In this document: positions 1 to 56,884 of the stretch, in pieces
How the letters are laid out: every line of letters begins with the position of its first letter
How positions within the stretch are numbered: the stretch's first letter is position 1
Source: Desulfobacterales bacterium
Lineage (GTDB): Bacteria; Desulfobacterota; Desulfobacteria; Desulfobacterales; JALSRD01
Reading direction: 5' to 3'
NCBI GenBank assembly: GCA_026984935.1
Contig: JALSRD010000055.1
Location: 1 to 56,884 of the forward strand
Length of the DNA: 56,884 bases
Position numbers and translations under genes: made by a program
Notes under the pieces: generated by a model
The model's database searches: none
Told to the model about the DNA's origin: nothing
Seen by the model: the letters and a program-made list of their open reading frames with translations, nothing else

Positions 1-100
1 ACCGCCTCTACTGTGTCGCAGGGCATTTGCGTCTGTATACGACAGCTGCATGCCCTGCGCCTTGTATAGGCGGCAAACGCGACGCTTGCAAAATTCAGGT
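1..100. repeat. Dispersed repeat R1, copy 1 (cut by window edge)
   Basis: The first 100 nt match, in inverted orientation and without gaps, positions 32103-32202, with 3 mismatches that I count by eye. The unit is itself an imperfect palindrome: CAGGGCAT (about 19-26) pairs with ATGCCCTG (about 50-57), and outer arms CCGCCT/AGGCGG lie near 2 and 70. A transcript would fold into a long hairpin. Copy 2 lies at one end of a stretch bounded by inverted repeats, so this is probably the end of a non-coding miniature element whose remainder lies left of the window. Any ORF reading through it is not a gene. Confidence 0.85.
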
Positions 101-320
101 ATCAAAGAACGCTCATCTTTTTGCGCTGAAGCGGCCAGGCGTTGCGACCGGATGGCGCCGAGACCGGGGCTGTCTTGCCGATGGCGGGATTGGTGCGGAG
201 TAGCCGGAGCTTATCGGGCTTACGATTTCGCTTGCCAAAATACCCCGGCGGGTATAATTACAGGCCATGCAAGCTGCTGGTATGCCTTCACCGGCGCACC
301 GGCCGCCCGCGGGAAATGCC
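101..320. other. Intergenic region upstream of the T2SS operon
   Basis: About 220 nt follow the repeat before gspF, with no convincing ORF. A stretch at 150-212 resembles 20483-20549: both begin GGATGGCGCCGA and end with CGGAGT, one base, then GCCGGAGCTT. A promoter-like pair sits at 232-258. Positions 113-250 are GC-rich and could form structure, but I recognise no known riboswitch. Confidence 0.5.
232..258 (+). promoter_or_regulatory. Candidate sigma70 promoter for the T2SS operon
   Basis: A perfect -10 hexamer TATAAT lies at 253-258, with TTGCCA (4 of 6 to TTGACA) at 232-237. The 15-nt spacer is shorter than the optimal 17. It lies about 60 nt upstream of the chosen gspF start and is the only strong -10 in the region. 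Confidence 0.45.
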
Positions 321-1550
321 ATGCCGGTTTACGACTACACAGCCCTGAATGCCAGGGGCAGGAAGATCACGGGCATCATCGATGCCGACAACCCCATGCT
401 GGCCCGCCAGCGCCTGCGCGAAAAAGACGTCTTTCCCGTTTCGCTCAGCGAAGTGTCTGTCCAGCAGGCCACCCGGCCGGGAAAACGCCGCTTCGGCTGG
501 CTGCGTTTCGGGACGCGCGTGCGTGCCGCCGACATCACCATGCTCACGCGGCAGCTGGCGACCCTGGTGGGCGCCGGCTTCCCACTGGTTTCGGCCATGG
601 ACGTGCTCATTCCGCAGACCAAAGCCGCCCACCTGCAGAAAACACTGGCCCGGATCCGCGAGTCCGTGCTGGAGGGACTCAGCCTGGCCAACGCGCTGGG
701 CGCCTACCCGAAGATCTTTTCACCCCTGTACATCAATATGGTGCGCGCCGGCGAGACTTCGGGCACCCTCGAAATTGTACTGGAGCGCCTGGCCGAAATC
801 AATGAACGCCGCCAGGCCCTGAAAAACCGTATCCGCACCGCCCTGGCCTACCCGATTTTCATGTCTTTCATCGGCATGCTGGTGCTGTTTCTGCTGATGA
901 CCTTCATCGTCCCCACGATCACCGGGATCTTTTCGGACATGCACCAGGCACTGCCCACCCCCACCCGCATCCTGATTGCCACCAGTGCGTTCCTCAAACA
1001 CTACTGGTGGGTGCTGCTGGTGCTCCTTTTGGCGATGCTGGCGCTTTTACGGCGCATCAAGCGCACCCGCAGGGGCGCCTACTTTTTCGACCGTCTGGCC
1101 CTGAAAACGCCCGGCGCCGGGATGCTGATCTGCAAGCTCGCGGTGGCGCGCTTTGCCCGCACCCTGGGCTCGCTTCTGGAAAACGGCGTTCCCATGATCC
1201 GTGCGCTGGACATCGTCAGGAACATCACCGCCAACCGGCTGATTTCCGAAACCATCGAAAAGGGCGCGGTAGAAGTCGGCCGCGGCCAGACCCTGTCCAA
1301 ATCCCTCGAGATGCGTGAAATATTCCCGCCCCTGGCGATTCAAATGATCCAGGTGGGCGAGCAGAGCGGCGACCTAGAGGGCATGCTGAAAAAGGTTGCC
1401 GACGTATACGAAAACGAGGTAGAGTCCAAGGTACTGGCCATGACATCGCTGCTGGAACCTATGATGATCCTGGTCATGGGGGTGGTGGTCGGCTTTATCG
1501 TGCTGTCGATCTGCCTGCCGATTTTCGAAATGAACCAACTGGTCAAATAA
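321..1550 (+). CDS. gspF: Type II secretion inner-membrane platform protein GspF
   Basis: GspF is the polytopic inner-membrane platform of the T2SS and couples the GspE ATPase to pseudopilus assembly. The 409-aa product has two T2SSF repeats (about residues 60-185 and 265-390) and hydrophobic segments near residues 175-200, 225-245 and 375-400. I chose ATG 321 because it gives [13 protein letters not shown], the conserved family N-terminus; in-frame ATGs at 267 and 282 would add low-complexity sequence. The Shine-Dalgarno site is weak. GspF normally follows gspE, but here it is the first gene and gspE is last. It is 49 nt upstream of gspG. Confidence 0.95.
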
Positions 1551-1599
1551 CAACCGGCGCGGCGGGCATTTTCGCCGGCCGCTGTTTTTTGGAGGAAAC

Positions 1600-2055
1600 A
1601 TGCCCCTGAAACGCAAAAGAATCTGCGCCGGCCATGCCGGCTTTACCCTCATCGAGCTGATGGTGGTCATTGTCATTCTGGGTATTCTGGCCGGCTTTAT
1701 CGTTCCCAAGCTGATGGGCCGGCCCGAAGAGGCCAAAAAAGTAAAGGCCAAAATGCAGATCGAAAGCCTGGAAACCGCCATCCGGCTTTACAAGCTGGAC
1801 AACGGCAGCTACCCGACCACCGAGCAGGGCCTCCAGGCCCTGGTTGAAAAGCCGGATTCGCCGCCGGTCCCCAAAAACTGGCGCCAGGGCGGCTACGTTG
1901 AAAAAGGCAAAATCCCCAAGGACCCCTGGGGAAACGACTTCATCTATCTGAGCCCCGGCGCCCACGGCGATTACGACATTATCTCCTACGGCGCTGACGG
2001 TGTGCCCGGCGGCGAGGGCAACAACCAGGACATCAACAGCTGGGAAATTGAATAG
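1600..2055 (+). CDS. gspG: Type II secretion major pseudopilin GspG
   Basis: This is the major pseudopilin forming the periplasmic pseudopilus that pushes substrates through the secretin. The 151-aa product has a short basic leader and the prepilin peptidase site G14|F15 followed by FTLIEL, with Glu at mature position 5. A hydrophobic helix follows, then the typical GspG globular region ([18 protein letters not shown] and [10 protein letters not shown] segments that belong to the calcium-binding C-terminal fold). GGAGG lies 5 nt before the ATG. Maturation needs a prepilin peptidase (GspO/PilD), which is not encoded in the window and must be elsewhere. Confidence 0.97.
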
Positions 2056-2083
2056 ACACACCGAGCCCGGGCGGCCAGTTACC

Positions 2084-2647
2084 ATGAACGGCCTGGCTCC
2101 CACCCCGCAGCCGGGGGCCCGATCGCTGCCGCGTTTAAGCCAGCCGGATGGCTTTACCCTGATCGAGTTGGTAGTGGTCACCACGCTCATCGCACTGATG
2201 CTGTTTGTCGCCATCCCCCGCTTCCGCAGCCTTCTGGCCACCGACGACATCCGCACGGTCTCCCGCTGGCTGCTGGCCGAAGTACCGCTGCTGAAGAACA
2301 CGGCCGTCTCCCTGCAGCAGGATGTGGCCCTGAATATCGATTTGGACACCGGGCGCATGTGGGCGACCCATGCGGAAATGAACGATGAACAGCGCCGGGC
2401 CGCCGCCGAAAAGGGTTACAAACCGCCGGAAGCGGTACAGATCCGTGACGTGGAATTTGCCCGCGGCGACACGCGCACAAGCGGCCAGGTGGCCGTTTCC
2501 TTCTACCGGCAGGGCTATTCGGACCAAGTCATCATCCATCTGGCGGATGCAGACGGACGGATTTTTTCGCTCAAAATCGAACCGTTTCAGCCCAATGCGA
2601 TCCTTTTCACCCATGAGACGGAATTCGGAAAGGGGGACAACGCGTGA
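2084..2647 (+). CDS. gspH: Type II secretion minor pseudopilin GspH
   Basis: This 187-aa minor pseudopilin belongs to the GspH/FimT family. A 23-residue leader ends with the processing site G23|F24 and FTLIELVVV, with Glu at mature position 5. The C-terminal domain is divergent, as usual for the family. I start at ATG 2084, 28 nt after gspG; upstream in-frame codons lie inside gspG. The Shine-Dalgarno site is poor, so translation may be coupled to gspG. Its stop overlaps the GTG start of gspI by 4 nt. Minor pseudopilins H, I, J and K form the pseudopilus tip. Confidence 0.88.
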   Translation: MNGLAPTPQPGARSLPRLSQPDGFTLIELVVVTTLIALMLFVAIPRFRSLLATDDIRTVSRWLLAEVPLLKNTAVSLQQDVALNIDLDTGRMWATHAEMNDEQRRAAAEKGYKPPEAVQIRDVEFARGDTRTSGQVAVSFYRQGYSDQVIIHLADADGRIFSLKIEPFQPNAILFTHETEFGKGDNA

Positions 2648-3066
2648 AAGCGTCACCTGAAAAGGCCCGGCCAGCTCCTGCCGGGACCACGGACGGTTCC
2701 GGCTTTACCTTCCTGGAGATCATGGTGGCCTTGTCCGTTATCGCCATCGTACTGGTATCGGTCTACAAAATGCAGTCCCAAACGCTTGCCATGAGCGCTG
2801 AAAAGCGTTTTTACACCACGGCCCCGCTGCTGGCGGCCGGCAAACTGGCCCAACTCGAAGTCCGGCCGCTTTCTGAAACCGGCCCCCGGGAAGGTGATTT
2901 CGGAGAAAATTTTCCGGATTACCGCTGGTCCGTCGACGTCCAGCAGGTCGAATCGGAGTTTCTCAGCGACGACGCCAGCAAACTTGTGCGCATCGATATG
3001 GATGTGGCTTTTCACGAAAACCAGTTCGTCTACCACCTGCGGACCTACCGTTTCCTGCAACCATGA
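2644..3066 (+). CDS. gspI: Type II secretion minor pseudopilin GspI
   Basis: This 140-aa minor pseudopilin initiates the H-I-J-K tip complex. The start is GTG at 2644, overlapping the gspH stop as GTGA, which indicates translational coupling. The leader ends at G20|F21, followed by FTFLEIMVALSVIAI, with Glu at mature position 5. Size and position fit GspI. The stop overlaps the gspJ start as ATGA. Confidence 0.9.
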   Translation: MKASPEKARPAPAGTTDGSGFTFLEIMVALSVIAIVLVSVYKMQSQTLAMSAEKRFYTTAPLLAAGKLAQLEVRPLSETGPREGDFGENFPDYRWSVDVQQVESEFLSDDASKLVRIDMDVAFHENQFVYHLRTYRFLQP

Positions 3067-3761
3067 AACCTCGTAGCACTCCTTTCAGCCGACCCTGCCA
3101 GAAGGGATTTACGCTGCTTGAAATTCTGGTGGCCATCTTGATATTCGGCATCGTGATGGCCACCATCTTCGGGTCGTTTAACACGGTTTTCTCAAACAGC
3201 GCCAAGCTCTCGCAGGCCAATGCCGATGACGAAATCGCGGCCGGCTGCTTTGCACGCATTACGGCGGACCTGGCATCAATCTACGTGCCGCAGCCTCCCT
3301 ATTTCAAGCCGCCGGGCATAAACGATCCTCCGACGGCCTATCGCGTGGTGCTCGACACCTTTTCAGCTGGCGGGCAGGAGTTTCCGAGGCTGCGGTTCAC
3401 GTCGCTGGCGCATACCCCTTTAAATGGCGATCAGCGCACCGGAATCGCCGAAATCGTGTACTATGTCATGGCCGACAACGACCGGATGATCCTCAAACGT
3501 GCCGACACGCTGTTTCCCTACCACGATTTCGAGGCGCGCAGCGCCGATCCGGTGCTGTGTCCGCACATCACGGCGCTGACCATTGAACTGTACGATGCCG
3601 AAGGTGAAGTGCACGACGCTTGGAATTCGGATTCGCCGGACTTCGGCCGCGCAACGCCGCGGGCCGTCCACCTGGCACTGGCCATGGGCAGCGGTGACGA
3701 TGCACGCAAGTTTGAAACCACCGTAAAGCTGCAGGTATACAGAGACCGGGAACGCCCATGA
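3063..3761 (+). CDS. gspJ: Type II secretion minor pseudopilin GspJ
   Basis: This 232-aa minor pseudopilin has a leader ending at G15|F16 and the helix start FTLLEILVAILIFGI, with Glu at mature position 5. The globular domain is larger than those of H and I, as expected for GspJ, which binds GspI and GspK in the tip complex. It starts in a 4-nt ATGA overlap with gspI and ends in an ATGA overlap with gspK, so I-J-K are probably co-translated in fixed ratio. Confidence 0.92.
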   Translation: MKPRSTPFSRPCQKGFTLLEILVAILIFGIVMATIFGSFNTVFSNSAKLSQANADDEIAAGCFARITADLASIYVPQPPYFKPPGINDPPTAYRVVLDTFSAGGQEFPRLRFTSLAHTPLNGDQRTGIAEIVYYVMADNDRMILKRADTLFPYHDFEARSADPVLCPHITALTIELYDAEGEVHDAWNSDSPDFGRATPRAVHLALAMGSGDDARKFETTVKLQVYRDRERP

Positions 3762-4843
3762 ACAGGCCGCACGCATACACCAACCCCCTGTCCTGCCGAC
3801 GCGGCATCGCCCTGCTGGTTACGCTGGCGATCATCACGCTGCTGATCGCCAGCGTGCTGGAGATGAACCGCCGGGTGCGCGCCCAGATCACGGCCGCCGC
3901 CCTGCTGCGCGACCGCACGACACGCGTCCAGATGGCTGAATCCGGTACACAGATGGCCATGGCCCTGCTGATCGAAGACAAAAAAAACTCCCAGGTGGAC
4001 ACCTTGCAGGAAGACTGGGCCAACCCCGAAAAACTGGCCCAGGCTGTGGCCCAGATGCCCTTCGAGCGCGGCAGGCTGGTCATCGTGATCCGCGATGCGC
4101 TGGCGAAAATCCAGGTCAACGCGCTGGTCGATGCGCCCTATGGGCGGCAGTTCAACGTCCACCAGCAACTGCTCTGGGAACGCTTCATAGACATTATGAA
4201 CACACGCCTGAAGCCTGACGAGGCCTTCGACGCAACGGCCATTATCAACGCCTTGAAAGACTGGCTGGATGCCGGCGACGACGATGCCATAACGGGCTTA
4301 AGCGGCGCGGAGTCAGACTACTACCAGTCGCTGAAGACGCCCTATGCCTGCCGCAACGGCCCCATTTTCTGGCTGCCCGAACTGCTGCGGGTCAAGGGGG
4401 TTTCAGCCCTTTTGTACCACGGCCGCCCCAAAACCCCGGGTATCGCCGCGTATACAACCGTGCAGGGCGCCGCAGGAAACGATAATGCCTTGACATTTGA
4501 GGGAAAAATAAATATAAATACCGCTGCATTACCCGTACTGGCAGCAATTTTGCCGACCGAGAATCAGGACCTGGCGCAGGCTATTTTCGACTTTCGCAGT
4601 GAAACTTCCAACGGCGCGTATGTCAACGATCTGACCGCACCCGACTGGTACAAAAACGTCCCCGGCGCTGCAAATCTGAAAATCGACTCCAAACTGATAA
4701 CCACGGCCAGCGATATTTTCGAAATTGAATCCAGCGCCGAATTAAACGGCGTCAAATTCAGCACTGTGAGCATCGTGCGCCGCCTGCGGGATAAAAAAAG
4801 CGGCCAGACGATCTGCCGTGTCCTGAGCCGCCGGACCCAATAG
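3758..4843 (+). CDS. gspK: Type II secretion minor pseudopilin GspK
   Basis: This is the largest minor pseudopilin (361 aa), thought to cap the pseudopilus. The prepilin-type site follows RRG (G16|I17), and the next segment IALLVTLAIITLLI has no Glu at mature position 5, a known GspK feature. An alpha-helical insertion region follows (about residues 110-260), with a C-terminal helix-hairpin-helix-like segment (KININTAALPVLAAIL) typical of GspK. The ATGA overlap with gspJ shows tight coupling. Confidence 0.93.
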   Translation: MNRPHAYTNPLSCRRGIALLVTLAIITLLIASVLEMNRRVRAQITAAALLRDRTTRVQMAESGTQMAMALLIEDKKNSQVDTLQEDWANPEKLAQAVAQMPFERGRLVIVIRDALAKIQVNALVDAPYGRQFNVHQQLLWERFIDIMNTRLKPDEAFDATAIINALKDWLDAGDDDAITGLSGAESDYYQSLKTPYACRNGPIFWLPELLRVKGVSALLYHGRPKTPGIAAYTTVQGAAGNDNALTFEGKININTAALPVLAAILPTENQDLAQAIFDFRSETSNGAYVNDLTAPDWYKNVPGAANLKIDSKLITTASDIFEIESSAELNGVKFSTVSIVRRLRDKKSGQTICRVLSRRTQ

Positions 4844-4928
4844 CGTCGAAAGCCTGCGCGGCGCGCACGGCGCACCGGCACCGCCGTGGCGCGACGGCGG
4901 GCACATCTTCCACAGGGGCAAAAGGTTC

Positions 4929-6383
4929 ATGAGCCGCAAGATATTGGGAATCGACATCTGTACGCACGCGGTTTCAGCAGTACTGCTGAAAGCCGGGTTG
5001 CGGGATGCTGCCGTAGACAGCTGCATGTTCCTGAAGCTGCCGGAAAACAAAGATTTTCACGATGCCCTGGCGGAAATACTGCCGAAGATCACGGCGCACA
5101 TGGATGTGGACAAGGCCAGCTGCATGGCCGCTTTTCCTCCTGAACGCATATCCTACCGCAACCTGAAACTGCCCTTTAAAAACAGGCGCAAAATCCGCCA
5201 GGTGCTGCCATTCGAACTGGAGCTGCTGTTACCCTTTGCCATGCAGGAAATGGCATTGAGCCACCTGCACCTGCCCGCCGACGGCGATGCCAACATCCTG
5301 GCCGCCGCCGTGGTGCGCTCCGAACTACAGGGCTTTACGGGACTTTTGGCCGAACATGCCCTGGATCCGGCATCGGTTTCACCGGCCGGTTGCGCCCTGG
5401 CCGTGCAGTTGGCCGCCGTCGAAGGCATGCCGCAGGACTGGCTGCTGCTGGACATCAGCCCGCAAACCGGCACGCTTTTTATCACCGCCGGAGGAAATTT
5501 ACGCCTCATACGGGCTTTTCCCTTAAGCCACGGTGATTTGCCGGCCGGCAAGACCATCGCGGCCGCCGTGCGCCGCACGGTAGCCGCCTTCGAGGACCGA
5601 TCCGCCACCGATTTTACACCCCGGCAGGTATTGCTGACCGGCAGCGGACTATACGACCTGAACCTGGAAGCCGAACTGGCTGAAAGGCTCGACGTGCCGG
5701 TCAGCCGCGCCGACCTTTTGAAGCGGTCTGCCGCACGGTTTGCGGGAAAGCCCGTTGACGGGTGGGTGTCCTACCAGATGGACAAGGCCCTGGCCCTGGC
5801 CATGGCAGGTGCCGGCATGGGAAAGCGCGAGCTTTTGAATTTCCGCCCGCGCGGGGCCGCCCAGAGCCGATTCTGGCAACAGAACCGGAAACCGCTGACG
5901 GTTACCGCTGCGCTGGCGGCCATCCTGCTGATCCTGCTCGCAACCCAGGCGGTGGTGAAAACCCGCGTGCTCAGGCAGCGCCTGGACCATCTGGACCGGC
6001 AGATAACCACGATCTTCAAAGCGACCTTCCCGGATGTCAGACGCATCGTCGACCCGCTGCAGCAGATGCGTGTCAAGCTGCGGGATATCGACCGCGGCCC
6101 CCTGCTTTCCACCGGCAATCCGGTCCGCGCCCTTGAAATTTTAAACGACATCAGCCGGCGTATCCCGGCACGCATCGATGTCACCTTTTCGCGCCTGGTC
6201 ATCTCCAGCCAGGCTGTCCAGATTTCGGCGGTAACGGACACCTTCAACACAGTGGATGAAATTAAGAACCGTCTGATCCAGTCCAATACCTTTGAAAAAG
6301 TGGACATCACTTCGGCCAACCTGGACAAAAGCGGCAAACACGTGCGTTTCAAGCTGAGGCTGCAGTTTCCACAAAAGTCGTAA
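4929..6383 (+). CDS. gspL: Type II secretion GspL (PilM-like cytoplasmic domain, one TM segment)
   Basis: GspL links the cytoplasmic ATPase GspE to the inner-membrane platform. The 484-aa product begins with an actin-like/PilM-type fold (KILGIDICTHAVSAVLL, residues 3-19), has a single TM segment near residues 318-338 and a periplasmic ferredoxin-like domain after it. The start at 4929 follows an AAAGG stretch. The 85-nt gap after gspK is GC-rich (GCGCGGCGCGCACGGCGC region) and could form a hairpin that tunes downstream expression. Confidence 0.88.
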   Translation: MSRKILGIDICTHAVSAVLLKAGLRDAAVDSCMFLKLPENKDFHDALAEILPKITAHMDVDKASCMAAFPPERISYRNLKLPFKNRRKIRQVLPFELELLLPFAMQEMALSHLHLPADGDANILAAAVVRSELQGFTGLLAEHALDPASVSPAGCALAVQLAAVEGMPQDWLLLDISPQTGTLFITAGGNLRLIRAFPLSHGDLPAGKTIAAAVRRTVAAFEDRSATDFTPRQVLLTGSGLYDLNLEAELAERLDVPVSRADLLKRSAARFAGKPVDGWVSYQMDKALALAMAGAGMGKRELLNFRPRGAAQSRFWQQNRKPLTVTAALAAILLILLATQAVVKTRVLRQRLDHLDRQITTIFKATFPDVRRIVDPLQQMRVKLRDIDRGPLLSTGNPVRALEILNDISRRIPARIDVTFSRLVISSQAVQISAVTDTFNTVDEIKNRLIQSNTFEKVDITSANLDKSGKHVRFKLRLQFPQKS

Positions 6384-6412
6384 CGCAACGAACGAAAGGA
6401 TTGACACACGCC

Positions 6413-6934
6413 ATGCAACTAGGGCGGCGCGAGAAACGTCTGGTGATTGCAGCAGCAGGGGCCGTTGCCCTGTTGGCGGCGGTTCTGCTGCTGGTGGGCC
6501 CCCTGATCCGGTCCCAGAGACTGCTCGAAACGCAAATCGCATCCAAACAAAAGACACTGGCCGACATGCTCGCACTGCGGTTGAAATACGTTCAGGCGCG
6601 GGCGCGCGGCGAAGCGGCCCGTTCGTACCTGAGTCACCGCCGCAAGGGATTTACCCTGTTCTCCTTTCTGGATAATCTGGCCGGCCGGGCCGGCGTCAAG
6701 CAGAATATCAGTTACATGAAACCGGCCATCAAAAAATTCAAGGACGTGCCGTTTAAGACTTCGCGCGTGGAGATGAAGCTGAAGGCCGTCACCTTGAACC
6801 AGCTGGTTTCTTACCTCAAACTCGTGGAAACGGCGAAGCAGAGCGTTTTTGTCAAACGCCTGGCCTTGATCCGCAAGGGCAAGGCACAAAAACGCCTGGA
6901 CGCTGTTATGCTGATTGAAACTTACATCTTATGA
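6413..6934 (+). CDS. gspM: Type II secretion GspM
   Basis: This is a bitopic inner-membrane protein that partners GspL. The 173-aa product has a short basic N-terminus, one TM helix (about residues 9-30), a coiled-coil-like stretch (about 33-70) and a ferredoxin-like periplasmic domain. I chose ATG 6413; a TTG at 6401 directly follows the AAAGGA Shine-Dalgarno with no spacer and is unlikely. The stop overlaps the gspN start as ATGA. Confidence 0.85.
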   Translation: MQLGRREKRLVIAAAGAVALLAAVLLLVGPLIRSQRLLETQIASKQKTLADMLALRLKYVQARARGEAARSYLSHRRKGFTLFSFLDNLAGRAGVKQNISYMKPAIKKFKDVPFKTSRVEMKLKAVTLNQLVSYLKLVETAKQSVFVKRLALIRKGKAQKRLDAVMLIETYIL

Positions 6935-7791
6935 TATCCGGCCGATTCACAAAACCGTTGCTCTACACGCTCTATTTTGCGGCCCTGTGCGTCTTTTTCC
7001 TGTACGTCCTGTTTCCGGCGCAAAGTGTAAAAGGCTATATCCAGCGGCAGGTGCAGGAGGCAAACCCGGCATACAGGCTGACCATCGCACGGCTGCAGCC
7101 CGCCCTGCCGTGGCACCTGTCGATGAGCGATATCGCGCTTTACCTGCACGGCCGAAAACTCTTGGCAGCTCCGCAGGGAACGCTTTCGCCGCGCCTGCTC
7201 TCGCTGTTGGGCCCCCAGAAGCGTTTTGACTTCGCAGCAGCGGCTATGGGCGGCCACATACGGGTATATGTCAAGCACCCGCCCCCGCAACTGGCGGCCG
7301 AGATCCATCTCGAAAAGATCAAACTGCAGAAGATACCGGCGCTGAAGGCATTCGGCGGGCGCAGCGCCGCAGGGGTGCTCAGCAGCGCTTTTCAATACCG
7401 CCGGGACAAGGGCTTTTCAAGGGCCGACGGCAGTTTTTCCCTGTCGGATGTGCGCATCGCGCTGGTCAACCCTTTCATGGGCCTGAAAAATGTTCTCTTG
7501 CGGTCCATGAGCGGAAAGTTTACACTTCGCCAGGACAACTTGCGATTCAGCCAATGCACCTTCAGCGGAAGGCAGGCCGACGGTTCGCTGGCGGGGCGCA
7601 TCCTGCTCAGGCAGCCGCCGGGCGACAGCCGCCTGAACATGGAAACCGTCATTCGGCCGCAGGCCGAGCTGCTGGCGGCCCTGAAAAACAGCCCCACCAC
7701 CAGGTGGCTCGCGGCAAAGACCGCACCCAATGCCAAGTTCACGCTGAAGCTGGGCGGGACCATTGCAAAACCCTCGCTGAATCTGCGGTGA
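6931..7791 (+). CDS. gspN: Type II secretion GspN (deltaproteobacterial type)
   Basis: The 286-aa protein has one N-terminal membrane anchor (about residues 9-28) and a long beta-rich periplasmic region of AsmA-like character, as in the GspN family found in deltaproteobacterial T2SS clusters. It starts in an ATGA overlap with gspM and lies 28 nt before gspC. GspN is absent from many T2SS and its precise role is not settled. The assignment rests on position, size and topology more than on a short motif. Confidence 0.78.
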   Translation: MISGRFTKPLLYTLYFAALCVFFLYVLFPAQSVKGYIQRQVQEANPAYRLTIARLQPALPWHLSMSDIALYLHGRKLLAAPQGTLSPRLLSLLGPQKRFDFAAAAMGGHIRVYVKHPPPQLAAEIHLEKIKLQKIPALKAFGGRSAAGVLSSAFQYRRDKGFSRADGSFSLSDVRIALVNPFMGLKNVLLRSMSGKFTLRQDNLRFSQCTFSGRQADGSLAGRILLRQPPGDSRLNMETVIRPQAELLAALKNSPTTRWLAAKTAPNAKFTLKLGGTIAKPSLNLR

Positions 7792-7819
7792 CGCGCACGA
7801 TGCAGCGCAACGAAACCCC

Positions 7820-8680
7820 ATGAAACGCCTTTTTATCCTCATAAACCTGGTATTGCTGGCCGGCATCGCCTTTTCCGCCGTAAAGATTTTTTACCAGATC
7901 ACAACCGCATCCCTGGACCGTTTTGCGGCGCCACGGCCGCAAAAGGTATCATCCGACAACCTGAAAGAAGCAAAACCCGCTAAGACATCCCTCGACACAG
8001 GCGCCATTTTGGCGCGCAACCTTTTTCAGGTCGACGTTTCCGCCAAGGCGAAGCAGACGCCGCAAACCGTCGACATTGACTCGCTGGCACAGACGCGCCT
8101 GGACCTGAGGCTCTGGGGCACGGTGGCCGCACCGGGCGACAGCGCATACGCCGTCATTGAGGACATCAAAAAGAAGCGCCAGCGCCTTTTGCGGGTCAAC
8201 GACCGAATCGAGAATGCCACCCTCAAGATGATCCTGCGCGAAAAAGTGATCCTGGAAGTCGGCGGCAAGGATGAAGTTCTGGAAATGGAAAAGTTCAGCC
8301 GGGCGTCCCGCCGGCCGCTTAAAACCGCGGTACGCGCACCGGCAACCGCCGGTACGGGCGAACAGCACGTGCGTGTACAGCGGCGGGAAATCGAAAATGC
8401 CGTTAAAAACGTCAACCAGCTGATGCGCCAGGTCCGCATCCGACCGCACTTCACCAATGGCCGCGCCGACGGGCTGCGGCTGACCGGTATCCGCAGCGGC
8501 TCGATTTTCAGCCGCATGGGCCTGCGCAGCGGCGACGTGCTGGTGGGGGTCGACGGCGAGCGCATCCAGTCGGTGGACGATGCGCTGAAGTTTTACCAAA
8601 GCCTCAAATCGGGAGGCAGCGTCAAGCTTCAGGTCAAGCGCGGCAATCGTGAAAAAACCATCGATTATCAGGTCGAATAA
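7820..8680 (+). CDS. gspC: Type II secretion GspC (HR domain plus PDZ)
   Basis: GspC bridges the inner-membrane platform and the secretin. The 286-aa product has a TM segment at about residues 4-24, a homology-region domain (about 55-160, with ILARNLFQ and LRLWGTV segments) and a C-terminal PDZ domain (about 205-286, with GLRLTGIRSGSIFSRMGL and GDVLVGVDGERI). The HR domain contacts GspD N0 and the PDZ helps choose substrates. It lies between gspN and gspD, instead of its common position at the start of the operon. Confidence 0.93.
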   Translation: MKRLFILINLVLLAGIAFSAVKIFYQITTASLDRFAAPRPQKVSSDNLKEAKPAKTSLDTGAILARNLFQVDVSAKAKQTPQTVDIDSLAQTRLDLRLWGTVAAPGDSAYAVIEDIKKKRQRLLRVNDRIENATLKMILREKVILEVGGKDEVLEMEKFSRASRRPLKTAVRAPATAGTGEQHVRVQRREIENAVKNVNQLMRQVRIRPHFTNGRADGLRLTGIRSGSIFSRMGLRSGDVLVGVDGERIQSVDDALKFYQSLKSGGSVKLQVKRGNREKTIDYQVE

Positions 8681-8723
8681 TGGTATGCTTCGTTGTTTGA
8701 ATTCAAAAGACTCGGCAGGTGAA

Positions 8724-10703
8724 ATGACACCCAGACATCATGCTGTGCGGCTTGCAGGAACCCGGTTCGTGCTGCTGATGCTTTTGCTGTGCATCTTCGA
8801 GCTGCACGGCCTGAGCATGCCGGCAAATGCCGCCAAAGACAGCAACGCCGGCGCATCGCGTTTCGTCACCATCGATTTCAACGATGTGGATATCGGTGTC
8901 TTTATCAAGTTCATCAGCGAACTCACCGGCCGGAACTTCATCATCGACCGCCGCGTCCGCGGCAAGGTGACTGTCATCTCACCGTCCAAAATATCGGTCG
9001 CCGAGGCCTACCGGGTTTTCGAGTCTGTACTGGAAGTGCACGGCTACACAACGGTAAAAGCCGGCAAGGTCATCAAAATCGTTCCGGCGCCCGAGGCACG
9101 CACCAAGGACATCGAAACGCGCCTCAGAGAGGAGAGCGGCCTCCCGGAAGATAAGGTCGTCACCCAGCTTATCCAGCTCAAATACGCCGATCCTTCCGAA
9201 ATCCGCCGGCTTTTCACGCCGCTGGTCTCCAAAAGCAGCGTCGTGCTGGCCTATCCACCCACCAATACGCTGATTGTAACCGACGTCTCCTCCAACATCT
9301 CCCGGCTTCTGAAGATTCTCAAAACCATCGACACTCCCGGCATCGGGCGTGAACTGACCGTTTTGCCCCTCAAATACGCGGATCCCGGCGATCTGGTTAA
9401 AATCCTGGAATCGATTTTTCGCCGGCGGACCAAACCCAAACGCGGCGAGCCGGCCGAAGCGGCCCGTTTCGTGCCCGACGAACGCACCGGCAGCATTATC
9501 CTGCTGGCCAGCGAGGTGCAAACCGCCAAGATCAAGAGCCTGGTCGCGCTGCTCGATAAAGAAGCTCCCCAGGGTAACGAACGCATCCGGGTCTATTACC
9601 TGGAAAATGCATCCGCCGAAGATCTGGCCAAGGTGCTGCAGGACGTGCCCAAGAAAAAGGCCGGCCGCACCAAGGGAAAACGCCCGGCCGCCGTATCCGG
9701 AGATGTGAAGATCATCGCCGACAAGGCCACCAACAGCCTCATCATCACGGCCAAGAAGGAAGACTACCTCGTTTTGGAGGACATTATCCGCAAGCTGGAC
9801 ATTCCGCGGGCCATGGTCTACATTGAAGCGTTGATCATGGAGGTCAACGTGGACAAGGACTTTCGTCTGGGCACGGAGTGGATCGTAGGCGACACCGTGA
9901 ACGTGGCCGGCCGCAAGGCCGTGGCCGGCAGCGGCTTTGCCGGCGGTGCCATCGGCGGCGACCCCGGCTTCCAGGGCATCACCTCCGGATCGCAGGCTGC
10001 GACGGTGCCGCTGCCGCCGGGCTTTTCCATGGGCGTTTTCGGCCAGGCCCTGAAGATCGGCGACATCGTATTTCCCAATATCGCCGCCATCGTGCAGGCC
10101 TACCAGAAGGACCGCGATGTCAACATTCTTTCGACACCCCAGATCCTGACCACCGACAACCAGGAAGCCAGCATCACGGTGGGCAAGAACATCCCCTTCC
10201 AGACCAAATCCACCACGACCAACAACGAAACCTTCAGCTCCTTTGAATACCGTGACGTCGGCAAGACCCTGAAGGTCACGCCGATCATCAGCAAGGGCAA
10301 CATGGTGCGCCTCAACATCTCGCTGGAAGTTACGGCCCTGGAGTCGACCACGGATTTCCGCCCCACCACTTTAAAACGCACCATCGATACGACCGTGATC
10401 GTCAAAAACGGCGGCAGCGTGGTGCTGGGGGGCTTGATTGAAAATACCGGCACGACCATTGACTACAAGGTCCCATGCCTGGGGGAAGTGCCGGGCCTGG
10501 GCTGGCTGTTCCGATCGCAATCCAGGGGCGGCAGCAGGCAGAACCTGTACATTTTCATGACTCCGCACGTGATCAACAACCCCAAGGAGGCCATGCAGGT
10601 CTACCGTGAAAAAAAAGAAGATATCGACCGCATCAAGTCGGGGCATATCAGGCTCTACCCCCAGCCGCAAAAACCCGCCGGAAAGGATGCCGGAAAACCC
10701 TGA
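8724..10703 (+). CDS. gspD: Type II secretion outer-membrane secretin GspD
   Basis: This is the gated outer-membrane pore. The 659-aa product has a signal peptide ending near PANA|A, then N0 (about residues 45-115), N1-N3 repeats (about 140-375, with VLPLKYADPGDLVKIL-type segments) and the secretin domain (about 400-640, ending VPGLGWLF and IFMTPHVI). I start at ATG 8724 behind AGGTGAA; in-frame ATG 8685 and GTG 8649 (inside gspC) would lengthen the leader. No GspS pilotin is visible, so targeting may use another lipoprotein. Confidence 0.95.
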   Translation: MTPRHHAVRLAGTRFVLLMLLLCIFELHGLSMPANAAKDSNAGASRFVTIDFNDVDIGVFIKFISELTGRNFIIDRRVRGKVTVISPSKISVAEAYRVFESVLEVHGYTTVKAGKVIKIVPAPEARTKDIETRLREESGLPEDKVVTQLIQLKYADPSEIRRLFTPLVSKSSVVLAYPPTNTLIVTDVSSNISRLLKILKTIDTPGIGRELTVLPLKYADPGDLVKILESIFRRRTKPKRGEPAEAARFVPDERTGSIILLASEVQTAKIKSLVALLDKEAPQGNERIRVYYLENASAEDLAKVLQDVPKKKAGRTKGKRPAAVSGDVKIIADKATNSLIITAKKEDYLVLEDIIRKLDIPRAMVYIEALIMEVNVDKDFRLGTEWIVGDTVNVAGRKAVAGSGFAGGAIGGDPGFQGITSGSQAATVPLPPGFSMGVFGQALKIGDIVFPNIAAIVQAYQKDRDVNILSTPQILTTDNQEASITVGKNIPFQTKSTTTNNETFSSFEYRDVGKTLKVTPIISKGNMVRLNISLEVTALESTTDFRPTTLKRTIDTTVIVKNGGSVVLGGLIENTGTTIDYKVPCLGEVPGLGWLFRSQSRGGSRQNLYIFMTPHVINNPKEAMQVYREKKEDIDRIKSGHIRLYPQPQKPAGKDAGKP

Positions 10704-10739
10704 AACCCGCACGCATGCCGCAGGCTTCCCGATAAATCC

Positions 10740-12440
10740 ATGATCACGCCGTTGTCACAAATCCTTCAAGAACGCTTCAAGCTGCCCGCAGACGCGCTGG
10801 ACGACGCCTTGAAAATCCAGGCTGAAAAGGGCGGCCGCTTGGATCATATTCTGCTGCGGCGCAAGGTCATCACCGAAACGCAGCTCCTGGAAGCGCGCAG
10901 CATCCGCTACGATCTGCCCATCCGGCAGAACCTGCCCATCGAAAACCTCAGTGCCGATTTTACCCAGAAAGTTCCGATCCAGTTCCTTAAAAAACACACC
11001 ATGGTGCCGCTGCTGAAACAGCATGGCGGGGCACGGGCCGCGACCATCGCGGTCAACGACCCGGCCGATTTCCAGATGATCGACGACCTCGGGCGGCTCC
11101 TCGAACAGGAGCGTTACGAGGTGGTCCTTTCCAGCAAAAGCGCCATTTCGTATGCCATCAACCTGGCTTACGACCTGAACCGCGATTCGGCTGAACAACT
11201 GGTGCAGGACATGGAGGAAGACGGCAGCGATATTCTGGATGAAATCGAGGAGTCCGCCGACCTGCTGGACGATACCAGCGATGCGCCCATCATCAAACTC
11301 GTCAACCACATCATCTCGCAGTCCGTCAAGGCCCGCGCCAGCGACATACACATCGAGCCCTACCAGGACAGTTTCAAGGTGCGCTACCGCGTGGACGGCA
11401 TCCTGTACGACCTGCTGTCGCCGCCCAAGTGGATCCAGCCGGCGTTGACCTCGCGCATCAAGGTGATGGCCAAGCTGAACATCGCCGAAAAACGCCTGCC
11501 CCAGGACGGCCGCATCAACGTCAAAATCGGGGACCAGGAAATCGACATCCGCGTATCCACCGTGCCCACTTCCTTCGGTGAACGGGTGGTGCTGCGGCTG
11601 CTCAACAAGTCCGGCTCCATTCTCGAACTGACCGACCTCGGCCTACCCGCGGAAAAACAGCGGCTGCTGGAAAGGCTCATCAAGTCGCCCAACGGCATTT
11701 TCCTGGTGACGGGACCCACTGGCAGCGGCAAGACCACGACGCTGTATGCGATCCTGTCCTCCATCAACAAGCCCGACATCAACATCATCACCGTGGAAGA
11801 TCCCATCGAATACCAGATCAAGGGAATCAGCCAAATCCAGGTCAACCCCAAGATCGAGCTGACCTTTGCCAAGGGCCTGCGCTCCATCGTACGCCAGGAC
11901 CCCGACGTGATCCTGATCGGCGAAATCCGGGACCGTGAAACCGCGGAAATTGCCGTGCAGTCCGCGCTGACTGGGCACCTGGTCTTTTCAACGTTGCACA
12001 CCAACGATTCGGCGTCCGCCATCACGCGCCTGGTCGACATCGGCGTCGAACCTTTCCTGATCTCCTCATCGGTAATGGCCGTCGCCGCCCAGCGCCTGGT
12101 ACGCAAGCTTTGCGATCACTGCAAGCAGCCCTTCGATCCCAGTCCGGCGGCACTTAAGAGCGTCGGCATGTCCCCCGACATGCTGAACGGGGCGACCCTC
12201 TACCAGGCCAAGGGCTGCCCGGAATGCTTTCACACGGGATACCGCGGCCGGATCGCCATTTTCGAAATCATGGTGCTGGACGACTCCCTGAAAAACTTGA
12301 TTCTGGAAACCTACGATTCCAACCAGATCAAGAACGAAGCCCTGCGGCTGGGCATGGTCACCCTGCGCCAGGACGGCATTGCCAAGGTGCTGCAGGGCGT
12401 TTCCACCATCGAGGAGATCATGCGGGTGACCCGCCTATGA
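10740..12440 (+). CDS. gspE: Type II secretion traffic ATPase GspE
   Basis: This hexameric cytoplasmic ATPase powers pseudopilus assembly. The 566-aa product has N-terminal MshEN-type domains (about residues 1-160), Walker A GPTGSGKTTT near 325, an Asp box, Walker B DPDVILIGEIRDRETAE near 385-400, a His box (LHTND) and a tetracysteine zinc motif (CDHC near 458, then CPEC near 492). All key motifs are intact. It is unusual in lying at the 3' end of the operon, about 9 kb from its partner gspF. Its stop overlaps the next gene by 4 nt. Confidence 0.97.
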   Translation: MITPLSQILQERFKLPADALDDALKIQAEKGGRLDHILLRRKVITETQLLEARSIRYDLPIRQNLPIENLSADFTQKVPIQFLKKHTMVPLLKQHGGARAATIAVNDPADFQMIDDLGRLLEQERYEVVLSSKSAISYAINLAYDLNRDSAEQLVQDMEEDGSDILDEIEESADLLDDTSDAPIIKLVNHIISQSVKARASDIHIEPYQDSFKVRYRVDGILYDLLSPPKWIQPALTSRIKVMAKLNIAEKRLPQDGRINVKIGDQEIDIRVSTVPTSFGERVVLRLLNKSGSILELTDLGLPAEKQRLLERLIKSPNGIFLVTGPTGSGKTTTLYAILSSINKPDINIITVEDPIEYQIKGISQIQVNPKIELTFAKGLRSIVRQDPDVILIGEIRDRETAEIAVQSALTGHLVFSTLHTNDSASAITRLVDIGVEPFLISSSVMAVAAQRLVRKLCDHCKQPFDPSPAALKSVGMSPDMLNGATLYQAKGCPECFHTGYRGRIAIFEIMVLDDSLKNLILETYDSNQIKNEALRLGMVTLRQDGIAKVLQGVSTIEEIMRVTRL

Positions 12441-13384
12441 GACGGCCCATGCCCCCGGTGGTTTTTACGCTCGCCTTGCTGCTGGTTGTGGGGGGATTTG
12501 GGCGGCCCTGCCGGGCCGCATCGGACGGCCACGCCATCCTGGTCATCGACAGCGACATGCAGTTTGCATTTGCCGAGACGCTCTTGGCACAGAAAAAATA
12601 CGACCAGGCCGCCGCCGAGTACGAGCGTTTCATCCACTTTTTCCCCCACGACCGGCGTGTGCTGACGGCGCGCTTTAACCAGGCCAGGGCGCAATTCGAA
12701 GGGCGGCACTGGCAGGCGGCCATACGGTCATTTTACCGGGTGGCCCGCACAGATCCGGCCGCCCCGCTGGGCGTACGCGCCCTTTTCATGATCAGCCGCT
12801 GCCACCTGCAGCTGAAAAATCCGGCGGCGGCCCTGTCCGTCCTTTCACGTCTGGCCGCCGAAACCGGCGATCCGGCCGTCGCCGACAAGGCCCGCTACCG
12901 CATGGGGTGGATCCAGCTGGAACAGTTCGACTGGCAGCCGGCACGCCAGAGCTTCGGGCGTATCGGCCCGCCGCACCGCGCACGCTACCGGATCGGCGAT
13001 CTCCTCGCGGCACTGGATGAAAGCCGGACCATCGATTCCAGAAGCCCGCGCACAGCCGGCCTGCTGGCCGTGGTGCCGGGGGCGGGATACGTTTACTGCC
13101 GGCGCTATCACGACGCCCTCATCGCACTGGTGATCAACGGTGCCATGATCCTGGCCACCGCCGAAGCCATCGACAACGGGAATCCGGCTCTGGGGGGTCT
13201 GCTGGCCGCCGTGGAGCTGGGATTTTACAGCGGCAGCATCTACGGGTCGGTTTCCAGCGCCCACAAGTACAACCGACGCCAGAAGCACCGGTTCGTCGAC
13301 CGTTTGAAAGACCGGCTGAAGATCAATCTGTCCGCCCTGCCGCGGCAGCACGGCGGCCTGCTGACCTTTACCTACCGCTTCTGA
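12437..13384 (+). CDS. Secreted TPR protein with hydrophobic C-terminal region, coupled to gspE
   Basis: This 315-aa protein starts at ATG 12437 in an ATGA overlap with gspE. It has a signal peptide (residues 1-28, ending CRA|A), TPR-like helical repeats (about 45-185, e.g. AETLLAQKKYDQAAAEYERF) and a C-terminal part with glycine-rich hydrophobic segments (about 195-255) and a basic tail. The topology suggests a periplasmic scaffold attached to a membrane. Translational coupling argues for a role with the T2SS, possibly assembly or secretin support, but I know no named family for it. Its last 17 nt overlap the converging deaminase gene. Confidence 0.8.
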   Translation: MRRPMPPVVFTLALLLVVGGFGRPCRAASDGHAILVIDSDMQFAFAETLLAQKKYDQAAAEYERFIHFFPHDRRVLTARFNQARAQFEGRHWQAAIRSFYRVARTDPAAPLGVRALFMISRCHLQLKNPAAALSVLSRLAAETGDPAVADKARYRMGWIQLEQFDWQPARQSFGRIGPPHRARYRIGDLLAALDESRTIDSRSPRTAGLLAVVPGAGYVYCRRYHDALIALVINGAMILATAEAIDNGNPALGGLLAAVELGFYSGSIYGSVSSAHKYNRRQKHRFVDRLKDRLKINLSALPRQHGGLLTFTYRF

Positions 13385-14750
13385 AAACGGCCTTTCCGGC
13401 CTGCTGCGGAGCGCACACGGCTGCAGCGCCTCCCAACTCACCGGCCACCGAACGGGCGAAGGGTACGACGTCCTGCAGCACGCAATCAAGATCCATGTCT
13501 GTCAAGCGGCCGTCCCGGACCCGGAACTCGCCGGCCACCATGACGTACCTTACGTCCGAGGCCTTGGCCGCATAGACGACTTGTGAGACCGCATCGTACA
13601 GCGGGACCATGTGCGGCCGGCGCGTATCGACGACCACGAGATCGGCGGCCTTGCCCACCTCCAGCGACCCGGTCTCGTCACCGAGCCCCAGGCAGCGGGC
13701 GCCGCCGATGGTGGCCAGCTTCAAGACGCCGGCGGCGTCCATGGCCGTGGGGTCCAGCGATTTGACCTTGTGCACCTTGGCCGTGGTGTCCATCTCCGAA
13801 AACAGGTCCAGCGTGTTGTTGCTGGCGCAGCCGTCGGTCCCCAAACCGACCTTCAGTCCGGCCTCCAGCATGGCCGGCAGCGGGGCGATGCCCGATGCCA
13901 GCTTCATGTTGCTATGCGGGCAGTGTACCACGGCGGCGCGGCGCCGGGCGACGGTCTGCATGTCCGCCGCTGCCATCCAGACGCCGTGCACCAGCAGGGT
14001 GTCGGCATCCAGCAGTTCCAGACGGTCGAGATAGGCCACGGGCGAAAGGCCGCCCTGCTGCTGCCGGATCTGCGCGACTTCGGCCGCTGTTTCCGCCACG
14101 TGGATCTGGAACAACACACCCAGGCGGCGGGCCGCCTGCTTGGCGGCCGTGAGGGTGCGTGCCGAGCAGGTGTAGGCGGAATGGCAGAAAATCGAAGGCC
14201 GGACGGTTGCACAGCGCGCGCGCCACTTTTCGACGAATTCAACCGCATGGCCGACATTCTGCGCCGCATCGGGAACCCCCGGCGCCGGGAAATCGATCAC
14301 GCCCTGGGCGGCTACCGCGCGCAGGCCGCAGTCGCGCAGCACCTCGGCCACCTGGTCTTCGAAAAAATAGCCGTCACAGCAGGTGGTGGTTCCGGACAAA
14401 AGCATTTCGGCACAGGCCAGCCGGGTGGCCGCCCGCACGCAGGACGGCGACAGGAATTTCTGTTCGGCGGGAAAGATGAATTCATTGAGCCAGCGGTCCA
14501 GCGGCAGATCGTCGGCCAGTCCGCGAAACAGCACCATGGGCAGGTGCGTATGCGCATTGACCAAACCGGGCATGATGATCCCACCTCCGGCATCCACCTG
14601 CACCGCCGCGGCACGTTCCAGCTCGGGCGGCAGGTGTGCACCGACGGCGGTGATGCGTCCGCCAGCCACAGCCACAAAGCCATCTTCGATGACGTCAAAG
14701 GCGTCGTTTACCGTAATCACGATGCCGTTGCGGATCAGCGTGACGGCCAT
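13368..14750 (-). CDS. mtaD: Amidohydrolase, MTA/SAH deaminase family (paralogue 1)
   Basis: A 460-aa Zn-dependent amidohydrolase of the TRZ/ATZ and MtaD family, which deaminates 5'-methylthioadenosine, S-adenosylhomocysteine or adenosine to the inosyl product. Visible motifs are the metal site NAHTHLPM, ADDLPLDRWLNEFIFPAE, the His of HSAYTCS, HVAETAAEV with metal/catalytic residues, and GTDGCASNNTLDLFSEM with the catalytic Asp. Its ATG overlaps the TGA of paralogue 2 by one base, so both are on one transcript with the phosphorylase. The 3' end runs 17 nt into the converging TPR gene. Substrate is not decidable from sequence alone. Confidence 0.85.
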   Translation of the reverse strand: MAVTLIRNGIVITVNDAFDVIEDGFVAVAGGRITAVGAHLPPELERAAAVQVDAGGGIIMPGLVNAHTHLPMVLFRGLADDLPLDRWLNEFIFPAEQKFLSPSCVRAATRLACAEMLLSGTTTCCDGYFFEDQVAEVLRDCGLRAVAAQGVIDFPAPGVPDAAQNVGHAVEFVEKWRARCATVRPSIFCHSAYTCSARTLTAAKQAARRLGVLFQIHVAETAAEVAQIRQQQGGLSPVAYLDRLELLDADTLLVHGVWMAAADMQTVARRRAAVVHCPHSNMKLASGIAPLPAMLEAGLKVGLGTDGCASNNTLDLFSEMDTTAKVHKVKSLDPTAMDAAGVLKLATIGGARCLGLGDETGSLEVGKAADLVVVDTRRPHMVPLYDAVSQVVYAAKASDVRYVMVAGEFRVRDGRLTDMDLDCVLQDVVPFARSVAGELGGAAAVCAPQQAGKAVFRSGR

Positions 14751-16063
14751 CAGCGCAGCTCCCTGGCGATGGCGGCCACCGTCCGAGCGGCCGTCGCCAC
14801 ATCGATGGTCTCTATCGCACGGTCCTGCATCACCACACGTCCGTGGATGACGCTGGTCGTCACATCGCTTCCCCGGGCCGCATAGACCAGGTGCGAAAAC
14901 GGGTGGTACATGGGGGCCAGGTGAGGCTGGGCGGTATCAACCACAATGATGTCCGCATACTTCCCGGGGGTGAGCGATCCGGTTCGGCCCTCCAGCCCCA
15001 GCACCCGCGCCGCATCGATGGTGGCCATGCGCAGCGTGGCTTGCGCATCCAGCACGGTGGGGTCCAGGCAGCCGGCCTTGTGCAGCCGGGCCGCCGAACC
15101 CATCTCCAGCAACATGTCCAGATCGTTGTTGCTGGCGCAGCCGTCGGTTCCCAGCCCCACGCAGATACCGGCGGAAAGCAGCGCCGGCACGGGGGCGATG
15201 CCGGAGGCCAGTTTCATATTGCTCTCCGGATTGTGGGCCACCTTGACATCAAAGTGTTGGAGCTGCGCGATGTCCTCTTCGCTCAGCACCACGCAGTGAC
15301 AGGCAACCACGTTGGCGCCCAGCACCTGCAGGTCGGCCATGAGCCCCACCGGCGTACGGCCGCTCTTCGCGCGGATACGTTCGATTTCACTTCTGGTTTC
15401 GGCCAGATGGATCACCATGGGGACCTGGCACGATGCCGCCAGTTCAAAGGCTTCCTGGAGCAGATCGGGGCTGCACAGGTATGCCGAATGCGGCTCTACG
15501 GCCACCGATACCAACGCATCGCCCTGCCAGCGTGCAATCATCTCGCGGGTGTAGGCAAAACCATCGGCGATGTCCCCGTAATTGGGGGAGGGAAAATCGT
15601 AAAGCACCTCGCCGACAACCGCCCGCATGCCGGCATCGCGGGCGGCTTCGGCCACGGATTCTTCGAAAAGGTACATGTCGCAAAAGCAGGTCGTGCCGGA
15701 CTGGATCATTTCCGCGCAGGCCAGCAGTGCTCCCCAGTAAACCTTGTCTGCATCCAGTCGGGCTTCGGCGGGAAAGATGTGGTCGTTGAGCCAGCGGTCC
15801 AGCGGCAGATCGTCGGCCAGTCCGCGCAGGCAGGTCATGGCCGCATGCGTATGGCAGTTGATCAAACCGGGCATGATCAGCCCGCCGCGGGCGTCAATGG
15901 TGCGCCGGGCCGCTGGCGCGGACTCGGCCTCCAGGCTGCCGACCCGCACGATTTCGGCCCCTTTGACGGCCACGTAGCCATTGGGAATCAAAAGCCTGTC
16001 GCCGTCCATGGGCAGCACGCAGCCGTTTTGCAAAAGCAGATCACAGTTTTTTTCAGGTGCCAT
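14750..16063 (-). CDS. mtaD: Amidohydrolase, MTA/SAH deaminase family (paralogue 2)
   Basis: A 437-aa paralogue of the next gene with the same order of motifs: NCHTHAAM, ADDLPLDRWLNDHIFPAE, HSAYLCS, HLAETRSEIERI, ACHCVVL and GTDGCASNNDLDMLLEM. I start at ATG 16063 (MAPEKNCDLLLQNG), which overlaps the end of the phosphorylase gene by 11 nt; longer readings run inside that gene. The two paralogues differ around the active site (ACHCVV here, LVHGVW in paralogue 1), so they may split substrates, for example MTA versus SAH or adenosine. Confidence 0.86.
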   Translation of the reverse strand: MAPEKNCDLLLQNGCVLPMDGDRLLIPNGYVAVKGAEIVRVGSLEAESAPAARRTIDARGGLIMPGLINCHTHAAMTCLRGLADDLPLDRWLNDHIFPAEARLDADKVYWGALLACAEMIQSGTTCFCDMYLFEESVAEAARDAGMRAVVGEVLYDFPSPNYGDIADGFAYTREMIARWQGDALVSVAVEPHSAYLCSPDLLQEAFELAASCQVPMVIHLAETRSEIERIRAKSGRTPVGLMADLQVLGANVVACHCVVLSEEDIAQLQHFDVKVAHNPESNMKLASGIAPVPALLSAGICVGLGTDGCASNNDLDMLLEMGSAARLHKAGCLDPTVLDAQATLRMATIDAARVLGLEGRTGSLTPGKYADIIVVDTAQPHLAPMYHPFSHLVYAARGSDVTTSVIHGRVVMQDRAIETIDVATAARTVAAIARELR

Positions 16064-16883
16064 GCAGCGCTCCTGCAAGTTTTTCGCAAAGCAACGCCAT
16101 CTGCGGTGCCGTACGGTCGGCGGTTTCGATGATGGCGCCCACCTTAGCCGCGGCCGGATGGTCCGGATCATGAACATTGGTAATGGCCGACAGCCCCACG
16201 ACACGCATACCGGCCTGGACGGCTGCGATGGTCTCCTGGACCGTGGAAAATCCAACGGCATCGGCGCCGGCGCGCTTCAGGAAGCGCACTTCGGCAGGGG
16301 TTTCCAGGGAAGGCCCCAGCAGCCCGGCGTAGACCCCCTCCTGCAGCGTGATCCCCAGCCCGGCGGCCCGGCGTCGGGCCAGCGCACGAAGTTCGCGGTC
16401 GTAGGCAAAGGCCATGTCCGGAAAGCGGTCACCCCACAGTTCACCTTCAGGGCCCACCAGCGGGTTCCGCCCCGTCAGGTTGATATGATCTCCGATCAGC
16501 ATGACATCTCCGGGGCGAAACCGGTCATTGAGGCCGCCGGCGGCATTCAGCAGCATCAGCACCTCGATCCCCAATGCCTGCATGACGCGCACGGGGAAGG
16601 CCACCTGGCCGGGGGAATATCCTTCGTAGAGGTGGAACCTGCCCTGCAGTGCCATGACGGCTGCGCCCTGCCAGCGGCCGACCACCAGCCGTCCGGCATG
16701 ACTTTGTACCGTGGTGCGCGGAAAGTGCGGAATCTCTTCGTAAGACAGCGTCCGGCGGTCTTCCAGCGTGTCGGGGACCGCTCCCAAGCCGGTCCCGCTA
16801 AGCACTCCCAGCCGGATACCGCTACCGAAGCGGGCCTCGAGAAATTCAGCAGCACGGTCTACTTTTGTCTGCATGTCGCACAT
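16053..16883 (-). CDS. punA: Purine nucleoside phosphorylase, trimeric PNP family
   Basis: This enzyme cleaves purine nucleosides with phosphate to base and (deoxy)ribose 1-phosphate. The 276-aa product has the PNP/MTAP fold: phosphate-binding GVLSGTGLG, the QGRFHLYEGY loop, NAAGGLNDRF with GDVMLIGDHINL, the purine-binding Glu in GPSLETPAE, and SAITN. Asn in SAITN favours 6-oxopurines, whereas MTAP enzymes carry Asp. I chose ATG 16883 because GGAGG lies 5 nt upstream; ATG 16874 is an alternative. Since both following genes encode deaminases giving 6-oxopurine nucleosides, the operon reads as a deamination-plus-phosphorolysis salvage unit. Confidence 0.87.
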   Translation of the reverse strand: MCDMQTKVDRAAEFLEARFGSGIRLGVLSGTGLGAVPDTLEDRRTLSYEEIPHFPRTTVQSHAGRLVVGRWQGAAVMALQGRFHLYEGYSPGQVAFPVRVMQALGIEVLMLLNAAGGLNDRFRPGDVMLIGDHINLTGRNPLVGPEGELWGDRFPDMAFAYDRELRALARRRAAGLGITLQEGVYAGLLGPSLETPAEVRFLKRAGADAVGFSTVQETIAAVQAGMRVVGLSAITNVHDPDHPAAAKVGAIIETADRTAPQMALLCEKLAGALHGT

Positions 16884-17063
16884 GCCGGCCTCCAACCTGG
16901 GTGGTATCGGCCTGCGGCCCGGAAATCCACAAGAATTCGAGCACAGGGCCGTCCTTAATCTGAAGAGACACAATCGCCTTGACGCTGCATCGCAGGCGCC
17001 TGACTTTAAGACATCCACGGTTGCGAGTCAATCGCTTATCACCACCTTCCGGCAACAGACGCA

Positions 17064-17092
17064 TTGACAGCCCTGCGGAATTGTGCGAAAAT
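17064..17092 (+). promoter_or_regulatory. Candidate promoter for the DRTGG-rseC pair
   Basis: Perfect -35 TTGACA at 17064-17069, 17-nt spacer and GAAAAT (4 of 6) at 17087-17092, followed by an AT-rich stretch. It faces the DRTGG gene, whose start codon is 75 nt downstream, in the divergent gap with the phosphorylase operon. Confidence 0.55.
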
Positions 17093-17166
17093 AATAAAGA
17101 TTCGACAGCGTATCGCACTGGCAGGCAGACCTTCATATCCATACCAACCCAACGGTCAGCCGTGAG

Positions 17167-17520
17167 ATGAGACTTTCAGAAATCCAGGATACTTTAAAGG
17201 CGCAGGTGTTGACCGGCGGAGATCTGCTGGAGAAGAGCATCATGGCCGGCGGCGGCGCGGATCTGATGGAGGACATCCTGGCCGCCGTGGCCCAGGGGTC
17301 TGTCCTGCTGACCGGCCTGACCACCGAAAACGTTCTGCAGACGGCCATCGTGGCCGGCGTGGGCGCCGTGGTTTTCGTCCGCGGCAAACGTCCCGGCCAG
17401 GATATCATTGAATTGGCCAAATCCTATGAAATCCCCCTGTTGGTGACCAACTATTCCCTTTTCGTGGCCAGCGGCCGGCTTTACATGAACGGATTGCGGG
17501 GCCTGGACGGCTCCTGGTGA
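17167..17520 (+). CDS. DRTGG-domain protein
   Basis: This 117-aa single-domain protein resembles the DRTGG family, a CBS-associated fold found alone or beside kinases, phosphotransacetylases and hydrogenase-linked genes in anaerobes. Features are the glycine-rich IMAGGGADLMEDILAAV segment (about 25-41), LLTGLTTENVLQTAI (about 47-61) and VVFVRGKRPGQDIIELA (about 67-83). It has no catalytic residues that I recognise, so a ligand-binding or regulatory role is more likely. It lies 40 nt upstream of the RseC-like gene and probably shares its transcript. Confidence 0.75.
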   Translation: MRLSEIQDTLKAQVLTGGDLLEKSIMAGGGADLMEDILAAVAQGSVLLTGLTTENVLQTAIVAGVGAVVFVRGKRPGQDIIELAKSYEIPLLVTNYSLFVASGRLYMNGLRGLDGSW

Positions 17521-17560
17521 TTCTCAAAAACCATCCGTTGCAGGAGGGAAAGACACCGTC

Positions 17561-18028
17561 ATGGCCACCGAAGAAGGCATCGTCACCGCAGTCAAGCCGC
17601 ACACGGCATGGGTCAAAACCACGCGTAGCAGTGCGTGCAAGCACTGTTCCGCCAAGGCTTCCTGCCACACCGAAAACGAGGAAATGCATGTCGAAGCCAT
17701 CAATCTGGCAGGCGCCGAATCCGGCGACCGGGTGGTGATCAGCTTCGAAACCGCGTCGTTGATGAAAGCGACTTTCCTGCTCTACGTTTTCCCGGTTCTG
17801 TGCATGATTGCCGGGGCCGTCATCGGCCAGGTCCTGGCACCGCCGTCCGACCGCGGCGGCTCCCTGTCTTCCGCACTGTCGGCCTTCGCATTTCTAGCGG
17901 CAGCCATCCTTTTCATAAAGGTGCGCGGAAACCGCATGGCCGCAAAAAGCGCCTACCAGCCCAAAATCGTGCGGGTCATCCGCCGGCAGCCGGTGCCTCC
18001 GGGCGAAAATCCCTTGACGGCCAAGTGA
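17561..18028 (+). CDS. RseC/MucC-like SoxR-reducing system protein
   Basis: A 155-aa inner-membrane protein of the RseC/MucC family. The cytoplasmic N-terminus has a beta-barrel-like segment and a four-Cys-type cluster (SACKHC...SCH, residues 25-37) that may bind a metal or Fe-S centre. Two TM helices follow at about residues 70-92 and 105-123, with a basic tail. GGAGG lies upstream of the ATG. Family members work with Rnf/Rsx electron-transfer complexes or sigma-E control; neither is encoded here. Its partner here appears to be the DRTGG protein. Confidence 0.8.
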   Translation: MATEEGIVTAVKPHTAWVKTTRSSACKHCSAKASCHTENEEMHVEAINLAGAESGDRVVISFETASLMKATFLLYVFPVLCMIAGAVIGQVLAPPSDRGGSLSSALSAFAFLAAAILFIKVRGNRMAAKSAYQPKIVRVIRRQPVPPGENPLTAK

Positions 18029-18185
18029 CCCGATTCATAAATACGCCGGCCTGCATCCGTCAATGGATCCCATCCGGCTGTGTTGCGCAAACCACGACAT
18101 GTTCCCGGTATGCCGAAGTTTGCGCTGCTTGCCGGAGGGGCGCCTTGACGGCTTCGGTGCGTCACCGTATTTCCGAATCTGACCA

Positions 18186-20192
18186 CTAAGCCATAAAAAC
18201 CGCCAGGCGGTCCTTGCGGGCGCTGGCCTGCTGAACGGTAACCCGAACCAGGTCCTCGGCCTTGAGATCGCAGCCGCCCGCGATGGGCAGGGCGCACTCC
18301 AGCATATAGTCGGTCAGCAGAATCTGGTACGCGCTGCGCTTCTTGTACAGCACGATGGCCTCCAGCCTTTCGCCGGCCCTGCCCTCCAGATGCTTCAGCA
18401 GCCAGTAGCGCAGGCGGCGGTACTGCAGCCTGCCGACCTGCCCCATGGGCATCTCCAGCACCTGAATGAACCGCTCGATCTCTTCCGCCGTATAGGGCGT
18501 TTCCAGCCCGAGAGCCGCCCGGATCTGACGCTGGGTCACCAGGTCGAAGCTTTTCCGAATGGGCGAGGTTGCCGTGACATAGGCATCCAGCCCCAGGCCG
18601 GAATGGCGTTCAGGCGCAGGGCCGAGCACGAAACGGCTCAGCAGGCGCCGCTGCATCCAGTTTTGAAACAGCGTCCCCTGCATGCCGCGGTACAGCCGTT
18701 CGCGCGGTTCCGGCTGGGACCTGAAAATCGCCGGCAGCCCACGTTCGGCCAGAAACCGGGCCATGAGCCAGTTGGCCATGATCATCAGCTCGGCAACCAG
18801 CATGCGGGAGGGGCTCTCGCGGTTGACACGGTTGACGGTGAGCCGCCCCTGTTCATCAAACCACACGTTGATGTCCGGCAGGCTGATCTGGACAGCCCCA
18901 TCGTCCAGGCGCTTTTGGCGGAACGCCGCACCAATTTCGGCCAGAACGGCGATCTCGTCGTCATCCGTGCACATCTGGTTGGCATCAAAGTAGCTCAACT
19001 GGCGCTGCACGCGCACGCAGCTGGGCGTGATTTCGTAGTCGACAACCCGTCCGGAAACCGGTTTGGGCAGCTTGATCAGCAGGCTGATGGCCGGCCGCAG
19101 TTCCCCGATTCTCAGGCTGCAGCAGTCCTCGGCCAAGGGCACCGGCAGCATGGGGATCTTCAGATCGGGCATATAAATCGAGCTCGCCCGGCGCAGGGCC
19201 TCGACATCAATGGCGGATCCCTTCCGGATCACTTCCCCGACATCGGCGATATGGATCCCCAGGCGGTAATGATCGCCACGGTCCTCGATACTCAGGGCGT
19301 CGTCAAAATCCCGCGTACCCTGCCCGTCAATGGTGATAAGCGCCAGATCGCTCAGGTCGCGGCGGCCCCGCAGCAAATCGACGCCGTCCGGCAGTACGCC
19401 CGTCAAGGCCCCAACTTCCTCAACAACCGCCGCCGGAAAATCCACGGTGATTTCGTAGCGGCGGAGGTCGACATTTTCATCTTCGGAGAAAACGCCCAGC
19501 TTCACAAACAGGCCGAACAGGATATCCGGCGATTTGGCGCCGGCTTTTTTCAGGATCTTTTTGGCCAGATCCTGATGCTCGCTCTGGCCTTCGAAGATAT
19601 AATAGGATTTCAGTATTTCGACATACAGCCGTTCATCTTCGGTCATCTGTGCGAAAGTCCTGCCGGCGCTCGTGGCCAGCACCTGCTGCAGCCAGCGGGC
19701 GGCGCCCAGGATGATGCGGTCGCGGCGCGCGGCTTCCTCTTCCCGCGCACTCTTGTCTTCCACCTGCCGGGCCGTATAGGGGAAAAAGCCATTCTGATTG
19801 TACTTGAAGTATCGCCGGTTGTCGAAAAACGCCCTGAACACCGCAGCTTCGTGATCCGCGCTGCGGTTGTTGGGAAAACAGAATTCCGTCATGGTGGCAA
19901 GGTCGATCCATTCCTGTTCGGTGTTGAGAACCTCCCAGAGCTGCCGTATGTCCACATCACCGGCCAGGGCCTTGCGGCGACGCACAATCTCGTTCAGCGC
20001 CGCCACCGCCCTGTCCCTGCCCAGGGCAAGGTCCGGACACCGCCCCCCCTTGTGCGACAGGCGGCCGGCCGACAGGTTGACTTCACGGTTGTTTTCGGTC
20101 AGCAGCCGCACGCGCCGGTCTTTAACTTCCTCAACGACCGCACAAGTGATTTTCTGGCGGTCGATAAACTCCACGACGGTTCCGGATTTCAT
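18186..20192 (-). CDS. RNase II/RNB-domain exoribonuclease family protein
   Basis: A 668-aa protein with a central RNB catalytic domain (about residues 270-590). The signature LITIDGQGTRDFDDALS at about 284-300 holds the acidic metal ligands, followed by GDHYRLGIHIADVGEVI. The N-terminus (GTVVEFIDRQKITCAVVE) is an OB-like RNA-binding segment and a short S1-like remnant lies at the C-terminus. It would degrade RNA 3' to 5'. I start at ATG 20192, which gives the family-like N-terminus; ATG 20258 would add 22 residues. Neither has a good Shine-Dalgarno site. Confidence 0.87.
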   Translation of the reverse strand: MKSGTVVEFIDRQKITCAVVEEVKDRRVRLLTENNREVNLSAGRLSHKGGRCPDLALGRDRAVAALNEIVRRRKALAGDVDIRQLWEVLNTEQEWIDLATMTEFCFPNNRSADHEAAVFRAFFDNRRYFKYNQNGFFPYTARQVEDKSAREEEAARRDRIILGAARWLQQVLATSAGRTFAQMTEDERLYVEILKSYYIFEGQSEHQDLAKKILKKAGAKSPDILFGLFVKLGVFSEDENVDLRRYEITVDFPAAVVEEVGALTGVLPDGVDLLRGRRDLSDLALITIDGQGTRDFDDALSIEDRGDHYRLGIHIADVGEVIRKGSAIDVEALRRASSIYMPDLKIPMLPVPLAEDCCSLRIGELRPAISLLIKLPKPVSGRVVDYEITPSCVRVQRQLSYFDANQMCTDDDEIAVLAEIGAAFRQKRLDDGAVQISLPDINVWFDEQGRLTVNRVNRESPSRMLVAELMIMANWLMARFLAERGLPAIFRSQPEPRERLYRGMQGTLFQNWMQRRLLSRFVLGPAPERHSGLGLDAYVTATSPIRKSFDLVTQRQIRAALGLETPYTAEEIERFIQVLEMPMGQVGRLQYRRLRYWLLKHLEGRAGERLEAIVLYKKRSAYQILLTDYMLECALPIAGGCDLKAEDLVRVTVQQASARKDRLAVFMA

Positions 20193-20601
20193 AGCGGCTA
20201 TGATACCAACCCGGCTGTTGAAAGTCAACGCGGCGAGGCACTCTGCAGCAATTGACATCGGGGGCAGGCGGAACTAGTTTAGATTAGGCGTACTAAAGTG
20301 AAATTACCGGGAAAATACGTATTTTGCCAACAACCTCCGGTAATGGGCCGCAAGAGAGGCCGGGCGTGTTGCGGTGAAGCGGCAGCGGCAGCCGAGGAGA
20401 AAAGCCGTCCGGTCGCCGGCGTCAAGAATTTCAAGCTGCCTGAGGAGCTTGCGACGAGTTCTTCAAATTTAACCGGTCGGCAGGATGGCGCCGAAGGCTG
20501 CACACCGGCGCGATGCCAAAGCACGGTCGGCACGGAGTCGCCGGAGCTTGTTGATAAAATACGAAAATTCCACCAAACCGCATTTCACAGGGAGGCAAGC
20601 G
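20193..20601. other. Divergent intergenic region with palindrome and repeat-like segment
   Basis: About 410 nt between the RNase gene and the kinase-like gene with no convincing ORF. It holds a perfect 14-nt palindrome AAAATACGTATTTT at 20312-20325, bracketed by ACCGG (about 20306) and CCGGT (about 20337). At 20483-20549 is the segment resembling 150-212. GGGAGG at about 20590 is the Shine-Dalgarno site of the next gene. Confidence 0.5.
20312..20325. promoter_or_regulatory. Perfect 14-nt palindrome, possible operator
   Basis: AAAATACGTATTTT is self-complementary and AT-rich in a GC-rich genome. It lies 120 nt upstream of the RNase start and 277 nt upstream of the kinase-like gene. It may be a dimeric regulator site; no cognate regulator is obvious in the window. 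Confidence 0.35.
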
Positions 20602-21282
20602 ATGAAAACCAAAGCCCGCTCCATCAACCAGATCGTGGAAGAACAGGTCAATCGCTGGCGCCTGCTGAAAACCGCAGAAAAGCCGGAAGCATCGGTTCCC
20701 CCGGTGATCACGATTTCCAGGGAGCCGGGCAGCGGCGGCAGGATCGTGGCCCAAAAAGTGGCCGCCGCCGTCGGGTTCGACCTTTTTCACCAGGAGGTGA
20801 TCCACCAGATGGCACAAAGCGCCCGGGTCAGCCGGCTGCTCGTGGAAACACTGGATGAAAGAGGGCTGACCATCCTGGAAGACTGGGTGGCCTCCCTGGT
20901 TGAAGACCATCACCTCTGGCCCGACGAATATCTGCAGCACCTCATGAAGGTCATCGGCACCATCGGCGAGCACGGTGCGGCGGTCATCGTGGGCCGGGGC
21001 GCCAATTTCGTGCTCCCGCCGGAACAGCGTTTCAGTGTCCGCATCGTGGCGCCCCAAAAGACCCGCATCGAAAATGTGGCCCGCGAATTTTCCGTTTCCC
21101 CGAAAGAAGCCAAACGCCGGGTGATCCGCACGGAATCGGACCGTAAAGCCTTCGTGCGCAAGTACTACAACGCCGATATCAGCGATCCGCTGAACTACGA
21201 CCTGGTCCTCAACACCGGCACCTTGCGCATTGAAGAGGCCGCCGATGCCATCTGCAGTCTGGTCAAAGGCCGCCTGGACTGA
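20602..21282 (+). CDS. Cytidylate-kinase-like P-loop protein
   Basis: This 226-aa protein belongs to the cytidylate-kinase-like family common in deltaproteobacteria. The P-loop is ITISREPGSGGRIVAQKVA (about residues 35-53), in which GSGGR replaces the classic GKS/T. A second motif VIVGRGANFVL is near 133-143 and a basic lid segment (SVSPKEAKRRVIRTESDR) near 168-185. An N-terminal helix (1-30) precedes the kinase fold. The start has GGGAGG 10 nt upstream. The substrate is unknown; it is not a canonical Cmk. Confidence 0.8.
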   Translation: MKTKARSINQIVEEQVNRWRLLKTAEKPEASVPPVITISREPGSGGRIVAQKVAAAVGFDLFHQEVIHQMAQSARVSRLLVETLDERGLTILEDWVASLVEDHHLWPDEYLQHLMKVIGTIGEHGAAVIVGRGANFVLPPEQRFSVRIVAPQKTRIENVAREFSVSPKEAKRRVIRTESDRKAFVRKYYNADISDPLNYDLVLNTGTLRIEEAADAICSLVKGRLD

Positions 21283-21527
21283 CGGCGGCTTCATCGTCAC
21301 GGTACCGGGATATCACCACCGTGCACGAAATGCCGGCATTCATTCCCATAGCCGGCAGTCTGCCGCAAGCCCGGACTCCGGTTAGGGCGGGGAGAATCCG
21401 CCGGCACACCCTGGCGGACAGGGCGGTTTCCACATTCCGGTTGAACCCGACGGGACAACGATGATAATGGTGGGCTTTCGACACGCATTCGCCCATCGAA
21501 CCCATTGTCATCGGAAGGCCCTGCGTT

Positions 21528-23315
21528 ATGACGCCCATAGAACCGATGCCCGCCAGTCCTTCCGCGCGGCTGATATGGCCCTTTTTCAGGGAGCGGGCCG
21601 CCTTCATCCTTTTGGGGCTGCTGGCGCTGATGATCGTGGATGTGCTGCAGCTCTTCATCCCGCGCATCATCAAACGTGCCGTGGACGGACTCACCGGCGC
21701 CACCACCAACGCGCACCAACTGCTGCAATACGCCCTGGCCATAACGCTGCTGGCAATTCTAATCGCCCTGTTCCGCTATTTCTGGCGGCGGCTCCTGCTG
21801 GGGACTTCGCGGCGCATCGAGGAAGGGCTGCGCAACCGCCTCTTCGCCCATATCCAGACGCTTTCGGCCGCCTATTTCGACCACACCACGGTGGGCAGCC
21901 TGATGGCCCATGCCACCAACGACATCAAGCAGATCCGCATGGCCTGCGGCATGGGCCTGGTCGCTTTGAACGATGCCCTGGTGCTGGGCACGGCGGCCGT
22001 CGCCTTCATGGTCTATATCAGCCCCCGACTGACGGCCTTCGTACTGATTCCCATGCCGCTCATCGTTTTCGGCACACGCTTTTTCAGCCGCAAGATGCAC
22101 CGCCGCTACCAGAACGTGCAGCGCAACTTCGCGGAATTGACTGAAATCGTCCGGGAACGCTTTGCCGGCATCCGCATCATCAAGGCCTACACCCAGGAGC
22201 AGGCCGCCGCGCAACAGGTCGAACAGGCCTCCAAAGGCTATGTGGCAGCCAATCTCAAGCTGGTCAGGGTGGTGGGCGCGTTTCTGCCCATGATGGTGCT
22301 GCTGACCAACATGAGCCTGGCCATCGTCCTGTTTCTGGGTGGGCGCATGACCATTGCGGGCACCATCACGCCCGGTGATTTCGTCGCCTTCATCGCCTAC
22401 CTCGGCCTGCTGACCTGGCCCATGATGGCCATGGGCTGGGTAACCAACCTCATTCAGCGCGGGCGGGCTTCGCTGGACCGGATCGATGTCATTTTTCAGA
22501 CCCGTCCCCAGGTGACCAGCCGGCCGGACGCCCGCTGTCTGGAATCCGTCGAAGGCGAAATCCGTTTCGAGCAGGTTGCCTTTGCTTACGGCGGCCGCGA
22601 AGACGGGGCACGTACAGCGCCGGTGCTGCGGGACCTGAGCTTCGATTTGCCGGCCGGCCGTACGCTGGGCATCGTCGGCCCGCCGGGCAGCGGCAAAAGC
22701 ACGCTGCTTTCCCTGATTGCGCGCATTTACGATGTCACCGACGGGTGTATCCGCATAGACGGACTCGACATCCGCGGCATCCGGGTGCCGGACCTGCGCC
22801 GGGCCATCGCTTTCGTTCCCCAGGAGCCTTTCCTCTTCGCCACTTCCATCCGGGAAAACATCACCCTGGGAAATCCGCGCATCGACACAACGCAGGTTGT
22901 CGCGGCGGCACGCCAGGCGGCCATTTACGACACCATCGCGGCCCTGCCGGCCGGATTCGATACCCTGGTTGGCGAAAAGGGCATCGTTCTTTCCGGGGGC
23001 CAGAAGCAGCGCATCGCCCTGGCCCGGGCGCTGCTGCAGGACCGCCCGTTGCTGCTCCTGGACGACCCCATCAGCCAGGTCGACGTGCATACCGGCCGGC
23101 GCATTATCGATCATGTCCGCTCGCTGGCCGGCCGCCGGACCGTCATCATCGTGTCCCACCGCCTGACGGCACTGCAGCATGCCGACCGCATTTTCACCCT
23201 CGACCACGGCCGCATCATCGAATCGGGCACCCACCACGAACTCATGCAGGCCGGCGGATATTACGCCGGTACGTTCGCGCTGCAACAGATTGAAGGCACG
23301 CTGGATGCGCACTGA
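21528..23315 (+). CDS. ABC exporter half-transporter, subunit A (degenerate catalytic site)
   Basis: A 595-aa fused TM-ATPase exporter of the MsbA/MdlB/BmrC class. Six TM helices occupy about residues 20-310 and the nucleotide-binding domain about 340-580. Walker A is GPPGSGKST near 384 and the signature LSGGQKQR near 487 is canonical. After Walker B the catalytic Glu is replaced: LLLLDDPIS has Asp. This is typical of the non-catalytic partner in heterodimeric exporters. Its stop overlaps the next gene by 11 nt. Substrate (drug, lipid or peptide) cannot be told. Confidence 0.92.
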   Translation: MTPIEPMPASPSARLIWPFFRERAAFILLGLLALMIVDVLQLFIPRIIKRAVDGLTGATTNAHQLLQYALAITLLAILIALFRYFWRRLLLGTSRRIEEGLRNRLFAHIQTLSAAYFDHTTVGSLMAHATNDIKQIRMACGMGLVALNDALVLGTAAVAFMVYISPRLTAFVLIPMPLIVFGTRFFSRKMHRRYQNVQRNFAELTEIVRERFAGIRIIKAYTQEQAAAQQVEQASKGYVAANLKLVRVVGAFLPMMVLLTNMSLAIVLFLGGRMTIAGTITPGDFVAFIAYLGLLTWPMMAMGWVTNLIQRGRASLDRIDVIFQTRPQVTSRPDARCLESVEGEIRFEQVAFAYGGREDGARTAPVLRDLSFDLPAGRTLGIVGPPGSGKSTLLSLIARIYDVTDGCIRIDGLDIRGIRVPDLRRAIAFVPQEPFLFATSIRENITLGNPRIDTTQVVAAARQAAIYDTIAALPAGFDTLVGEKGIVLSGGQKQRIALARALLQDRPLLLLDDPISQVDVHTGRRIIDHVRSLAGRRTVIIVSHRLTALQHADRIFTLDHGRIIESGTHHELMQAGGYYAGTFALQQIEGTLDAH

Positions 23316-25221
23316 CTACGGCTACTTCGAAGAAAAGCAGCTGGGCAAAGCCTACGACACCCGGCTGCTGCGGCGCCTGGCGCCCTACCTGGCGCCCTAC
23401 CGCTGGCTGCTGGTGGTATCCGTTGCACTGGTCGTGCTGATCACCGTCATCGATCTTTCGCTGCCGCTGGTAACCAAAACCGCCATCGACCGCTACATCG
23501 TTCCGACCCGTAAAACCAGCCGGTCCGCTACGCGCCACCGCCCGCTGCTCTTGCACCCCGGATTGTCGGCACCCGCCCCCCGGGAGCCTATACCCCACCG
23601 CGCCCGCTACAACGGGCTGGCCCGCATGTGCCTTCTGTTTGCGGGGCTCATCGCCATCGGTTTTGCGCTTAATTTTGCCCAGAAGATCATCATGGAATAT
23701 GCCGGGCATATGATGATGCACGACTTGCGCCTGGCGCTGTTTTCCCACATCCAGGAACTGCCCATGGCATTTTTTGCACGCAATCCGGTGGGCCGGTTGA
23801 CCACCCGGGTTACCAATGACGTGCAGAACATGCACGAACTGTTTACCTCCGTCATGTCGATGATCTTCAAAGACATCTTTCTGCTGGCCGGTATTGCCGC
23901 CGTGCTGCTGGTACTGAACTGGAAGCTGGCCCTGGCCGCTTTCAGCGTGCTGCCGGCCGTGGTCTACGCGGCTTTCGTCTTTTCACGGCAGGTACGCGAA
24001 ATCTTCCGCACCCTGCGGCTCAAAATCGCGGAAATCAATACGCGTTTCGCCGAAACCATCGGCGGCCTCAGGGTGATCCAGCTCTTTTTGCAGGAGGAAA
24101 ACAACCTTGCACGCTTCGCACGCCTGAACCACGATGTCTACCGCGCCGGCATCCGCCAGATCCACGTGCTGGGGGTCTTTCTGCCGCTGATCGAACTGCT
24201 GGGGACGGTCATGGTGGCGATCCTGGTCTACTACGGCGGCAGCGCCGTCCTGGCGGGCGCAATCACTCTGGGCAGCTTGGTGGCCTTTCTGACTTACGTG
24301 CGCATGTTCTTCCGGCCGATCCGCGACCTGGCGGACAAGTACAATATCCTGCAAAACGCCATGGCATCGGCGGAAAGGCTGTTTCTGATCATGGACAGCG
24401 GCGGCGCCGACGGACAGATGCCGGCGGCAGGCGGCGCGCAACCGCCGTCGCGCTTCATCGAAACCATCGACACCATTTGCTTCGAGGATGTTTCCTTTGC
24501 CTACGAATCGTCAAATCCGGTTCTGAGGCACGTTTCCCTGGACATCCGCCGGGGGCAGACCGTGGCCCTTGTGGGCCCCACCGGGTCGGGGAAAACCACC
24601 CTGGTCAATCTGGTGACGCGCTTTTACGACCCCACCTCGGGCCGGATCACCATCAACGGCCTGGATATCCGTAAGATCCCGCCGCACATGCTGAGATCCA
24701 AAATCGCCATCGTCACCCAGGATCCCTTTTTATTCTCCGGCACACTGCGCGACAACATTCTGCAGGGAAACCCGCGCCTGACGGATGACCAAATCCGGGA
24801 CATCCTGGAGGCGGCCGAGTGCCGGGAGCTGGCCGAACATCTGCCGCAGGGCCTGGATACGCATCTGTCCAGGGAGGGCGCTTCCATCTCCAGCGGCGAG
24901 CGCCAGTTGATTTCCATCGCGCGGGCATTCGCGCGCAATCCCGAGCTGATCATTCTGGATGAAGCCACCTCCTACATCGACAGCCGCACTGAAAACCGCG
25001 TGCAGCGGGCGATGTTCAAGCTGATCGCCGGACGTACGGCCCTGGTGGTCGCCCACCGCCTGTCGACGGCCAGCCGCGCTGACCTCATCGTCGTTATGCA
25101 CCGTGGACGGATCGTTGAAGCGGGCTTTTTCGAAGACCTGCTGCGCGCCCGCGGATATTACTACCGCATGACCCGCGTCCAGGATTGCACGGCCCCCGCC
25201 TGTACCACCTCCGGCGAGTGA
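23305..25221 (+). CDS. ABC exporter half-transporter, subunit B
   Basis: The 638-aa partner of subunit A starts at ATG 23305 inside its last codons. TM helices are at about residues 30-360, with an unusual basic and proline-rich insertion of about 45 residues (about 65-110) between TM1 and TM2. Walker A is GPTGSGKTT near 424, the signature is degenerate (SISSGERQ near 527), and Walker B has the catalytic Glu in LDEATS near 552. Together with A, only one composite ATP site is complete: Walker A/B of this subunit with LSGGQ of A. Confidence 0.92.
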   Translation: MRTDYGYFEEKQLGKAYDTRLLRRLAPYLAPYRWLLVVSVALVVLITVIDLSLPLVTKTAIDRYIVPTRKTSRSATRHRPLLLHPGLSAPAPREPIPHRARYNGLARMCLLFAGLIAIGFALNFAQKIIMEYAGHMMMHDLRLALFSHIQELPMAFFARNPVGRLTTRVTNDVQNMHELFTSVMSMIFKDIFLLAGIAAVLLVLNWKLALAAFSVLPAVVYAAFVFSRQVREIFRTLRLKIAEINTRFAETIGGLRVIQLFLQEENNLARFARLNHDVYRAGIRQIHVLGVFLPLIELLGTVMVAILVYYGGSAVLAGAITLGSLVAFLTYVRMFFRPIRDLADKYNILQNAMASAERLFLIMDSGGADGQMPAAGGAQPPSRFIETIDTICFEDVSFAYESSNPVLRHVSLDIRRGQTVALVGPTGSGKTTLVNLVTRFYDPTSGRITINGLDIRKIPPHMLRSKIAIVTQDPFLFSGTLRDNILQGNPRLTDDQIRDILEAAECRELAEHLPQGLDTHLSREGASISSGERQLISIARAFARNPELIILDEATSYIDSRTENRVQRAMFKLIAGRTALVVAHRLSTASRADLIVVMHRGRIVEAGFFEDLLRARGYYYRMTRVQDCTAPACTTSGE

Positions 25222-25451
25222 TACATTGTATCCACAATAGACCTAAACGCACAAAATTGCTTGCCAACTTCATCGACACATGGTACTGGGTCTATCTTGA
25301 TTTTGGTGCGTCGCGGTCCCGGTGCCCCGGCCCGGATGCGGACCGCAACGCATAAAGAGGCATGCGCACAAAAGGCCTGCAAGACGGCCTTGAGTCCAAA
25401 GCACGTGGTTTTTTCTTTAAATCCCTTTTGGCGCAAAGGAGGAGTGAATCA

Positions 25452-27215
25452 ATGGCTTACAATGCAGTGGAGATGGCTGACTGGCAGATTTCCGAGGCGG
25501 CTGAAAAGAACATGCCGACCCCGGATGAATGGCGTGAACGATTGGGTCTTGAAAAAGACGAAATGCTTCCCATGGGGAGGCTGGCCAAGCTCGATTTCCT
25601 GAAAATCATCGACCGCCTCAAAGACAAACCGGACGGGAAGTACATTGAAGTGACCGCCATTACCCCCACCCCGCTGGGCGAGGGCAAGAGCACCACCTCC
25701 TGCGGCCTGATGGAAGGTCTGGGAAAACGCGGCGTCAACGTGGGCGGCTGCCTGCGCCAGCCCTCGGGCGGACCCACCATGAACATCAAGGGTACCGCGG
25801 CCGGCGGCGGCAACTCGCTGTTGATCCCCATGACCGAGTTTTCCCTTGGCCTGACCGGTGACATCAACGATATCGTCAATGCCCACAACCTGGCCATGGT
25901 GGCGCTGACCGCCCGCATGCAGCACGAGCGCAACTACAACGACGAGCAGCTGCAGCGCCTGACCGGCATGCGGCGCCTGGACATCAACCCCACCCGCGTG
26001 GAAATGGGCTGGGTAGTGGACCTGTGCGCCCAGTCGCTGCGCAACATCGTTATCGGCCTGGGCGGACGCTACGACGGTTTTACCATGCAGTCCAGGTTCG
26101 GCATCGCGGTGGGTTCCGAGTGCATGGCCATCTTGTCCGTCGTCCGGGATCTGGCGGACCTGAAAGACCGGCTCAACAAGATCACCGTGGCCTTCGACAA
26201 GAGCGGCAAGGCCGTGACCACCGGCGACCTGGAAGTCGGCAACGCCATGACCGCCTGGATGCGCAACACCATCAACCCCACGTTGATGTGTACGGCCGAG
26301 TACAACCCCTGCATGGTGCACGCGGGCCCCTTTGCCAACATCGCCGTGGGCCAGTCCTCGATCATCGCCGACCGCATCGGCCTGAAGCTGTTCGACTACC
26401 ATGTCACCGAAAGCGGGTTCGGCGCCGACATCGGCTTCGAGAAGTTCTGGAACGTCAAGTGCCGCTTCAGCGGCCTCAAACCGCACGTATCCGTGCTGAC
26501 GACCACCATCCGCGCCCTGAAGATGCACGGCGGCGGACCCAAGGTGGTGGCCGGCATCGCCCTGGCCGACGAGTACACCAAAGAGAACCTGGAACTGGTG
26601 GAAAAGGGCTGCGCCAACATGGTGCATCACATCAACACCATCCGCAAGTCCGGCATCAACCCGGTGGTCTGCATCAACCGCTTCTTTACCGACACGGATG
26701 CCGAGGTGGCCGTCGTCCGCAAGGCCGCCGAGGCCGCCGGTGCGCGCTGCGCCGAATCCAAGCACTGGGAACTGGGCGGCGACGGGGCCCTTGAACTGGC
26801 GGATGCCGTCATCGATGCCTGCAACGAGGAAAATGAGTTCAAGTTCCTGTACCCCATCGAGATGAAGCTGCGCGACCGCGTGGACCTGATCGCCAGAGAG
26901 GTATACGGCGCCGACGGCGTATCCTGGTCACCTGAAGCCGAGGCCAAGGCCAAAATGCTGGAAGATGATCCCATGTATGCGGATTTCGCCACCATGATGG
27001 TCAAGACCCACCTGAGCCTGACCCATGATGTGGCCTTAAAGGGCGTGCCCACGGGCTGGACGCTGCCCATCCGCGACGTCCTCATTTATTCCGGCGCCAA
27101 GTTCCTGTGCCCCTGCGCCGGCACCATCAGCCTCATGCCGGGCACCAGCTCCAACCCGGCCTTCAGGCGGGTCGACGTGGACGTCGATACCGGCAAGGTC
27201 ACCGGGCTGTTCTAG
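25452..27215 (+). CDS. fhs: Formate-tetrahydrofolate ligase
   Basis: Fhs makes 10-formyl-THF from formate, THF and ATP, and works in reverse in acetate-oxidising sulfate reducers. The 587-aa product is full length. It has the ATP-binding loop [12 protein letters not shown] (about residues 75-86), the [19 protein letters not shown] segment (about 101-119), [11 protein letters not shown] (about 129-139) and the C-terminal [19 protein letters not shown] lies about 8 nt upstream of ATG 25452. It is apparently monocistronic and ends at a strong bidirectional terminator. It implies that the methyl branch of the Wood-Ljungdahl pathway is present. Confidence 0.98.
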
Positions 27216-27255
27216 CCGACCTCAAACCCGGGCCAAAGGCCCGGTTGCATCTAAA

Positions 27256-27285
27256 AAAGGCCCGCAGTCTCAACTGCGGGCCTTT
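27256..27285. terminator. Bidirectional rho-independent terminator (fhs / adh)
   Basis: A stem GGCCCGCAGT (27259-27268), 4-nt loop and ACTGCGGGCC (27273-27282) is extended by AAA/TTT pairs, with an A6 tract before it and T-rich sequence after it. It can stop fhs on the plus strand and the alcohol dehydrogenase transcript on the minus strand. A second hairpin (about 27225-27246) lies just upstream. Confidence 0.93.
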
Positions 27286-27332
27286 CGTTTGAACACCACG
27301 TCCGGTCCCATTCGCGGCCGGCGCCCCGGTTT

Positions 27333-28361
27333 TCAGGCGGCGAGGGTCAACACCTTGGCCCCCCGGATTTTTCGCGCTTTCAACTCCATCAGCGCCCGGT
27401 TGGCATCGCTTAAGGCATATGTCTGCACCACGGGCAGGATGGGAATTTCAGCCGCCAGATCCAAAAATTCGCTGACGTCCGTGCGGGCCACGTTGGCCAC
27501 GCTTTTGATTTCCTTTTCCATCCAGAGATGGCGGGCGTAGTCCAGCGCCAGCAGGTTGTCCACATCACGGGTCTCTTTGCGGATGGCGTTGATCACCAGC
27601 CGTCCACCGGGCTTGAGCGCCGCCAGCGCGCTGACCACCGGCTTCCAGGCGGGTGTCGTATCGATGATGCTGTCCAGCGGCTCCGGCGGCATTTGCGCCG
27701 TGTCACCGGCCCATACCGCGCCCATCTCCACGGCAAAGCTACGCTCCCGCGCACTGCGTGCAAAAACATACACCCGGCTGCGCGGAAACCGGTGGGCGAC
27801 CATCTTCAGCACCAGATGCGCCGAAGCCCCGAAGCCGGTCAAACCCAGGCACTGGCCGTCCTCAAGGCCGGTCAGACGCAGCGAGCGGTAGCCGATGGCG
27901 CCGGCGCACAGCAACGGCGCCGCCTGAACATCGGAAAAGACTTCCGGCAGGCGGTAGGTAAAATCTTCAAAAGCCGTCATATATTCGGCGTAGCCGCCGT
28001 CGGCATCGCGTCCTGTAGCCCGGAATGCGGGGCACAGATTTTCGCGGCCGGTCTGACAAAAGCGGCATTTCCCGCACGCCGAGAAGATCCATGCCACTCC
28101 CACGCGATCGCCGCTTTTAAACCGGGTCACCGCCTCCCCGGTACGCACCACCTCGCCCACCACCTGATGTCCGGGGATGACCGGAAGGCGCGGTTGGGTG
28201 CGGCCTTCGATTTCGTCCAGCTCGGTGTGGCAGACCCCGCAGGCCGTAACGGCAATCAGGACCTGGCGTGCCTGGGGCACGGGTATCGGAACATCGACAA
28301 AATCCAATGGGGCGTCGCGCTGCCCGAAATCGCGCACCCTTTTCAGAACCATGGCTTTCAA
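27333..28361 (-). CDS. Zinc-dependent alcohol dehydrogenase family protein
   Basis: A 342-aa medium-chain dehydrogenase of the AdhA-like group. Catalytic zinc ligands are in ACGVCHTE (about 39-46) and GHQVVGE, and the structural zinc tetrad is CGKCRFCQTGRENLC (about 96-110). The nucleotide-binding glycines are in LTGFGASAH (about 174-182). The likely start is TTG at 28361 with GGGGGTG 7 nt upstream; ATG 28352 is an alternative. The substrate is probably a primary or secondary alcohol, or an aldehyde in reverse. It converges on fhs at the shared terminator. Confidence 0.9.
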   Translation of the reverse strand: MKAMVLKRVRDFGQRDAPLDFVDVPIPVPQARQVLIAVTACGVCHTELDEIEGRTQPRLPVIPGHQVVGEVVRTGEAVTRFKSGDRVGVAWIFSACGKCRFCQTGRENLCPAFRATGRDADGGYAEYMTAFEDFTYRLPEVFSDVQAAPLLCAGAIGYRSLRLTGLEDGQCLGLTGFGASAHLVLKMVAHRFPRSRVYVFARSARERSFAVEMGAVWAGDTAQMPPEPLDSIIDTTPAWKPVVSALAALKPGGRLVINAIRKETRDVDNLLALDYARHLWMEKEIKSVANVARTDVSEFLDLAAEIPILPVVQTYALSDANRALMELKARKIRGAKVLTLAA

Positions 28362-28407
28362 GCTTCAACACCCCCGCCGGAACCGGACTTGTGCAAACTG
28401 CGCAGGG

Positions 28408-28836
28408 TTAATAGGTGTCGGTGGTCTTTTTCCCCTCGCAGTGCTCCTCGACGGTCTCTTTCACGATCTTGCCCTTTTCCCAGATTCGGGTGGTTACCTT
28501 GCGGCACTTGGTCTGGGGATTCCGCGCCTGCGGGATGGCTTCGACTGCTGTGCCGTTGTTATCGTAGTACACCACACGTTTGTTCATGCGCGCGGCATCC
28601 CGCGCGGCCTGCTGGCTCTGATCGACGGCATTGCCGGCGATGGCGCCGACCAGCGTACCGATGCCGGCGCCGATCAGGGTGCTGGTCGTATTGCGACCGA
28701 TGATCTGCCCCAGCAGGGCACCGGAACCGGCGCCGATGGCAGCCCCCTTCTGGGTGTTGTAGCGCCCCGGATCGGTCTGACAGGCAACCAGCGCCAGTAC
28801 AGTCAGCATCATAGCGAAAATTGCAATTTTTTTCAT
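28408..28836 (-). CDS. Glycine-zipper lipoprotein (17-kDa antigen type)
   Basis: A 142-aa predicted lipoprotein with signal MKKIAIFAMMLTVLALVAC, whose lipobox (LVAC, Cys19) allows lipidation. Two glycine-zipper stretches follow (GAAIGAGSGALLGQIIG and IGAGIGTLVGAIAG, about residues 31-68), then a soluble tail with KCRKVTTRIW, similar to the Rick_17kDa_Anti/glycine zipper 2TM family. It probably sits in the outer membrane or periplasm with an envelope role. AAGGAG lies about 9 nt upstream of the ATG. Confidence 0.88.
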   Translation of the reverse strand: MKKIAIFAMMLTVLALVACQTDPGRYNTQKGAAIGAGSGALLGQIIGRNTTSTLIGAGIGTLVGAIAGNAVDQSQQAARDAARMNKRVVYYDNNGTAVEAIPQARNPQTKCRKVTTRIWEKGKIVKETVEEHCEGKKTTDTY

Positions 28837-28882
28837 GATCCCGTCTCCTTAAATAGAGTTCCCCCGATATCTGAACTGCCTC

Positions 28883-29635
28883 TCAGGACGACGCGGCCAG
28901 TGAAAAACGCCACGCGCAATACCACTCCGGCGGATGCTCATCCGGCGGGCAGGCAATCCGTTGGGTGCGGATGCGCTCATCGATGGCCCGTGCGAAGTAG
29001 GTATATTCCACGGTCCCGGCGGATTGGCAGGGATAATCCGCCAGCCCTTTGCGTTTCCTGGCCTCCTGTACCCGGCAGGCATTCATCTGAAATACAAAAC
29101 TGTCATCGCCTTCGTCGTGAAAAGACTGCCTGTTGATTCTCGCGTACAACCTGAAGTTAAGCGCTTTTTTCAAGCCTTCAAGGCCCGGCCGCGTTCCCAG
29201 GTTTAAAAAATTTCGAATGCTCCAGGCTTCAAAGGGTGAAAAATGCGCCCAACAGGAATCGTTGCAGCGTTTGGCATCGTTCATCCCCTCCGTAAATTCA
29301 ACGGCTTGGAACCAGATTCCGTCATTGGCCAGCCAGTTGGCGGCCACGGCCTTCATCAGGGCCAGCAGATCTTCTCTCGAGCGATCCAGCCACGCAGCGG
29401 GAAGGTTGTCGCGCACTTCGAACCCCAGGATACGGGACAGGCGGTTCAACTGCACCCCTAAACTTTTCGGCAGAACGGTGTCCAGCGTTTCCAGCGCCTT
29501 TGGGGCGCCCATCTGGTGCCGGACCTCGGCAAACCAGAGGCCATGGTGAATGACGATGCGGTGCAGCATGTCCATCAGCAGACGCGCCAGGTCCGCAGAT
29601 TCGAGGTCTTCAACACGTTTTGCGTCAGCCGCCAT
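28883..29635 (-). CDS. DUF6125-like cytosolic protein
   Basis: A 250-aa protein without signal peptide or TM segment. The N-terminal part (ARLLMDMLHRIVIHHGLWFAEVRHQ, about residues 12-36) and later Cys/Trp-rich segments (CNDSCWAHF, about 105; CRVQEARKRKGL, about 182) resemble DUF6125-type proteins common in anaerobic deltaproteobacteria. The conserved Cys residues may bind a metal. I start at ATG 29635; a longer reading to 29776 adds low-complexity residues. Function unknown, and the family assignment is tentative. Confidence 0.7.
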   Translation of the reverse strand: MAADAKRVEDLESADLARLLMDMLHRIVIHHGLWFAEVRHQMGAPKALETLDTVLPKSLGVQLNRLSRILGFEVRDNLPAAWLDRSREDLLALMKAVAANWLANDGIWFQAVEFTEGMNDAKRCNDSCWAHFSPFEAWSIRNFLNLGTRPGLEGLKKALNFRLYARINRQSFHDEGDDSFVFQMNACRVQEARKRKGLADYPCQSAGTVEYTYFARAIDERIRTQRIACPPDEHPPEWYCAWRFSLAASS

Positions 29636-29953
29636 CCTCGGGGCTCCTTTCCGTTCGAGTTGCCGGTTGCAGGGATTACCACTCACATGCTCTTGCCAGG
29701 GTATCGACGGCAAGGCCCAAAAAAATTCCGGCAAATGTCCATAGCCAAAGGCGGCCGGCCGGCGGCAAAGCACCACCCGCCGTCGAGAATTTCAAGCGCC
29801 CAGACGGGAAAAGCGGCCCCGGGCGTTTTCCGGAACCGCCCCGCAAGGCCCAGCGGCATATAAAAAATGCAAACCACGCGCATCCGCCGGATCGTTCGGC
29901 GGGTCGTCGACACAGCCGATACCGCAAAATCCACGGCACCAAAAAGACGGCGT
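29636..29953. other. Intergenic stretch without a convincing gene
   Basis: About 318 nt between two minus-strand genes. Open frames exist on both strands, but they lack ribosome binding sites and resemble no family, and their composition is that of GC-rich random sequence. An 11-nt word GAATTTCAAGC near 29784 also occurs near 20427, which is too short to call a repeat. The promoter of the DUF6125-like gene should lie here; I see no clear hexamers. Confidence 0.4.
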
Positions 29954-31120
29954 TTAGGGCCGGCAGCGCGGCGGCAAGACCGCTTGGGCGGCCCACTCCG
30001 AGGGTAGTTTCTGGTCGGGCGCCTCTCCCAGTTTCTGCTTGCGGGCCCTTAAGCCCGGCCGCGCAAATTCCATGTGGCCTTCGGTCAGCGTACGGCCGTT
30101 GACCACCGCTTCGGAGCGCAAACGCATGCCGATGGTCTTTTCCATCATTTTCCCCAGCCACAGCACACGGTCCACGTCCCAGCCATGCGCAATCCCCATT
30201 TCGTCGATCTGCACCAGCGTATCTTCCAGACATACCAGGCCCACATAGCGCGGATCTTCATAGTAATATTCACCGGTGCCGCGCGTGGGGCAGTCATCCA
30301 CGAAATTGGCCGGCTGGCCTCCCTGTCCACCCAGCGTGGCCTCAAAACGGGTGATACCGGCCTGCAGCGCCGCCAAGATGGATGCCGATGCCACACGCTT
30401 GGTCTCGTGAAAATGCGCAATGTGCAGTTCCGGGTCCGGAATTTCGTCTAGAATCATGGAGAAATAGCGGTAAACATCGGGTGCCGAGGCACTGCCGTCG
30501 TGATCGGCGTGCTCCACGTCATGGGCGCCGATCTCCAGCCAGCGCTTGGTAAACTCAACGGCATCTGCCAGCTCGGTGGCACCCCCGATGGGGCTGCCCC
30601 AGATGGTGCTGACCGTACCGCACATCACCATGCCGGCGGCATTGCACTTTTTGATGCAGCGTTCGGCCTCCCTCCAGTAGTCGGGAAGCGTGGTGCCGGA
30701 ATTGGCGAAGTGATGCTCCTCCTCGGTGGAGACCATCATCAGCAGCCGGTCCGGGCCGATTCCCTTTTGCCGCAACCGGATGGCGCGGTCCACTGCCGAC
30801 TCGCGGATGGTGATGGCGGTCAGGCAGAGTTCGTCGTAGGGAACCCCCTTCCTGGCGCAACGTTTTCTGAAGCGTTCGCTGCGCAGATGCGCCAGCAGCT
30901 CTTCGGCGTCTGAAAACTGCGGCATCAGGTACGGGTTTCCCAGGTTGGTCACCTCGATGTGGCGGCAGCCGGCAAAAATGAGCTCCTCCAGGTAAAACTT
31001 CTTGGCGGCCGTGGAGATGAACTTCTCCTGGTGCTGGAACCCGTCGCGCACCGTGATATCACCGATGGTGACTTTGCGCGGCATTTTCGGAAAGATTTTC
31101 CAGTAATCGTATTCGGTCAT
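29954..31120 (-). CDS. DRE-TIM metallolyase, HMG-CoA-lyase-like
   Basis: A 388-aa TIM-barrel enzyme of the pyruvate carboxyltransferase/HMG-CoA lyase superfamily. The N-terminal ITVRDGFQHQEKF (about residues 21-33) is the DRE-TIM metal/substrate signature, and HIAHFHETKRVASA (about 234-247) matches the usual HxH metal-ligand strand, followed by a glycine-rich GGQGGQPAN segment. Such enzymes cleave or condense acyl-CoA/keto acids. Next to an AUH-like hydratase and acyl-CoA dehydrogenase it suggests a 3-hydroxy-3-methylglutaryl-CoA-type lyase, but its length and divergence leave substrate open. Confidence 0.78.
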   Translation of the reverse strand: MTEYDYWKIFPKMPRKVTIGDITVRDGFQHQEKFISTAAKKFYLEELIFAGCRHIEVTNLGNPYLMPQFSDAEELLAHLRSERFRKRCARKGVPYDELCLTAITIRESAVDRAIRLRQKGIGPDRLLMMVSTEEEHHFANSGTTLPDYWREAERCIKKCNAAGMVMCGTVSTIWGSPIGGATELADAVEFTKRWLEIGAHDVEHADHDGSASAPDVYRYFSMILDEIPDPELHIAHFHETKRVASASILAALQAGITRFEATLGGQGGQPANFVDDCPTRGTGEYYYEDPRYVGLVCLEDTLVQIDEMGIAHGWDVDRVLWLGKMMEKTIGMRLRSEAVVNGRTLTEGHMEFARPGLRARKQKLGEAPDQKLPSEWAAQAVLPPRCRP

Positions 31121-31253
31121 CTTGTGTTTTGCTCCCTGTTGAGTCGTTCTCCCGATGCGGGCCGCATGCCATTAAGGCTTTCCAAGTTCCGGCGGTACTG
31201 TTCGTCCGCATAGGCCCCTTTTGGCTGCAGCACCTGCGAAAGCCCCCGCGGCT

Positions 31254-32036
31254 TCACTCACCCTTGTAAACCGGTTTGCGTTTTTCACCAAAAGCCGCCA
31301 GCCCTTCCAGACGGTCCCTGGTGGGGATGGTTACCCAGTAGGCGGCGGATTCGATGGCCAGGCCGGTGGCCAGATCGGTTTCGCTGCCGAAATTGATGGC
31401 GTACTTGGCCTGTTCCAGGGCGATGGGCCCGCCCTCGGCGATGGTGGCGGCCATCTGGCGGCATTCGTCCAGCAGCGCGTCAGGTTGGCAGACCCGGTTG
31501 ACCAGCCCGATCTGCAGCGCTTCCCCGGCGCCGATCCGGCGGCCGGTGAAAATGAGTTCCTTGGCCTTGCCGCGCCCGACCAGGCGCGGCAGCCGCTGGG
31601 TGCCGCCGGCCCCGGGGATGATGGCCAGGCGGGTTTCCGTCAACCCCATGGTGGCGCTCTCCGAAGCCAGGCGGATATCGCACGCCAGGGCCAGCTCGGT
31701 GCCGCCGCCCAGGGCCACGCCGTTGATGCCGGCGATGACCGGCTTGTTCAGCTGTTCGATGGCCGTGAACAGGTTGCGGATGGTAAAAATATATGTCTTG
31801 ACTTCCTGCGGCGACAAGGTGGCACGCTCCTTGAGGTCGGCACCGGAGCAGAAAGCCCGCTGGCCGGCCCCGGTGATGATCACCACCCGCACATGGCGGT
31901 CGAAACGCAGCTTTTCGACTTCGGCCTTCAAGGCGTGCAGCAATTCGAAGTTAAAGGCATTCATGACCTGCGGACGGTTGAGCGTAAGCAGGCAAATGCC
32001 CTGATCTTTTTGGGTCAGCAGGATGTCTGATGGCAT
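31254..32036 (-). CDS. Enoyl-CoA hydratase, AUH/methylglutaconyl-CoA hydratase-like
   Basis: A 260-aa crotonase that hydrates enoyl-CoA. Both catalytic glutamates are present (GGGTELAL and TETRLAIIPGAGGTQRLPR), as is the oxyanion-hole segment CSGADLKERA. ADLKERA, ETRLAIIPG and AKELIF are strikingly like AUH (3-methylglutaconyl-CoA hydratase). I start at ATG 32036, preceded by AAGGGGGG; a longer open frame to 32153 is only read-through of the R1 repeat. The preceding repeat junction may separate its promoter from the dehydrogenase gene. Confidence 0.87.
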   Translation of the reverse strand: MPSDILLTQKDQGICLLTLNRPQVMNAFNFELLHALKAEVEKLRFDRHVRVVIITGAGQRAFCSGADLKERATLSPQEVKTYIFTIRNLFTAIEQLNKPVIAGINGVALGGGTELALACDIRLASESATMGLTETRLAIIPGAGGTQRLPRLVGRGKAKELIFTGRRIGAGEALQIGLVNRVCQPDALLDECRQMAATIAEGGPIALEQAKYAINFGSETDLATGLAIESAAYWVTIPTRDRLEGLAAFGEKRKPVYKGE

Positions 32037-32090
32037 ATTCCCCCCTTTTTGTGCGTCGGCCGGATTGCCAGCCGTTTTTTTCAAATCCGA

Positions 32091-32371
32091 CCGGTTTTTA
32101 AAACCTGAATTTTGCAAGCGTCGCGTTTGCCGCCTATACAAGGCGCAGGGCATGCAGCTGTAGTATACAGACGCAAATGCCCTGCATCACAGTAGAGGCG
32201 GTAAAATCGGCGCTCCCGCAGGGCAGACAATTTTGAAGTCAAAATGGAAGGTTTCCGAACATTCCAATGACGCTAAAAAATATCGCGCTGCATCCATAGA
32301 CAACCATGAGATAACATTACAATTTTATAAGTTTTCAAAATTGTCTGTGCAAGATTCAGGTAAAAAGCCGG
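32091..32371. mobile_element. Candidate miniature inverted-repeat element containing R1 copy 2
   Basis: The ends are inverted repeats: 32103-32116 (ACCTGAATTTTGCA) and 32348-32361 (TGCAAGATTCAGGT) match at 13 of 14 positions. The match continues outward through CCGGTTTTTA (32091) against AAAAAGCCGG (to 32371) with a small indel. The inside holds R1 copy 2 (32103-32202), itself able to form a long hairpin. There is no ORF for a transposase, and I see no clear target duplication. R1 at 1-100 would be the matching end of a second copy. Confidence 0.6.
32103..32202. repeat. Dispersed repeat R1, copy 2
   Basis: Inverted copy of 1-100, 97 of 100 positions equal by my alignment, with no gaps. It contains CAGGGCAT and ATGCCCTG palindromic arms. 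Confidence 0.9.
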
Positions 32372-32545
32372 TTTCGGATGAATTTCAAGACCTTTCGGCA
32401 AAAAGCGCTGTGCATGAGCGAGCGTTAAAACCCCAAAGCTGTATGAGGGGCAAAGCGACGCTTTTTGGGGCCTTGGCGCAGCCTACGCGCAGCTTCCGAA
32501 AAGGCTTTTCGGAAGCGAGAAATCCAGACTCTTTACAAAATCATC
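32362..32545. repeat. Dispersed element C, copy 1
   Basis: It matches 34798-34990 in inverted orientation with small gaps. Shared blocks include AAAAAG-C/T-CGGTTTCG, AAAAGCGCTGT, GGGGCAAAGCGAC and CAGCTTCCGAAAAGGCTTTTCG. The last block contains a hairpin. It begins where the candidate MITE ends and reaches to within 6 nt of the dehydrogenase stop codon, so it may also serve as a 3' structure for that mRNA. Confidence 0.82.
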
Positions 32546-32550
32546 GAGTT

Positions 32551-33699
32551 TCAGCAGCCGATATAGCGGGATATGACGATACGCTGCACTTCGGAGGTGC
32601 CTTCGCCGATATCCAGCAGTTTCTGGTCCCTGTAAAAGCGCTCTACCTGGTATTCCTTCATCAGACCGTACCCTCCGTGGATCTGCACGGCATGATTGGC
32701 GACACGCCCCATAAGTTCCGAGCAGTACAGCTTGGCCATGGCCGCCAGCTTTTCAAAGGGGCGTTTGCGGTCCCGCAGCCAGCAAGCCTTGTAGAGCAGG
32801 TTGCGCCCACATTCGATCTCCATGGCGCAGTCGGCCAGTTTAAAAGACACGGCCTGAAACTTGGATATGGGCTGATTGAACTGAACGCGCTGCTTGGCAT
32901 ATTTCAATGCCAGATCATAGGCGCCCTGGGCGCCGCCCAGCCCCATGGCAGCGATGGACAGGCGGCCGCCATCCAGCGTTTTGAGCATCTGGTGAAAGCC
33001 GTCCCCCGGCCGGCCGAGCATGTTTTCGTGGGGCACGCGCACATCGTCGAAATAGAGTTCCGCCGTATTGGAAGCGCGCCACATCATTTTTTTGTGCATG
33101 GGTACCTGTTTAAATCCCGGCGTACCCGTTTCGACGATAAAGCAGGTATACTCCGGCTTGCCGTTGGGCCGTTTTCCGGTTACGGCCTGGACCGTCACGC
33201 CGTGTGTCATCTCGCAGGCTGCGTTGGTAATGAATATCTTGGAGCCGTTGATCACCCAGTGGTCGCCGTCTTTCACGGCCGTGGTCTTGCTGCCGCCGGC
33301 ATCGGACCCGGCCGTCGGCTCGGTCAGCCCGAACCCCCAGAGACCCTCACCGCGGCAAAGCGCCGGCAGGTATTTTTTTTTCTGCTTCTCCGTTCCGAAA
33401 TAGTATATCGGACCGATTCCCAGTGAATTGCCGGCGGCGATGGTGGCCGCCTGCGAGCCGTCGATGCGGGCCACCTCCTCCACGGCGATGATATAAGAGA
33501 GGTAATCCATCTGCTGACCGTCGTATGCTTCGTCCACGACCATCCCGAACAGGCCGATCTCCCCCATTTTGCGGGTCAGCTCCGCTGAAAAGGTTTCGCT
33601 TTCATCCAGATCGGCGGCCACAGGGGCGATTTCGCTGAGAGCAAACTTTCGGACTTCCCGGCGGATCATTTCCTGCTCTTTTGTCAGATCAAAGTCCAA
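32551..33699 (-). CDS. Acyl-CoA dehydrogenase (SCAD-like), TetR-operator controlled
   Basis: A 382-aa flavoenzyme that oxidises an acyl-CoA to the 2-enoyl-CoA, passing electrons to ETF. Family signatures are GFGLTEPTAGSDAGG (FAD/substrate), WVINGSKIFITNA and the C-terminal GEGTSEVQRIVIS, where Glu sits at the usual SCAD/MCAD catalytic position. Isovaleryl-CoA dehydrogenases lack that Glu, so a straight-chain, isobutyryl- or 2-methylbutyryl-CoA substrate is more likely. The start is TTG 33699 with AGGAGG 6 nt upstream. Promoter and operator lie directly upstream. Confidence 0.92.
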   Translation of the reverse strand: MDFDLTKEQEMIRREVRKFALSEIAPVAADLDESETFSAELTRKMGEIGLFGMVVDEAYDGQQMDYLSYIIAVEEVARIDGSQAATIAAGNSLGIGPIYYFGTEKQKKKYLPALCRGEGLWGFGLTEPTAGSDAGGSKTTAVKDGDHWVINGSKIFITNAACEMTHGVTVQAVTGKRPNGKPEYTCFIVETGTPGFKQVPMHKKMMWRASNTAELYFDDVRVPHENMLGRPGDGFHQMLKTLDGGRLSIAAMGLGGAQGAYDLALKYAKQRVQFNQPISKFQAVSFKLADCAMEIECGRNLLYKACWLRDRKRPFEKLAAMAKLYCSELMGRVANHAVQIHGGYGLMKEYQVERFYRDQKLLDIGEGTSEVQRIVISRYIGC

Positions 33700-33732
33700 A
33701 ACAGCCTCCTTTTCAAACTTTCACCGTCTTGC

Positions 33733-33747
33733 GAACGAGCGCTCAAT
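33733..33747. promoter_or_regulatory. TetR-type operator at the acyl-CoA dehydrogenase promoter
   Basis: On the minus strand this reads ATTGAGCGCTCGTTC. It matches the site at 35084-35100 (ATGAGCGCTCGCTCA core) at 12 or more positions. It lies about 10 nt downstream of the predicted -10 box, where a bound repressor would block initiation. Confidence 0.65.
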
Positions 33748-33756
33748 CAAATCTTT

Positions 33757-33785
33757 TATCTATCTCCAACATGCCGCGAAGTCAA
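33757..33785 (-). promoter_or_regulatory. Promoter of the acyl-CoA dehydrogenase gene
   Basis: Minus-strand TTGACT (33785-33780), 17-nt spacer and TAGATA (33762-33757). Spacing is optimal, each hexamer is a good match, and the operator follows immediately. Confidence 0.65.
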
Positions 33786-33849
33786 TCTTTTTTTCCCCTT
33801 CGCATGGCGCCGCCCTAAGCTCCGGCCCCTGTTTTCCATCCCGCCGCAC

Positions 33850-33877
33850 TTGACAGACCTGCCATTAATCATACATA
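33850..33877 (+). promoter_or_regulatory. Candidate promoter of the DUF4124 gene
   Basis: TTGACA at 33850-33855, 16-nt spacer and TACATA at 33872-33877, with AT-rich flanks. The start codon is 63 nt downstream. Confidence 0.45.
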
Positions 33878-33940
33878 TTAAAATCAGAAGCTATTTTTGC
33901 GAAAAAGTCCGCAAACCTGTGGACCGAAGGGCGGTGCACC

Positions 33941-34621
33941 ATGCAATCAAAAGTTGCCCTGACCATCATGGCAGCGCTGCTGATGTGGGCGGCGCCGCTG
34001 AAGGCCGATATTTACCACTGGGTTGACACCGAAGGCGTCACTCATTATGCCAACACCAACCCGCCGGCGGATGCTGCACAGGTGTCCCGGTCAAACGAGA
34101 TCTCCTACAACGCTGCCGCCGACCAGGAACGTAAAGCGGCTGATGCGGCATCTCTGAAGGCTTTCCTCGAAAGGGAAAGCCGCGACGAACGCGCCCGAAT
34201 GGAGCTCGAAGCCCAGCGCCTGGCCGCGGAGACGGCCCGCCGCGAGCGCGCGGCGGCCGAAGCCCTGCTGCGCAGCGCTTCCGAAGCCCAGCCTGTTTAC
34301 GAATACACCGGCATATACCGAAGACACGGCTATTACCACCGGCCCAGACCCTGCATTTATGGGACGGAAAACGGGTGCAAAGGTTCCCGGCCGTATTTTC
34401 ATACCGAATCTGTCCGCAATCCGCAGGACCACTTTTTTCTGTCCACACCGGCGCATCTCAAGCCTCTTTTCAGCCGGCGCAGCCGTGTTTTCAGGCAACA
34501 CCTGAATCACGGCGGCAACCTTGGACGTTCGTCACGCCACTTGCGCCACGGCGCCAACCGCACTGGAGGGCCGCTGCACCGGCATGGACATGGCAGCCGC
34601 CAGGGCCGCTTTCACCGCTGA
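33941..34621 (+). CDS. DUF4124-domain secreted protein
   Basis: A 226-aa exported protein. A signal peptide (residues 1-22, ending LKA|D) is followed by a DUF4124 domain (DIYHWVDTEGVTHYANTNPP, about 23-42), then a charged Glu/Arg/Ala-rich coiled-coil-like helix (about 63-118) and a Tyr/His/Arg-rich C-terminal part ending in many His and Arg residues. DUF4124 is a short beta domain of unknown role found in many proteobacterial periplasmic proteins. Inverted copies of element C lie beyond the acd and DUF4124 pair on both sides. Confidence 0.82.
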   Translation: MQSKVALTIMAALLMWAAPLKADIYHWVDTEGVTHYANTNPPADAAQVSRSNEISYNAAADQERKAADAASLKAFLERESRDERARMELEAQRLAAETARRERAAAEALLRSASEAQPVYEYTGIYRRHGYYHRPRPCIYGTENGCKGSRPYFHTESVRNPQDHFFLSTPAHLKPLFSRRSRVFRQHLNHGGNLGRSSRHLRHGANRTGGPLHRHGHGSRQGRFHR

Positions 34622-34797
34622 AATTCTCCCGGGCCGTTGACCGCTGCCGCAAGTTTTTCCCGGCCTTTCCAGCCCGTGTGCACGCTACGACCCTGGGATT
34701 CGTAAAACCCGACCGCCGCCGGAGGCTTCCCCCGCCGCCGCCCGCTGCCAGCGGCCCTTGACAAATTTTTCCGGAATCGATGCGAAATCATTCGGAT

Positions 34798-34990
34798 GAC
34801 TTCGTAAAAAAGTAAAAAATCCGGGTTTTTCGCCTTCGAAAAGCCTTTTCGGAAGCTGTGCGCCGTGGCGCCAAATCCAAAAAGGTGGTCGCTTTGCCCC
34901 GCAAACAGCCCGGGATTTTTTAGCGCTCCCCTTAACAGCGCTTTTCGGCCAAAAGCCCTGCAATGCGCTCGAAACCGACTTTTTACGAGC
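34798..34990. repeat. Dispersed element C, copy 2
   Basis: About 190 nt that match 32362-32545 in inverted orientation. The ends are themselves inverted (ACTTCGTAAAAA at the left, TTTTTACGAG at the right), the structure expected of a miniature transposable element. The interior has the AAAGCCTTTTCGGAAGCTG block shared with copy 1. No coding capacity is credible. Confidence 0.82.
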
Positions 34991-35046
34991 CTGTCAATTT
35001 GCATCTCCCCTCCCGGTCCCCACCCGTGGCATATGCAACCAGACGC

Positions 35047-35076
35047 TTGACAAAAAAAAGATGCCTGTGCTAAACA
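35047..35076 (+). promoter_or_regulatory. Promoter of tetR (and perhaps icmF operon)
   Basis: Perfect TTGACA at 35047-35052, 18-nt spacer and TAAACA at 35071-35076, with the operator starting 8 nt further on. Confidence 0.62.
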
Positions 35077-35083
35077 CATCCGA

Positions 35084-35100
35084 ATGAGCGCTCGCTCAAT
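35084..35100. promoter_or_regulatory. TetR-type operator upstream of tetR
   Basis: ATGAGCGCTCGCTCAAT is a near-palindrome (TGAGCG/CGCTCA arms) and closely matches the site at 33733-33747. Placement just after the -10 box predicts autorepression. The form resembles operators of TetR regulators of fatty-acid metabolism. Confidence 0.65.
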
Positions 35101-35142
35101 TTTGGCAATTTCTTCTGCCCGGGATCGGAGAAACATCCGACT

Positions 35143-35853
35143 ATGGACAACCACCTGAAAATTCGGCCGCTTAAAACCGATGGCATACCGACGCAGATCA
35201 AGGATCGCCTGTTGGTCGAGCGCCGGCGGCGCCAGATTGTAGATGCCGCCGTGCAGCTTTTTGTCAAACAGGGGTTCCACAAAACCACCACGCGCCAGAT
35301 CGCCCGTGCGGCCGGCTTTTCCATCGGGTCACTCTATGAATACATCGCCTCAAAGGAAGATGTCCTCTACCTGGTTTGCGAATTCATTCATGCCGAAGTG
35401 GAGCGCGGCGTCACCGAAGCCTTAAAACGCACCGGCGGCACCCACAACGCCCTGGCCGAAGTCATCCGCGCCTACTTTCTGGTCTGCAACCGCATGAGTG
35501 ATTTCATCCTGCTGATCTACCAGGAAACCCAGTGCCTGCCGGAACAGTGGAAGAAAAAGGTGCTGGAAAACGAACTGCGCATCACCGGGCTCTTCGTTGA
35601 AGTGCTGGCACGCCTGTCGTCCGAAGGCCATCTGCCGGAAATGGACGACCGCGCACTGGAACTGGCGGCCCACAACATCTCCGTTCTGGGGCACATGTGG
35701 ACCTTCCGGCGCTGGTTCTTCAGCCGGCATTACGCCATCGAGGATTATATCCGGCTGCAGACCGATTTTATCTTAAGAACCGTGTGCGTGAAACCGGAAA
35801 AGACCGTCAAAAGGGCGTCGAACATCGAACGCCCGACATCGGGCCTTGAATGA
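35143..35853 (+). CDS. TetR-family regulator of acyl-CoA metabolism
   Basis: A 236-aa repressor-type protein. The TetR N-terminal HTH spans about residues 25-75 ([45 protein letters not shown]); the rest is an alpha-helical ligand domain like those binding acyl-CoA. It lies 55 nt before icmF and the open frame of icmF could even start inside its end, so they are probably one operon. The operator upstream and the copy at the acyl-CoA dehydrogenase suggest that it represses both until an acyl-CoA binds (inference). Confidence 0.88.
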
Positions 35854-35908
35854 GAAAAGGGAAAAGCCGCTTTATTTTATACTGACCATGACTGACGGGG
35901 GGAAGAGT

Positions 35909-38900
35909 ATGGGGGTTGAAAGCGAAATCTACAAGCCCAAGCATCACATTCGGGTCGTCACCGCCACATCGCTTTTTGACGGCCATGACGCGGCGATCAA
36001 TATCATGCGCAGGATCCTGCAGGACACGGGCGTCGAAGTGATTCACATGGGGCACAACCGCTCCGTTTCGGAAATCGTGGATGCCGCCATTGAAGAAGAC
36101 GCCCAGGGCATCGCCGTTTCGAGCTACCAGGGCGGCCACATGGAATTCTTCAAATACATGATCGACCTGCTGCAGGAAAAGGACGCCGCCCATATCCGTG
36201 TTTTCGGCGGCGGCGGGGGCGTGATCGTGCCGGCCGAAATCAAGGAGCTGGAGGCCTACGGTGTCGCCAAAATATACTCCCCCGAGGACGGCGCGAAAAT
36301 GGGCCTGCAGGGGATGATCAACGACCTGGTCAGGAGCGTCGATTTTGCGGTGGTTGCCGAAGATGCCGAATTCGACCTGGCCGATCTTTCGCCGCAGAAC
36401 AAAAACCTGGTTGCGCGCCTGATTTCCGCCGTGGAAAACGCAGCCGGCAACGGCCGGCTGGCAGCCCTGCGAACCCGCCTGAAAGAAAAAGTCACGGACC
36501 ATTCCACGCCGGTAGTCGGCATCACCGGCACCGGCGGCGCCGGAAAATCCTCTCTGACCGACGAACTGATCCTGCGCATGCTGCATGACATCCAAGACAT
36601 CCGCATTGCGGTGATCTGCTGCGACCCCTCACGCCGCAAGACCGGCGGCGCGCTGCTGGGCGACCGCATCCGCATGAACGCCATCGGCAACCCGCGGGTC
36701 TACATGCGTTCGCTGGCCACGCGCAGGTCGCAGAGCGAAGTCCCCGAAACCCTGGCGGATGCCATCAACGTCACCAAAGCCGCCGGGTTCGACCTGGTCA
36801 TCGCCGAAACCGCCGGCATCGGGCAGGGGGACTCCCGCATCGTCGACCTGGCCGATGTCTCCATCTATGTCATGACCAGTGAGTTCGGCGCCGCATCCCA
36901 GCTCGAAAAAATCGACATGCTCGACTACGCCGACCTGATGGTGGTCAACAAGTTCGAAAAGCGCGGCAGTGAAGACGCGGTCCGGGACGTGCGCAAGCAG
37001 GTGCAGCGCAACCGCAAAGCCTGGGACCTTGCGCCGGACGAAATGCCTGTTTTCGGCACGATCGCCTCGAAATTTCACGATGACGGGGTCAACGCCCTGT
37101 ACCATGCGATTTTCGACCTGGTGGCCGATAAAAGCGGCCGGCGTTTTGCCACCACCCTGCCCCGGCCGAGCAGCCGGACATCCTCTTCCAAGACCATTAT
37201 CATTCCGCCGGAACGTACCCGTTACCTGGCCGAAATCAATGACACCCTGAAGGCCTACCATCGGCAAACCGCCGCGCAGGCCGAAATCCTGCGCAACGCC
37301 TGGCACTTTGAGCAAAGTGCCGGAATGCTGGCGGACGGGGAAGACGACGACCGCCGGGCGCTCATCGACCGGCTGGCCCGCGAGGTCGAGCGTTGCCGCC
37401 GGAAGCTCGACCCACAGACGCTGCAGGTGCTGGACGAGTGGGAGGAGATCAAGGCCGCCTACGCCGGCGACGAACTGGTTTACAGCGTCAGGGGGCGTGA
37501 AATCCGGGTGCCGCTATACAGCGAATCGCTGGCCCACCAGAAAATCCCCAAGATCGTGCTGCCCAAGTTCGAAGACCCGGCCGAAATCTACCGCTGGATG
37601 CGCCAGGAAAATGTCCCCGGCCACTTCCCTTATACCGCCGGCGTTTTCCCTTTGAAACGGGTGGATGAAGCGCCCACGCGCATGTTCGCCGGCGAGGGCG
37701 ACCCGGCGCGCACCAACCGGCGCTTCAAGCTGCTTTCGGCAAATTCCGCGGCCAAGCGCTTGTCCACGGCTTTCGACTCGGTCACGCTCTACGGATACGA
37801 CCCCGAACGCCGCCCGGACATCTACGGCAAGGTGGGCACCTCCGGCGTCAGCGTCTGCACGCTGGATGACGTCAAGGTGCTCTACAGCGGTTTCGACCTG
37901 TGCGATCCGCACACTTCCGTATCCATGACCATCAACGGGCCGGCGCCCATCATGCTGGCCATGTTCTTAAACTGCGCCGTAGACCAGCAGGTGGAGCGCT
38001 TCCGGGCCGAAAACGGCAAGTATCCGGACAACGAGCAGTACGCCCAGATCCGCGAGCGCACACTGACCACTGTACGCGGCACGGTGCAGGCCGATATTCT
38101 CAAGGAGGACCAGGGCCAGAACACCTGCATTTTCTCCATCGAATTCGCCTTAAAGATGATGGGCGACATCCAGCAGTATTTCATCGACCACAACGTGCGC
38201 AACTTTTACTCGGTTTCCATCTCCGGCTACCACATCGCCGAAGCCGGTGCAAACCCCATCACCCAGCTGGCCCTGACGCTGTCCAACGGCTTTACCTATG
38301 TGGAGTACTACCTCTCGCGCGGGATGCCCATCGACAGTTTTGCGCCCAATCTCTCGTTTTTCTTCTCGAACGGTATGGACCCCGAGTACACGGTCATCGG
38401 ACGCGTGGCCCGGCGCATCTGGTCCGTGGCCATGCGCGAAAAGTACGGTGCATCGCGCCGGTCCCAGATGCTCAAGTACCACGTCCAGACCTCTGGGCGC
38501 TCCCTGCACAGCCAGGATATCCAGTTCAACGACATCCGCACCACCCTGCAGGCCCTGTGCGCCATCTACGACAACTGCAACAGCCTGCACACCAACGCCT
38601 TCGACGAGGCCATCACCACGCCGAGCAACGAATCGGTGCGCCGGGCGCTGGCCATCCAGATGATCATCAACCGCGAATGGGGGCTGACCAAGAATGAAAA
38701 TCCCTATCAGGGCAGCTTTATCGTGGAAGAGCTGACCCGCCTGGTGGAAGAGGCCGTGCTGATGGAGTTCGACCGCATCACCGCCCGCGGCGGTGTGCTG
38801 GGCGCCATGGAAACCGGGTACCAGCGCAGCAAGATCCAGGAAGAGTCCATCTACTATGAAACCCTCAAGGCCAACGGCCGGCTGCCATTGATCGGCGTCA

Positions 38901-39181
38901 ACACCTTCCGCGACCCGGATGCCGACGACAGTGAACTGTCCGAGGAGATCGAACTGGCACGAGCCACCGAGGAGGAAAAAGAGTCCCAGTTAAAGCGCCT
39001 GGCTGATTTCCAGAAACGCCACGCCGAAGCCGCGCCCCAGGCCTTAAAACGTCTGCAGCAGGTCGCCCTGTCCGGCGAAAACATCTTCGCCGAACTGATG
39101 GAAACCGTCAAGGTCTGCAGCCTGGGCCAGATTACGCGCGCCCTCTACGATGTCGGCGGGCAGTACCGGCGGGGCATGTAG
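35909..39181 (+). CDS. icmF: Fused isobutyryl-CoA mutase (IcmF)
   Basis: IcmF interconverts isobutyryl-CoA and butyryl-CoA with adenosylcobalamin, with a built-in G-protein chaperone. The 1090-aa product has an N-terminal B12-binding domain (about residues 12-145; lower-ligand DGHDAA with His26, SSYQGGH, FGGGGG), a MeaB-like GTPase (P-loop GTGGAGKSS at 207-215) and the mutase TIM barrel in the C-terminal half ([37 protein letters not shown]). The order B12-GTPase-mutase defines IcmF and differs from methylmalonyl-CoA mutase. ATG 35909 has GGGGGG 6 nt upstream. Related specificities (pivalyl-CoA) cannot be excluded. Confidence 0.93.
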
Positions 39182-39228
39182 AAAAACAGCGATAGATAGC
39201 CGAGGCATCAACGAATAAGGAGAAAATC

Positions 39229-40404
39229 ATGCAAGAAGCGGTTATTGTCAGTGCGGTGCGCACACCGCTGGGCAGTTTCAACGGTGCGCTGGGCACAACC
39301 GGCGCCACGCAGCTCGGGGCCACGGTGATCGCCGAGGCGGTCCGGCGGGCGGGCATCCAGAAAACAGACGTCAATGAAGTCATTATGGGGCAGGTGCTGC
39401 CCTGCGGTTACGGCCAGAACCCGGCCAAACAGGCGGCCGTGCTGGCGGGCCTGCCCTGGGAGGCCGAATGCCTGACGGTCAACAAGGTCTGCGGTTCGGC
39501 ACTGAAGGCCGTCATGCTGGCCGCCCAGGCGGTGCAGCTGGGGGATGCCGAAACCGTGGTGGCCGGCGGCATGGAAAACATGAGCATGGCGCCTTATTAC
39601 CTGGAAAAAGCGCGTTTCGGCTACCGCATGGGGCCGGGGACGCTGCAGGACCACATGGTGCACGACGGGCTGTGGGACATCGTCAACGATTTCCACATGG
39701 GCATCTCCAACGAACTGTGCTCCGCAAAATACGGCGTCAGCCGCCAGGACCAGGACCGCTACGCCGCTGCCAGCTATGAAAGGGCCCTTGCCGCCGTGCA
39801 AAGCGGCCGCTTTAAAGATGAAATCGTGCCGGTCGAAGTAAAGGGCCGCAAAGGAACCACGATGACGGTCGACACCGATGAATGTCCGCGTGCAACCAGT
39901 TTCGAAAAGCTCTCTGGCATGCGGCCGGCCTTTAAAAAAGACGGTCTGACGACCGCCGGCAACGCATCGATCATCAGCGACGGCGCCGCCGCCGTGGTGG
40001 TCATGTCGCGTTCGCGTGCCGAAGCCCTGGGCTGCCCGGTCATGGCCACCATCGGCGCCCAGGCGGCTTACGGCATCGACATGCGCTACGTACTGGTGGC
40101 GCCCATCTGGGCAATTCCCAAGTGCTTGAAAAAAGAAGGTATCAAGATAGACGATGTGGATCTCTTCGAAATCAACGAAGCCTTTTCCGGATCCACCGTG
40201 GCCGTCTTGCGCGAACTGGGCCTGGACACAGCGAAAGTCAACGTCAACGGCGGCAGTGTCGCCCTGGGCCACCCCATCGGGGCCAGCGGCTGCCGCCTGC
40301 TGGTTACCCTGCTGCATGAAATGCTCCGCCGGGACAAAAAAACCGGCCTGACGTCGCTGTGCCTGGGCGGCGGCGAAGCCGTGGCCCTGGTGGTCCGGAG
40401 ATAG
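39229..40404 (+). CDS. Acetyl-CoA C-acetyltransferase (thiolase)
   Basis: A 391-aa thiolase II that cleaves acetoacetyl-CoA to two acetyl-CoA or condenses them. The nucleophile is in NKVCGSALKAVM (about residues 85-96), the NEAF motif is present, the active-site His is in GGSVALGHPIGASG and the second Cys is in LCLGGGEAVAL near the end. AAGGAGAAAATC precedes the ATG. It is 47 nt after icmF and 50 nt before the dehydrogenase; all are on one strand and probably one operon. Confidence 0.95.
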   Translation: MQEAVIVSAVRTPLGSFNGALGTTGATQLGATVIAEAVRRAGIQKTDVNEVIMGQVLPCGYGQNPAKQAAVLAGLPWEAECLTVNKVCGSALKAVMLAAQAVQLGDAETVVAGGMENMSMAPYYLEKARFGYRMGPGTLQDHMVHDGLWDIVNDFHMGISNELCSAKYGVSRQDQDRYAAASYERALAAVQSGRFKDEIVPVEVKGRKGTTMTVDTDECPRATSFEKLSGMRPAFKKDGLTTAGNASIISDGAAAVVVMSRSRAEALGCPVMATIGAQAAYGIDMRYVLVAPIWAIPKCLKKEGIKIDDVDLFEINEAFSGSTVAVLRELGLDTAKVNVNGGSVALGHPIGASGCRLLVTLLHEMLRRDKKTGLTSLCLGGGEAVALVVRR

Positions 40405-40454
40405 CCTTTAGCCTTCAACCCGTACACAAAACGAAATTGCGAAAGGAGAGCAAA

Positions 40455-41303
40455 ATGCAGATCAATACCTTCGGTGTCATCGGCGCCGGCCAAATGGGAA
40501 ACGGCATCGCCCAGGTGGCGGCTGCCAGCGGACTTACCGTAATCATGAACGACATCCAGGACGCCTTTGTGCAGAAAGGTCTGGCCGTCATCGGCAAGAA
40601 CCTTTCCCGCGGCGTCGACAAGGGGAAAATGGAGGCCGCCGAAAAGGAGGCCATCCTGGCCCGCATCCAACCCAGCACCACGCTCAACGACATGGCCGCC
40701 GCCGACATGGTGGTGGAAGCGGCGACCGAAAACGAAAACATCAAGTTCCAGATCTTCCGGGATCTGGACCAGATCTGCCGGCCGGAAGTCATCCTGGCCA
40801 GCAACACCTCTTCGATTCCCATCGGACGCATCGCGGCGCAGACCAAGCGGCCGGGAAAAGTAATTGGCATGCACTTCATGAATCCCGTGCCGGTGATGAA
40901 GCTGGTGGAAATCATCCGCGGCCTGGCCACCTCGGACGAAACCTTTCAGACGACCTGGGATCTGGCGCAGAAATTCGGCAAAACGCCGGCCGAAGCCAAG
41001 GACTATCCGGGCTTTATCATCAACCGCATCCTGATGCCGATGATCAACGAGGCCGTGTACTGCCTCTACCACGGCGTCGGCTCGCTGGAAGACATCGACA
41101 CCGTCATGAAACTGGGAGCCAACCACCCCATGGGACCGCTGGCGCTGGCCGACCTCATCGGCCTGGACACCTGCCTGGCCATCATGGAAACGCTGTACGC
41201 CGGCTTCAGCGATTCCAAGTACCGCCCCTGCCCCCTGCTGCGCAAGTATGTCGAAGCCGGCTGGCTGGGGCGCAAAACCGGCCGTGGGTTTTATAGCTAT
41301 TAA
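40455..41303 (+). CDS. hbd: 3-Hydroxybutyryl-CoA dehydrogenase
   Basis: A 282-aa NAD(P)-dependent oxidoreductase converting 3-hydroxyacyl-CoA to 3-ketoacyl-CoA. The Rossmann motif is GVIGAGQMGNGIAQVAA (about residues 7-23); SNTSSIPI, HFMNPVPVMKLVE (catalytic His) and the C-terminal GRKTGRGFYSY are all present. AAAGGAGAG lies about 7 nt before ATG 40455. It supplies the step before the thiolase. Confidence 0.95.
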   Translation: MQINTFGVIGAGQMGNGIAQVAAASGLTVIMNDIQDAFVQKGLAVIGKNLSRGVDKGKMEAAEKEAILARIQPSTTLNDMAAADMVVEAATENENIKFQIFRDLDQICRPEVILASNTSSIPIGRIAAQTKRPGKVIGMHFMNPVPVMKLVEIIRGLATSDETFQTTWDLAQKFGKTPAEAKDYPGFIINRILMPMINEAVYCLYHGVGSLEDIDTVMKLGANHPMGPLALADLIGLDTCLAIMETLYAGFSDSKYRPCPLLRKYVEAGWLGRKTGRGFYSY

Positions 41304-41395
41304 ACGACGGCCGGGCGGAAAAGCGGCCCAACAGTGGCGGCCGCCTCCACCGTAACACGCGGCCGACCGGATGCAACCATCAAGGGGAGGCGCAC

Positions 41396-41947
41396 ATGCC
41401 AAGGAAAAAAAAGGAGACCATCGTTCCCATCGGGAAAAAGATCAAGAAAGCCCGTACCGAGAAGAAGGTGTCCCTGGACAACCTGGCCAACGACACGGGT
41501 TTTTCGGAAAGCTATCTGAAAAAAATCGAGGCCGGCACGGAAACACCGGCCGTCGGCACGCTGCTCCAGATCTCGCGGGCGCTCAAGCTGGACTCCAGCT
41601 ATTTTTTACGGGAACAGGAGACCAGTCTGAGCAGCCGCGTGCAGGAGTACACCAAGCGGACCGACAACTACGCCTACACAACCCTGACGCCCGGGGCCGA
41701 GAACAAGCACCTGAAAGCCTTTAAAGTCAGCGTCGACCCGCAGCAGGCGCACAAGGGTGTCGGCTACCACCACGAGGGTGAAGAGTTCGTCTATGTATTG
41801 CAGGGCGATATCGAAATAACGGTGGGCGAGCATGTCAACAAACTGCGGCAGGGGGATTCGCTGCACTTCAACTCGGGAATTTCGCATCACATGCAAAACG
41901 TCGGTGACACGCAGGCCGAGCTGATCGTCGTCATCTACGGGCCGTAA
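41396..41947 (+). CDS. XRE-cupin transcriptional regulator
   Basis: A 183-aa protein with an N-terminal XRE HTH (about residues 12-70; KKVSLDNLANDTGFSESYLKKIE) and a C-terminal cupin_2 domain (about 105-180; HHEGEEFVYVLQGDIEI and DSLHFNSGISHHM with metal-type His/Glu). Such regulators sense small metabolites. It sits between the hydroxyacyl-CoA dehydrogenase and a second acyl-CoA dehydrogenase, so it probably controls part of this operon. AAGGGGAGG precedes the ATG. Confidence 0.9.
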   Translation: MPRKKKETIVPIGKKIKKARTEKKVSLDNLANDTGFSESYLKKIEAGTETPAVGTLLQISRALKLDSSYFLREQETSLSSRVQEYTKRTDNYAYTTLTPGAENKHLKAFKVSVDPQQAHKGVGYHHEGEEFVYVLQGDIEITVGEHVNKLRQGDSLHFNSGISHHMQNVGDTQAELIVVIYGP

Positions 41948-41977
41948 CCGGCACCCACGTGTTAGAAAGGGACACCT

Positions 41978-43132
41978 ATGCTTTTCAAACTGACCGATGA
42001 ACAACTGATGATCCAGGCCATGGTCAGGGAATTCTCCCATAAAGTCGTGGCCCCCGGCGCCAGGGAGCGTGACCGCACCAAAGAGTTCCCCGGTGACATC
42101 CTGAAGCAGATGGGGGAACTCGGGCTGCTCGGCATGATGATTCCGGACAAGTACGGCGGCGAGGGTGCCGACACCATCAGCTACGTGCTGGCCCTTTCCG
42201 AAATTGCCTACGGCTGCGCCGCGACGGCCGTGGTCATGTCCGTCCACAATTCCATCGTGTGCGAGAGTATCCTGCGCTTCGGCAGCGAAGAGCAGAAGCA
42301 ACGCTTCCTGCCGCGCATGGCCTCCGGTGAAATCATCGGCTCCTTCGGCCTTACCGAACCCGATGCCGGCTCCGACCCCGTACGGCAGGTCACCGCCGCG
42401 GTGCGCGACGGCGGCCATTACATTTTAAACGGGACCAAACGCTTTACGACCACCGGCAAAAACAGCGGCCTGACGATCGTGACCGCCAAAACCGACGAAA
42501 GCCTGCGACACAAAGGCATCAGCGCTTTTATCGTGGAAAAGGGAACTCCGGGCTTCATCGTGGGTCACGAAGAAGACAAAATGGGCCTGCGGGCTTCGGA
42601 CACCACCGACCTGATTTTCGAAAACTGCCGGGTACCGGCGGCGAACCTGCTGGGCAACGAAGGCGACGGATTCAAGATCGCCATGACGGCGCTGGACGGC
42701 GGCCGCATCGGTATCGCCGCCCAGTCCGTGGGCGTGGCCCGGGCGGCCTTCGACGCCGCCGTCAAATACGCCAAGAAAAGGGAACAGTTCGGGCAGAAGA
42801 TATCGAAATTCCAGGGACTGCGCTGGATCATCGCCGACATGGCCACCGAAATCGAGGCTGCCACGCAGCTGATGCTCTCGGCAGCCGCCATGAAAGACCG
42901 CGGGGAAAAGTTCACCGCGCAGGCTTCCATGGCCAAACTCTTTGCCTCCGAAATGGTCAACCGCGTCACGGCCAGGGCCATTCAGATGCACGGCGGATAC
43001 GGCTTCACCAAAGACTACGACGTGGAGCGCTTCTACCGCGATGCGCGCGTCTTTACCATCTACGAGGGCACTTCCGAAATCCAGCGCATCGTCATCTCCA
43101 ACCACATCCTGAAGGACAAACGCAAGCCCTGA
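41978..43132 (+). CDS. Acyl-CoA dehydrogenase (second paralogue)
   Basis: A 384-aa short-chain acyl-CoA dehydrogenase. It has FGLTEPDAGSDP, YILNGTKRFTTTGK, DGGRIGIAAQSVG and the C-terminal YEGTSEIQRIVIS with the catalytic Glu. It is closest by motif to butyryl-CoA-type enzymes and could take the butyryl-CoA made by IcmF. GAAAGG is 8 nt upstream of the ATG; it lies 30 nt after the XRE-cupin gene. No etfAB genes are in the window. Confidence 0.94.
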   Translation: MLFKLTDEQLMIQAMVREFSHKVVAPGARERDRTKEFPGDILKQMGELGLLGMMIPDKYGGEGADTISYVLALSEIAYGCAATAVVMSVHNSIVCESILRFGSEEQKQRFLPRMASGEIIGSFGLTEPDAGSDPVRQVTAAVRDGGHYILNGTKRFTTTGKNSGLTIVTAKTDESLRHKGISAFIVEKGTPGFIVGHEEDKMGLRASDTTDLIFENCRVPAANLLGNEGDGFKIAMTALDGGRIGIAAQSVGVARAAFDAAVKYAKKREQFGQKISKFQGLRWIIADMATEIEAATQLMLSAAAMKDRGEKFTAQASMAKLFASEMVNRVTARAIQMHGGYGFTKDYDVERFYRDARVFTIYEGTSEIQRIVISNHILKDKRKP

Positions 43133-43182
43133 ACCGGCATCCCGCGACATGCCGCAAGGATGCGCAAGACACAAACCCGGTA

Positions 43183-43215
43183 CCGACAGGATTTTCAGCA
43201 TGCAGGTCCTGTCGG
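43183..43215 (+). terminator. Hairpin downstream of the second acyl-CoA dehydrogenase (possible terminator)
   Basis: Perfect 9-bp inverted repeat with a 15-nt loop, 50 nt after the stop codon. It lacks a U-tract, so rho-independent termination would be poor; mRNA 3'-end protection is possible. Confidence 0.4.
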
Positions 43216-43315
43216 CCCCGAAGAACCCAACCGCCGATCGCGCCACTCCCCCCATGTTTCCACCGGCATCATCAAACCCACACCTGCCGGCAACCCGGCC
43301 GGCAAAGGCCATCGA

Positions 43316-43344
43316 TTGACACTTTGTGATATCTGTCTTACCTT
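43316..43344 (+). promoter_or_regulatory. Candidate promoter for the small secreted protein
   Basis: TTGACA at 43316-43321, 17-nt spacer and weak TACCTT at 43339-43344. A transcript from here would have a leader of about 375 nt before the 43728 gene. Confidence 0.35.
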
Positions 43345-43589
43345 TCAGCAAAATCAGCCCGGCGGCCGGTCTCGGTCTTTCCGCCTGTCAGCTCCTCCCA
43401 GACCGGCACGACGTCCGGCTTAGCCGCCCGGATGCCCTGCGCCGGGTGCAAAAAAACGATCCCGGGGTTCGTACCGCAGGCGCCAAATCTGCTGAAACCC
43501 GCGCAAATATAACTTGAATGCCATGAATTGGGAAAAGAAAGATATAGGTTCTGGAGAGCTCTTTACACATTCAGGCCGGCGGAAACATC

Positions 43590-43703
43590 ATGTGTATTAA
43601 ACGCAACGAATTGTTTTCTTACGCTAAACTATCCACACCGCTGGTGCTGGCAGGCGATTTGCTTACTCTGTTTGAAAGAAACGTATTCATCCAGCACCGT
43701 TAA
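43590..43703 (+). CDS. Possible 37-aa small ORF
   Basis: It runs from ATG 43590 to TAA, with a product beginning MCIKRNELFSYAKL and a hydrophobic middle (STPLVLAGDLLTLF). Composition is less GC-rich than flanking genes. The Shine-Dalgarno is weak and no family is recognised, so this is only a candidate leader peptide or small protein. Confidence 0.2.
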   Translation: MCIKRNELFSYAKLSTPLVLAGDLLTLFERNVFIQHR

Positions 43704-43727
43704 AAAAGCGTTCCAGTGCCGAAAATC

Positions 43728-44045
43728 ATGAAACAGTTACTGATCACCCTGCTCATATTCAGCGCACTCACCGCCGCATGGCCCGGGCGGCTCGAAAGCA
43801 GCAGCTACACCTATCGTGCGCAGCGGGCATTTGTCGACGAAACCATGAAAATCGCGCGCGACTACCGCCTGCGGCAAAAACTGAAAAGCCTCGAGGCCGC
43901 AATGCACAGGGAAGCCGCACGGCAGCTGGCCGCCAGGCTCGGCCTGGCTCCGGGCCCGGAGCAGGCCGCACCCGCGCCGCCAGCCGCCAGCAGGTTCCAG
44001 GCCAACGCCGCCAGGCTAGTTCCGTCGGCGGCCGGCAGCAGCTGA
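43728..44045 (+). CDS. Small secreted hypothetical protein
   Basis: A 105-aa protein with a signal peptide (MKQLLITLLIFSALTAA, cleavage near residue 17-20), an amphipathic Arg/Lys/Ala-rich helix (about 35-75) and a low-complexity Ala/Pro tail. I start at ATG 43728, not GTG 43716. I do not recognise a family. It lies tail to tail with the ACT gene. Confidence 0.5.
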   Translation: MKQLLITLLIFSALTAAWPGRLESSSYTYRAQRAFVDETMKIARDYRLRQKLKSLEAAMHREAARQLAARLGLAPGPEQAAPAPPAASRFQANAARLVPSAAGSS

Positions 44046-44086
44046 GCGCCTGCCCCAAGGCAGCCGCGGCACAGGCCAGAGGGCGC

Positions 44087-44569
44087 CTATTTGCTGAAAA
44101 TCTTGCTGGCCAGCTCGATGTCTTCCGGACAGAAAACGAACAGGCAGGTATCGTCCGCTGATGAGACCGAGCCGTAAACGTAGTTGATGTTGACACCTTC
44201 CTCGCCGAACTTGGCGGCGATTTTGGCCATCTCCCCCGGCCGGTTTTCAAGCCGAAGCGCAATCACCGGCATGATGTCAAAGATGTAGTCGTTCTGCGAC
44301 AGCAGGTCGATGGCCTTGTCGGTCTGATCCACCAGGATACGAATCAGGGCAAAATCGGCCGAGTCCTTGCGCATGGAGTTGTAGCTGGCCACCGAAGCGA
44401 TGCGCTTCAGCGACTTGCCCCTGGCCTGGAACAACTGCCTGACATACGCCGAGGCGTCCTGGATCGTGAGGGCATCGATATTGATGCCCTCTGCAGACAG
44501 CAGCGTGGTAAATTTTCCCAGCTCGCCGGGAACGTTCGGCATAAACAGCGATATTTCGGTTCTGACCAT
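44087..44569 (-). CDS. Tandem ACT-domain protein
   Basis: A 160-aa protein made of two ACT domains. The first (about residues 4-70) begins ISLFMPNVPGELGKFTTLL; the second (about 98-160) has LRLENRPGEMAKIAAKF. ACT pairs bind amino acids and act as regulators. GGGGGAG lies 10 nt upstream of the ATG. The liv operon stops upstream at a terminator, so this gene probably has its own promoter, but amino-acid sensing would fit a branched-chain importer. Confidence 0.88.
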   Translation of the reverse strand: MVRTEISLFMPNVPGELGKFTTLLSAEGINIDALTIQDASAYVRQLFQARGKSLKRIASVASYNSMRKDSADFALIRILVDQTDKAIDLLSQNDYIFDIMPVIALRLENRPGEMAKIAAKFGEEGVNINYVYGSVSSADDTCLFVFCPEDIELASKIFSK

Positions 44570-44713
44570 TTTGATTTCTCCCCCTTGTTAAAAAAAACCG
44601 GGATCCGCAGGCACGGTTACCTACAGCCGGCTGCGCGCCGCCGGAACCACCCGGCATTTATCCTACGGGATCGCGGACCGCCGGTCAAGCGCCGCGTCAC
44701 GCCGACGGCGGCG

Positions 44714-44753
44714 GAAAAAAAAGCCGTGCCCGCCGATTCTCGCGGCAGGCACG
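44714..44753 (-). terminator. Rho-independent terminator of the liv operon
   Basis: On the minus strand a stem (CGTGCCTGCCGC against GGCGGGCACGGC, 44753-44723) with a 5-6 nt loop is followed by eight T residues. It is 85 nt downstream of the LEA lipoprotein stop and directed against that transcript. Confidence 0.88.
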
Positions 44754-44837
44754 ACCTCTTCTCGTCAATTCCGGAACGCTGCTGACGGCACATCCACACA
44801 AAAAAATGCGCCCCGCGGTGTTGGAAAGTTTTCCGGC

Positions 44838-45452
44838 CTATTCCGGGAATTTGGCCTTGAAGGTCACCACTTTGTCCAGGCCGTCCGCCTTGAAAACAGC
44901 CGACCCCTCCTTAACGAAAATGGGGAAACCGAATTCAGGCGCCTTTTTCCACCAAGTGGCCAGCTGTTTCAACGCCGCTCCCGGTCCGGCCTTGCCGGTT
45001 TTGGCCTTGAGTTTAAAGCCGCCGGTGACCAGCAGGCTGAGCAGCGACTGGCGGCCGTCGAACATGGCATGTACACGGATCTGGTTGGTCTTGCCCGCCG
45101 GTATCCATTGGGTTTCGGTGGAGCTGACCGTATTTAAGTCAAAATTCTCGAAGGCCACCGTAAATTTCAGCTCTTCCATCTTCACCGGGTAAGAGTTCGG
45201 ATTTTTGACGTTGAAGATAAACGCCAGATCCAGCGGCGCACCGTAGTTTCCGGCGGTGCCCACGGTGGGCTTGACTTTTTTGGAGAAATACCACCAACCC
45301 CAGTAATGGGCCACTTCCACTGAATCGAGGCTGACTGTCGGCGCTTTGAAATTTTGCTGAGTCGGTTTTGTCATCATGCCGGCACACCCTGAAAGCAGGG
45401 CAACTGCCGCCGCAACGGCCAAACAGGTCAACAGCTTTGACGTTTTGTGCAT
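44838..45452 (-). CDS. LEA type 2 / WHy-domain lipoprotein
   Basis: A 204-aa predicted lipoprotein. The signal ends in the lipobox LLSGC (about residues 19-23). A WHy-type beta domain (about 40-150; PLDLAFIFNVKNPNSYPVKM and AFENFDLNTV) resembles bacterial LEA14-like proteins associated with desiccation or membrane stress. I start at ATG 45452, with GGGAGG 6 nt upstream; an upstream in-frame reading to 45530 would overlap livF. It is the last gene before the operon terminator, so it is probably co-expressed with the importer. Confidence 0.86.
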   Translation of the reverse strand: MHKTSKLLTCLAVAAAVALLSGCAGMMTKPTQQNFKAPTVSLDSVEVAHYWGWWYFSKKVKPTVGTAGNYGAPLDLAFIFNVKNPNSYPVKMEELKFTVAFENFDLNTVSSTETQWIPAGKTNQIRVHAMFDGRQSLLSLLVTGGFKLKAKTGKAGPGAALKQLATWWKKAPEFGFPIFVKEGSAVFKADGLDKVVTFKAKFPE

Positions 45453-45517
45453 CTTTTCCTCCCCTCTGCAATTATGCGGCACACAGCGGTTGTTGCCGGG
45501 ACATCGCCGGCGCAACC

Positions 45518-46330
45518 TCACGTGAGCCATCTTTTTCGGCGCTTGTAATGTTTGACGTCCCTGAAGCTCTTGCGGCCGCCAAAATCAGTCATCCCCAGGT
45601 AAAAATCCTTGATGTCCGGATTTTCACGAAGCTTGTCGGCGCTGTCGTCCATGACAATACGGCCGTTTTCCATGACATAGGCATGCGGGGCCACATTCAG
45701 CGCCAGCTTGGCGTTCTGTTCCACCAGCAGCATGGAGATTTTCTCTTCCCGGTTGAGCCGGGTGATAATGTTGAAAATTTCCTGGATCAGCAGCGGCGCC
45801 AGTCCCATGGAGGGCTCATCCAGCAGGATCAGTTTGGGGCTGGTCATCAGGGCACGGCCCACCACGGTCATCTGCTGTTCCCCGCCGCTGATAAAGCCCG
45901 CCGTCTCGTGGCGTTTCTGTTTCAGGCGCGGAAAGTAGTGGTAGACCATCTCGAGCCCGTCCTTGAGTGAACGGCCGTACTTGCGCATGTGGGCGCCGAC
46001 CTTGAGGTTCTGCTCGACGGTCAGGTGTTCGAACACCCGGCGCCCCTCGATGACCTGCACAATACCCATTTTGGCGATTTTCTCGGGGGCCATGCGGTCG
46101 ATGCGCTGGCCCATGAACTCGATGGAGCCGTCGGTAACCTGCCCGTCTTCGTGTTTCAGCAGTCCGGACACGGCTTTCAGTGTCGTGCTCTTGCCGGCGC
46201 CGTTGGCACCCAGCAGGGCCACGATACCGCCATCGGGGACCTCGATGGAAACCCCCTTGATCACCAGGATGACCTCGTGGTATTTTACTTCGATGTTGTT
46301 GATTTTCAAGATCGGTTCTGACGTCGCCAA
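45518..46330 (-). CDS. livF: Branched-chain-type ABC importer ATPase LivF
   Basis: A 270-aa ATPase of the HAAT family. Walker A is GANGAGKSTT (about residues 40-49), the signature is ISGGEQQM (about 150-157) and Walker B is LILLDEPSMGLAP. The basic extension after FYLGM (about 248-270) is longer than in the Enterobacteria. It hydrolyses ATP for uptake with LivG, LivH, LivM and the binding protein next to it. Confidence 0.92.
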   Translation of the reverse strand: MATSEPILKINNIEVKYHEVILVIKGVSIEVPDGGIVALLGANGAGKSTTLKAVSGLLKHEDGQVTDGSIEFMGQRIDRMAPEKIAKMGIVQVIEGRRVFEHLTVEQNLKVGAHMRKYGRSLKDGLEMVYHYFPRLKQKRHETAGFISGGEQQMTVVGRALMTSPKLILLDEPSMGLAPLLIQEIFNIITRLNREEKISMLLVEQNAKLALNVAPHAYVMENGRIVMDDSADKLRENPDIKDFYLGMTDFGGRKSFRDVKHYKRRKRWLT

Positions 46331-46361
46331 GCTTTAGACCTCCTTTGGGGGTTGGAATCGC

Positions 46362-47609
46362 TTACCACCCCAGCCACGCGCCGGCCCACTTCTTGGGCCA
46401 GCGAGCCTGCAGGTCAACGACCTCGACAATCTTGAACTTCCCGTTGGCCACTTCGTAAATGGGCACTTTCCCGGAAATGCGGTGATCCGTGGCCGTATAG
46501 GTCACCGGCGCACCCCCCAGGCCGAGATCAAATTTGCGCATGGTCTCGAACCCCTTTTTCAGAATGTTTTCTCCGCTCAGCCCGCCGGCCTTATCGGCGC
46601 GTTTGAGCGCCTCCCACAACACCAGTGTATTGGCCCAGGCCTGGATGGTATGCACCGACCGTTTCGCGGCCGGAATACCGGGATTGTATTTTTTGCCGTA
46701 GGCCAGCACTTTGGCCATGAGGGGGGTTTTCTCGCCGTAGAAGGCGCAGACCCCGACGCCCATGGCGCCCTCGCTGGCCTTGCCGGCCAGGCGCGGCAGG
46801 TTCTCGTCAAACCCCCAGTTGTCGATGATATGATCCGCCTTCAGACCCAGTGAATAGGCGTCGCGCAGCGTGGCCGCCACGGACATCACCGTGTTGCCGT
46901 GCCAGACCACATCCGGCTTGAACTTCTTCATGGCCAGCACCTGGCTTTTGGTATCGATGGCAAACAGTGACACATCCTGATCCGGTCCGATATCGAAACC
47001 CAGCAGTTTGGCCTGGTCCTTGATGGCTTTGATGGGTGCGCTGGAATAAGGCGAAGCGAACATATAGGCACACTGGAAACGTGGTTTACGCTTGCCGTAA
47101 GCCGGATTCTTGGGCCACTTCTTGTCAAACCAGGCCGTCAGGGCTGCACGTGCATTGGAGGAATAGTCCGTGGCCGCAAAGAGGTTGTAAGGCGTCTTTT
47201 TGGGATTCGTCAGGTGCGCGGAATAGGAAGCCGAGACATAGGGCATCTTTTCCTTGGTCACCGTGGGGGAAAGCGCCTCGGTATCACCGGTGCCCCACCC
47301 CAGAACCGATACGCATTTCAAGCGCTTGAAGAGCTTGTACTTGGTCAGCGCTTCGGGAATCCGGTAGCCGTAATCGAACTGGTAGAGCTTAATGGGTTTG
47401 CCGTTGATCCCGCCGTTGTCATTGGCGTAGTGAATGGCTTCGGCGATGCCCAGCGCATAATCCTTGCCCACGTCGGAAGTCGCTCCGGTCATGTCGTTGA
47501 GGGCCCCGATCTTGACACTGGCGGCGCCCGCCACACCGGCAAGCCCGGCGGCCAAAAGCACTGCCGAAACCAACAGAAACAGCTTAAACCACAAATTCTT
47601 GCTTCGCAT
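46362..47609 (-). CDS. livJ: Branched-chain-type periplasmic substrate-binding protein
   Basis: A 415-aa periplasmic ligand-binding protein of the Leu/Ile/Val family. The signal peptide (about residues 1-29) ends AGA|A. The mature part begins SVKIGALNDMTGATSDVG, typical for Peripla_BP_6. I start at ATG 47609 with GGGGGGAG 4 nt upstream. It lies between LivM and LivF. Since the operon also contains an acyl-CoA synthetase, the ligand may be a branched carboxylate or aromatic acid rather than an amino acid (inference). Confidence 0.88.
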   Translation of the reverse strand: MRSKNLWFKLFLLVSAVLLAAGLAGVAGAASVKIGALNDMTGATSDVGKDYALGIAEAIHYANDNGGINGKPIKLYQFDYGYRIPEALTKYKLFKRLKCVSVLGWGTGDTEALSPTVTKEKMPYVSASYSAHLTNPKKTPYNLFAATDYSSNARAALTAWFDKKWPKNPAYGKRKPRFQCAYMFASPYSSAPIKAIKDQAKLLGFDIGPDQDVSLFAIDTKSQVLAMKKFKPDVVWHGNTVMSVAATLRDAYSLGLKADHIIDNWGFDENLPRLAGKASEGAMGVGVCAFYGEKTPLMAKVLAYGKKYNPGIPAAKRSVHTIQAWANTLVLWEALKRADKAGGLSGENILKKGFETMRKFDLGLGGAPVTYTATDHRISGKVPIYEVANGKFKIVEVVDLQARWPKKWAGAWLGW

Positions 47610-47937
47610 AATCTCCCCCCTTTTCTCGCCGCAGGTTGAAGGCTCTGAGGCCTGCATAAAAGAAACATGGAACAAAATGTTGTTGCGTCCGGCTGATGAA
47701 GCCAAAAAACCGCAGCACCACCGGGAATCCGCACGTTTTCGCAATGCTGCCGGGCATATGAACGGGTGCCTGAATGCCCATGCTATTTTAAAACGCCCCT
47801 TACCGCTCTTGCCGGATATCGAATGCGCATCACCTCCTCACGTGCGCCGGGTACGCAAGTTCAATGCACTTGCCGGTAGAAACCACAAGTTAGTCCGTTT
47901 TCAGGCACAAGCGCTCCTGCAGGCCCCACCCGCCCGG
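47610..47937. other. Intergenic leader before the binding-protein gene
   Basis: About 328 nt on the minus-strand transcript between LivM and the binding-protein gene. It contains a minus-strand AGGAGGTGATG at about 47827-47840 that would open only a 15-codon frame, and GC-rich inverted segments nearby. It may hold an internal promoter or RNA structure giving extra binding protein, as is common for such operons. I see nothing decisive. Confidence 0.4.
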
Positions 47938-49038
47938 CTAGTAGGAAAAGGGCCACAGGTTGAAGTAGTTTTTCATCTGCCACCAGCGGTAGGCCAGGCC
48001 GTTGGGTTCGAAAATCATGAAAGCGCAGATGGCCAGGCCAAAGGTGCCCTCCTTGATAAAGAGAAAGTCCATCAACAATTTCGGATAGATGTCGGCGAGT
48101 GGCAGGATCGCCAGTTGCAACGCCTCGATCACCACCACCATGAAAATGGATCCGAAAATGGTGCCGTGGATGGATCCCACGCCGCCGATCAGGATGACAC
48201 CCACCAGCCACAGCGACCAGAACCAGGGAAAGTGCTCGGGGCTGATGGCCGCCAGGTTGCTGATCCAGAAAGCGCCGGCGATGCCGCCGATAAAGCCGGC
48301 CACGAAAAAGGCCAGCAGCTTGTACTTAACCACGTTGATCCCCATCACTTCGGCGGAAATGTCGTTGTCCCGGATGGCGACCCAGGCCCGGCCGACCTTG
48401 GAACGCAGCAGGTTGGCCAGCACGGCAACCGCAAGGATAACCAGCACGATCATCATGAAATAGACTTTCAGGTCGCTGTCGATGACCCAGGGGCCGACGC
48501 GGATGGTGCCCGGCGGCAGCGAAAAGGCCTGCCCGCGGCCGCCGATCTGGCTGACATACTGGGTCAGGATAAAATCAACGGTAATGAATTGGGCGGCCAT
48601 GGTGGTCAGAATCAGGTAAAAACCCTTGACCCTGGCCGACGGCAGGCCGAAAAGGACGCTCCAGACCCCGGCCACGAAAGCCGCCGCAATGATGCTGATG
48701 GGGTAGGCCAGGCCCCAGTGGACCAGCACGGCGGGCCACGGGAACTCCAGCACTAGTAGTGTGCTGGTGTATGCGCCCACCGCCAGAAAAGCGGCATGCC
48801 CCAGCGTGATCTGGCCACAGTACCCGATCAGCAGCTGCACCCCCAGCGCACCCAGGATGGTGTAGCCGATCTGGTTGCAGATGCTGAGGCCGTACGAGTC
48901 CGCAAACAGCGGGATAACCACGAAAAGGATAACGAACAGGAGAATCATTTTCCCCTTGATAAAACGCGTCTGCCACCAGCTGTGGTCTTCAGCATAGCTC
49001 TGGTGATACTGTCCGCAGGGAAGCCAGGTGGTTGACAT
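47938..49038 (-). CDS. livM: Branched-chain-type ABC importer permease LivM
   Basis: A 366-aa polytopic permease with about 8-10 hydrophobic segments. The EAA-like region and family landmarks are CGQITLGHAAFLAVGAY (about residues 73-90), GRAWVAIRDNDISAEVMGIN (about 218-237) and GGVGSIHGTIFGS (about 289-301). The N-terminal 28 residues are soluble and Trp/His-rich, unusual for the family. It lies 65 nt downstream of LivH. Confidence 0.92.
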   Translation of the reverse strand: MSTTWLPCGQYHQSYAEDHSWWQTRFIKGKMILLFVILFVVIPLFADSYGLSICNQIGYTILGALGVQLLIGYCGQITLGHAAFLAVGAYTSTLLVLEFPWPAVLVHWGLAYPISIIAAAFVAGVWSVLFGLPSARVKGFYLILTTMAAQFITVDFILTQYVSQIGGRGQAFSLPPGTIRVGPWVIDSDLKVYFMMIVLVILAVAVLANLLRSKVGRAWVAIRDNDISAEVMGINVVKYKLLAFFVAGFIGGIAGAFWISNLAAISPEHFPWFWSLWLVGVILIGGVGSIHGTIFGSIFMVVVIEALQLAILPLADIYPKLLMDFLFIKEGTFGLAICAFMIFEPNGLAYRWWQMKNYFNLWPFSY

Positions 49039-49103
49039 ACAGTAACTCCGCCTTTCAGTTCATTGTGCTGATTGAAAAGTCGACTGCCGGCCGCATCCGC
49101 CGA

Positions 49104-49988
49104 TTACACGCGCTCAATCCGTTCCCAGCCCCACAGCCCGTATGGCTTGAAGAGCAGGAAAACCGCCATGAACACAAACGGCGCAATCTGCTTGACGCCG
49201 CCGGGGAAAAAGCGGTCCAGATAGGCACCGCACAGATTCTGCAAGATACCGATGATGATGCCGCCGACGATGGCACCCGGTACGGAGTTGAGTCCACCGA
49301 GCACCACGGCGGGCAGCACCAAAAGCCCCAGGTAGCCCACCGAAATATTCAGTCCGTTGATATTGCCCAGCAGTGTGCCGCCGACGCCGGCCGCCATGAA
49401 GGCAATGGCCCAGGCGATGGCATAGACGAAACGCGCGCTGACCCCCAGAGAGAGCGCGGCCATCTCATCATCGGCCGTGGCCTGCATGGCCAGTCCCCAG
49501 CGCGTATACTTGAAAAAGGAGACAAAGATGACCAGCAGGACAATTGCAGCCACGAAGCTCCACAGATACACCCGCCCGATCACCAGCGGTCCCAGATGGA
49601 TCGGTTCCAGCGCGAAAACGGGCGGCTTGAAAACCCGCGTGTCCGTGCCCCAGATAAATTCCACACAGCCCTTGAAGAAAAAAGACAGACCCACGGTCAC
49701 CATGATGACCGTCAGCACGGGCTCGCCGATCAGGCGGTCCAAGAATATCCTTTCGGTCAGCACGCCCAGGATAAAGCCGATGATCAAAGAGAAGAGCAGC
49801 GCCAGCAGAAACGGAATCCCCATGGAGTAAAAACTCAGACAGACATAGGCCCCGATGAGAGTCATCTCCCCCATGGCCAGATTCAGCACGCCCGAGCACT
49901 TGTAAATCAGCACCCAGCCCAGCGCCACCAGTGCATAGATGCCGCCTACCATCACACCCGTTGTCAGGGTTTCCAGAAACAGGTCCAT
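49104..49988 (-). CDS. livH: Branched-chain-type ABC importer permease LivH
   Basis: A 294-aa polytopic permease. The landmarks are GVMVGGIYALVALGWVLIYKCSGVLNLAMGEM in its N-terminal 45 residues (shown in part: GGIYALVALGWVLIY), MAALSLGVSARFVYAIAWAI (about 155-175) and GGLNSVPGAIVGGIIIGI (about 231-248). With LivM it forms the transmembrane channel. A 119-nt gap separates it from the upstream synthetase gene. Confidence 0.93.
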   Translation of the reverse strand: MDLFLETLTTGVMVGGIYALVALGWVLIYKCSGVLNLAMGEMTLIGAYVCLSFYSMGIPFLLALLFSLIIGFILGVLTERIFLDRLIGEPVLTVIMVTVGLSFFFKGCVEFIWGTDTRVFKPPVFALEPIHLGPLVIGRVYLWSFVAAIVLLVIFVSFFKYTRWGLAMQATADDEMAALSLGVSARFVYAIAWAIAFMAAGVGGTLLGNINGLNISVGYLGLLVLPAVVLGGLNSVPGAIVGGIIIGILQNLCGAYLDRFFPGGVKQIAPFVFMAVFLLFKPYGLWGWERIERV

Positions 49989-50107
49989 ATGCCAACTCCC
50001 CGGGTATTATCGTATTTCATGCAGCCGCCATTTCTAAGCGGCCATCAGCCGCGAACCGGCCGTAGCAAACACGCACGCCGTTGTCGGGTTCCATGCCTGC
50101 GTATCGA

Positions 50108-52048
50108 TCAGTCCACCACTTTGCGGATGCAAAGGTCGGTGTTGATCTTCGACACCCGCCCGTCTTCGTATGTAATCGTCGTGTCGATGTGAACGGTATC
50201 CACGTCCGCGTACAGCGCATCCAGAATCTCCTTGTAGCGCTTTTCCACAAAGGCACGGCGCAGCTTGCGGGTGCGCGTCAGTTCATCGTCATCCGGGTCG
50301 AGTTCCTTGTACAGGTTGGTAAACTTGTGCACCCGCGCCGCCTCGGGCAGGTCCTCGTTGGCCTTGCGGATCTGGGTTTCCACCAGGTCATAGACTTCCG
50401 CCATCTGCGACAGTTCCGGATAACCGGTGTAGTTGAGTTTCTTCTCGTCGGCCCACTTGCCCACCACAGCATAGTCGATGCACATCACGGCCGTGATATA
50501 GGGCTTCTGGTGGCCGATCACCCAGGCATCCTTGATGTATGGGCTGAACTTCAGGCGTGTTTCCAGGTACTGGGGTGAAAAGAGGCTGCCGTCGTTTAAG
50601 GTGAACACGTCCTTGGTGCGGTCGAACACCACCAGGTGCCCGTCATCGTCGATGAAGCCCTTGTCGTCGGAATGCAGCCAGCCGTCCCTGAGGGCCTTTT
50701 TGGTGGCCTCCGGGTTTTTGTAGTAGCCCAGGAAAACCGAAGAGCTGCGGGTGATGATTTCACCCTCGGCGGTGATTTTGATCTCGGTCCCGGGAATGGG
50801 CTTTCCCACCGTGTCGAACTTGATGTCCCCGCTGCGGTGCACGACCGATATGCCGGCCACTTCGGTTTGGCCGTAGATCTGTTTCAGGTTGACACCCATG
50901 GAGTGAAAAAACCGGAAATGATCCGGCCCCATGGCGGCCCCACCGGTATAGGCATTGCGCACACGCGAGAGCCCCAAGTGGTCCTTGAGCTTTTTCTGAA
51001 CACTGATATAGGCCAGCCACTCCAGCAACTTCCAGTGCCAGGGGACTTTCTGCTTGGCGAATTTCATGTCCGCCACGCGGTATCCGACGGCGTGTGAAAA
51101 TTCGTAGAACTTGCGTTTGATCCAGGTGGCGTCCAGGTACTTGACCTGCACCGAGCGGGTCATCTGTTCGTACATGCGCGGCGGCGCGAACATCACGTGC
51201 GGCCCGATTTCGCGGATGTTCTCCTGGGCGGTTTCGGGTTCCTCGGGAAAGTTGATGGTGTAGCCCACCTGCAGGCCGCAGGATATGGACATCATCTGCT
51301 CGCCGATCCAGGCAAAGGGGAGGTAGGAAACGTAGTCGTCGCTGCTTTCGCACGGATCGACGTCCATGAGGTGCTTGCCCATGGTGAGCATGTTGTTGTG
51401 GGACAACAGCGCGCCCTTGGGCAACGAAGTGGTGCCCGAGGTGTAAAAGAGCAGCGCGACTTCATCACCGTGTCCCTTTTGCACCAGTTCTTCAAAAAGG
51501 TGCGGCTGACGTTTGTCCAGATCCCGCCCAAGGTCCTGGAGCTCCCGGAGGCTGATCAGGCAGTCCTGGTGGTAGTTGCGCATGCCTTTGGGATCGTCCC
51601 AGATAATTTTTTCCAGCTTGGGGCACTCATCGAAGATGGATAGGGCCTTGTCCACTTCCTCCTGCCCCTCGCCGAACAGGAAGCGGGTATCCGAGTGATC
51701 CACGATATAGCGCACCTCTTCGATGAGGCAGTCCTGGAACAGCCACACACCGACACCACCGGCACACAGGGCGGCCATCTCCGCCCACAGCCCTTCCGGG
51801 CGGTTGTCGCCGATCATGGAGACCTTGTCCCCATCCTTCAGGCCCAGCGAGACGAGCCCCAGGGCGATGTATTTGACATTCTCGAAATAATCATGCCAAC
51901 TGATCGGGCGCCAGATGCCGAATTCCTTTTCACGCATGGCCACCCGGCTTTCCCCGTACTGTACGGCCTTCTGATAGAAGAGTTTGGGAATGGTCAGATC
52001 TTCGGTGACTTCGAAACGGTTTGAGCCGCGGCTATCCACGTGTTGCAT
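50108..52048 (-). CDS. AMP-binding acyl-CoA synthetase (FadD/long-chain type)
   Basis: A 646-aa adenylate-forming ligase that activates a carboxylate with ATP and CoA. Key motifs are YTSGTTSLPKGALLSHNN (P-loop, about residues 206-223), IYGQTEVAG (about 389-397), GWLHSDDKGFIDDDG and the FDRTKDVFTLNDG hinge (about 480-492). It overlaps livG by 17 nt and lies inside the importer operon, so transport and activation of the same acid are likely coupled. Similar long proteins serve long-chain, branched or aromatic acids; the substrate is unknown. Confidence 0.92.
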   Translation of the reverse strand: MQHVDSRGSNRFEVTEDLTIPKLFYQKAVQYGESRVAMREKEFGIWRPISWHDYFENVKYIALGLVSLGLKDGDKVSMIGDNRPEGLWAEMAALCAGGVGVWLFQDCLIEEVRYIVDHSDTRFLFGEGQEEVDKALSIFDECPKLEKIIWDDPKGMRNYHQDCLISLRELQDLGRDLDKRQPHLFEELVQKGHGDEVALLFYTSGTTSLPKGALLSHNNMLTMGKHLMDVDPCESSDDYVSYLPFAWIGEQMMSISCGLQVGYTINFPEEPETAQENIREIGPHVMFAPPRMYEQMTRSVQVKYLDATWIKRKFYEFSHAVGYRVADMKFAKQKVPWHWKLLEWLAYISVQKKLKDHLGLSRVRNAYTGGAAMGPDHFRFFHSMGVNLKQIYGQTEVAGISVVHRSGDIKFDTVGKPIPGTEIKITAEGEIITRSSSVFLGYYKNPEATKKALRDGWLHSDDKGFIDDDGHLVVFDRTKDVFTLNDGSLFSPQYLETRLKFSPYIKDAWVIGHQKPYITAVMCIDYAVVGKWADEKKLNYTGYPELSQMAEVYDLVETQIRKANEDLPEAARVHKFTNLYKELDPDDDELTRTRKLRRAFVEKRYKEILDALYADVDTVHIDTTITYEDGRVSKINTDLCIRKVVD

Positions 52049-52853
52049 ACAGTTCCTCTTCCCCCAGATACGCCTTGATCACCTCAGGGTTGTTCTGAAC
52101 TTCCTCAGGGGTGCCGTCCATGATCATGTTGCCGAAATTGAGCACAAAGATCCGGTCGGACAGGTCCATCACCACCCCCATGTCGTGCTCCACCAGCAGA
52201 CAGGTTACCCTCCAGCGCTCTTCTTCATTGATGTCGAGGATAAAGCGCGCCATATCTTCAACCTCCTCGAGGTTCAGGCCTGCCAGCGGCTCGTCGAGAA
52301 TCAGCAGGTCCGGCTCCAGCGCCAGTGCGCGTCCCAGCTCCACCCGCTTCTGCAGACCGTAAGGGAGCATGCCCACCGGTTTGTTGCGGATCTGTTCAAT
52401 CTCCAGCAGGTCGATGATCTCCTCTTCGATAAACTGGCGGTGCTCGATCTCCTCGCGCTTGGTCTTGCCCATATACCAGGCGCCACTGAGAACGCCCGAT
52501 TTGAAATGCACATGCCGCCCCAGGCGGATGTTGTCCAGAACGGTCATGCCCCCGAACACTTCAACCTTCTGGAACGTCCGCGCCATGCCCAGGCCGGCCC
52601 GCTGATAGGGCCGGAGGTGGTTGATGCGCTGCCCCTTGAAAAACACATCACCCTTCTGCGGCCGGTAAAGGCCGTTGATGCAGTTCATCATCACGGTCTT
52701 GCCGGCGCCGTTGGGCCCGATGACCGAGTGGATTTCACCCTTTCTGATCTTCAGGGAAACACCGGCCAGGGCGTTGACCTTGCCAAAACGCATGTCGATA
52801 TCTTTTAATTCCAGAAGCACTTCGGCTTCGCTCTGTTCACCGGAAAGGGCCAC
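52032..52853 (-). CDS. livG: Branched-chain-type ABC importer ATPase LivG
   Basis: A 273-aa ATPase of the HAAT family and first gene of the operon. Walker A is GPNGAGKTV (about residues 43-51), the LivG-type signature is YGLQKRVELGRALAL, Walker B is LLILDEPLAGLN and the H-loop is LVEHDMGVV. The start is GTG 52853 with AAGGAGAG about 10 nt upstream. A candidate promoter lies 110-135 nt upstream. Confidence 0.92.
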   Translation of the reverse strand: MALSGEQSEAEVLLELKDIDMRFGKVNALAGVSLKIRKGEIHSVIGPNGAGKTVMMNCINGLYRPQKGDVFFKGQRINHLRPYQRAGLGMARTFQKVEVFGGMTVLDNIRLGRHVHFKSGVLSGAWYMGKTKREEIEHRQFIEEEIIDLLEIEQIRNKPVGMLPYGLQKRVELGRALALEPDLLILDEPLAGLNLEEVEDMARFILDINEEERWRVTCLLVEHDMGVVMDLSDRIFVLNFGNMIMDGTPEEVQNNPEVIKAYLGEEELYATRG

Positions 52854-52960
52854 TTCCGCAAGCTCTCCTTAGAGTCCGACTGCATTTAATCCGGACGCGG
52901 CCGCCGTGTCGTGCGGCAGCCGCGCCCAACGATGAATACAATTCATTTCTTTGATCCGGG

Positions 52961-52987
52961 AATATAAGATGGAAGGCATTTCGTCAA
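52961..52987 (-). promoter_or_regulatory. Candidate promoter of the liv operon
   Basis: On the minus strand, TTGACG (52987-52982), 15-nt spacer and TATATT (52966-52961). Both hexamers are good, but the spacer is short. It is the best pair upstream of livG. Confidence 0.4.
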
Positions 52988-52990
52988 GCA

Positions 52991-53019
52991 AAAAAAGCCT
53001 CCCGCAACCACAATTGCGG
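52991..53019 (-). terminator. Orphan minus-strand terminator-like hairpin
   Basis: On the minus strand CCGCAA, 6-nt loop, TTGCGG, then GAGGC and seven T residues. No annotated gene lies upstream of it on that strand, so it either isolates the liv promoter or ends an unknown RNA. Confidence 0.45.
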
Positions 53020-53482
53020 CTGAAATCCGTGTATTTTCACGCCCCGCCGGCCAACCGCGGCCAGGGCGGTCCGCCTTGGGCCGCGGCTTCGGCGGCGGCC
53101 TGCAGCCTCTTGGCATAAATACAATGTAGCCATATTATGACGGATCCCGCCCGCCGTTTTCCACCTGTGGCCCTGTATGGCCGAAAACTCGGGTATGGAC
53201 AGTACCGCGGACGGCATTTCTCTGAACCGCCGGCAGCCTTTCCCGAACACCGGCGCATTTCATCATAATGTCCACAAAGACCGCTGTTAGGTCGGATTGC
53301 GGGTAAAGCGCAGGGAGCGGCCCGCACCTTTGCGGCTCAGGCGGCAAAAATTCTTGTCGACTTTTCGGTAAAAAATGCTTATTTTTGTAAAATTTAGGAT
53401 AGCAACGGTTTTTGCGCAGCCACGGCCCCAAGGGGCAGCCAGGACACGGGGCCGATCCCTTTAACGCGATACAGGCACATGC

Positions 53483-53770
53483 ATGGCAAAGGCGGAACAT
53501 GGCCGCAGCGTGCAGGCAACCATCGTCAACCCACTGGGCCTGCACGCCCGGTCGGCGGCCAAAATCGCACAAATCGCCCGGCAGGCAAAGGGCAAAGTGC
53601 GTGTTGAGTGCAATAGATCGCAGGTCGACGCCAAGGACATGCTCGACCTGCTCACCATCGCCTGCCCCAGGGGCACCACCATCACCGTGAAAATCGATGA
53701 CCTCCGGGATACCGAAATTTTAGAGGCCCTTGTCGAGCTCATCGGCAGTGGGTTTGGAGAGACTTTCTAA
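53483..53770 (+). CDS. ptsH: Phosphocarrier protein HPr
   Basis: A 95-aa HPr with the phosphorylated His21 in NPLGLHARSA. The place of the regulatory Ser46 of other HPr proteins (usually KS in the VxxKS motif) is Asp52 in VDAKDMLDLL, so HPr-kinase control by Ser phosphorylation is not possible at this site. The stop codon nearly touches the enzyme I start (1 nt). No EII sugar permease lies nearby. Confidence 0.92.
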   Translation: MAKAEHGRSVQATIVNPLGLHARSAAKIAQIARQAKGKVRVECNRSQVDAKDMLDLLTIACPRGTTITVKIDDLRDTEILEALVELIGSGFGETF

Positions 53771-53771
53771 C

Positions 53772-55541
53772 ATGGCAGAGCAAACTACAGGCGAAAAGGT
53801 CCTGCGCGGAATCGGCGCTTCCCCGGGCATTTGCATCGGCAAGGCCTACCTGGTGGACACCGAGGGCGTGGATATCGTCGGCAAGTTTTTCATCCCCAAG
53901 GAAAACCTGGAAAAAGAGGTCAAACGGTTCAAGCGTGCCGTTCAGCATGTCATCGACGAAATGGAAACGATCATTGCCGAACGCCCGACCGAGTTGAAAG
54001 ACAAGGCCGAAATCCTGGAAGCGCACTCGCAGCTGTTAAAAGACAAACGACTCTATGACAAAACCATCGCGACCATTGAAAGCGAGGCCATCAATGCCGA
54101 GTGGGCGCTGAACAAAGTCACCACGGCCTTGAGGCGCATGTTCAAGAACATGAACGACGACTATCTGCGGGCCCGTGCCGATGACATCGCCCAGGTTTCA
54201 GAGCGCATTTTGCGAAGACTGGCGGGCGCCGAAACGGTGAATATCGCCACCATCGACAAGCGCGTGGTGCTCGTGGCCCACGACCTTTCGCCGGCCGAGA
54301 CCAGCCAGATTCACCTCGAGCGTATCAAGGGGTTTATCACGGACCGCGGCGGACGGGCCTCGCACACCAGCATCATTGCCCGCACCCTGGAGATTCCGGC
54401 CGTGACCGGCCTGGGAAACGCATCCAAAATCATCCGCCAAGACGACCTGCTGATCGTCGACGGCAACACGGGCACGGTGATCGTTCAGCCATCGGAACAA
54501 ACCCTGATGGAATTTGAAGAAAAAAAGATGGGCTACGAGCGTTACCGATCGGCGATTACAAAGTACTGCCACCTGCCGGCACGTACGAAAGACGGCCATG
54601 AACTCAAAATCATGGGCAACATCGAACTCCCGGAAGAAGTTGTGCCGGTAATCGACAACGGCGGCGACGGCATCGGTCTTTACCGTACCGAATTTCAATA
54701 CATGGCCAAGGGCCGCTTCCCCACCGAAGAAGAGCTCTTCGACCGCTACCGGGATGTCGTCGAGGTCATGCACCCCAGACCGGTGACCTTCCGCACCCTC
54801 GACATCAACGGCGACAAAACCGTCCGGCAAATCGTCGAGAGCGGCGAACCCAACCCGGCCCTGGGGCTGCGCGCCATTCGCTACTGCCTGAAAAACCCGT
54901 CGGTGTTTCAACCCCAGCTGCGCGCCATCCTGCGGGCGTCCGCGTTCGGAAACGTGCGCATCCTGCTGCCCATGATTTCATCCTGCCAGGAAATCCTGCA
55001 GGCCAGGGCAGCCATAAAAGAAGCGGTTGACGCCTTGCAAGCCGAAGGCATCCGCTCGGCGGACAATGTCGAAATAGGCATCATGATCGAAGTGCCGGCG
55101 GCGGTCGTGATGGCGGATGTCATGGCCAAGATGGTGGATTTTTTCAGCATCGGGACCAACGACCTGATCCAGTATACCCTGGCCATCGACCGCGACAACA
55201 AGGACGTGGCCCACCTCTATCACCCGCTGCAGCCGGCGATTCTGCGCATGCTCAAACGCACGGCCGAGGCTGCCAAGGACAACGGCATCAAGGTGTTCAT
55301 GTGCGGTGAAATGGCCGGCAACCCGCTGCACGCACCGATCCTGCTGGGCCTTGGCCTGGATGAACTCAGCATGAACCCGCAGTCGATTCCGGCGGTGAAA
55401 AACATGATCCGCTCGCTGGATACCCACGATGCCGAAAACGTGCTTGACGAGGTTTTGCAGCACACCTCGGTCGAAGCTGCCCTGAAACTCCTGCGGCAAC
55501 GATACGGTGACCTCGTCGCCGCCATGCTCTACGATCAATAG
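53772..55541 (+). CDS. ptsI: Phosphoenolpyruvate-protein phosphotransferase (enzyme I)
   Basis: Enzyme I moves the phosphate of PEP to HPr. The 589-aa product is full length: N-terminal HPr-binding and swivelling His domain (phospho-His in GGRASHTSIIAR, about residue 198), a linker, and the C-terminal PEP-binding barrel (GGDGIGLYRTEF, VRILLPMISS, IGTNDLIQYTLAIDRDN, FMCGEMAGNP with the catalytic Cys). ATG 53772 follows ptsH by one nucleotide, and smpB follows 42 nt later. Coupling with HPr suggests a regulatory PTS in an organism that probably does not use sugars. Confidence 0.96.
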   Translation: MAEQTTGEKVLRGIGASPGICIGKAYLVDTEGVDIVGKFFIPKENLEKEVKRFKRAVQHVIDEMETIIAERPTELKDKAEILEAHSQLLKDKRLYDKTIATIESEAINAEWALNKVTTALRRMFKNMNDDYLRARADDIAQVSERILRRLAGAETVNIATIDKRVVLVAHDLSPAETSQIHLERIKGFITDRGGRASHTSIIARTLEIPAVTGLGNASKIIRQDDLLIVDGNTGTVIVQPSEQTLMEFEEKKMGYERYRSAITKYCHLPARTKDGHELKIMGNIELPEEVVPVIDNGGDGIGLYRTEFQYMAKGRFPTEEELFDRYRDVVEVMHPRPVTFRTLDINGDKTVRQIVESGEPNPALGLRAIRYCLKNPSVFQPQLRAILRASAFGNVRILLPMISSCQEILQARAAIKEAVDALQAEGIRSADNVEIGIMIEVPAAVVMADVMAKMVDFFSIGTNDLIQYTLAIDRDNKDVAHLYHPLQPAILRMLKRTAEAAKDNGIKVFMCGEMAGNPLHAPILLGLGLDELSMNPQSIPAVKNMIRSLDTHDAENVLDEVLQHTSVEAALKLLRQRYGDLVAAMLYDQ

Positions 55542-55583
55542 CCAATCCCAAACCAGCCGCGACCCGGCCGGAAAGCGCTAAAG

Positions 55584-56054
55584 ATGGAACCAGCTGCACC
55601 GAAAATCGTCGCCCAGAACCGCAAGGCACGGCACAACTATTTCATCGAGGACACAATTGAGGCCGGAATCGTGCTGCTGGGCACCGAGGTCAAATCGCTG
55701 CGCCTGGGCCGCGTCAACCTGAAGGACGCTTACGCCCAGATACGCAACGGCGAGGTCTTCGTGCACCAGATGCACATCGGGCCGTACCCTTTCGCCTATT
55801 ACGGCAACCACGACCCGCTGCGGCCGCGAAAGCTGCTTTTGCACAGGCGCGAAATCGACAAGCTGTACGGCAAGGTCAACGAAAAAGGCTTTTCACTGAT
55901 CCCGCTGCAGGTCTACTTCAAAGGCAGCCATGTCAAAATAAGCCTTGCCATTGCCCGCGGCAAACGCAAGTACGACAAACGTGAATCCATCCGCCGCCGT
56001 GACGAACAGCGCGAATTGCAGCGCACCCGCAAGCAGTACACCAGCCGATATTGA
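55584..56054 (+). CDS. smpB: SsrA-binding protein SmpB
   Basis: This 156-aa protein binds tmRNA and brings it to stalled ribosomes. It shows the full family pattern: [26 protein letters not shown], the beta-barrel core with [20 protein letters not shown], and a basic C-terminal tail (about residues 125-156; [16 protein letters not shown]) that replaces mRNA in the decoding site. It lies 187 nt upstream of its RNA partner ssrA on the same strand. Confidence 0.98.
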
Positions 56055-56241
56055 TTTCGGCGCCTGCGGTTTTATCAGATGCAGCCACCCACGCCGTTCC
56101 GGAGAGTATCGACAATTTCGGATTTGGCCGCGAATTCTTCCAGAACCCGACCGGCGGCATCAAAACGCCTTGACAGGCTCTGCAGCATCGCTTATTTTTG
56201 AGCTACAACCGCTCTTTTAAATAGCCCTGCCATGTAAATCC

Positions 56242-56595
56242 GGGGGCGAAACGGCTTCGACGGGGATAGAGAAGCATGGGCTGCATGCCGAGCTTTCCTG
56301 CCTGCTCGTTAAACGGCGGGAGACTAAATATAATCGCAGACGATTATAACTACGCCCTGGCTGCTTAAGCCAGCGTCCTTCCAGGCTGCGCCTGCGGGCC
56401 TGGAAAGGGCGTCGATCAGCAGGATAGCCGCCGTCAAGGCCTGATGTGACGGCAGCGAAACATCTATCAGGATAAGCCCGAAGGGACCCGGCCCGAAGGG
56501 GCCCTTCACGGCTGACAACCAAATTTCGGGATAAGCATGTAGACGTCCGTGTGGAATATTTCCGGACGCGGGTTCGACTCCCGCCGCCTCCACCA
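56242..56595 (+). ncRNA. ssrA: Transfer-messenger RNA (tmRNA)
   Basis: tmRNA rescues stalled ribosomes and tags the unfinished protein. The 5' end GGGGGCGAAACGGCTTCGAC and the 3' end GGTTCGACTCCCGCCGCCTC + CACCA form the Ala-tRNA-like domain. GGGGGCG pairs with CGCCTCC with one G-U. CCA is encoded. The tag reading frame GCA GAC GAT TAT AAC TAC GCC CTG GCT GCT TAA runs at 56336-56368 and gives ADDYNYALAA, the expected ...ALAA degron. Several hairpins (pseudoknots) lie between 56369 and 56550. It is a one-piece tmRNA. Confidence 0.98.
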
Positions 56596-56608
56596 TTTTG
56601 AAAAAGAC

Positions 56609-56650
56609 AACCCGTCTCTCCGGGAGGTTTCTCCGGGGCGACGGGTTTTC
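56609..56650 (+). terminator. Rho-independent terminator after ssrA
   Basis: AACCCGTC (56609-56616) pairs with GACGGGTT (56640-56647), with an inner CCGGGAG/CTCCGG stem, then a short T run. It starts 13 nt after the CCA end of tmRNA. Confidence 0.8.
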
Positions 56651-56884
56651 TATTTCCCCTTGTTTTCAAAGGATTTGCGCCCGTTTCATATCTTTTACGA
56701 CCCGTTCACCACCCGCCGGATTCTCCCGCTTTTCTTAGCCTTAATTCTCTGTTTGCCCCCAGATTCTCTGGCATCGAAGGACGAAGCCGAAGTTTACCTG
56801 CATAATCAATTCCTTTTATAGCCAGGACCTAAGCCGACCGACCCGCGGTCATCCGGATTGCCGTGGAACTCGGCTTTCCCGAGG
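56651..56884. other. Sequence after tmRNA terminator, window end
   Basis: About 230 nt with no recognisable gene. An open stretch ending near 56821 reads hydrophobic and then acidic (LPLFLALILCL...), but I find no start codon with a ribosome site. The 3' end of ssrA is a frequent integration site of islands; I see no integrase or att repeat here. Confidence 0.4.

Follow-up and report, generated by a model that had tools for sequence, protein, structure and literature searches.

A LEA/WHy-type lipoprotein gene is part of a Liv-type importer operon with its own acyl-CoA synthetase in Desulfobacterota-type bacteria

The gene for a predicted LEA-2/WHy-fold lipoprotein is an integral part of an ABC importer operon that also encodes an AMP-forming acyl-CoA synthetase (ACS). 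The analysis started from a window of 56,884 nt, contig JALSRD010000055.1 of the Desulfobacterales bacterium assembly GCA_026984935.1. Tentatively, we read the seven genes as an acid uptake-and-activation unit of Desulfobacterota-type bacteria in which the LEA-2 protein would serve as a periplasmic helper. The cargo is probably a carboxylic acid, most likely a fatty acid rather than leucine, isoleucine or valine. The operon points to an extra helper in a known kind of transporter.

The operon lies on the minus strand and runs livG, ACS, livH, livM, livK, livF, LEA-2/WHy lipoprotein, terminator. The opening gene of this conserved order encodes a livG-type ATPase with a GTG start (52032..52853; ABC_tran 97.6 bits, BCA_ABC_TP_C 47.4 bits), and its reading frame shares exactly 17 nt with that of the 646-aa synthetase (50108..52048), just as the initial annotation had reported. 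The remaining genes encode a livH-type permease (49104..49988; BPD_transp_2 101.1 bits), a livM-type permease (47938..49038; BPD_transp_2 139.6 bits), a livK-type substrate-binding protein with its ATG at 47609 (46362..47609; Peripla_BP_6 155 bits), a livF-type ATPase with a TTG start (45518..46330; ABC_tran 86 bits), and the lipoprotein of 204 aa (44838..45452). For the livF product, the top NCBIfam match among those listed was LivF at 213 bits, below the cut-off of 441. By Pfam, the parts of a HAAT importer are complete in the cluster, with two ABC ATPases, two BPD_transp_2 permeases, and one Peripla_BP_6 protein. The HAAT-type livJ and livKHMGF genes of Escherichia coli likewise supply two ATPases, two permeases, and one type I binding protein, whereas the window operon has a synthetase inside it, a LEA-2 protein as its last product, and the order G-ACS-H-M-K-F. 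The intrinsic terminator (44715..44755, minus strand) consists of a 13-bp stem with two G-U pairs from 44755, a 7-nt loop, and T8. It is real; the 86-nt RNA from 44690-44775 folds at -47.5 kcal/mol (z -4.1), and 0 of 200 shuffles were equally stable. It was absent from the output of a simple pattern scan. The earlier assignment of a LEA/WHy-type lipoprotein as the last gene before a strong terminator was confirmed.

A survey of the lipoprotein beside liv genes, which had been proposed with the initial annotation, covered 80 homologous loci retrieved by their similarity to the lipoprotein. In 78 of them its gene stands directly 3' of livF and in the same orientation; the other two run into contig ends. 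Among 395 genomes of the phylum, 63 had a match, and in 59 of these it stood directly after livF. Matches at E of about 1e-4 (G102, G146, and G249) were not counted as orthologues, leaving 60 carriers, one of which (G250) is incomplete at the end of its contig. Every phylum match that was not weak and had a readable upstream side was found directly after this livF (59/59). The lipoprotein was present in 57 of the 58 phylum genomes with an ACS at ≥65% identity, and the contig of the 58th stops within livK. Co-occurrence of LEA and ACS gave a Fisher p of about 1e-60, calculated with all 63 LEA matches and ignoring kinship. The 80-locus set and the phylum-genome set overlap in part, and their counts are not independent. 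The full order livG-ACS-livH-livM-livK-livF-LEA was kept in 44 of the 48 loci of the 80-locus set with room for it, which bears out the earlier suggestion that uptake and CoA activation form one unit. Two further loci keep the ACS slot, one gene matching in two pieces. Locus L066 reads livM-livK-livF-LEA, with no livG, ACS, or livH match despite 5.9 kb upstream. Hitchhiking of the lipoprotein gene was considered as well and rejected, because the 78 loci have the same slot. In the titles and abstract beginnings among the matches listed, no LEA-2 protein with liv genes was described, most subscription journals lying outside the search.

Both the AMP-binding domain (PF00501, 209.5 bits) and the C-terminal domain (AMP-binding_C_3, PF23562, 40.7 bits) expected of an AMP-forming acyl-CoA synthetase are present in the ACS by Pfam. 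None of the 25 NCBIfam matches listed out of 98 reached its cut-off (best, FadD11 at 268.8 against 950), and a phmmer comparison with solved structures gave no close one (best, 93.6 bits). ACS matches were divided at 65% identity, with none between 55% and 65% among the matches listed; orthologues are 65-83% identical to the window ACS. A tree was built from the ACS of 37 carriers, namely the window and 36 chosen at random, and of 21 others, sampled from 102 collected sequences, with L216 and L218 excluded for stops. All 37 LEA carriers used fell into one 38-row clade with support of 100/100, and LEA presence was explained by one gain and one loss, the latter inside the clade. The LEA-type operon is of single origin. 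The phylum also has LEA-less livG-ACS-livHMKF operons with a homologous synthetase (46-55% identity), which follow the window order from livG to livF in 10 of 19 fetched, as far as readable, and have a phenylacetate-ligase-type frame downstream, as does part of the LEA type. Unlike in the window operon, no LEA protein was found there.

The LEA_2/WHy family takes its name from desiccation and stress tolerance, and by that name the protein could protect membranes, or the envelope under stress in general, and be co-transcribed by chance. This is quite improbable given the 59 of 59 placements after this livF, a gene gained with the operon and retained with it except for one loss, and another LEA_2 protein in the genome; moreover, the congener G001 has no LEA match and, at E≤1e-200, no ACS match.

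In the lipoprotein frame, the earliest ATG (45530) falls within livF. The start was placed at 45452, 65 nt beyond livF, because of the orthologues and the preceding GAGGGGAGG ribosome site. The Pfam profile LEA_2 (PF03168) scored 21.1-21.5 bits on the window lipoprotein, below the cut-off of 25.4. With the same profile, 48 of the 51 orthologues in the alignment gave a match at E≤0.01 (best, 1.5e-6), and two of five further orthologues scanned singly were above the cut-off (25.7 and 27.5). Comparison with PDB sequences using phmmer gave nothing notable (best E, 0.19). The AlphaFold model (pLDDT 87.8, pTM 0.77) was matched to the TMEM106B luminal domain (8B7D) with Z 11.6 and rmsd 3.1 over 130 residues, to LEA14 (1XO8) with Z 9.6 and rmsd 3.3 over 120, and to AF_0446 (3BUT) with Z 8.9. 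Many unrelated beta-sandwich domains also scored Z 8-9 against the model; therefore, only TMEM106B is clearly distinct, and 1XO8 alone is not decisive. As modeled, the lipoprotein has a LEA14-like beta-sandwich, the LEA-2 fold. It has this sandwich in common with LEA14, AF_0446, and the TMEM106B luminal domain but differs from them as a bacterial lipoprotein, predicted to be exported, with a helical stretch at residues 133-173, with 8-12% identity to them, and as the fixed partner of an ABC importer. The window genome encodes another, different LEA_2 protein. To our knowledge, the molecular job of LEA-2/WHy proteins is unsettled, from plants through TMEM106B.

The window lipoprotein has the lipobox LSGC with A at +2. 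By rule-based prediction, a lipobox cysteine follows a signal peptide in 119 of 137 orthologue rows, from sets that overlap, and none of the lipobox orthologues has D at +2. The same kind of prediction gave a signal peptide without a lipobox cysteine in ten orthologues and an ambiguous result in four more. On these sequence features, the LEA-2 protein is probably exported and usually lipid-anchored, probably at the outer membrane (A at +2), and between ten and fourteen of the orthologues seem to be soluble. An outer-membrane step can thus not be general, and a purely membrane-bound role is doubtful because at least ten orthologues seem to be without a lipid anchor. The role of dock or membrane protector that had been suggested for the lipoprotein is doubtful in light of the same orthologues. 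A structural partner that tethers LivK, or links it to a channel in the outer membrane, and does not itself bind substrate would suit the strict linkage to the importer and the prevailing lipobox with no D at +2. It would also suit G025, which has lost the LEA gene and retains the importer: relative to the window, its LivK has 56% identity and its LivM 59%, whereas in its nearest tree neighbors L067 and L082 the values are 69-73% and 81-83%, respectively. We consider it unlikely, since the orthologues that seem anchorless speak against it and G025 is a single case, with LivK equally divergent (50-57%) in several families retaining the lipoprotein. FadL (PF03349) was found in six of ten genomes examined, the window genome included, so that there is no consistent outer-membrane partner.

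The LivK model (pLDDT 88.5) has as its nearest structures 3EAF (Z 44.8), 3LKB (Z 43.3), and 4N03 (Z 40.9), the third of which is titled as a fatty acid substrate-binding protein. Several aromatic-acid binding proteins of Rhodopseudomonas palustris are also fold neighbors, ranked below these three. The R. palustris structures 4F8J and 4EVS and T. curvata 4N03 have the LivK fold (Z 35.8-40.9), and their titles indicate that the binding-protein family takes non-amino acids, although LivK is only 15-21% identical to them. In E. coli LivJ, Y202 and E226 are presumably functional positions. The pair is not conserved in the window LivK; in an alignment of 29 LivK sequences, from which L218 was excluded, the Y202 position is H in all 29 and the E226 position is never E. 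The structure 3LKB, titled with bound valine, likewise has no Glu at the aligned site, so the argument from the LivJ site is weak and valine-like ligands are possible. An ordinary Leu/Ile/Val importer with a synthetase unrelated to its cargo could account for the resemblance of LivK to 3LKB. It is very improbable, however, with the synthetase in the same slot in the 44 of 48 loci and two more, with its overlap with livG here, and with the LivJ pair not kept.

A plus-strand gene for an acyl-CoA dehydrogenase (41978..43132; Acyl-CoA_dh_1 181.7 bits) converges on the operon and is conserved beside it in some of the loci. On the plus strand there are also genes for a 3-hydroxybutyryl-CoA dehydrogenase (40359-41303) and a thiolase (39229-40404), both neighbors in part of the loci, and for the fused isobutyryl-CoA mutase/GTPase IcmF (35846..39181; NF045497 1927 bits, cut-off 1500). 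In 18 of 43 loci, the 7.5 kb downstream contain at least two kinds of beta-oxidation gene, an arrangement found in 0 of 14 other stretches of the window genome with a Liv-type binding protein. This linkage was seen in 5 of 16 families, in one of the five only via paralogues of 36-40% identity, and was absent in 11. In the LEA-less sister loci L216 and L223, too, a dehydrogenase lies downstream, and a hydratase lies upstream. The nearby beta-oxidation genes suggest a fatty acid, which they suit better than a branched or aromatic acid.

The initial annotation had the operon feeding IcmF and the dehydrogenase. The neighborhood itself is real: at ≥60% identity, 12 of the 80 loci have the dehydrogenase close to the operon, and 6 have IcmF. 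Feeding of IcmF as a rule is not supported, since IcmF is missing in 44 of 60 LEA carriers (E≤1e-250). IcmF was present in 16 of the 60 carriers and in 43 of the 335 other genomes (Fisher p 0.0097, kinship ignored), and in only 3 of the 16 (G000, G024, and G386) do IcmF and the operon lie ≤20 kb apart on one contig. Dependence of the operon on IcmF was rejected by presence and absence over the 395 genomes. A second ligase often lies downstream of the LEA gene and is sometimes of phenylacetate-ligase type. Of the loci with room, 6 of 63 from the 80-locus set and 15 of 49 from the phylum-genome set have a frame of this type after the LEA gene, and seven of eight LEA-less sister operons examined have one after livF. 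Confinement of this gene to LEA-less operons was thus rejected, as it is found after the LEA gene too. These frames, the IcmF gene adjoining the operon here and in some other genomes, and the aromatic-acid binding proteins among the LivK fold neighbors would agree with an importer of branched-chain or aromatic acids, with a LEA-2 helper of unspecified kind and CoA esters passing to IcmF or aryl-CoA pathways. That reading is rather doubtful. Besides the many carriers without IcmF and the lower rank of the aromatic-acid proteins, the single phenylacetate-ligase-type protein scanned scored 217.4 and 166.9 against curated cut-offs of 700 and 646.3, too far below them to fix a substrate assignment, and in family f51 such a ligase occurs together with beta-oxidation genes.

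In the preferred reading of a fatty acid unit, LivK would bind a monocarboxylic acid in the periplasm, LivHMGF would pump it into the cell, and the synthetase of the operon would form the CoA thioester at once, trapping the acid for beta-oxidation. In the periplasm, the LEA-2 protein may handle the hydrophobic acid before passing it to LivK, a hand-over and contact that we infer. Against this reading stands G025, where the importer persists without the lipoprotein. That it is a dedicated periplasmic carrier loading fatty or other hydrophobic acids onto the binding protein of an ACS-coupled ABC importer is possible, if somewhat doubtful. Lipid transfer by LEA-2 proteins is a prediction cited in PMC10340176. 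If the carrier role is true, it would complete an envelope-to-CoA route for hydrophobic acids and assign a bacterial LEA-2 protein a molecular role that can be tested. The unit would also equip anaerobic Desulfobacterota with an ABC-driven uptake route for acids in which CoA activation is built in. If the carrier role is wrong, the linkage still marks a distinct, recognizable importer subtype. Tied to one importer across the whole ACS clade, the LEA-2 protein gains a physiological partner and becomes simple to assay.

The first gene beyond the terminator encodes an ACT-domain protein (44087..44569, minus strand; ACT 52.7 bits in two stretches), and in many relatives the ACT gene lies 3' of the LEA gene and a second synthetase.

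The operon occupies 52853-44838 on the minus strand and reads livG, an AMP-forming acyl-CoA synthetase (ACS), livH, livM, livK, and livF; the gene of a small exported protein comes last, ahead of a terminator. The livG stop/ACS start overlap claimed in the initial annotation was exactly 17 nt on re-reading of the sequence. Translation of this protein begins at 45452 (minus strand) rather than at the earliest ATG of its reading frame. A strong ribosome site serves this start, and the protein carries a signal peptide and a lipobox, LSGC, with alanine in the following position. A textbook terminator at 44690-44775 was missed by a simple terminator scan. Overall, the observation made in the initial annotation was confirmed, and its interpretation was supported only partly. 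The window protein scored 21.1 against Pfam LEA_2, just below the curated cut-off of 25.4; 48 of 51 orthologues matched LEA_2 (best 1.5e-6), and 2 of 51 weakly matched the TMEM106 model (best 0.0088). The AlphaFold model was good (pLDDT 87.8, pTM 0.77), and VIA-align placed it nearest to the TMEM106B luminal domain (Z 11.6), then to LEA14 from plants (Z 9.6); since many unrelated beta-sandwich domains had Z 8-9, TMEM106B alone was clearly above background. Foldseek ranked 3BUT first and TMEM106B second. Because of these orthologue matches and fold neighbours, the earlier LEA/WHy call is correct. Another LEA_2 protein of this genome (L236:4092-4832, G000:C68; 56.6 bits) lies beside frames resembling, by eye, a pyruvate dehydrogenase pair and a lipoate ligase.

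Linkage was assessed by searching with the lipoprotein first and then inspecting neighbouring genes. The protein was found in 12 of 40 genomes (the window's own, counted here, and 39 relatives), and its gene directly followed livF in 10 of the 11 non-window loci, the eleventh being at a contig end. Noted beside liv genes in the initial annotation, the lipoprotein had livF immediately upstream on the same strand in 78 of 80 loci (the top 80 among 104; median gap 33 nt between matches), and in the remaining two the contig extends just 150 and 387 bases beyond the gene on that side. The complete order livG-ACS-livH-livM-livK-livF-LEA was present in 44 of 48 loci with room or a livG match; of the other four, two had one gene matching in two pieces, and L066 and L119 were without matches for the opening genes of the order. 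Of 395 phylum genomes, whose loci partly overlap the 80-locus set, 63 had one LEA hit apiece (59 with livF adjacent, 1 cut by the contig end, and 3 weak, E about 1e-4). One weak hit (G146; E 1.1e-4, or 2e-8 with a 51-row profile) is a LEA-2-like frame (L183:5919-6590) immediately downstream of a livG-livF-ACS-livH-livM set belonging to a different subtype and may therefore be a distant form of the association, perhaps a second case. The importer is of a known type, and its new element is the conserved LEA-2 component; no description of such an importer was found in the literature searched, most subscription journals lying outside it.

In the reverse direction, the window ACS was used as the query against the 395 genomes (E <= 1e-200) and matched in 101, with identities among the matches listed in two groups, at least 65% and at most 55%. 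The lipoprotein was present in 57 of the 58 genomes of the upper group; the contig of the 58th (G354) stops inside livK. In a tree of 58 ACS proteins, all 37 carriers of the lipoprotein that were used, plus one row, grouped on a long branch as one clade supported at 100/100, and the fewest changes for the LEA gene were two, read as one gain and then one later loss. The loss in G025 (L237, C126) is real: a whole importer is followed by about 900 bases after livF with no LEA gene, so the LEA protein is not absolutely required. This one complete importer of the clade without the gene has divergent LivK and LivM (56% and 59%) and a convergent peptidase-like frame (by eye) after livF. The window's congener G001 had neither a LEA nor an ACS hit at the thresholds used.

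A profile search found no LEA frame in 19 loci with 46-55% ACS (L215-L233). A phenylacetate-ligase-type frame followed livF in 7 of the 8 LEA-less loci whose downstream frames were read, and tblastn with the L216 frame confirmed these frames at 48-65% identity. Two contigs (G250:C247 and G272:C89; L228, L229) have two ACS/liv sets of different subtypes within about 15 kb, with more synthetase-like frames between them. Among loci with room, a same-strand FadD-type second synthetase lay at most 2 kb downstream of the LEA gene in 41 of 63 (80-locus set) and 8 of 49 (phylum-genome set), and a phenylacetate-ligase-type frame in 6 of 63 and 15 of 49, never both after one LEA gene. Two non-homologous-looking ligases thus seem to share one slot; examples of the alternation are L168, L169, and L172-L176 versus L052, L057, and L064. 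The single phenylacetate-ligase-type protein scanned was far under the curated PaaK cut-offs. Neither type occurs between the LEA and ACT genes of the window, but its genome has a FadD-type copy at an unlinked site (L235:7349-8989, G000:C85), with 62% identity across 503 aa.

Free amino acids are not usual substrates of acyl-CoA synthetases, so the presence of an ACS gene among the importer genes favours a carboxylic acid as the cargo. The LivK model (pLDDT 88.5) had 3EAF (Z 44.8), valine-bound 3LKB (43.3), and 4N03 (40.9), titled a fatty acid binding protein, as nearest folds, the next row being at 37.8; the 3EAF sequence has the LivK-family stretches GWGT, SASYSA, and WGFDE. Of Y202 and E226 of Escherichia coli LivJ, which we take to be ligand contacts, the first position is His in 29 of 29 LivK proteins and the second is never Glu in the 29; valine-bound 3LKB also has no Glu at the site aligned to E226, and the LivJ residues therefore do not exclude amino acids. 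A branched or aromatic acid, as initially annotated, is a possible cargo in view of the second ligases after the LEA gene, including the phenylacetate-ligase type.

Thiolase, 3-hydroxybutyryl-CoA dehydrogenase, acyl-CoA dehydrogenase, and enoyl-CoA hydratase were scored within 7.5 kb in the 43 of 56 phylum-genome carrier loci that have 5 kb or more of sequence downstream. At least two of these kinds were near the operon in 18 of 43 loci (families f51, 10/10; f56, 5/5; f54, 1/1; f24, 1/1; and f92, 1/6, by 36-40% identical paralogues) and in no locus of 11 other families. None of 14 stretches with other Liv-type binding-protein matches in the window's genome had two kinds. Among the 20 stretches L214-L233, in which room varies, none had two kinds downstream, and L216 and L223 had a hydratase upstream and a dehydrogenase downstream (positions by eye). 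The beta-oxidation genes run in the operon's direction in some families and converge with IcmF in others. This neighbourhood is more informative than the LivK comparisons and points to an imported acid bound for beta-oxidation. The IcmF mutase (1927 bits, cut-off 1500) and a thiolase-dehydrogenase-regulator-ACAD group adjoin the operon in several genomes. The proposal that the importer feeds IcmF and dehydrogenase genes holds as a real local arrangement (IcmF near the operon in 6 of 80 loci and dehydrogenase in 12 of 80, 48 of the 80 having at least 4.5 kb downstream) but not as a requirement, IcmF being present in 16 of 60 carriers versus 43 of 335 non-carriers. PMC5017805 describes a syntroph that isomerises isobutyrate to butyrate ahead of beta-oxidation and has mutase genes related to those of a group of sulfate reducers. 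An HMGL-like lyase and an enoyl-CoA hydratase (29954-32153, minus strand) lie beside the IcmF genes and suggest an island for degrading branched acyl-CoA.

A lipobox was assigned by rule in 119 of 137 orthologue rows (from overlapping sets) and by eye in three more; 10 had only a cleavable-looking signal (L101, L108, L109, L162, L165, L168, L191, L192, L193, and L199, without a lipobox cysteine), 4 (LPC) were ambiguous, and 1 was not an orthologue. It appears as if the lipid anchor had been lost repeatedly, in several families or lineages. No aspartate was seen after the lipobox cysteine among the orthologues, and by the Lol rule lipoproteins without it go to the outer membrane, which is therefore the predicted location. 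If the protein works both anchored and free, as the ten orthologues without a lipobox would imply, it is unlikely to serve only as a membrane anchor or protector, and the dock or membrane protector initially proposed is doubtful. Levine's prediction, cited in PMC10340176, is that TMEM106B and two LEA-2 proteins of yeast act as lipid transfer proteins. The most economical idea, put forward tentatively and at well below even confidence, is that the LEA-2 protein might be a periplasmic carrier, taking up a likely hydrophobic acid in the periplasm and loading it onto LivK; a structural partner of LivK would rank second.

On the plus strand upstream of the operon, HPr, PtsI, and SmpB-like frames (by eye; 53483-56054) precede a tmRNA gene (56242-56595, tag ADDYNYALAA), and in 15 of 80 loci an HPr frame lies upstream of the operon in divergent orientation.
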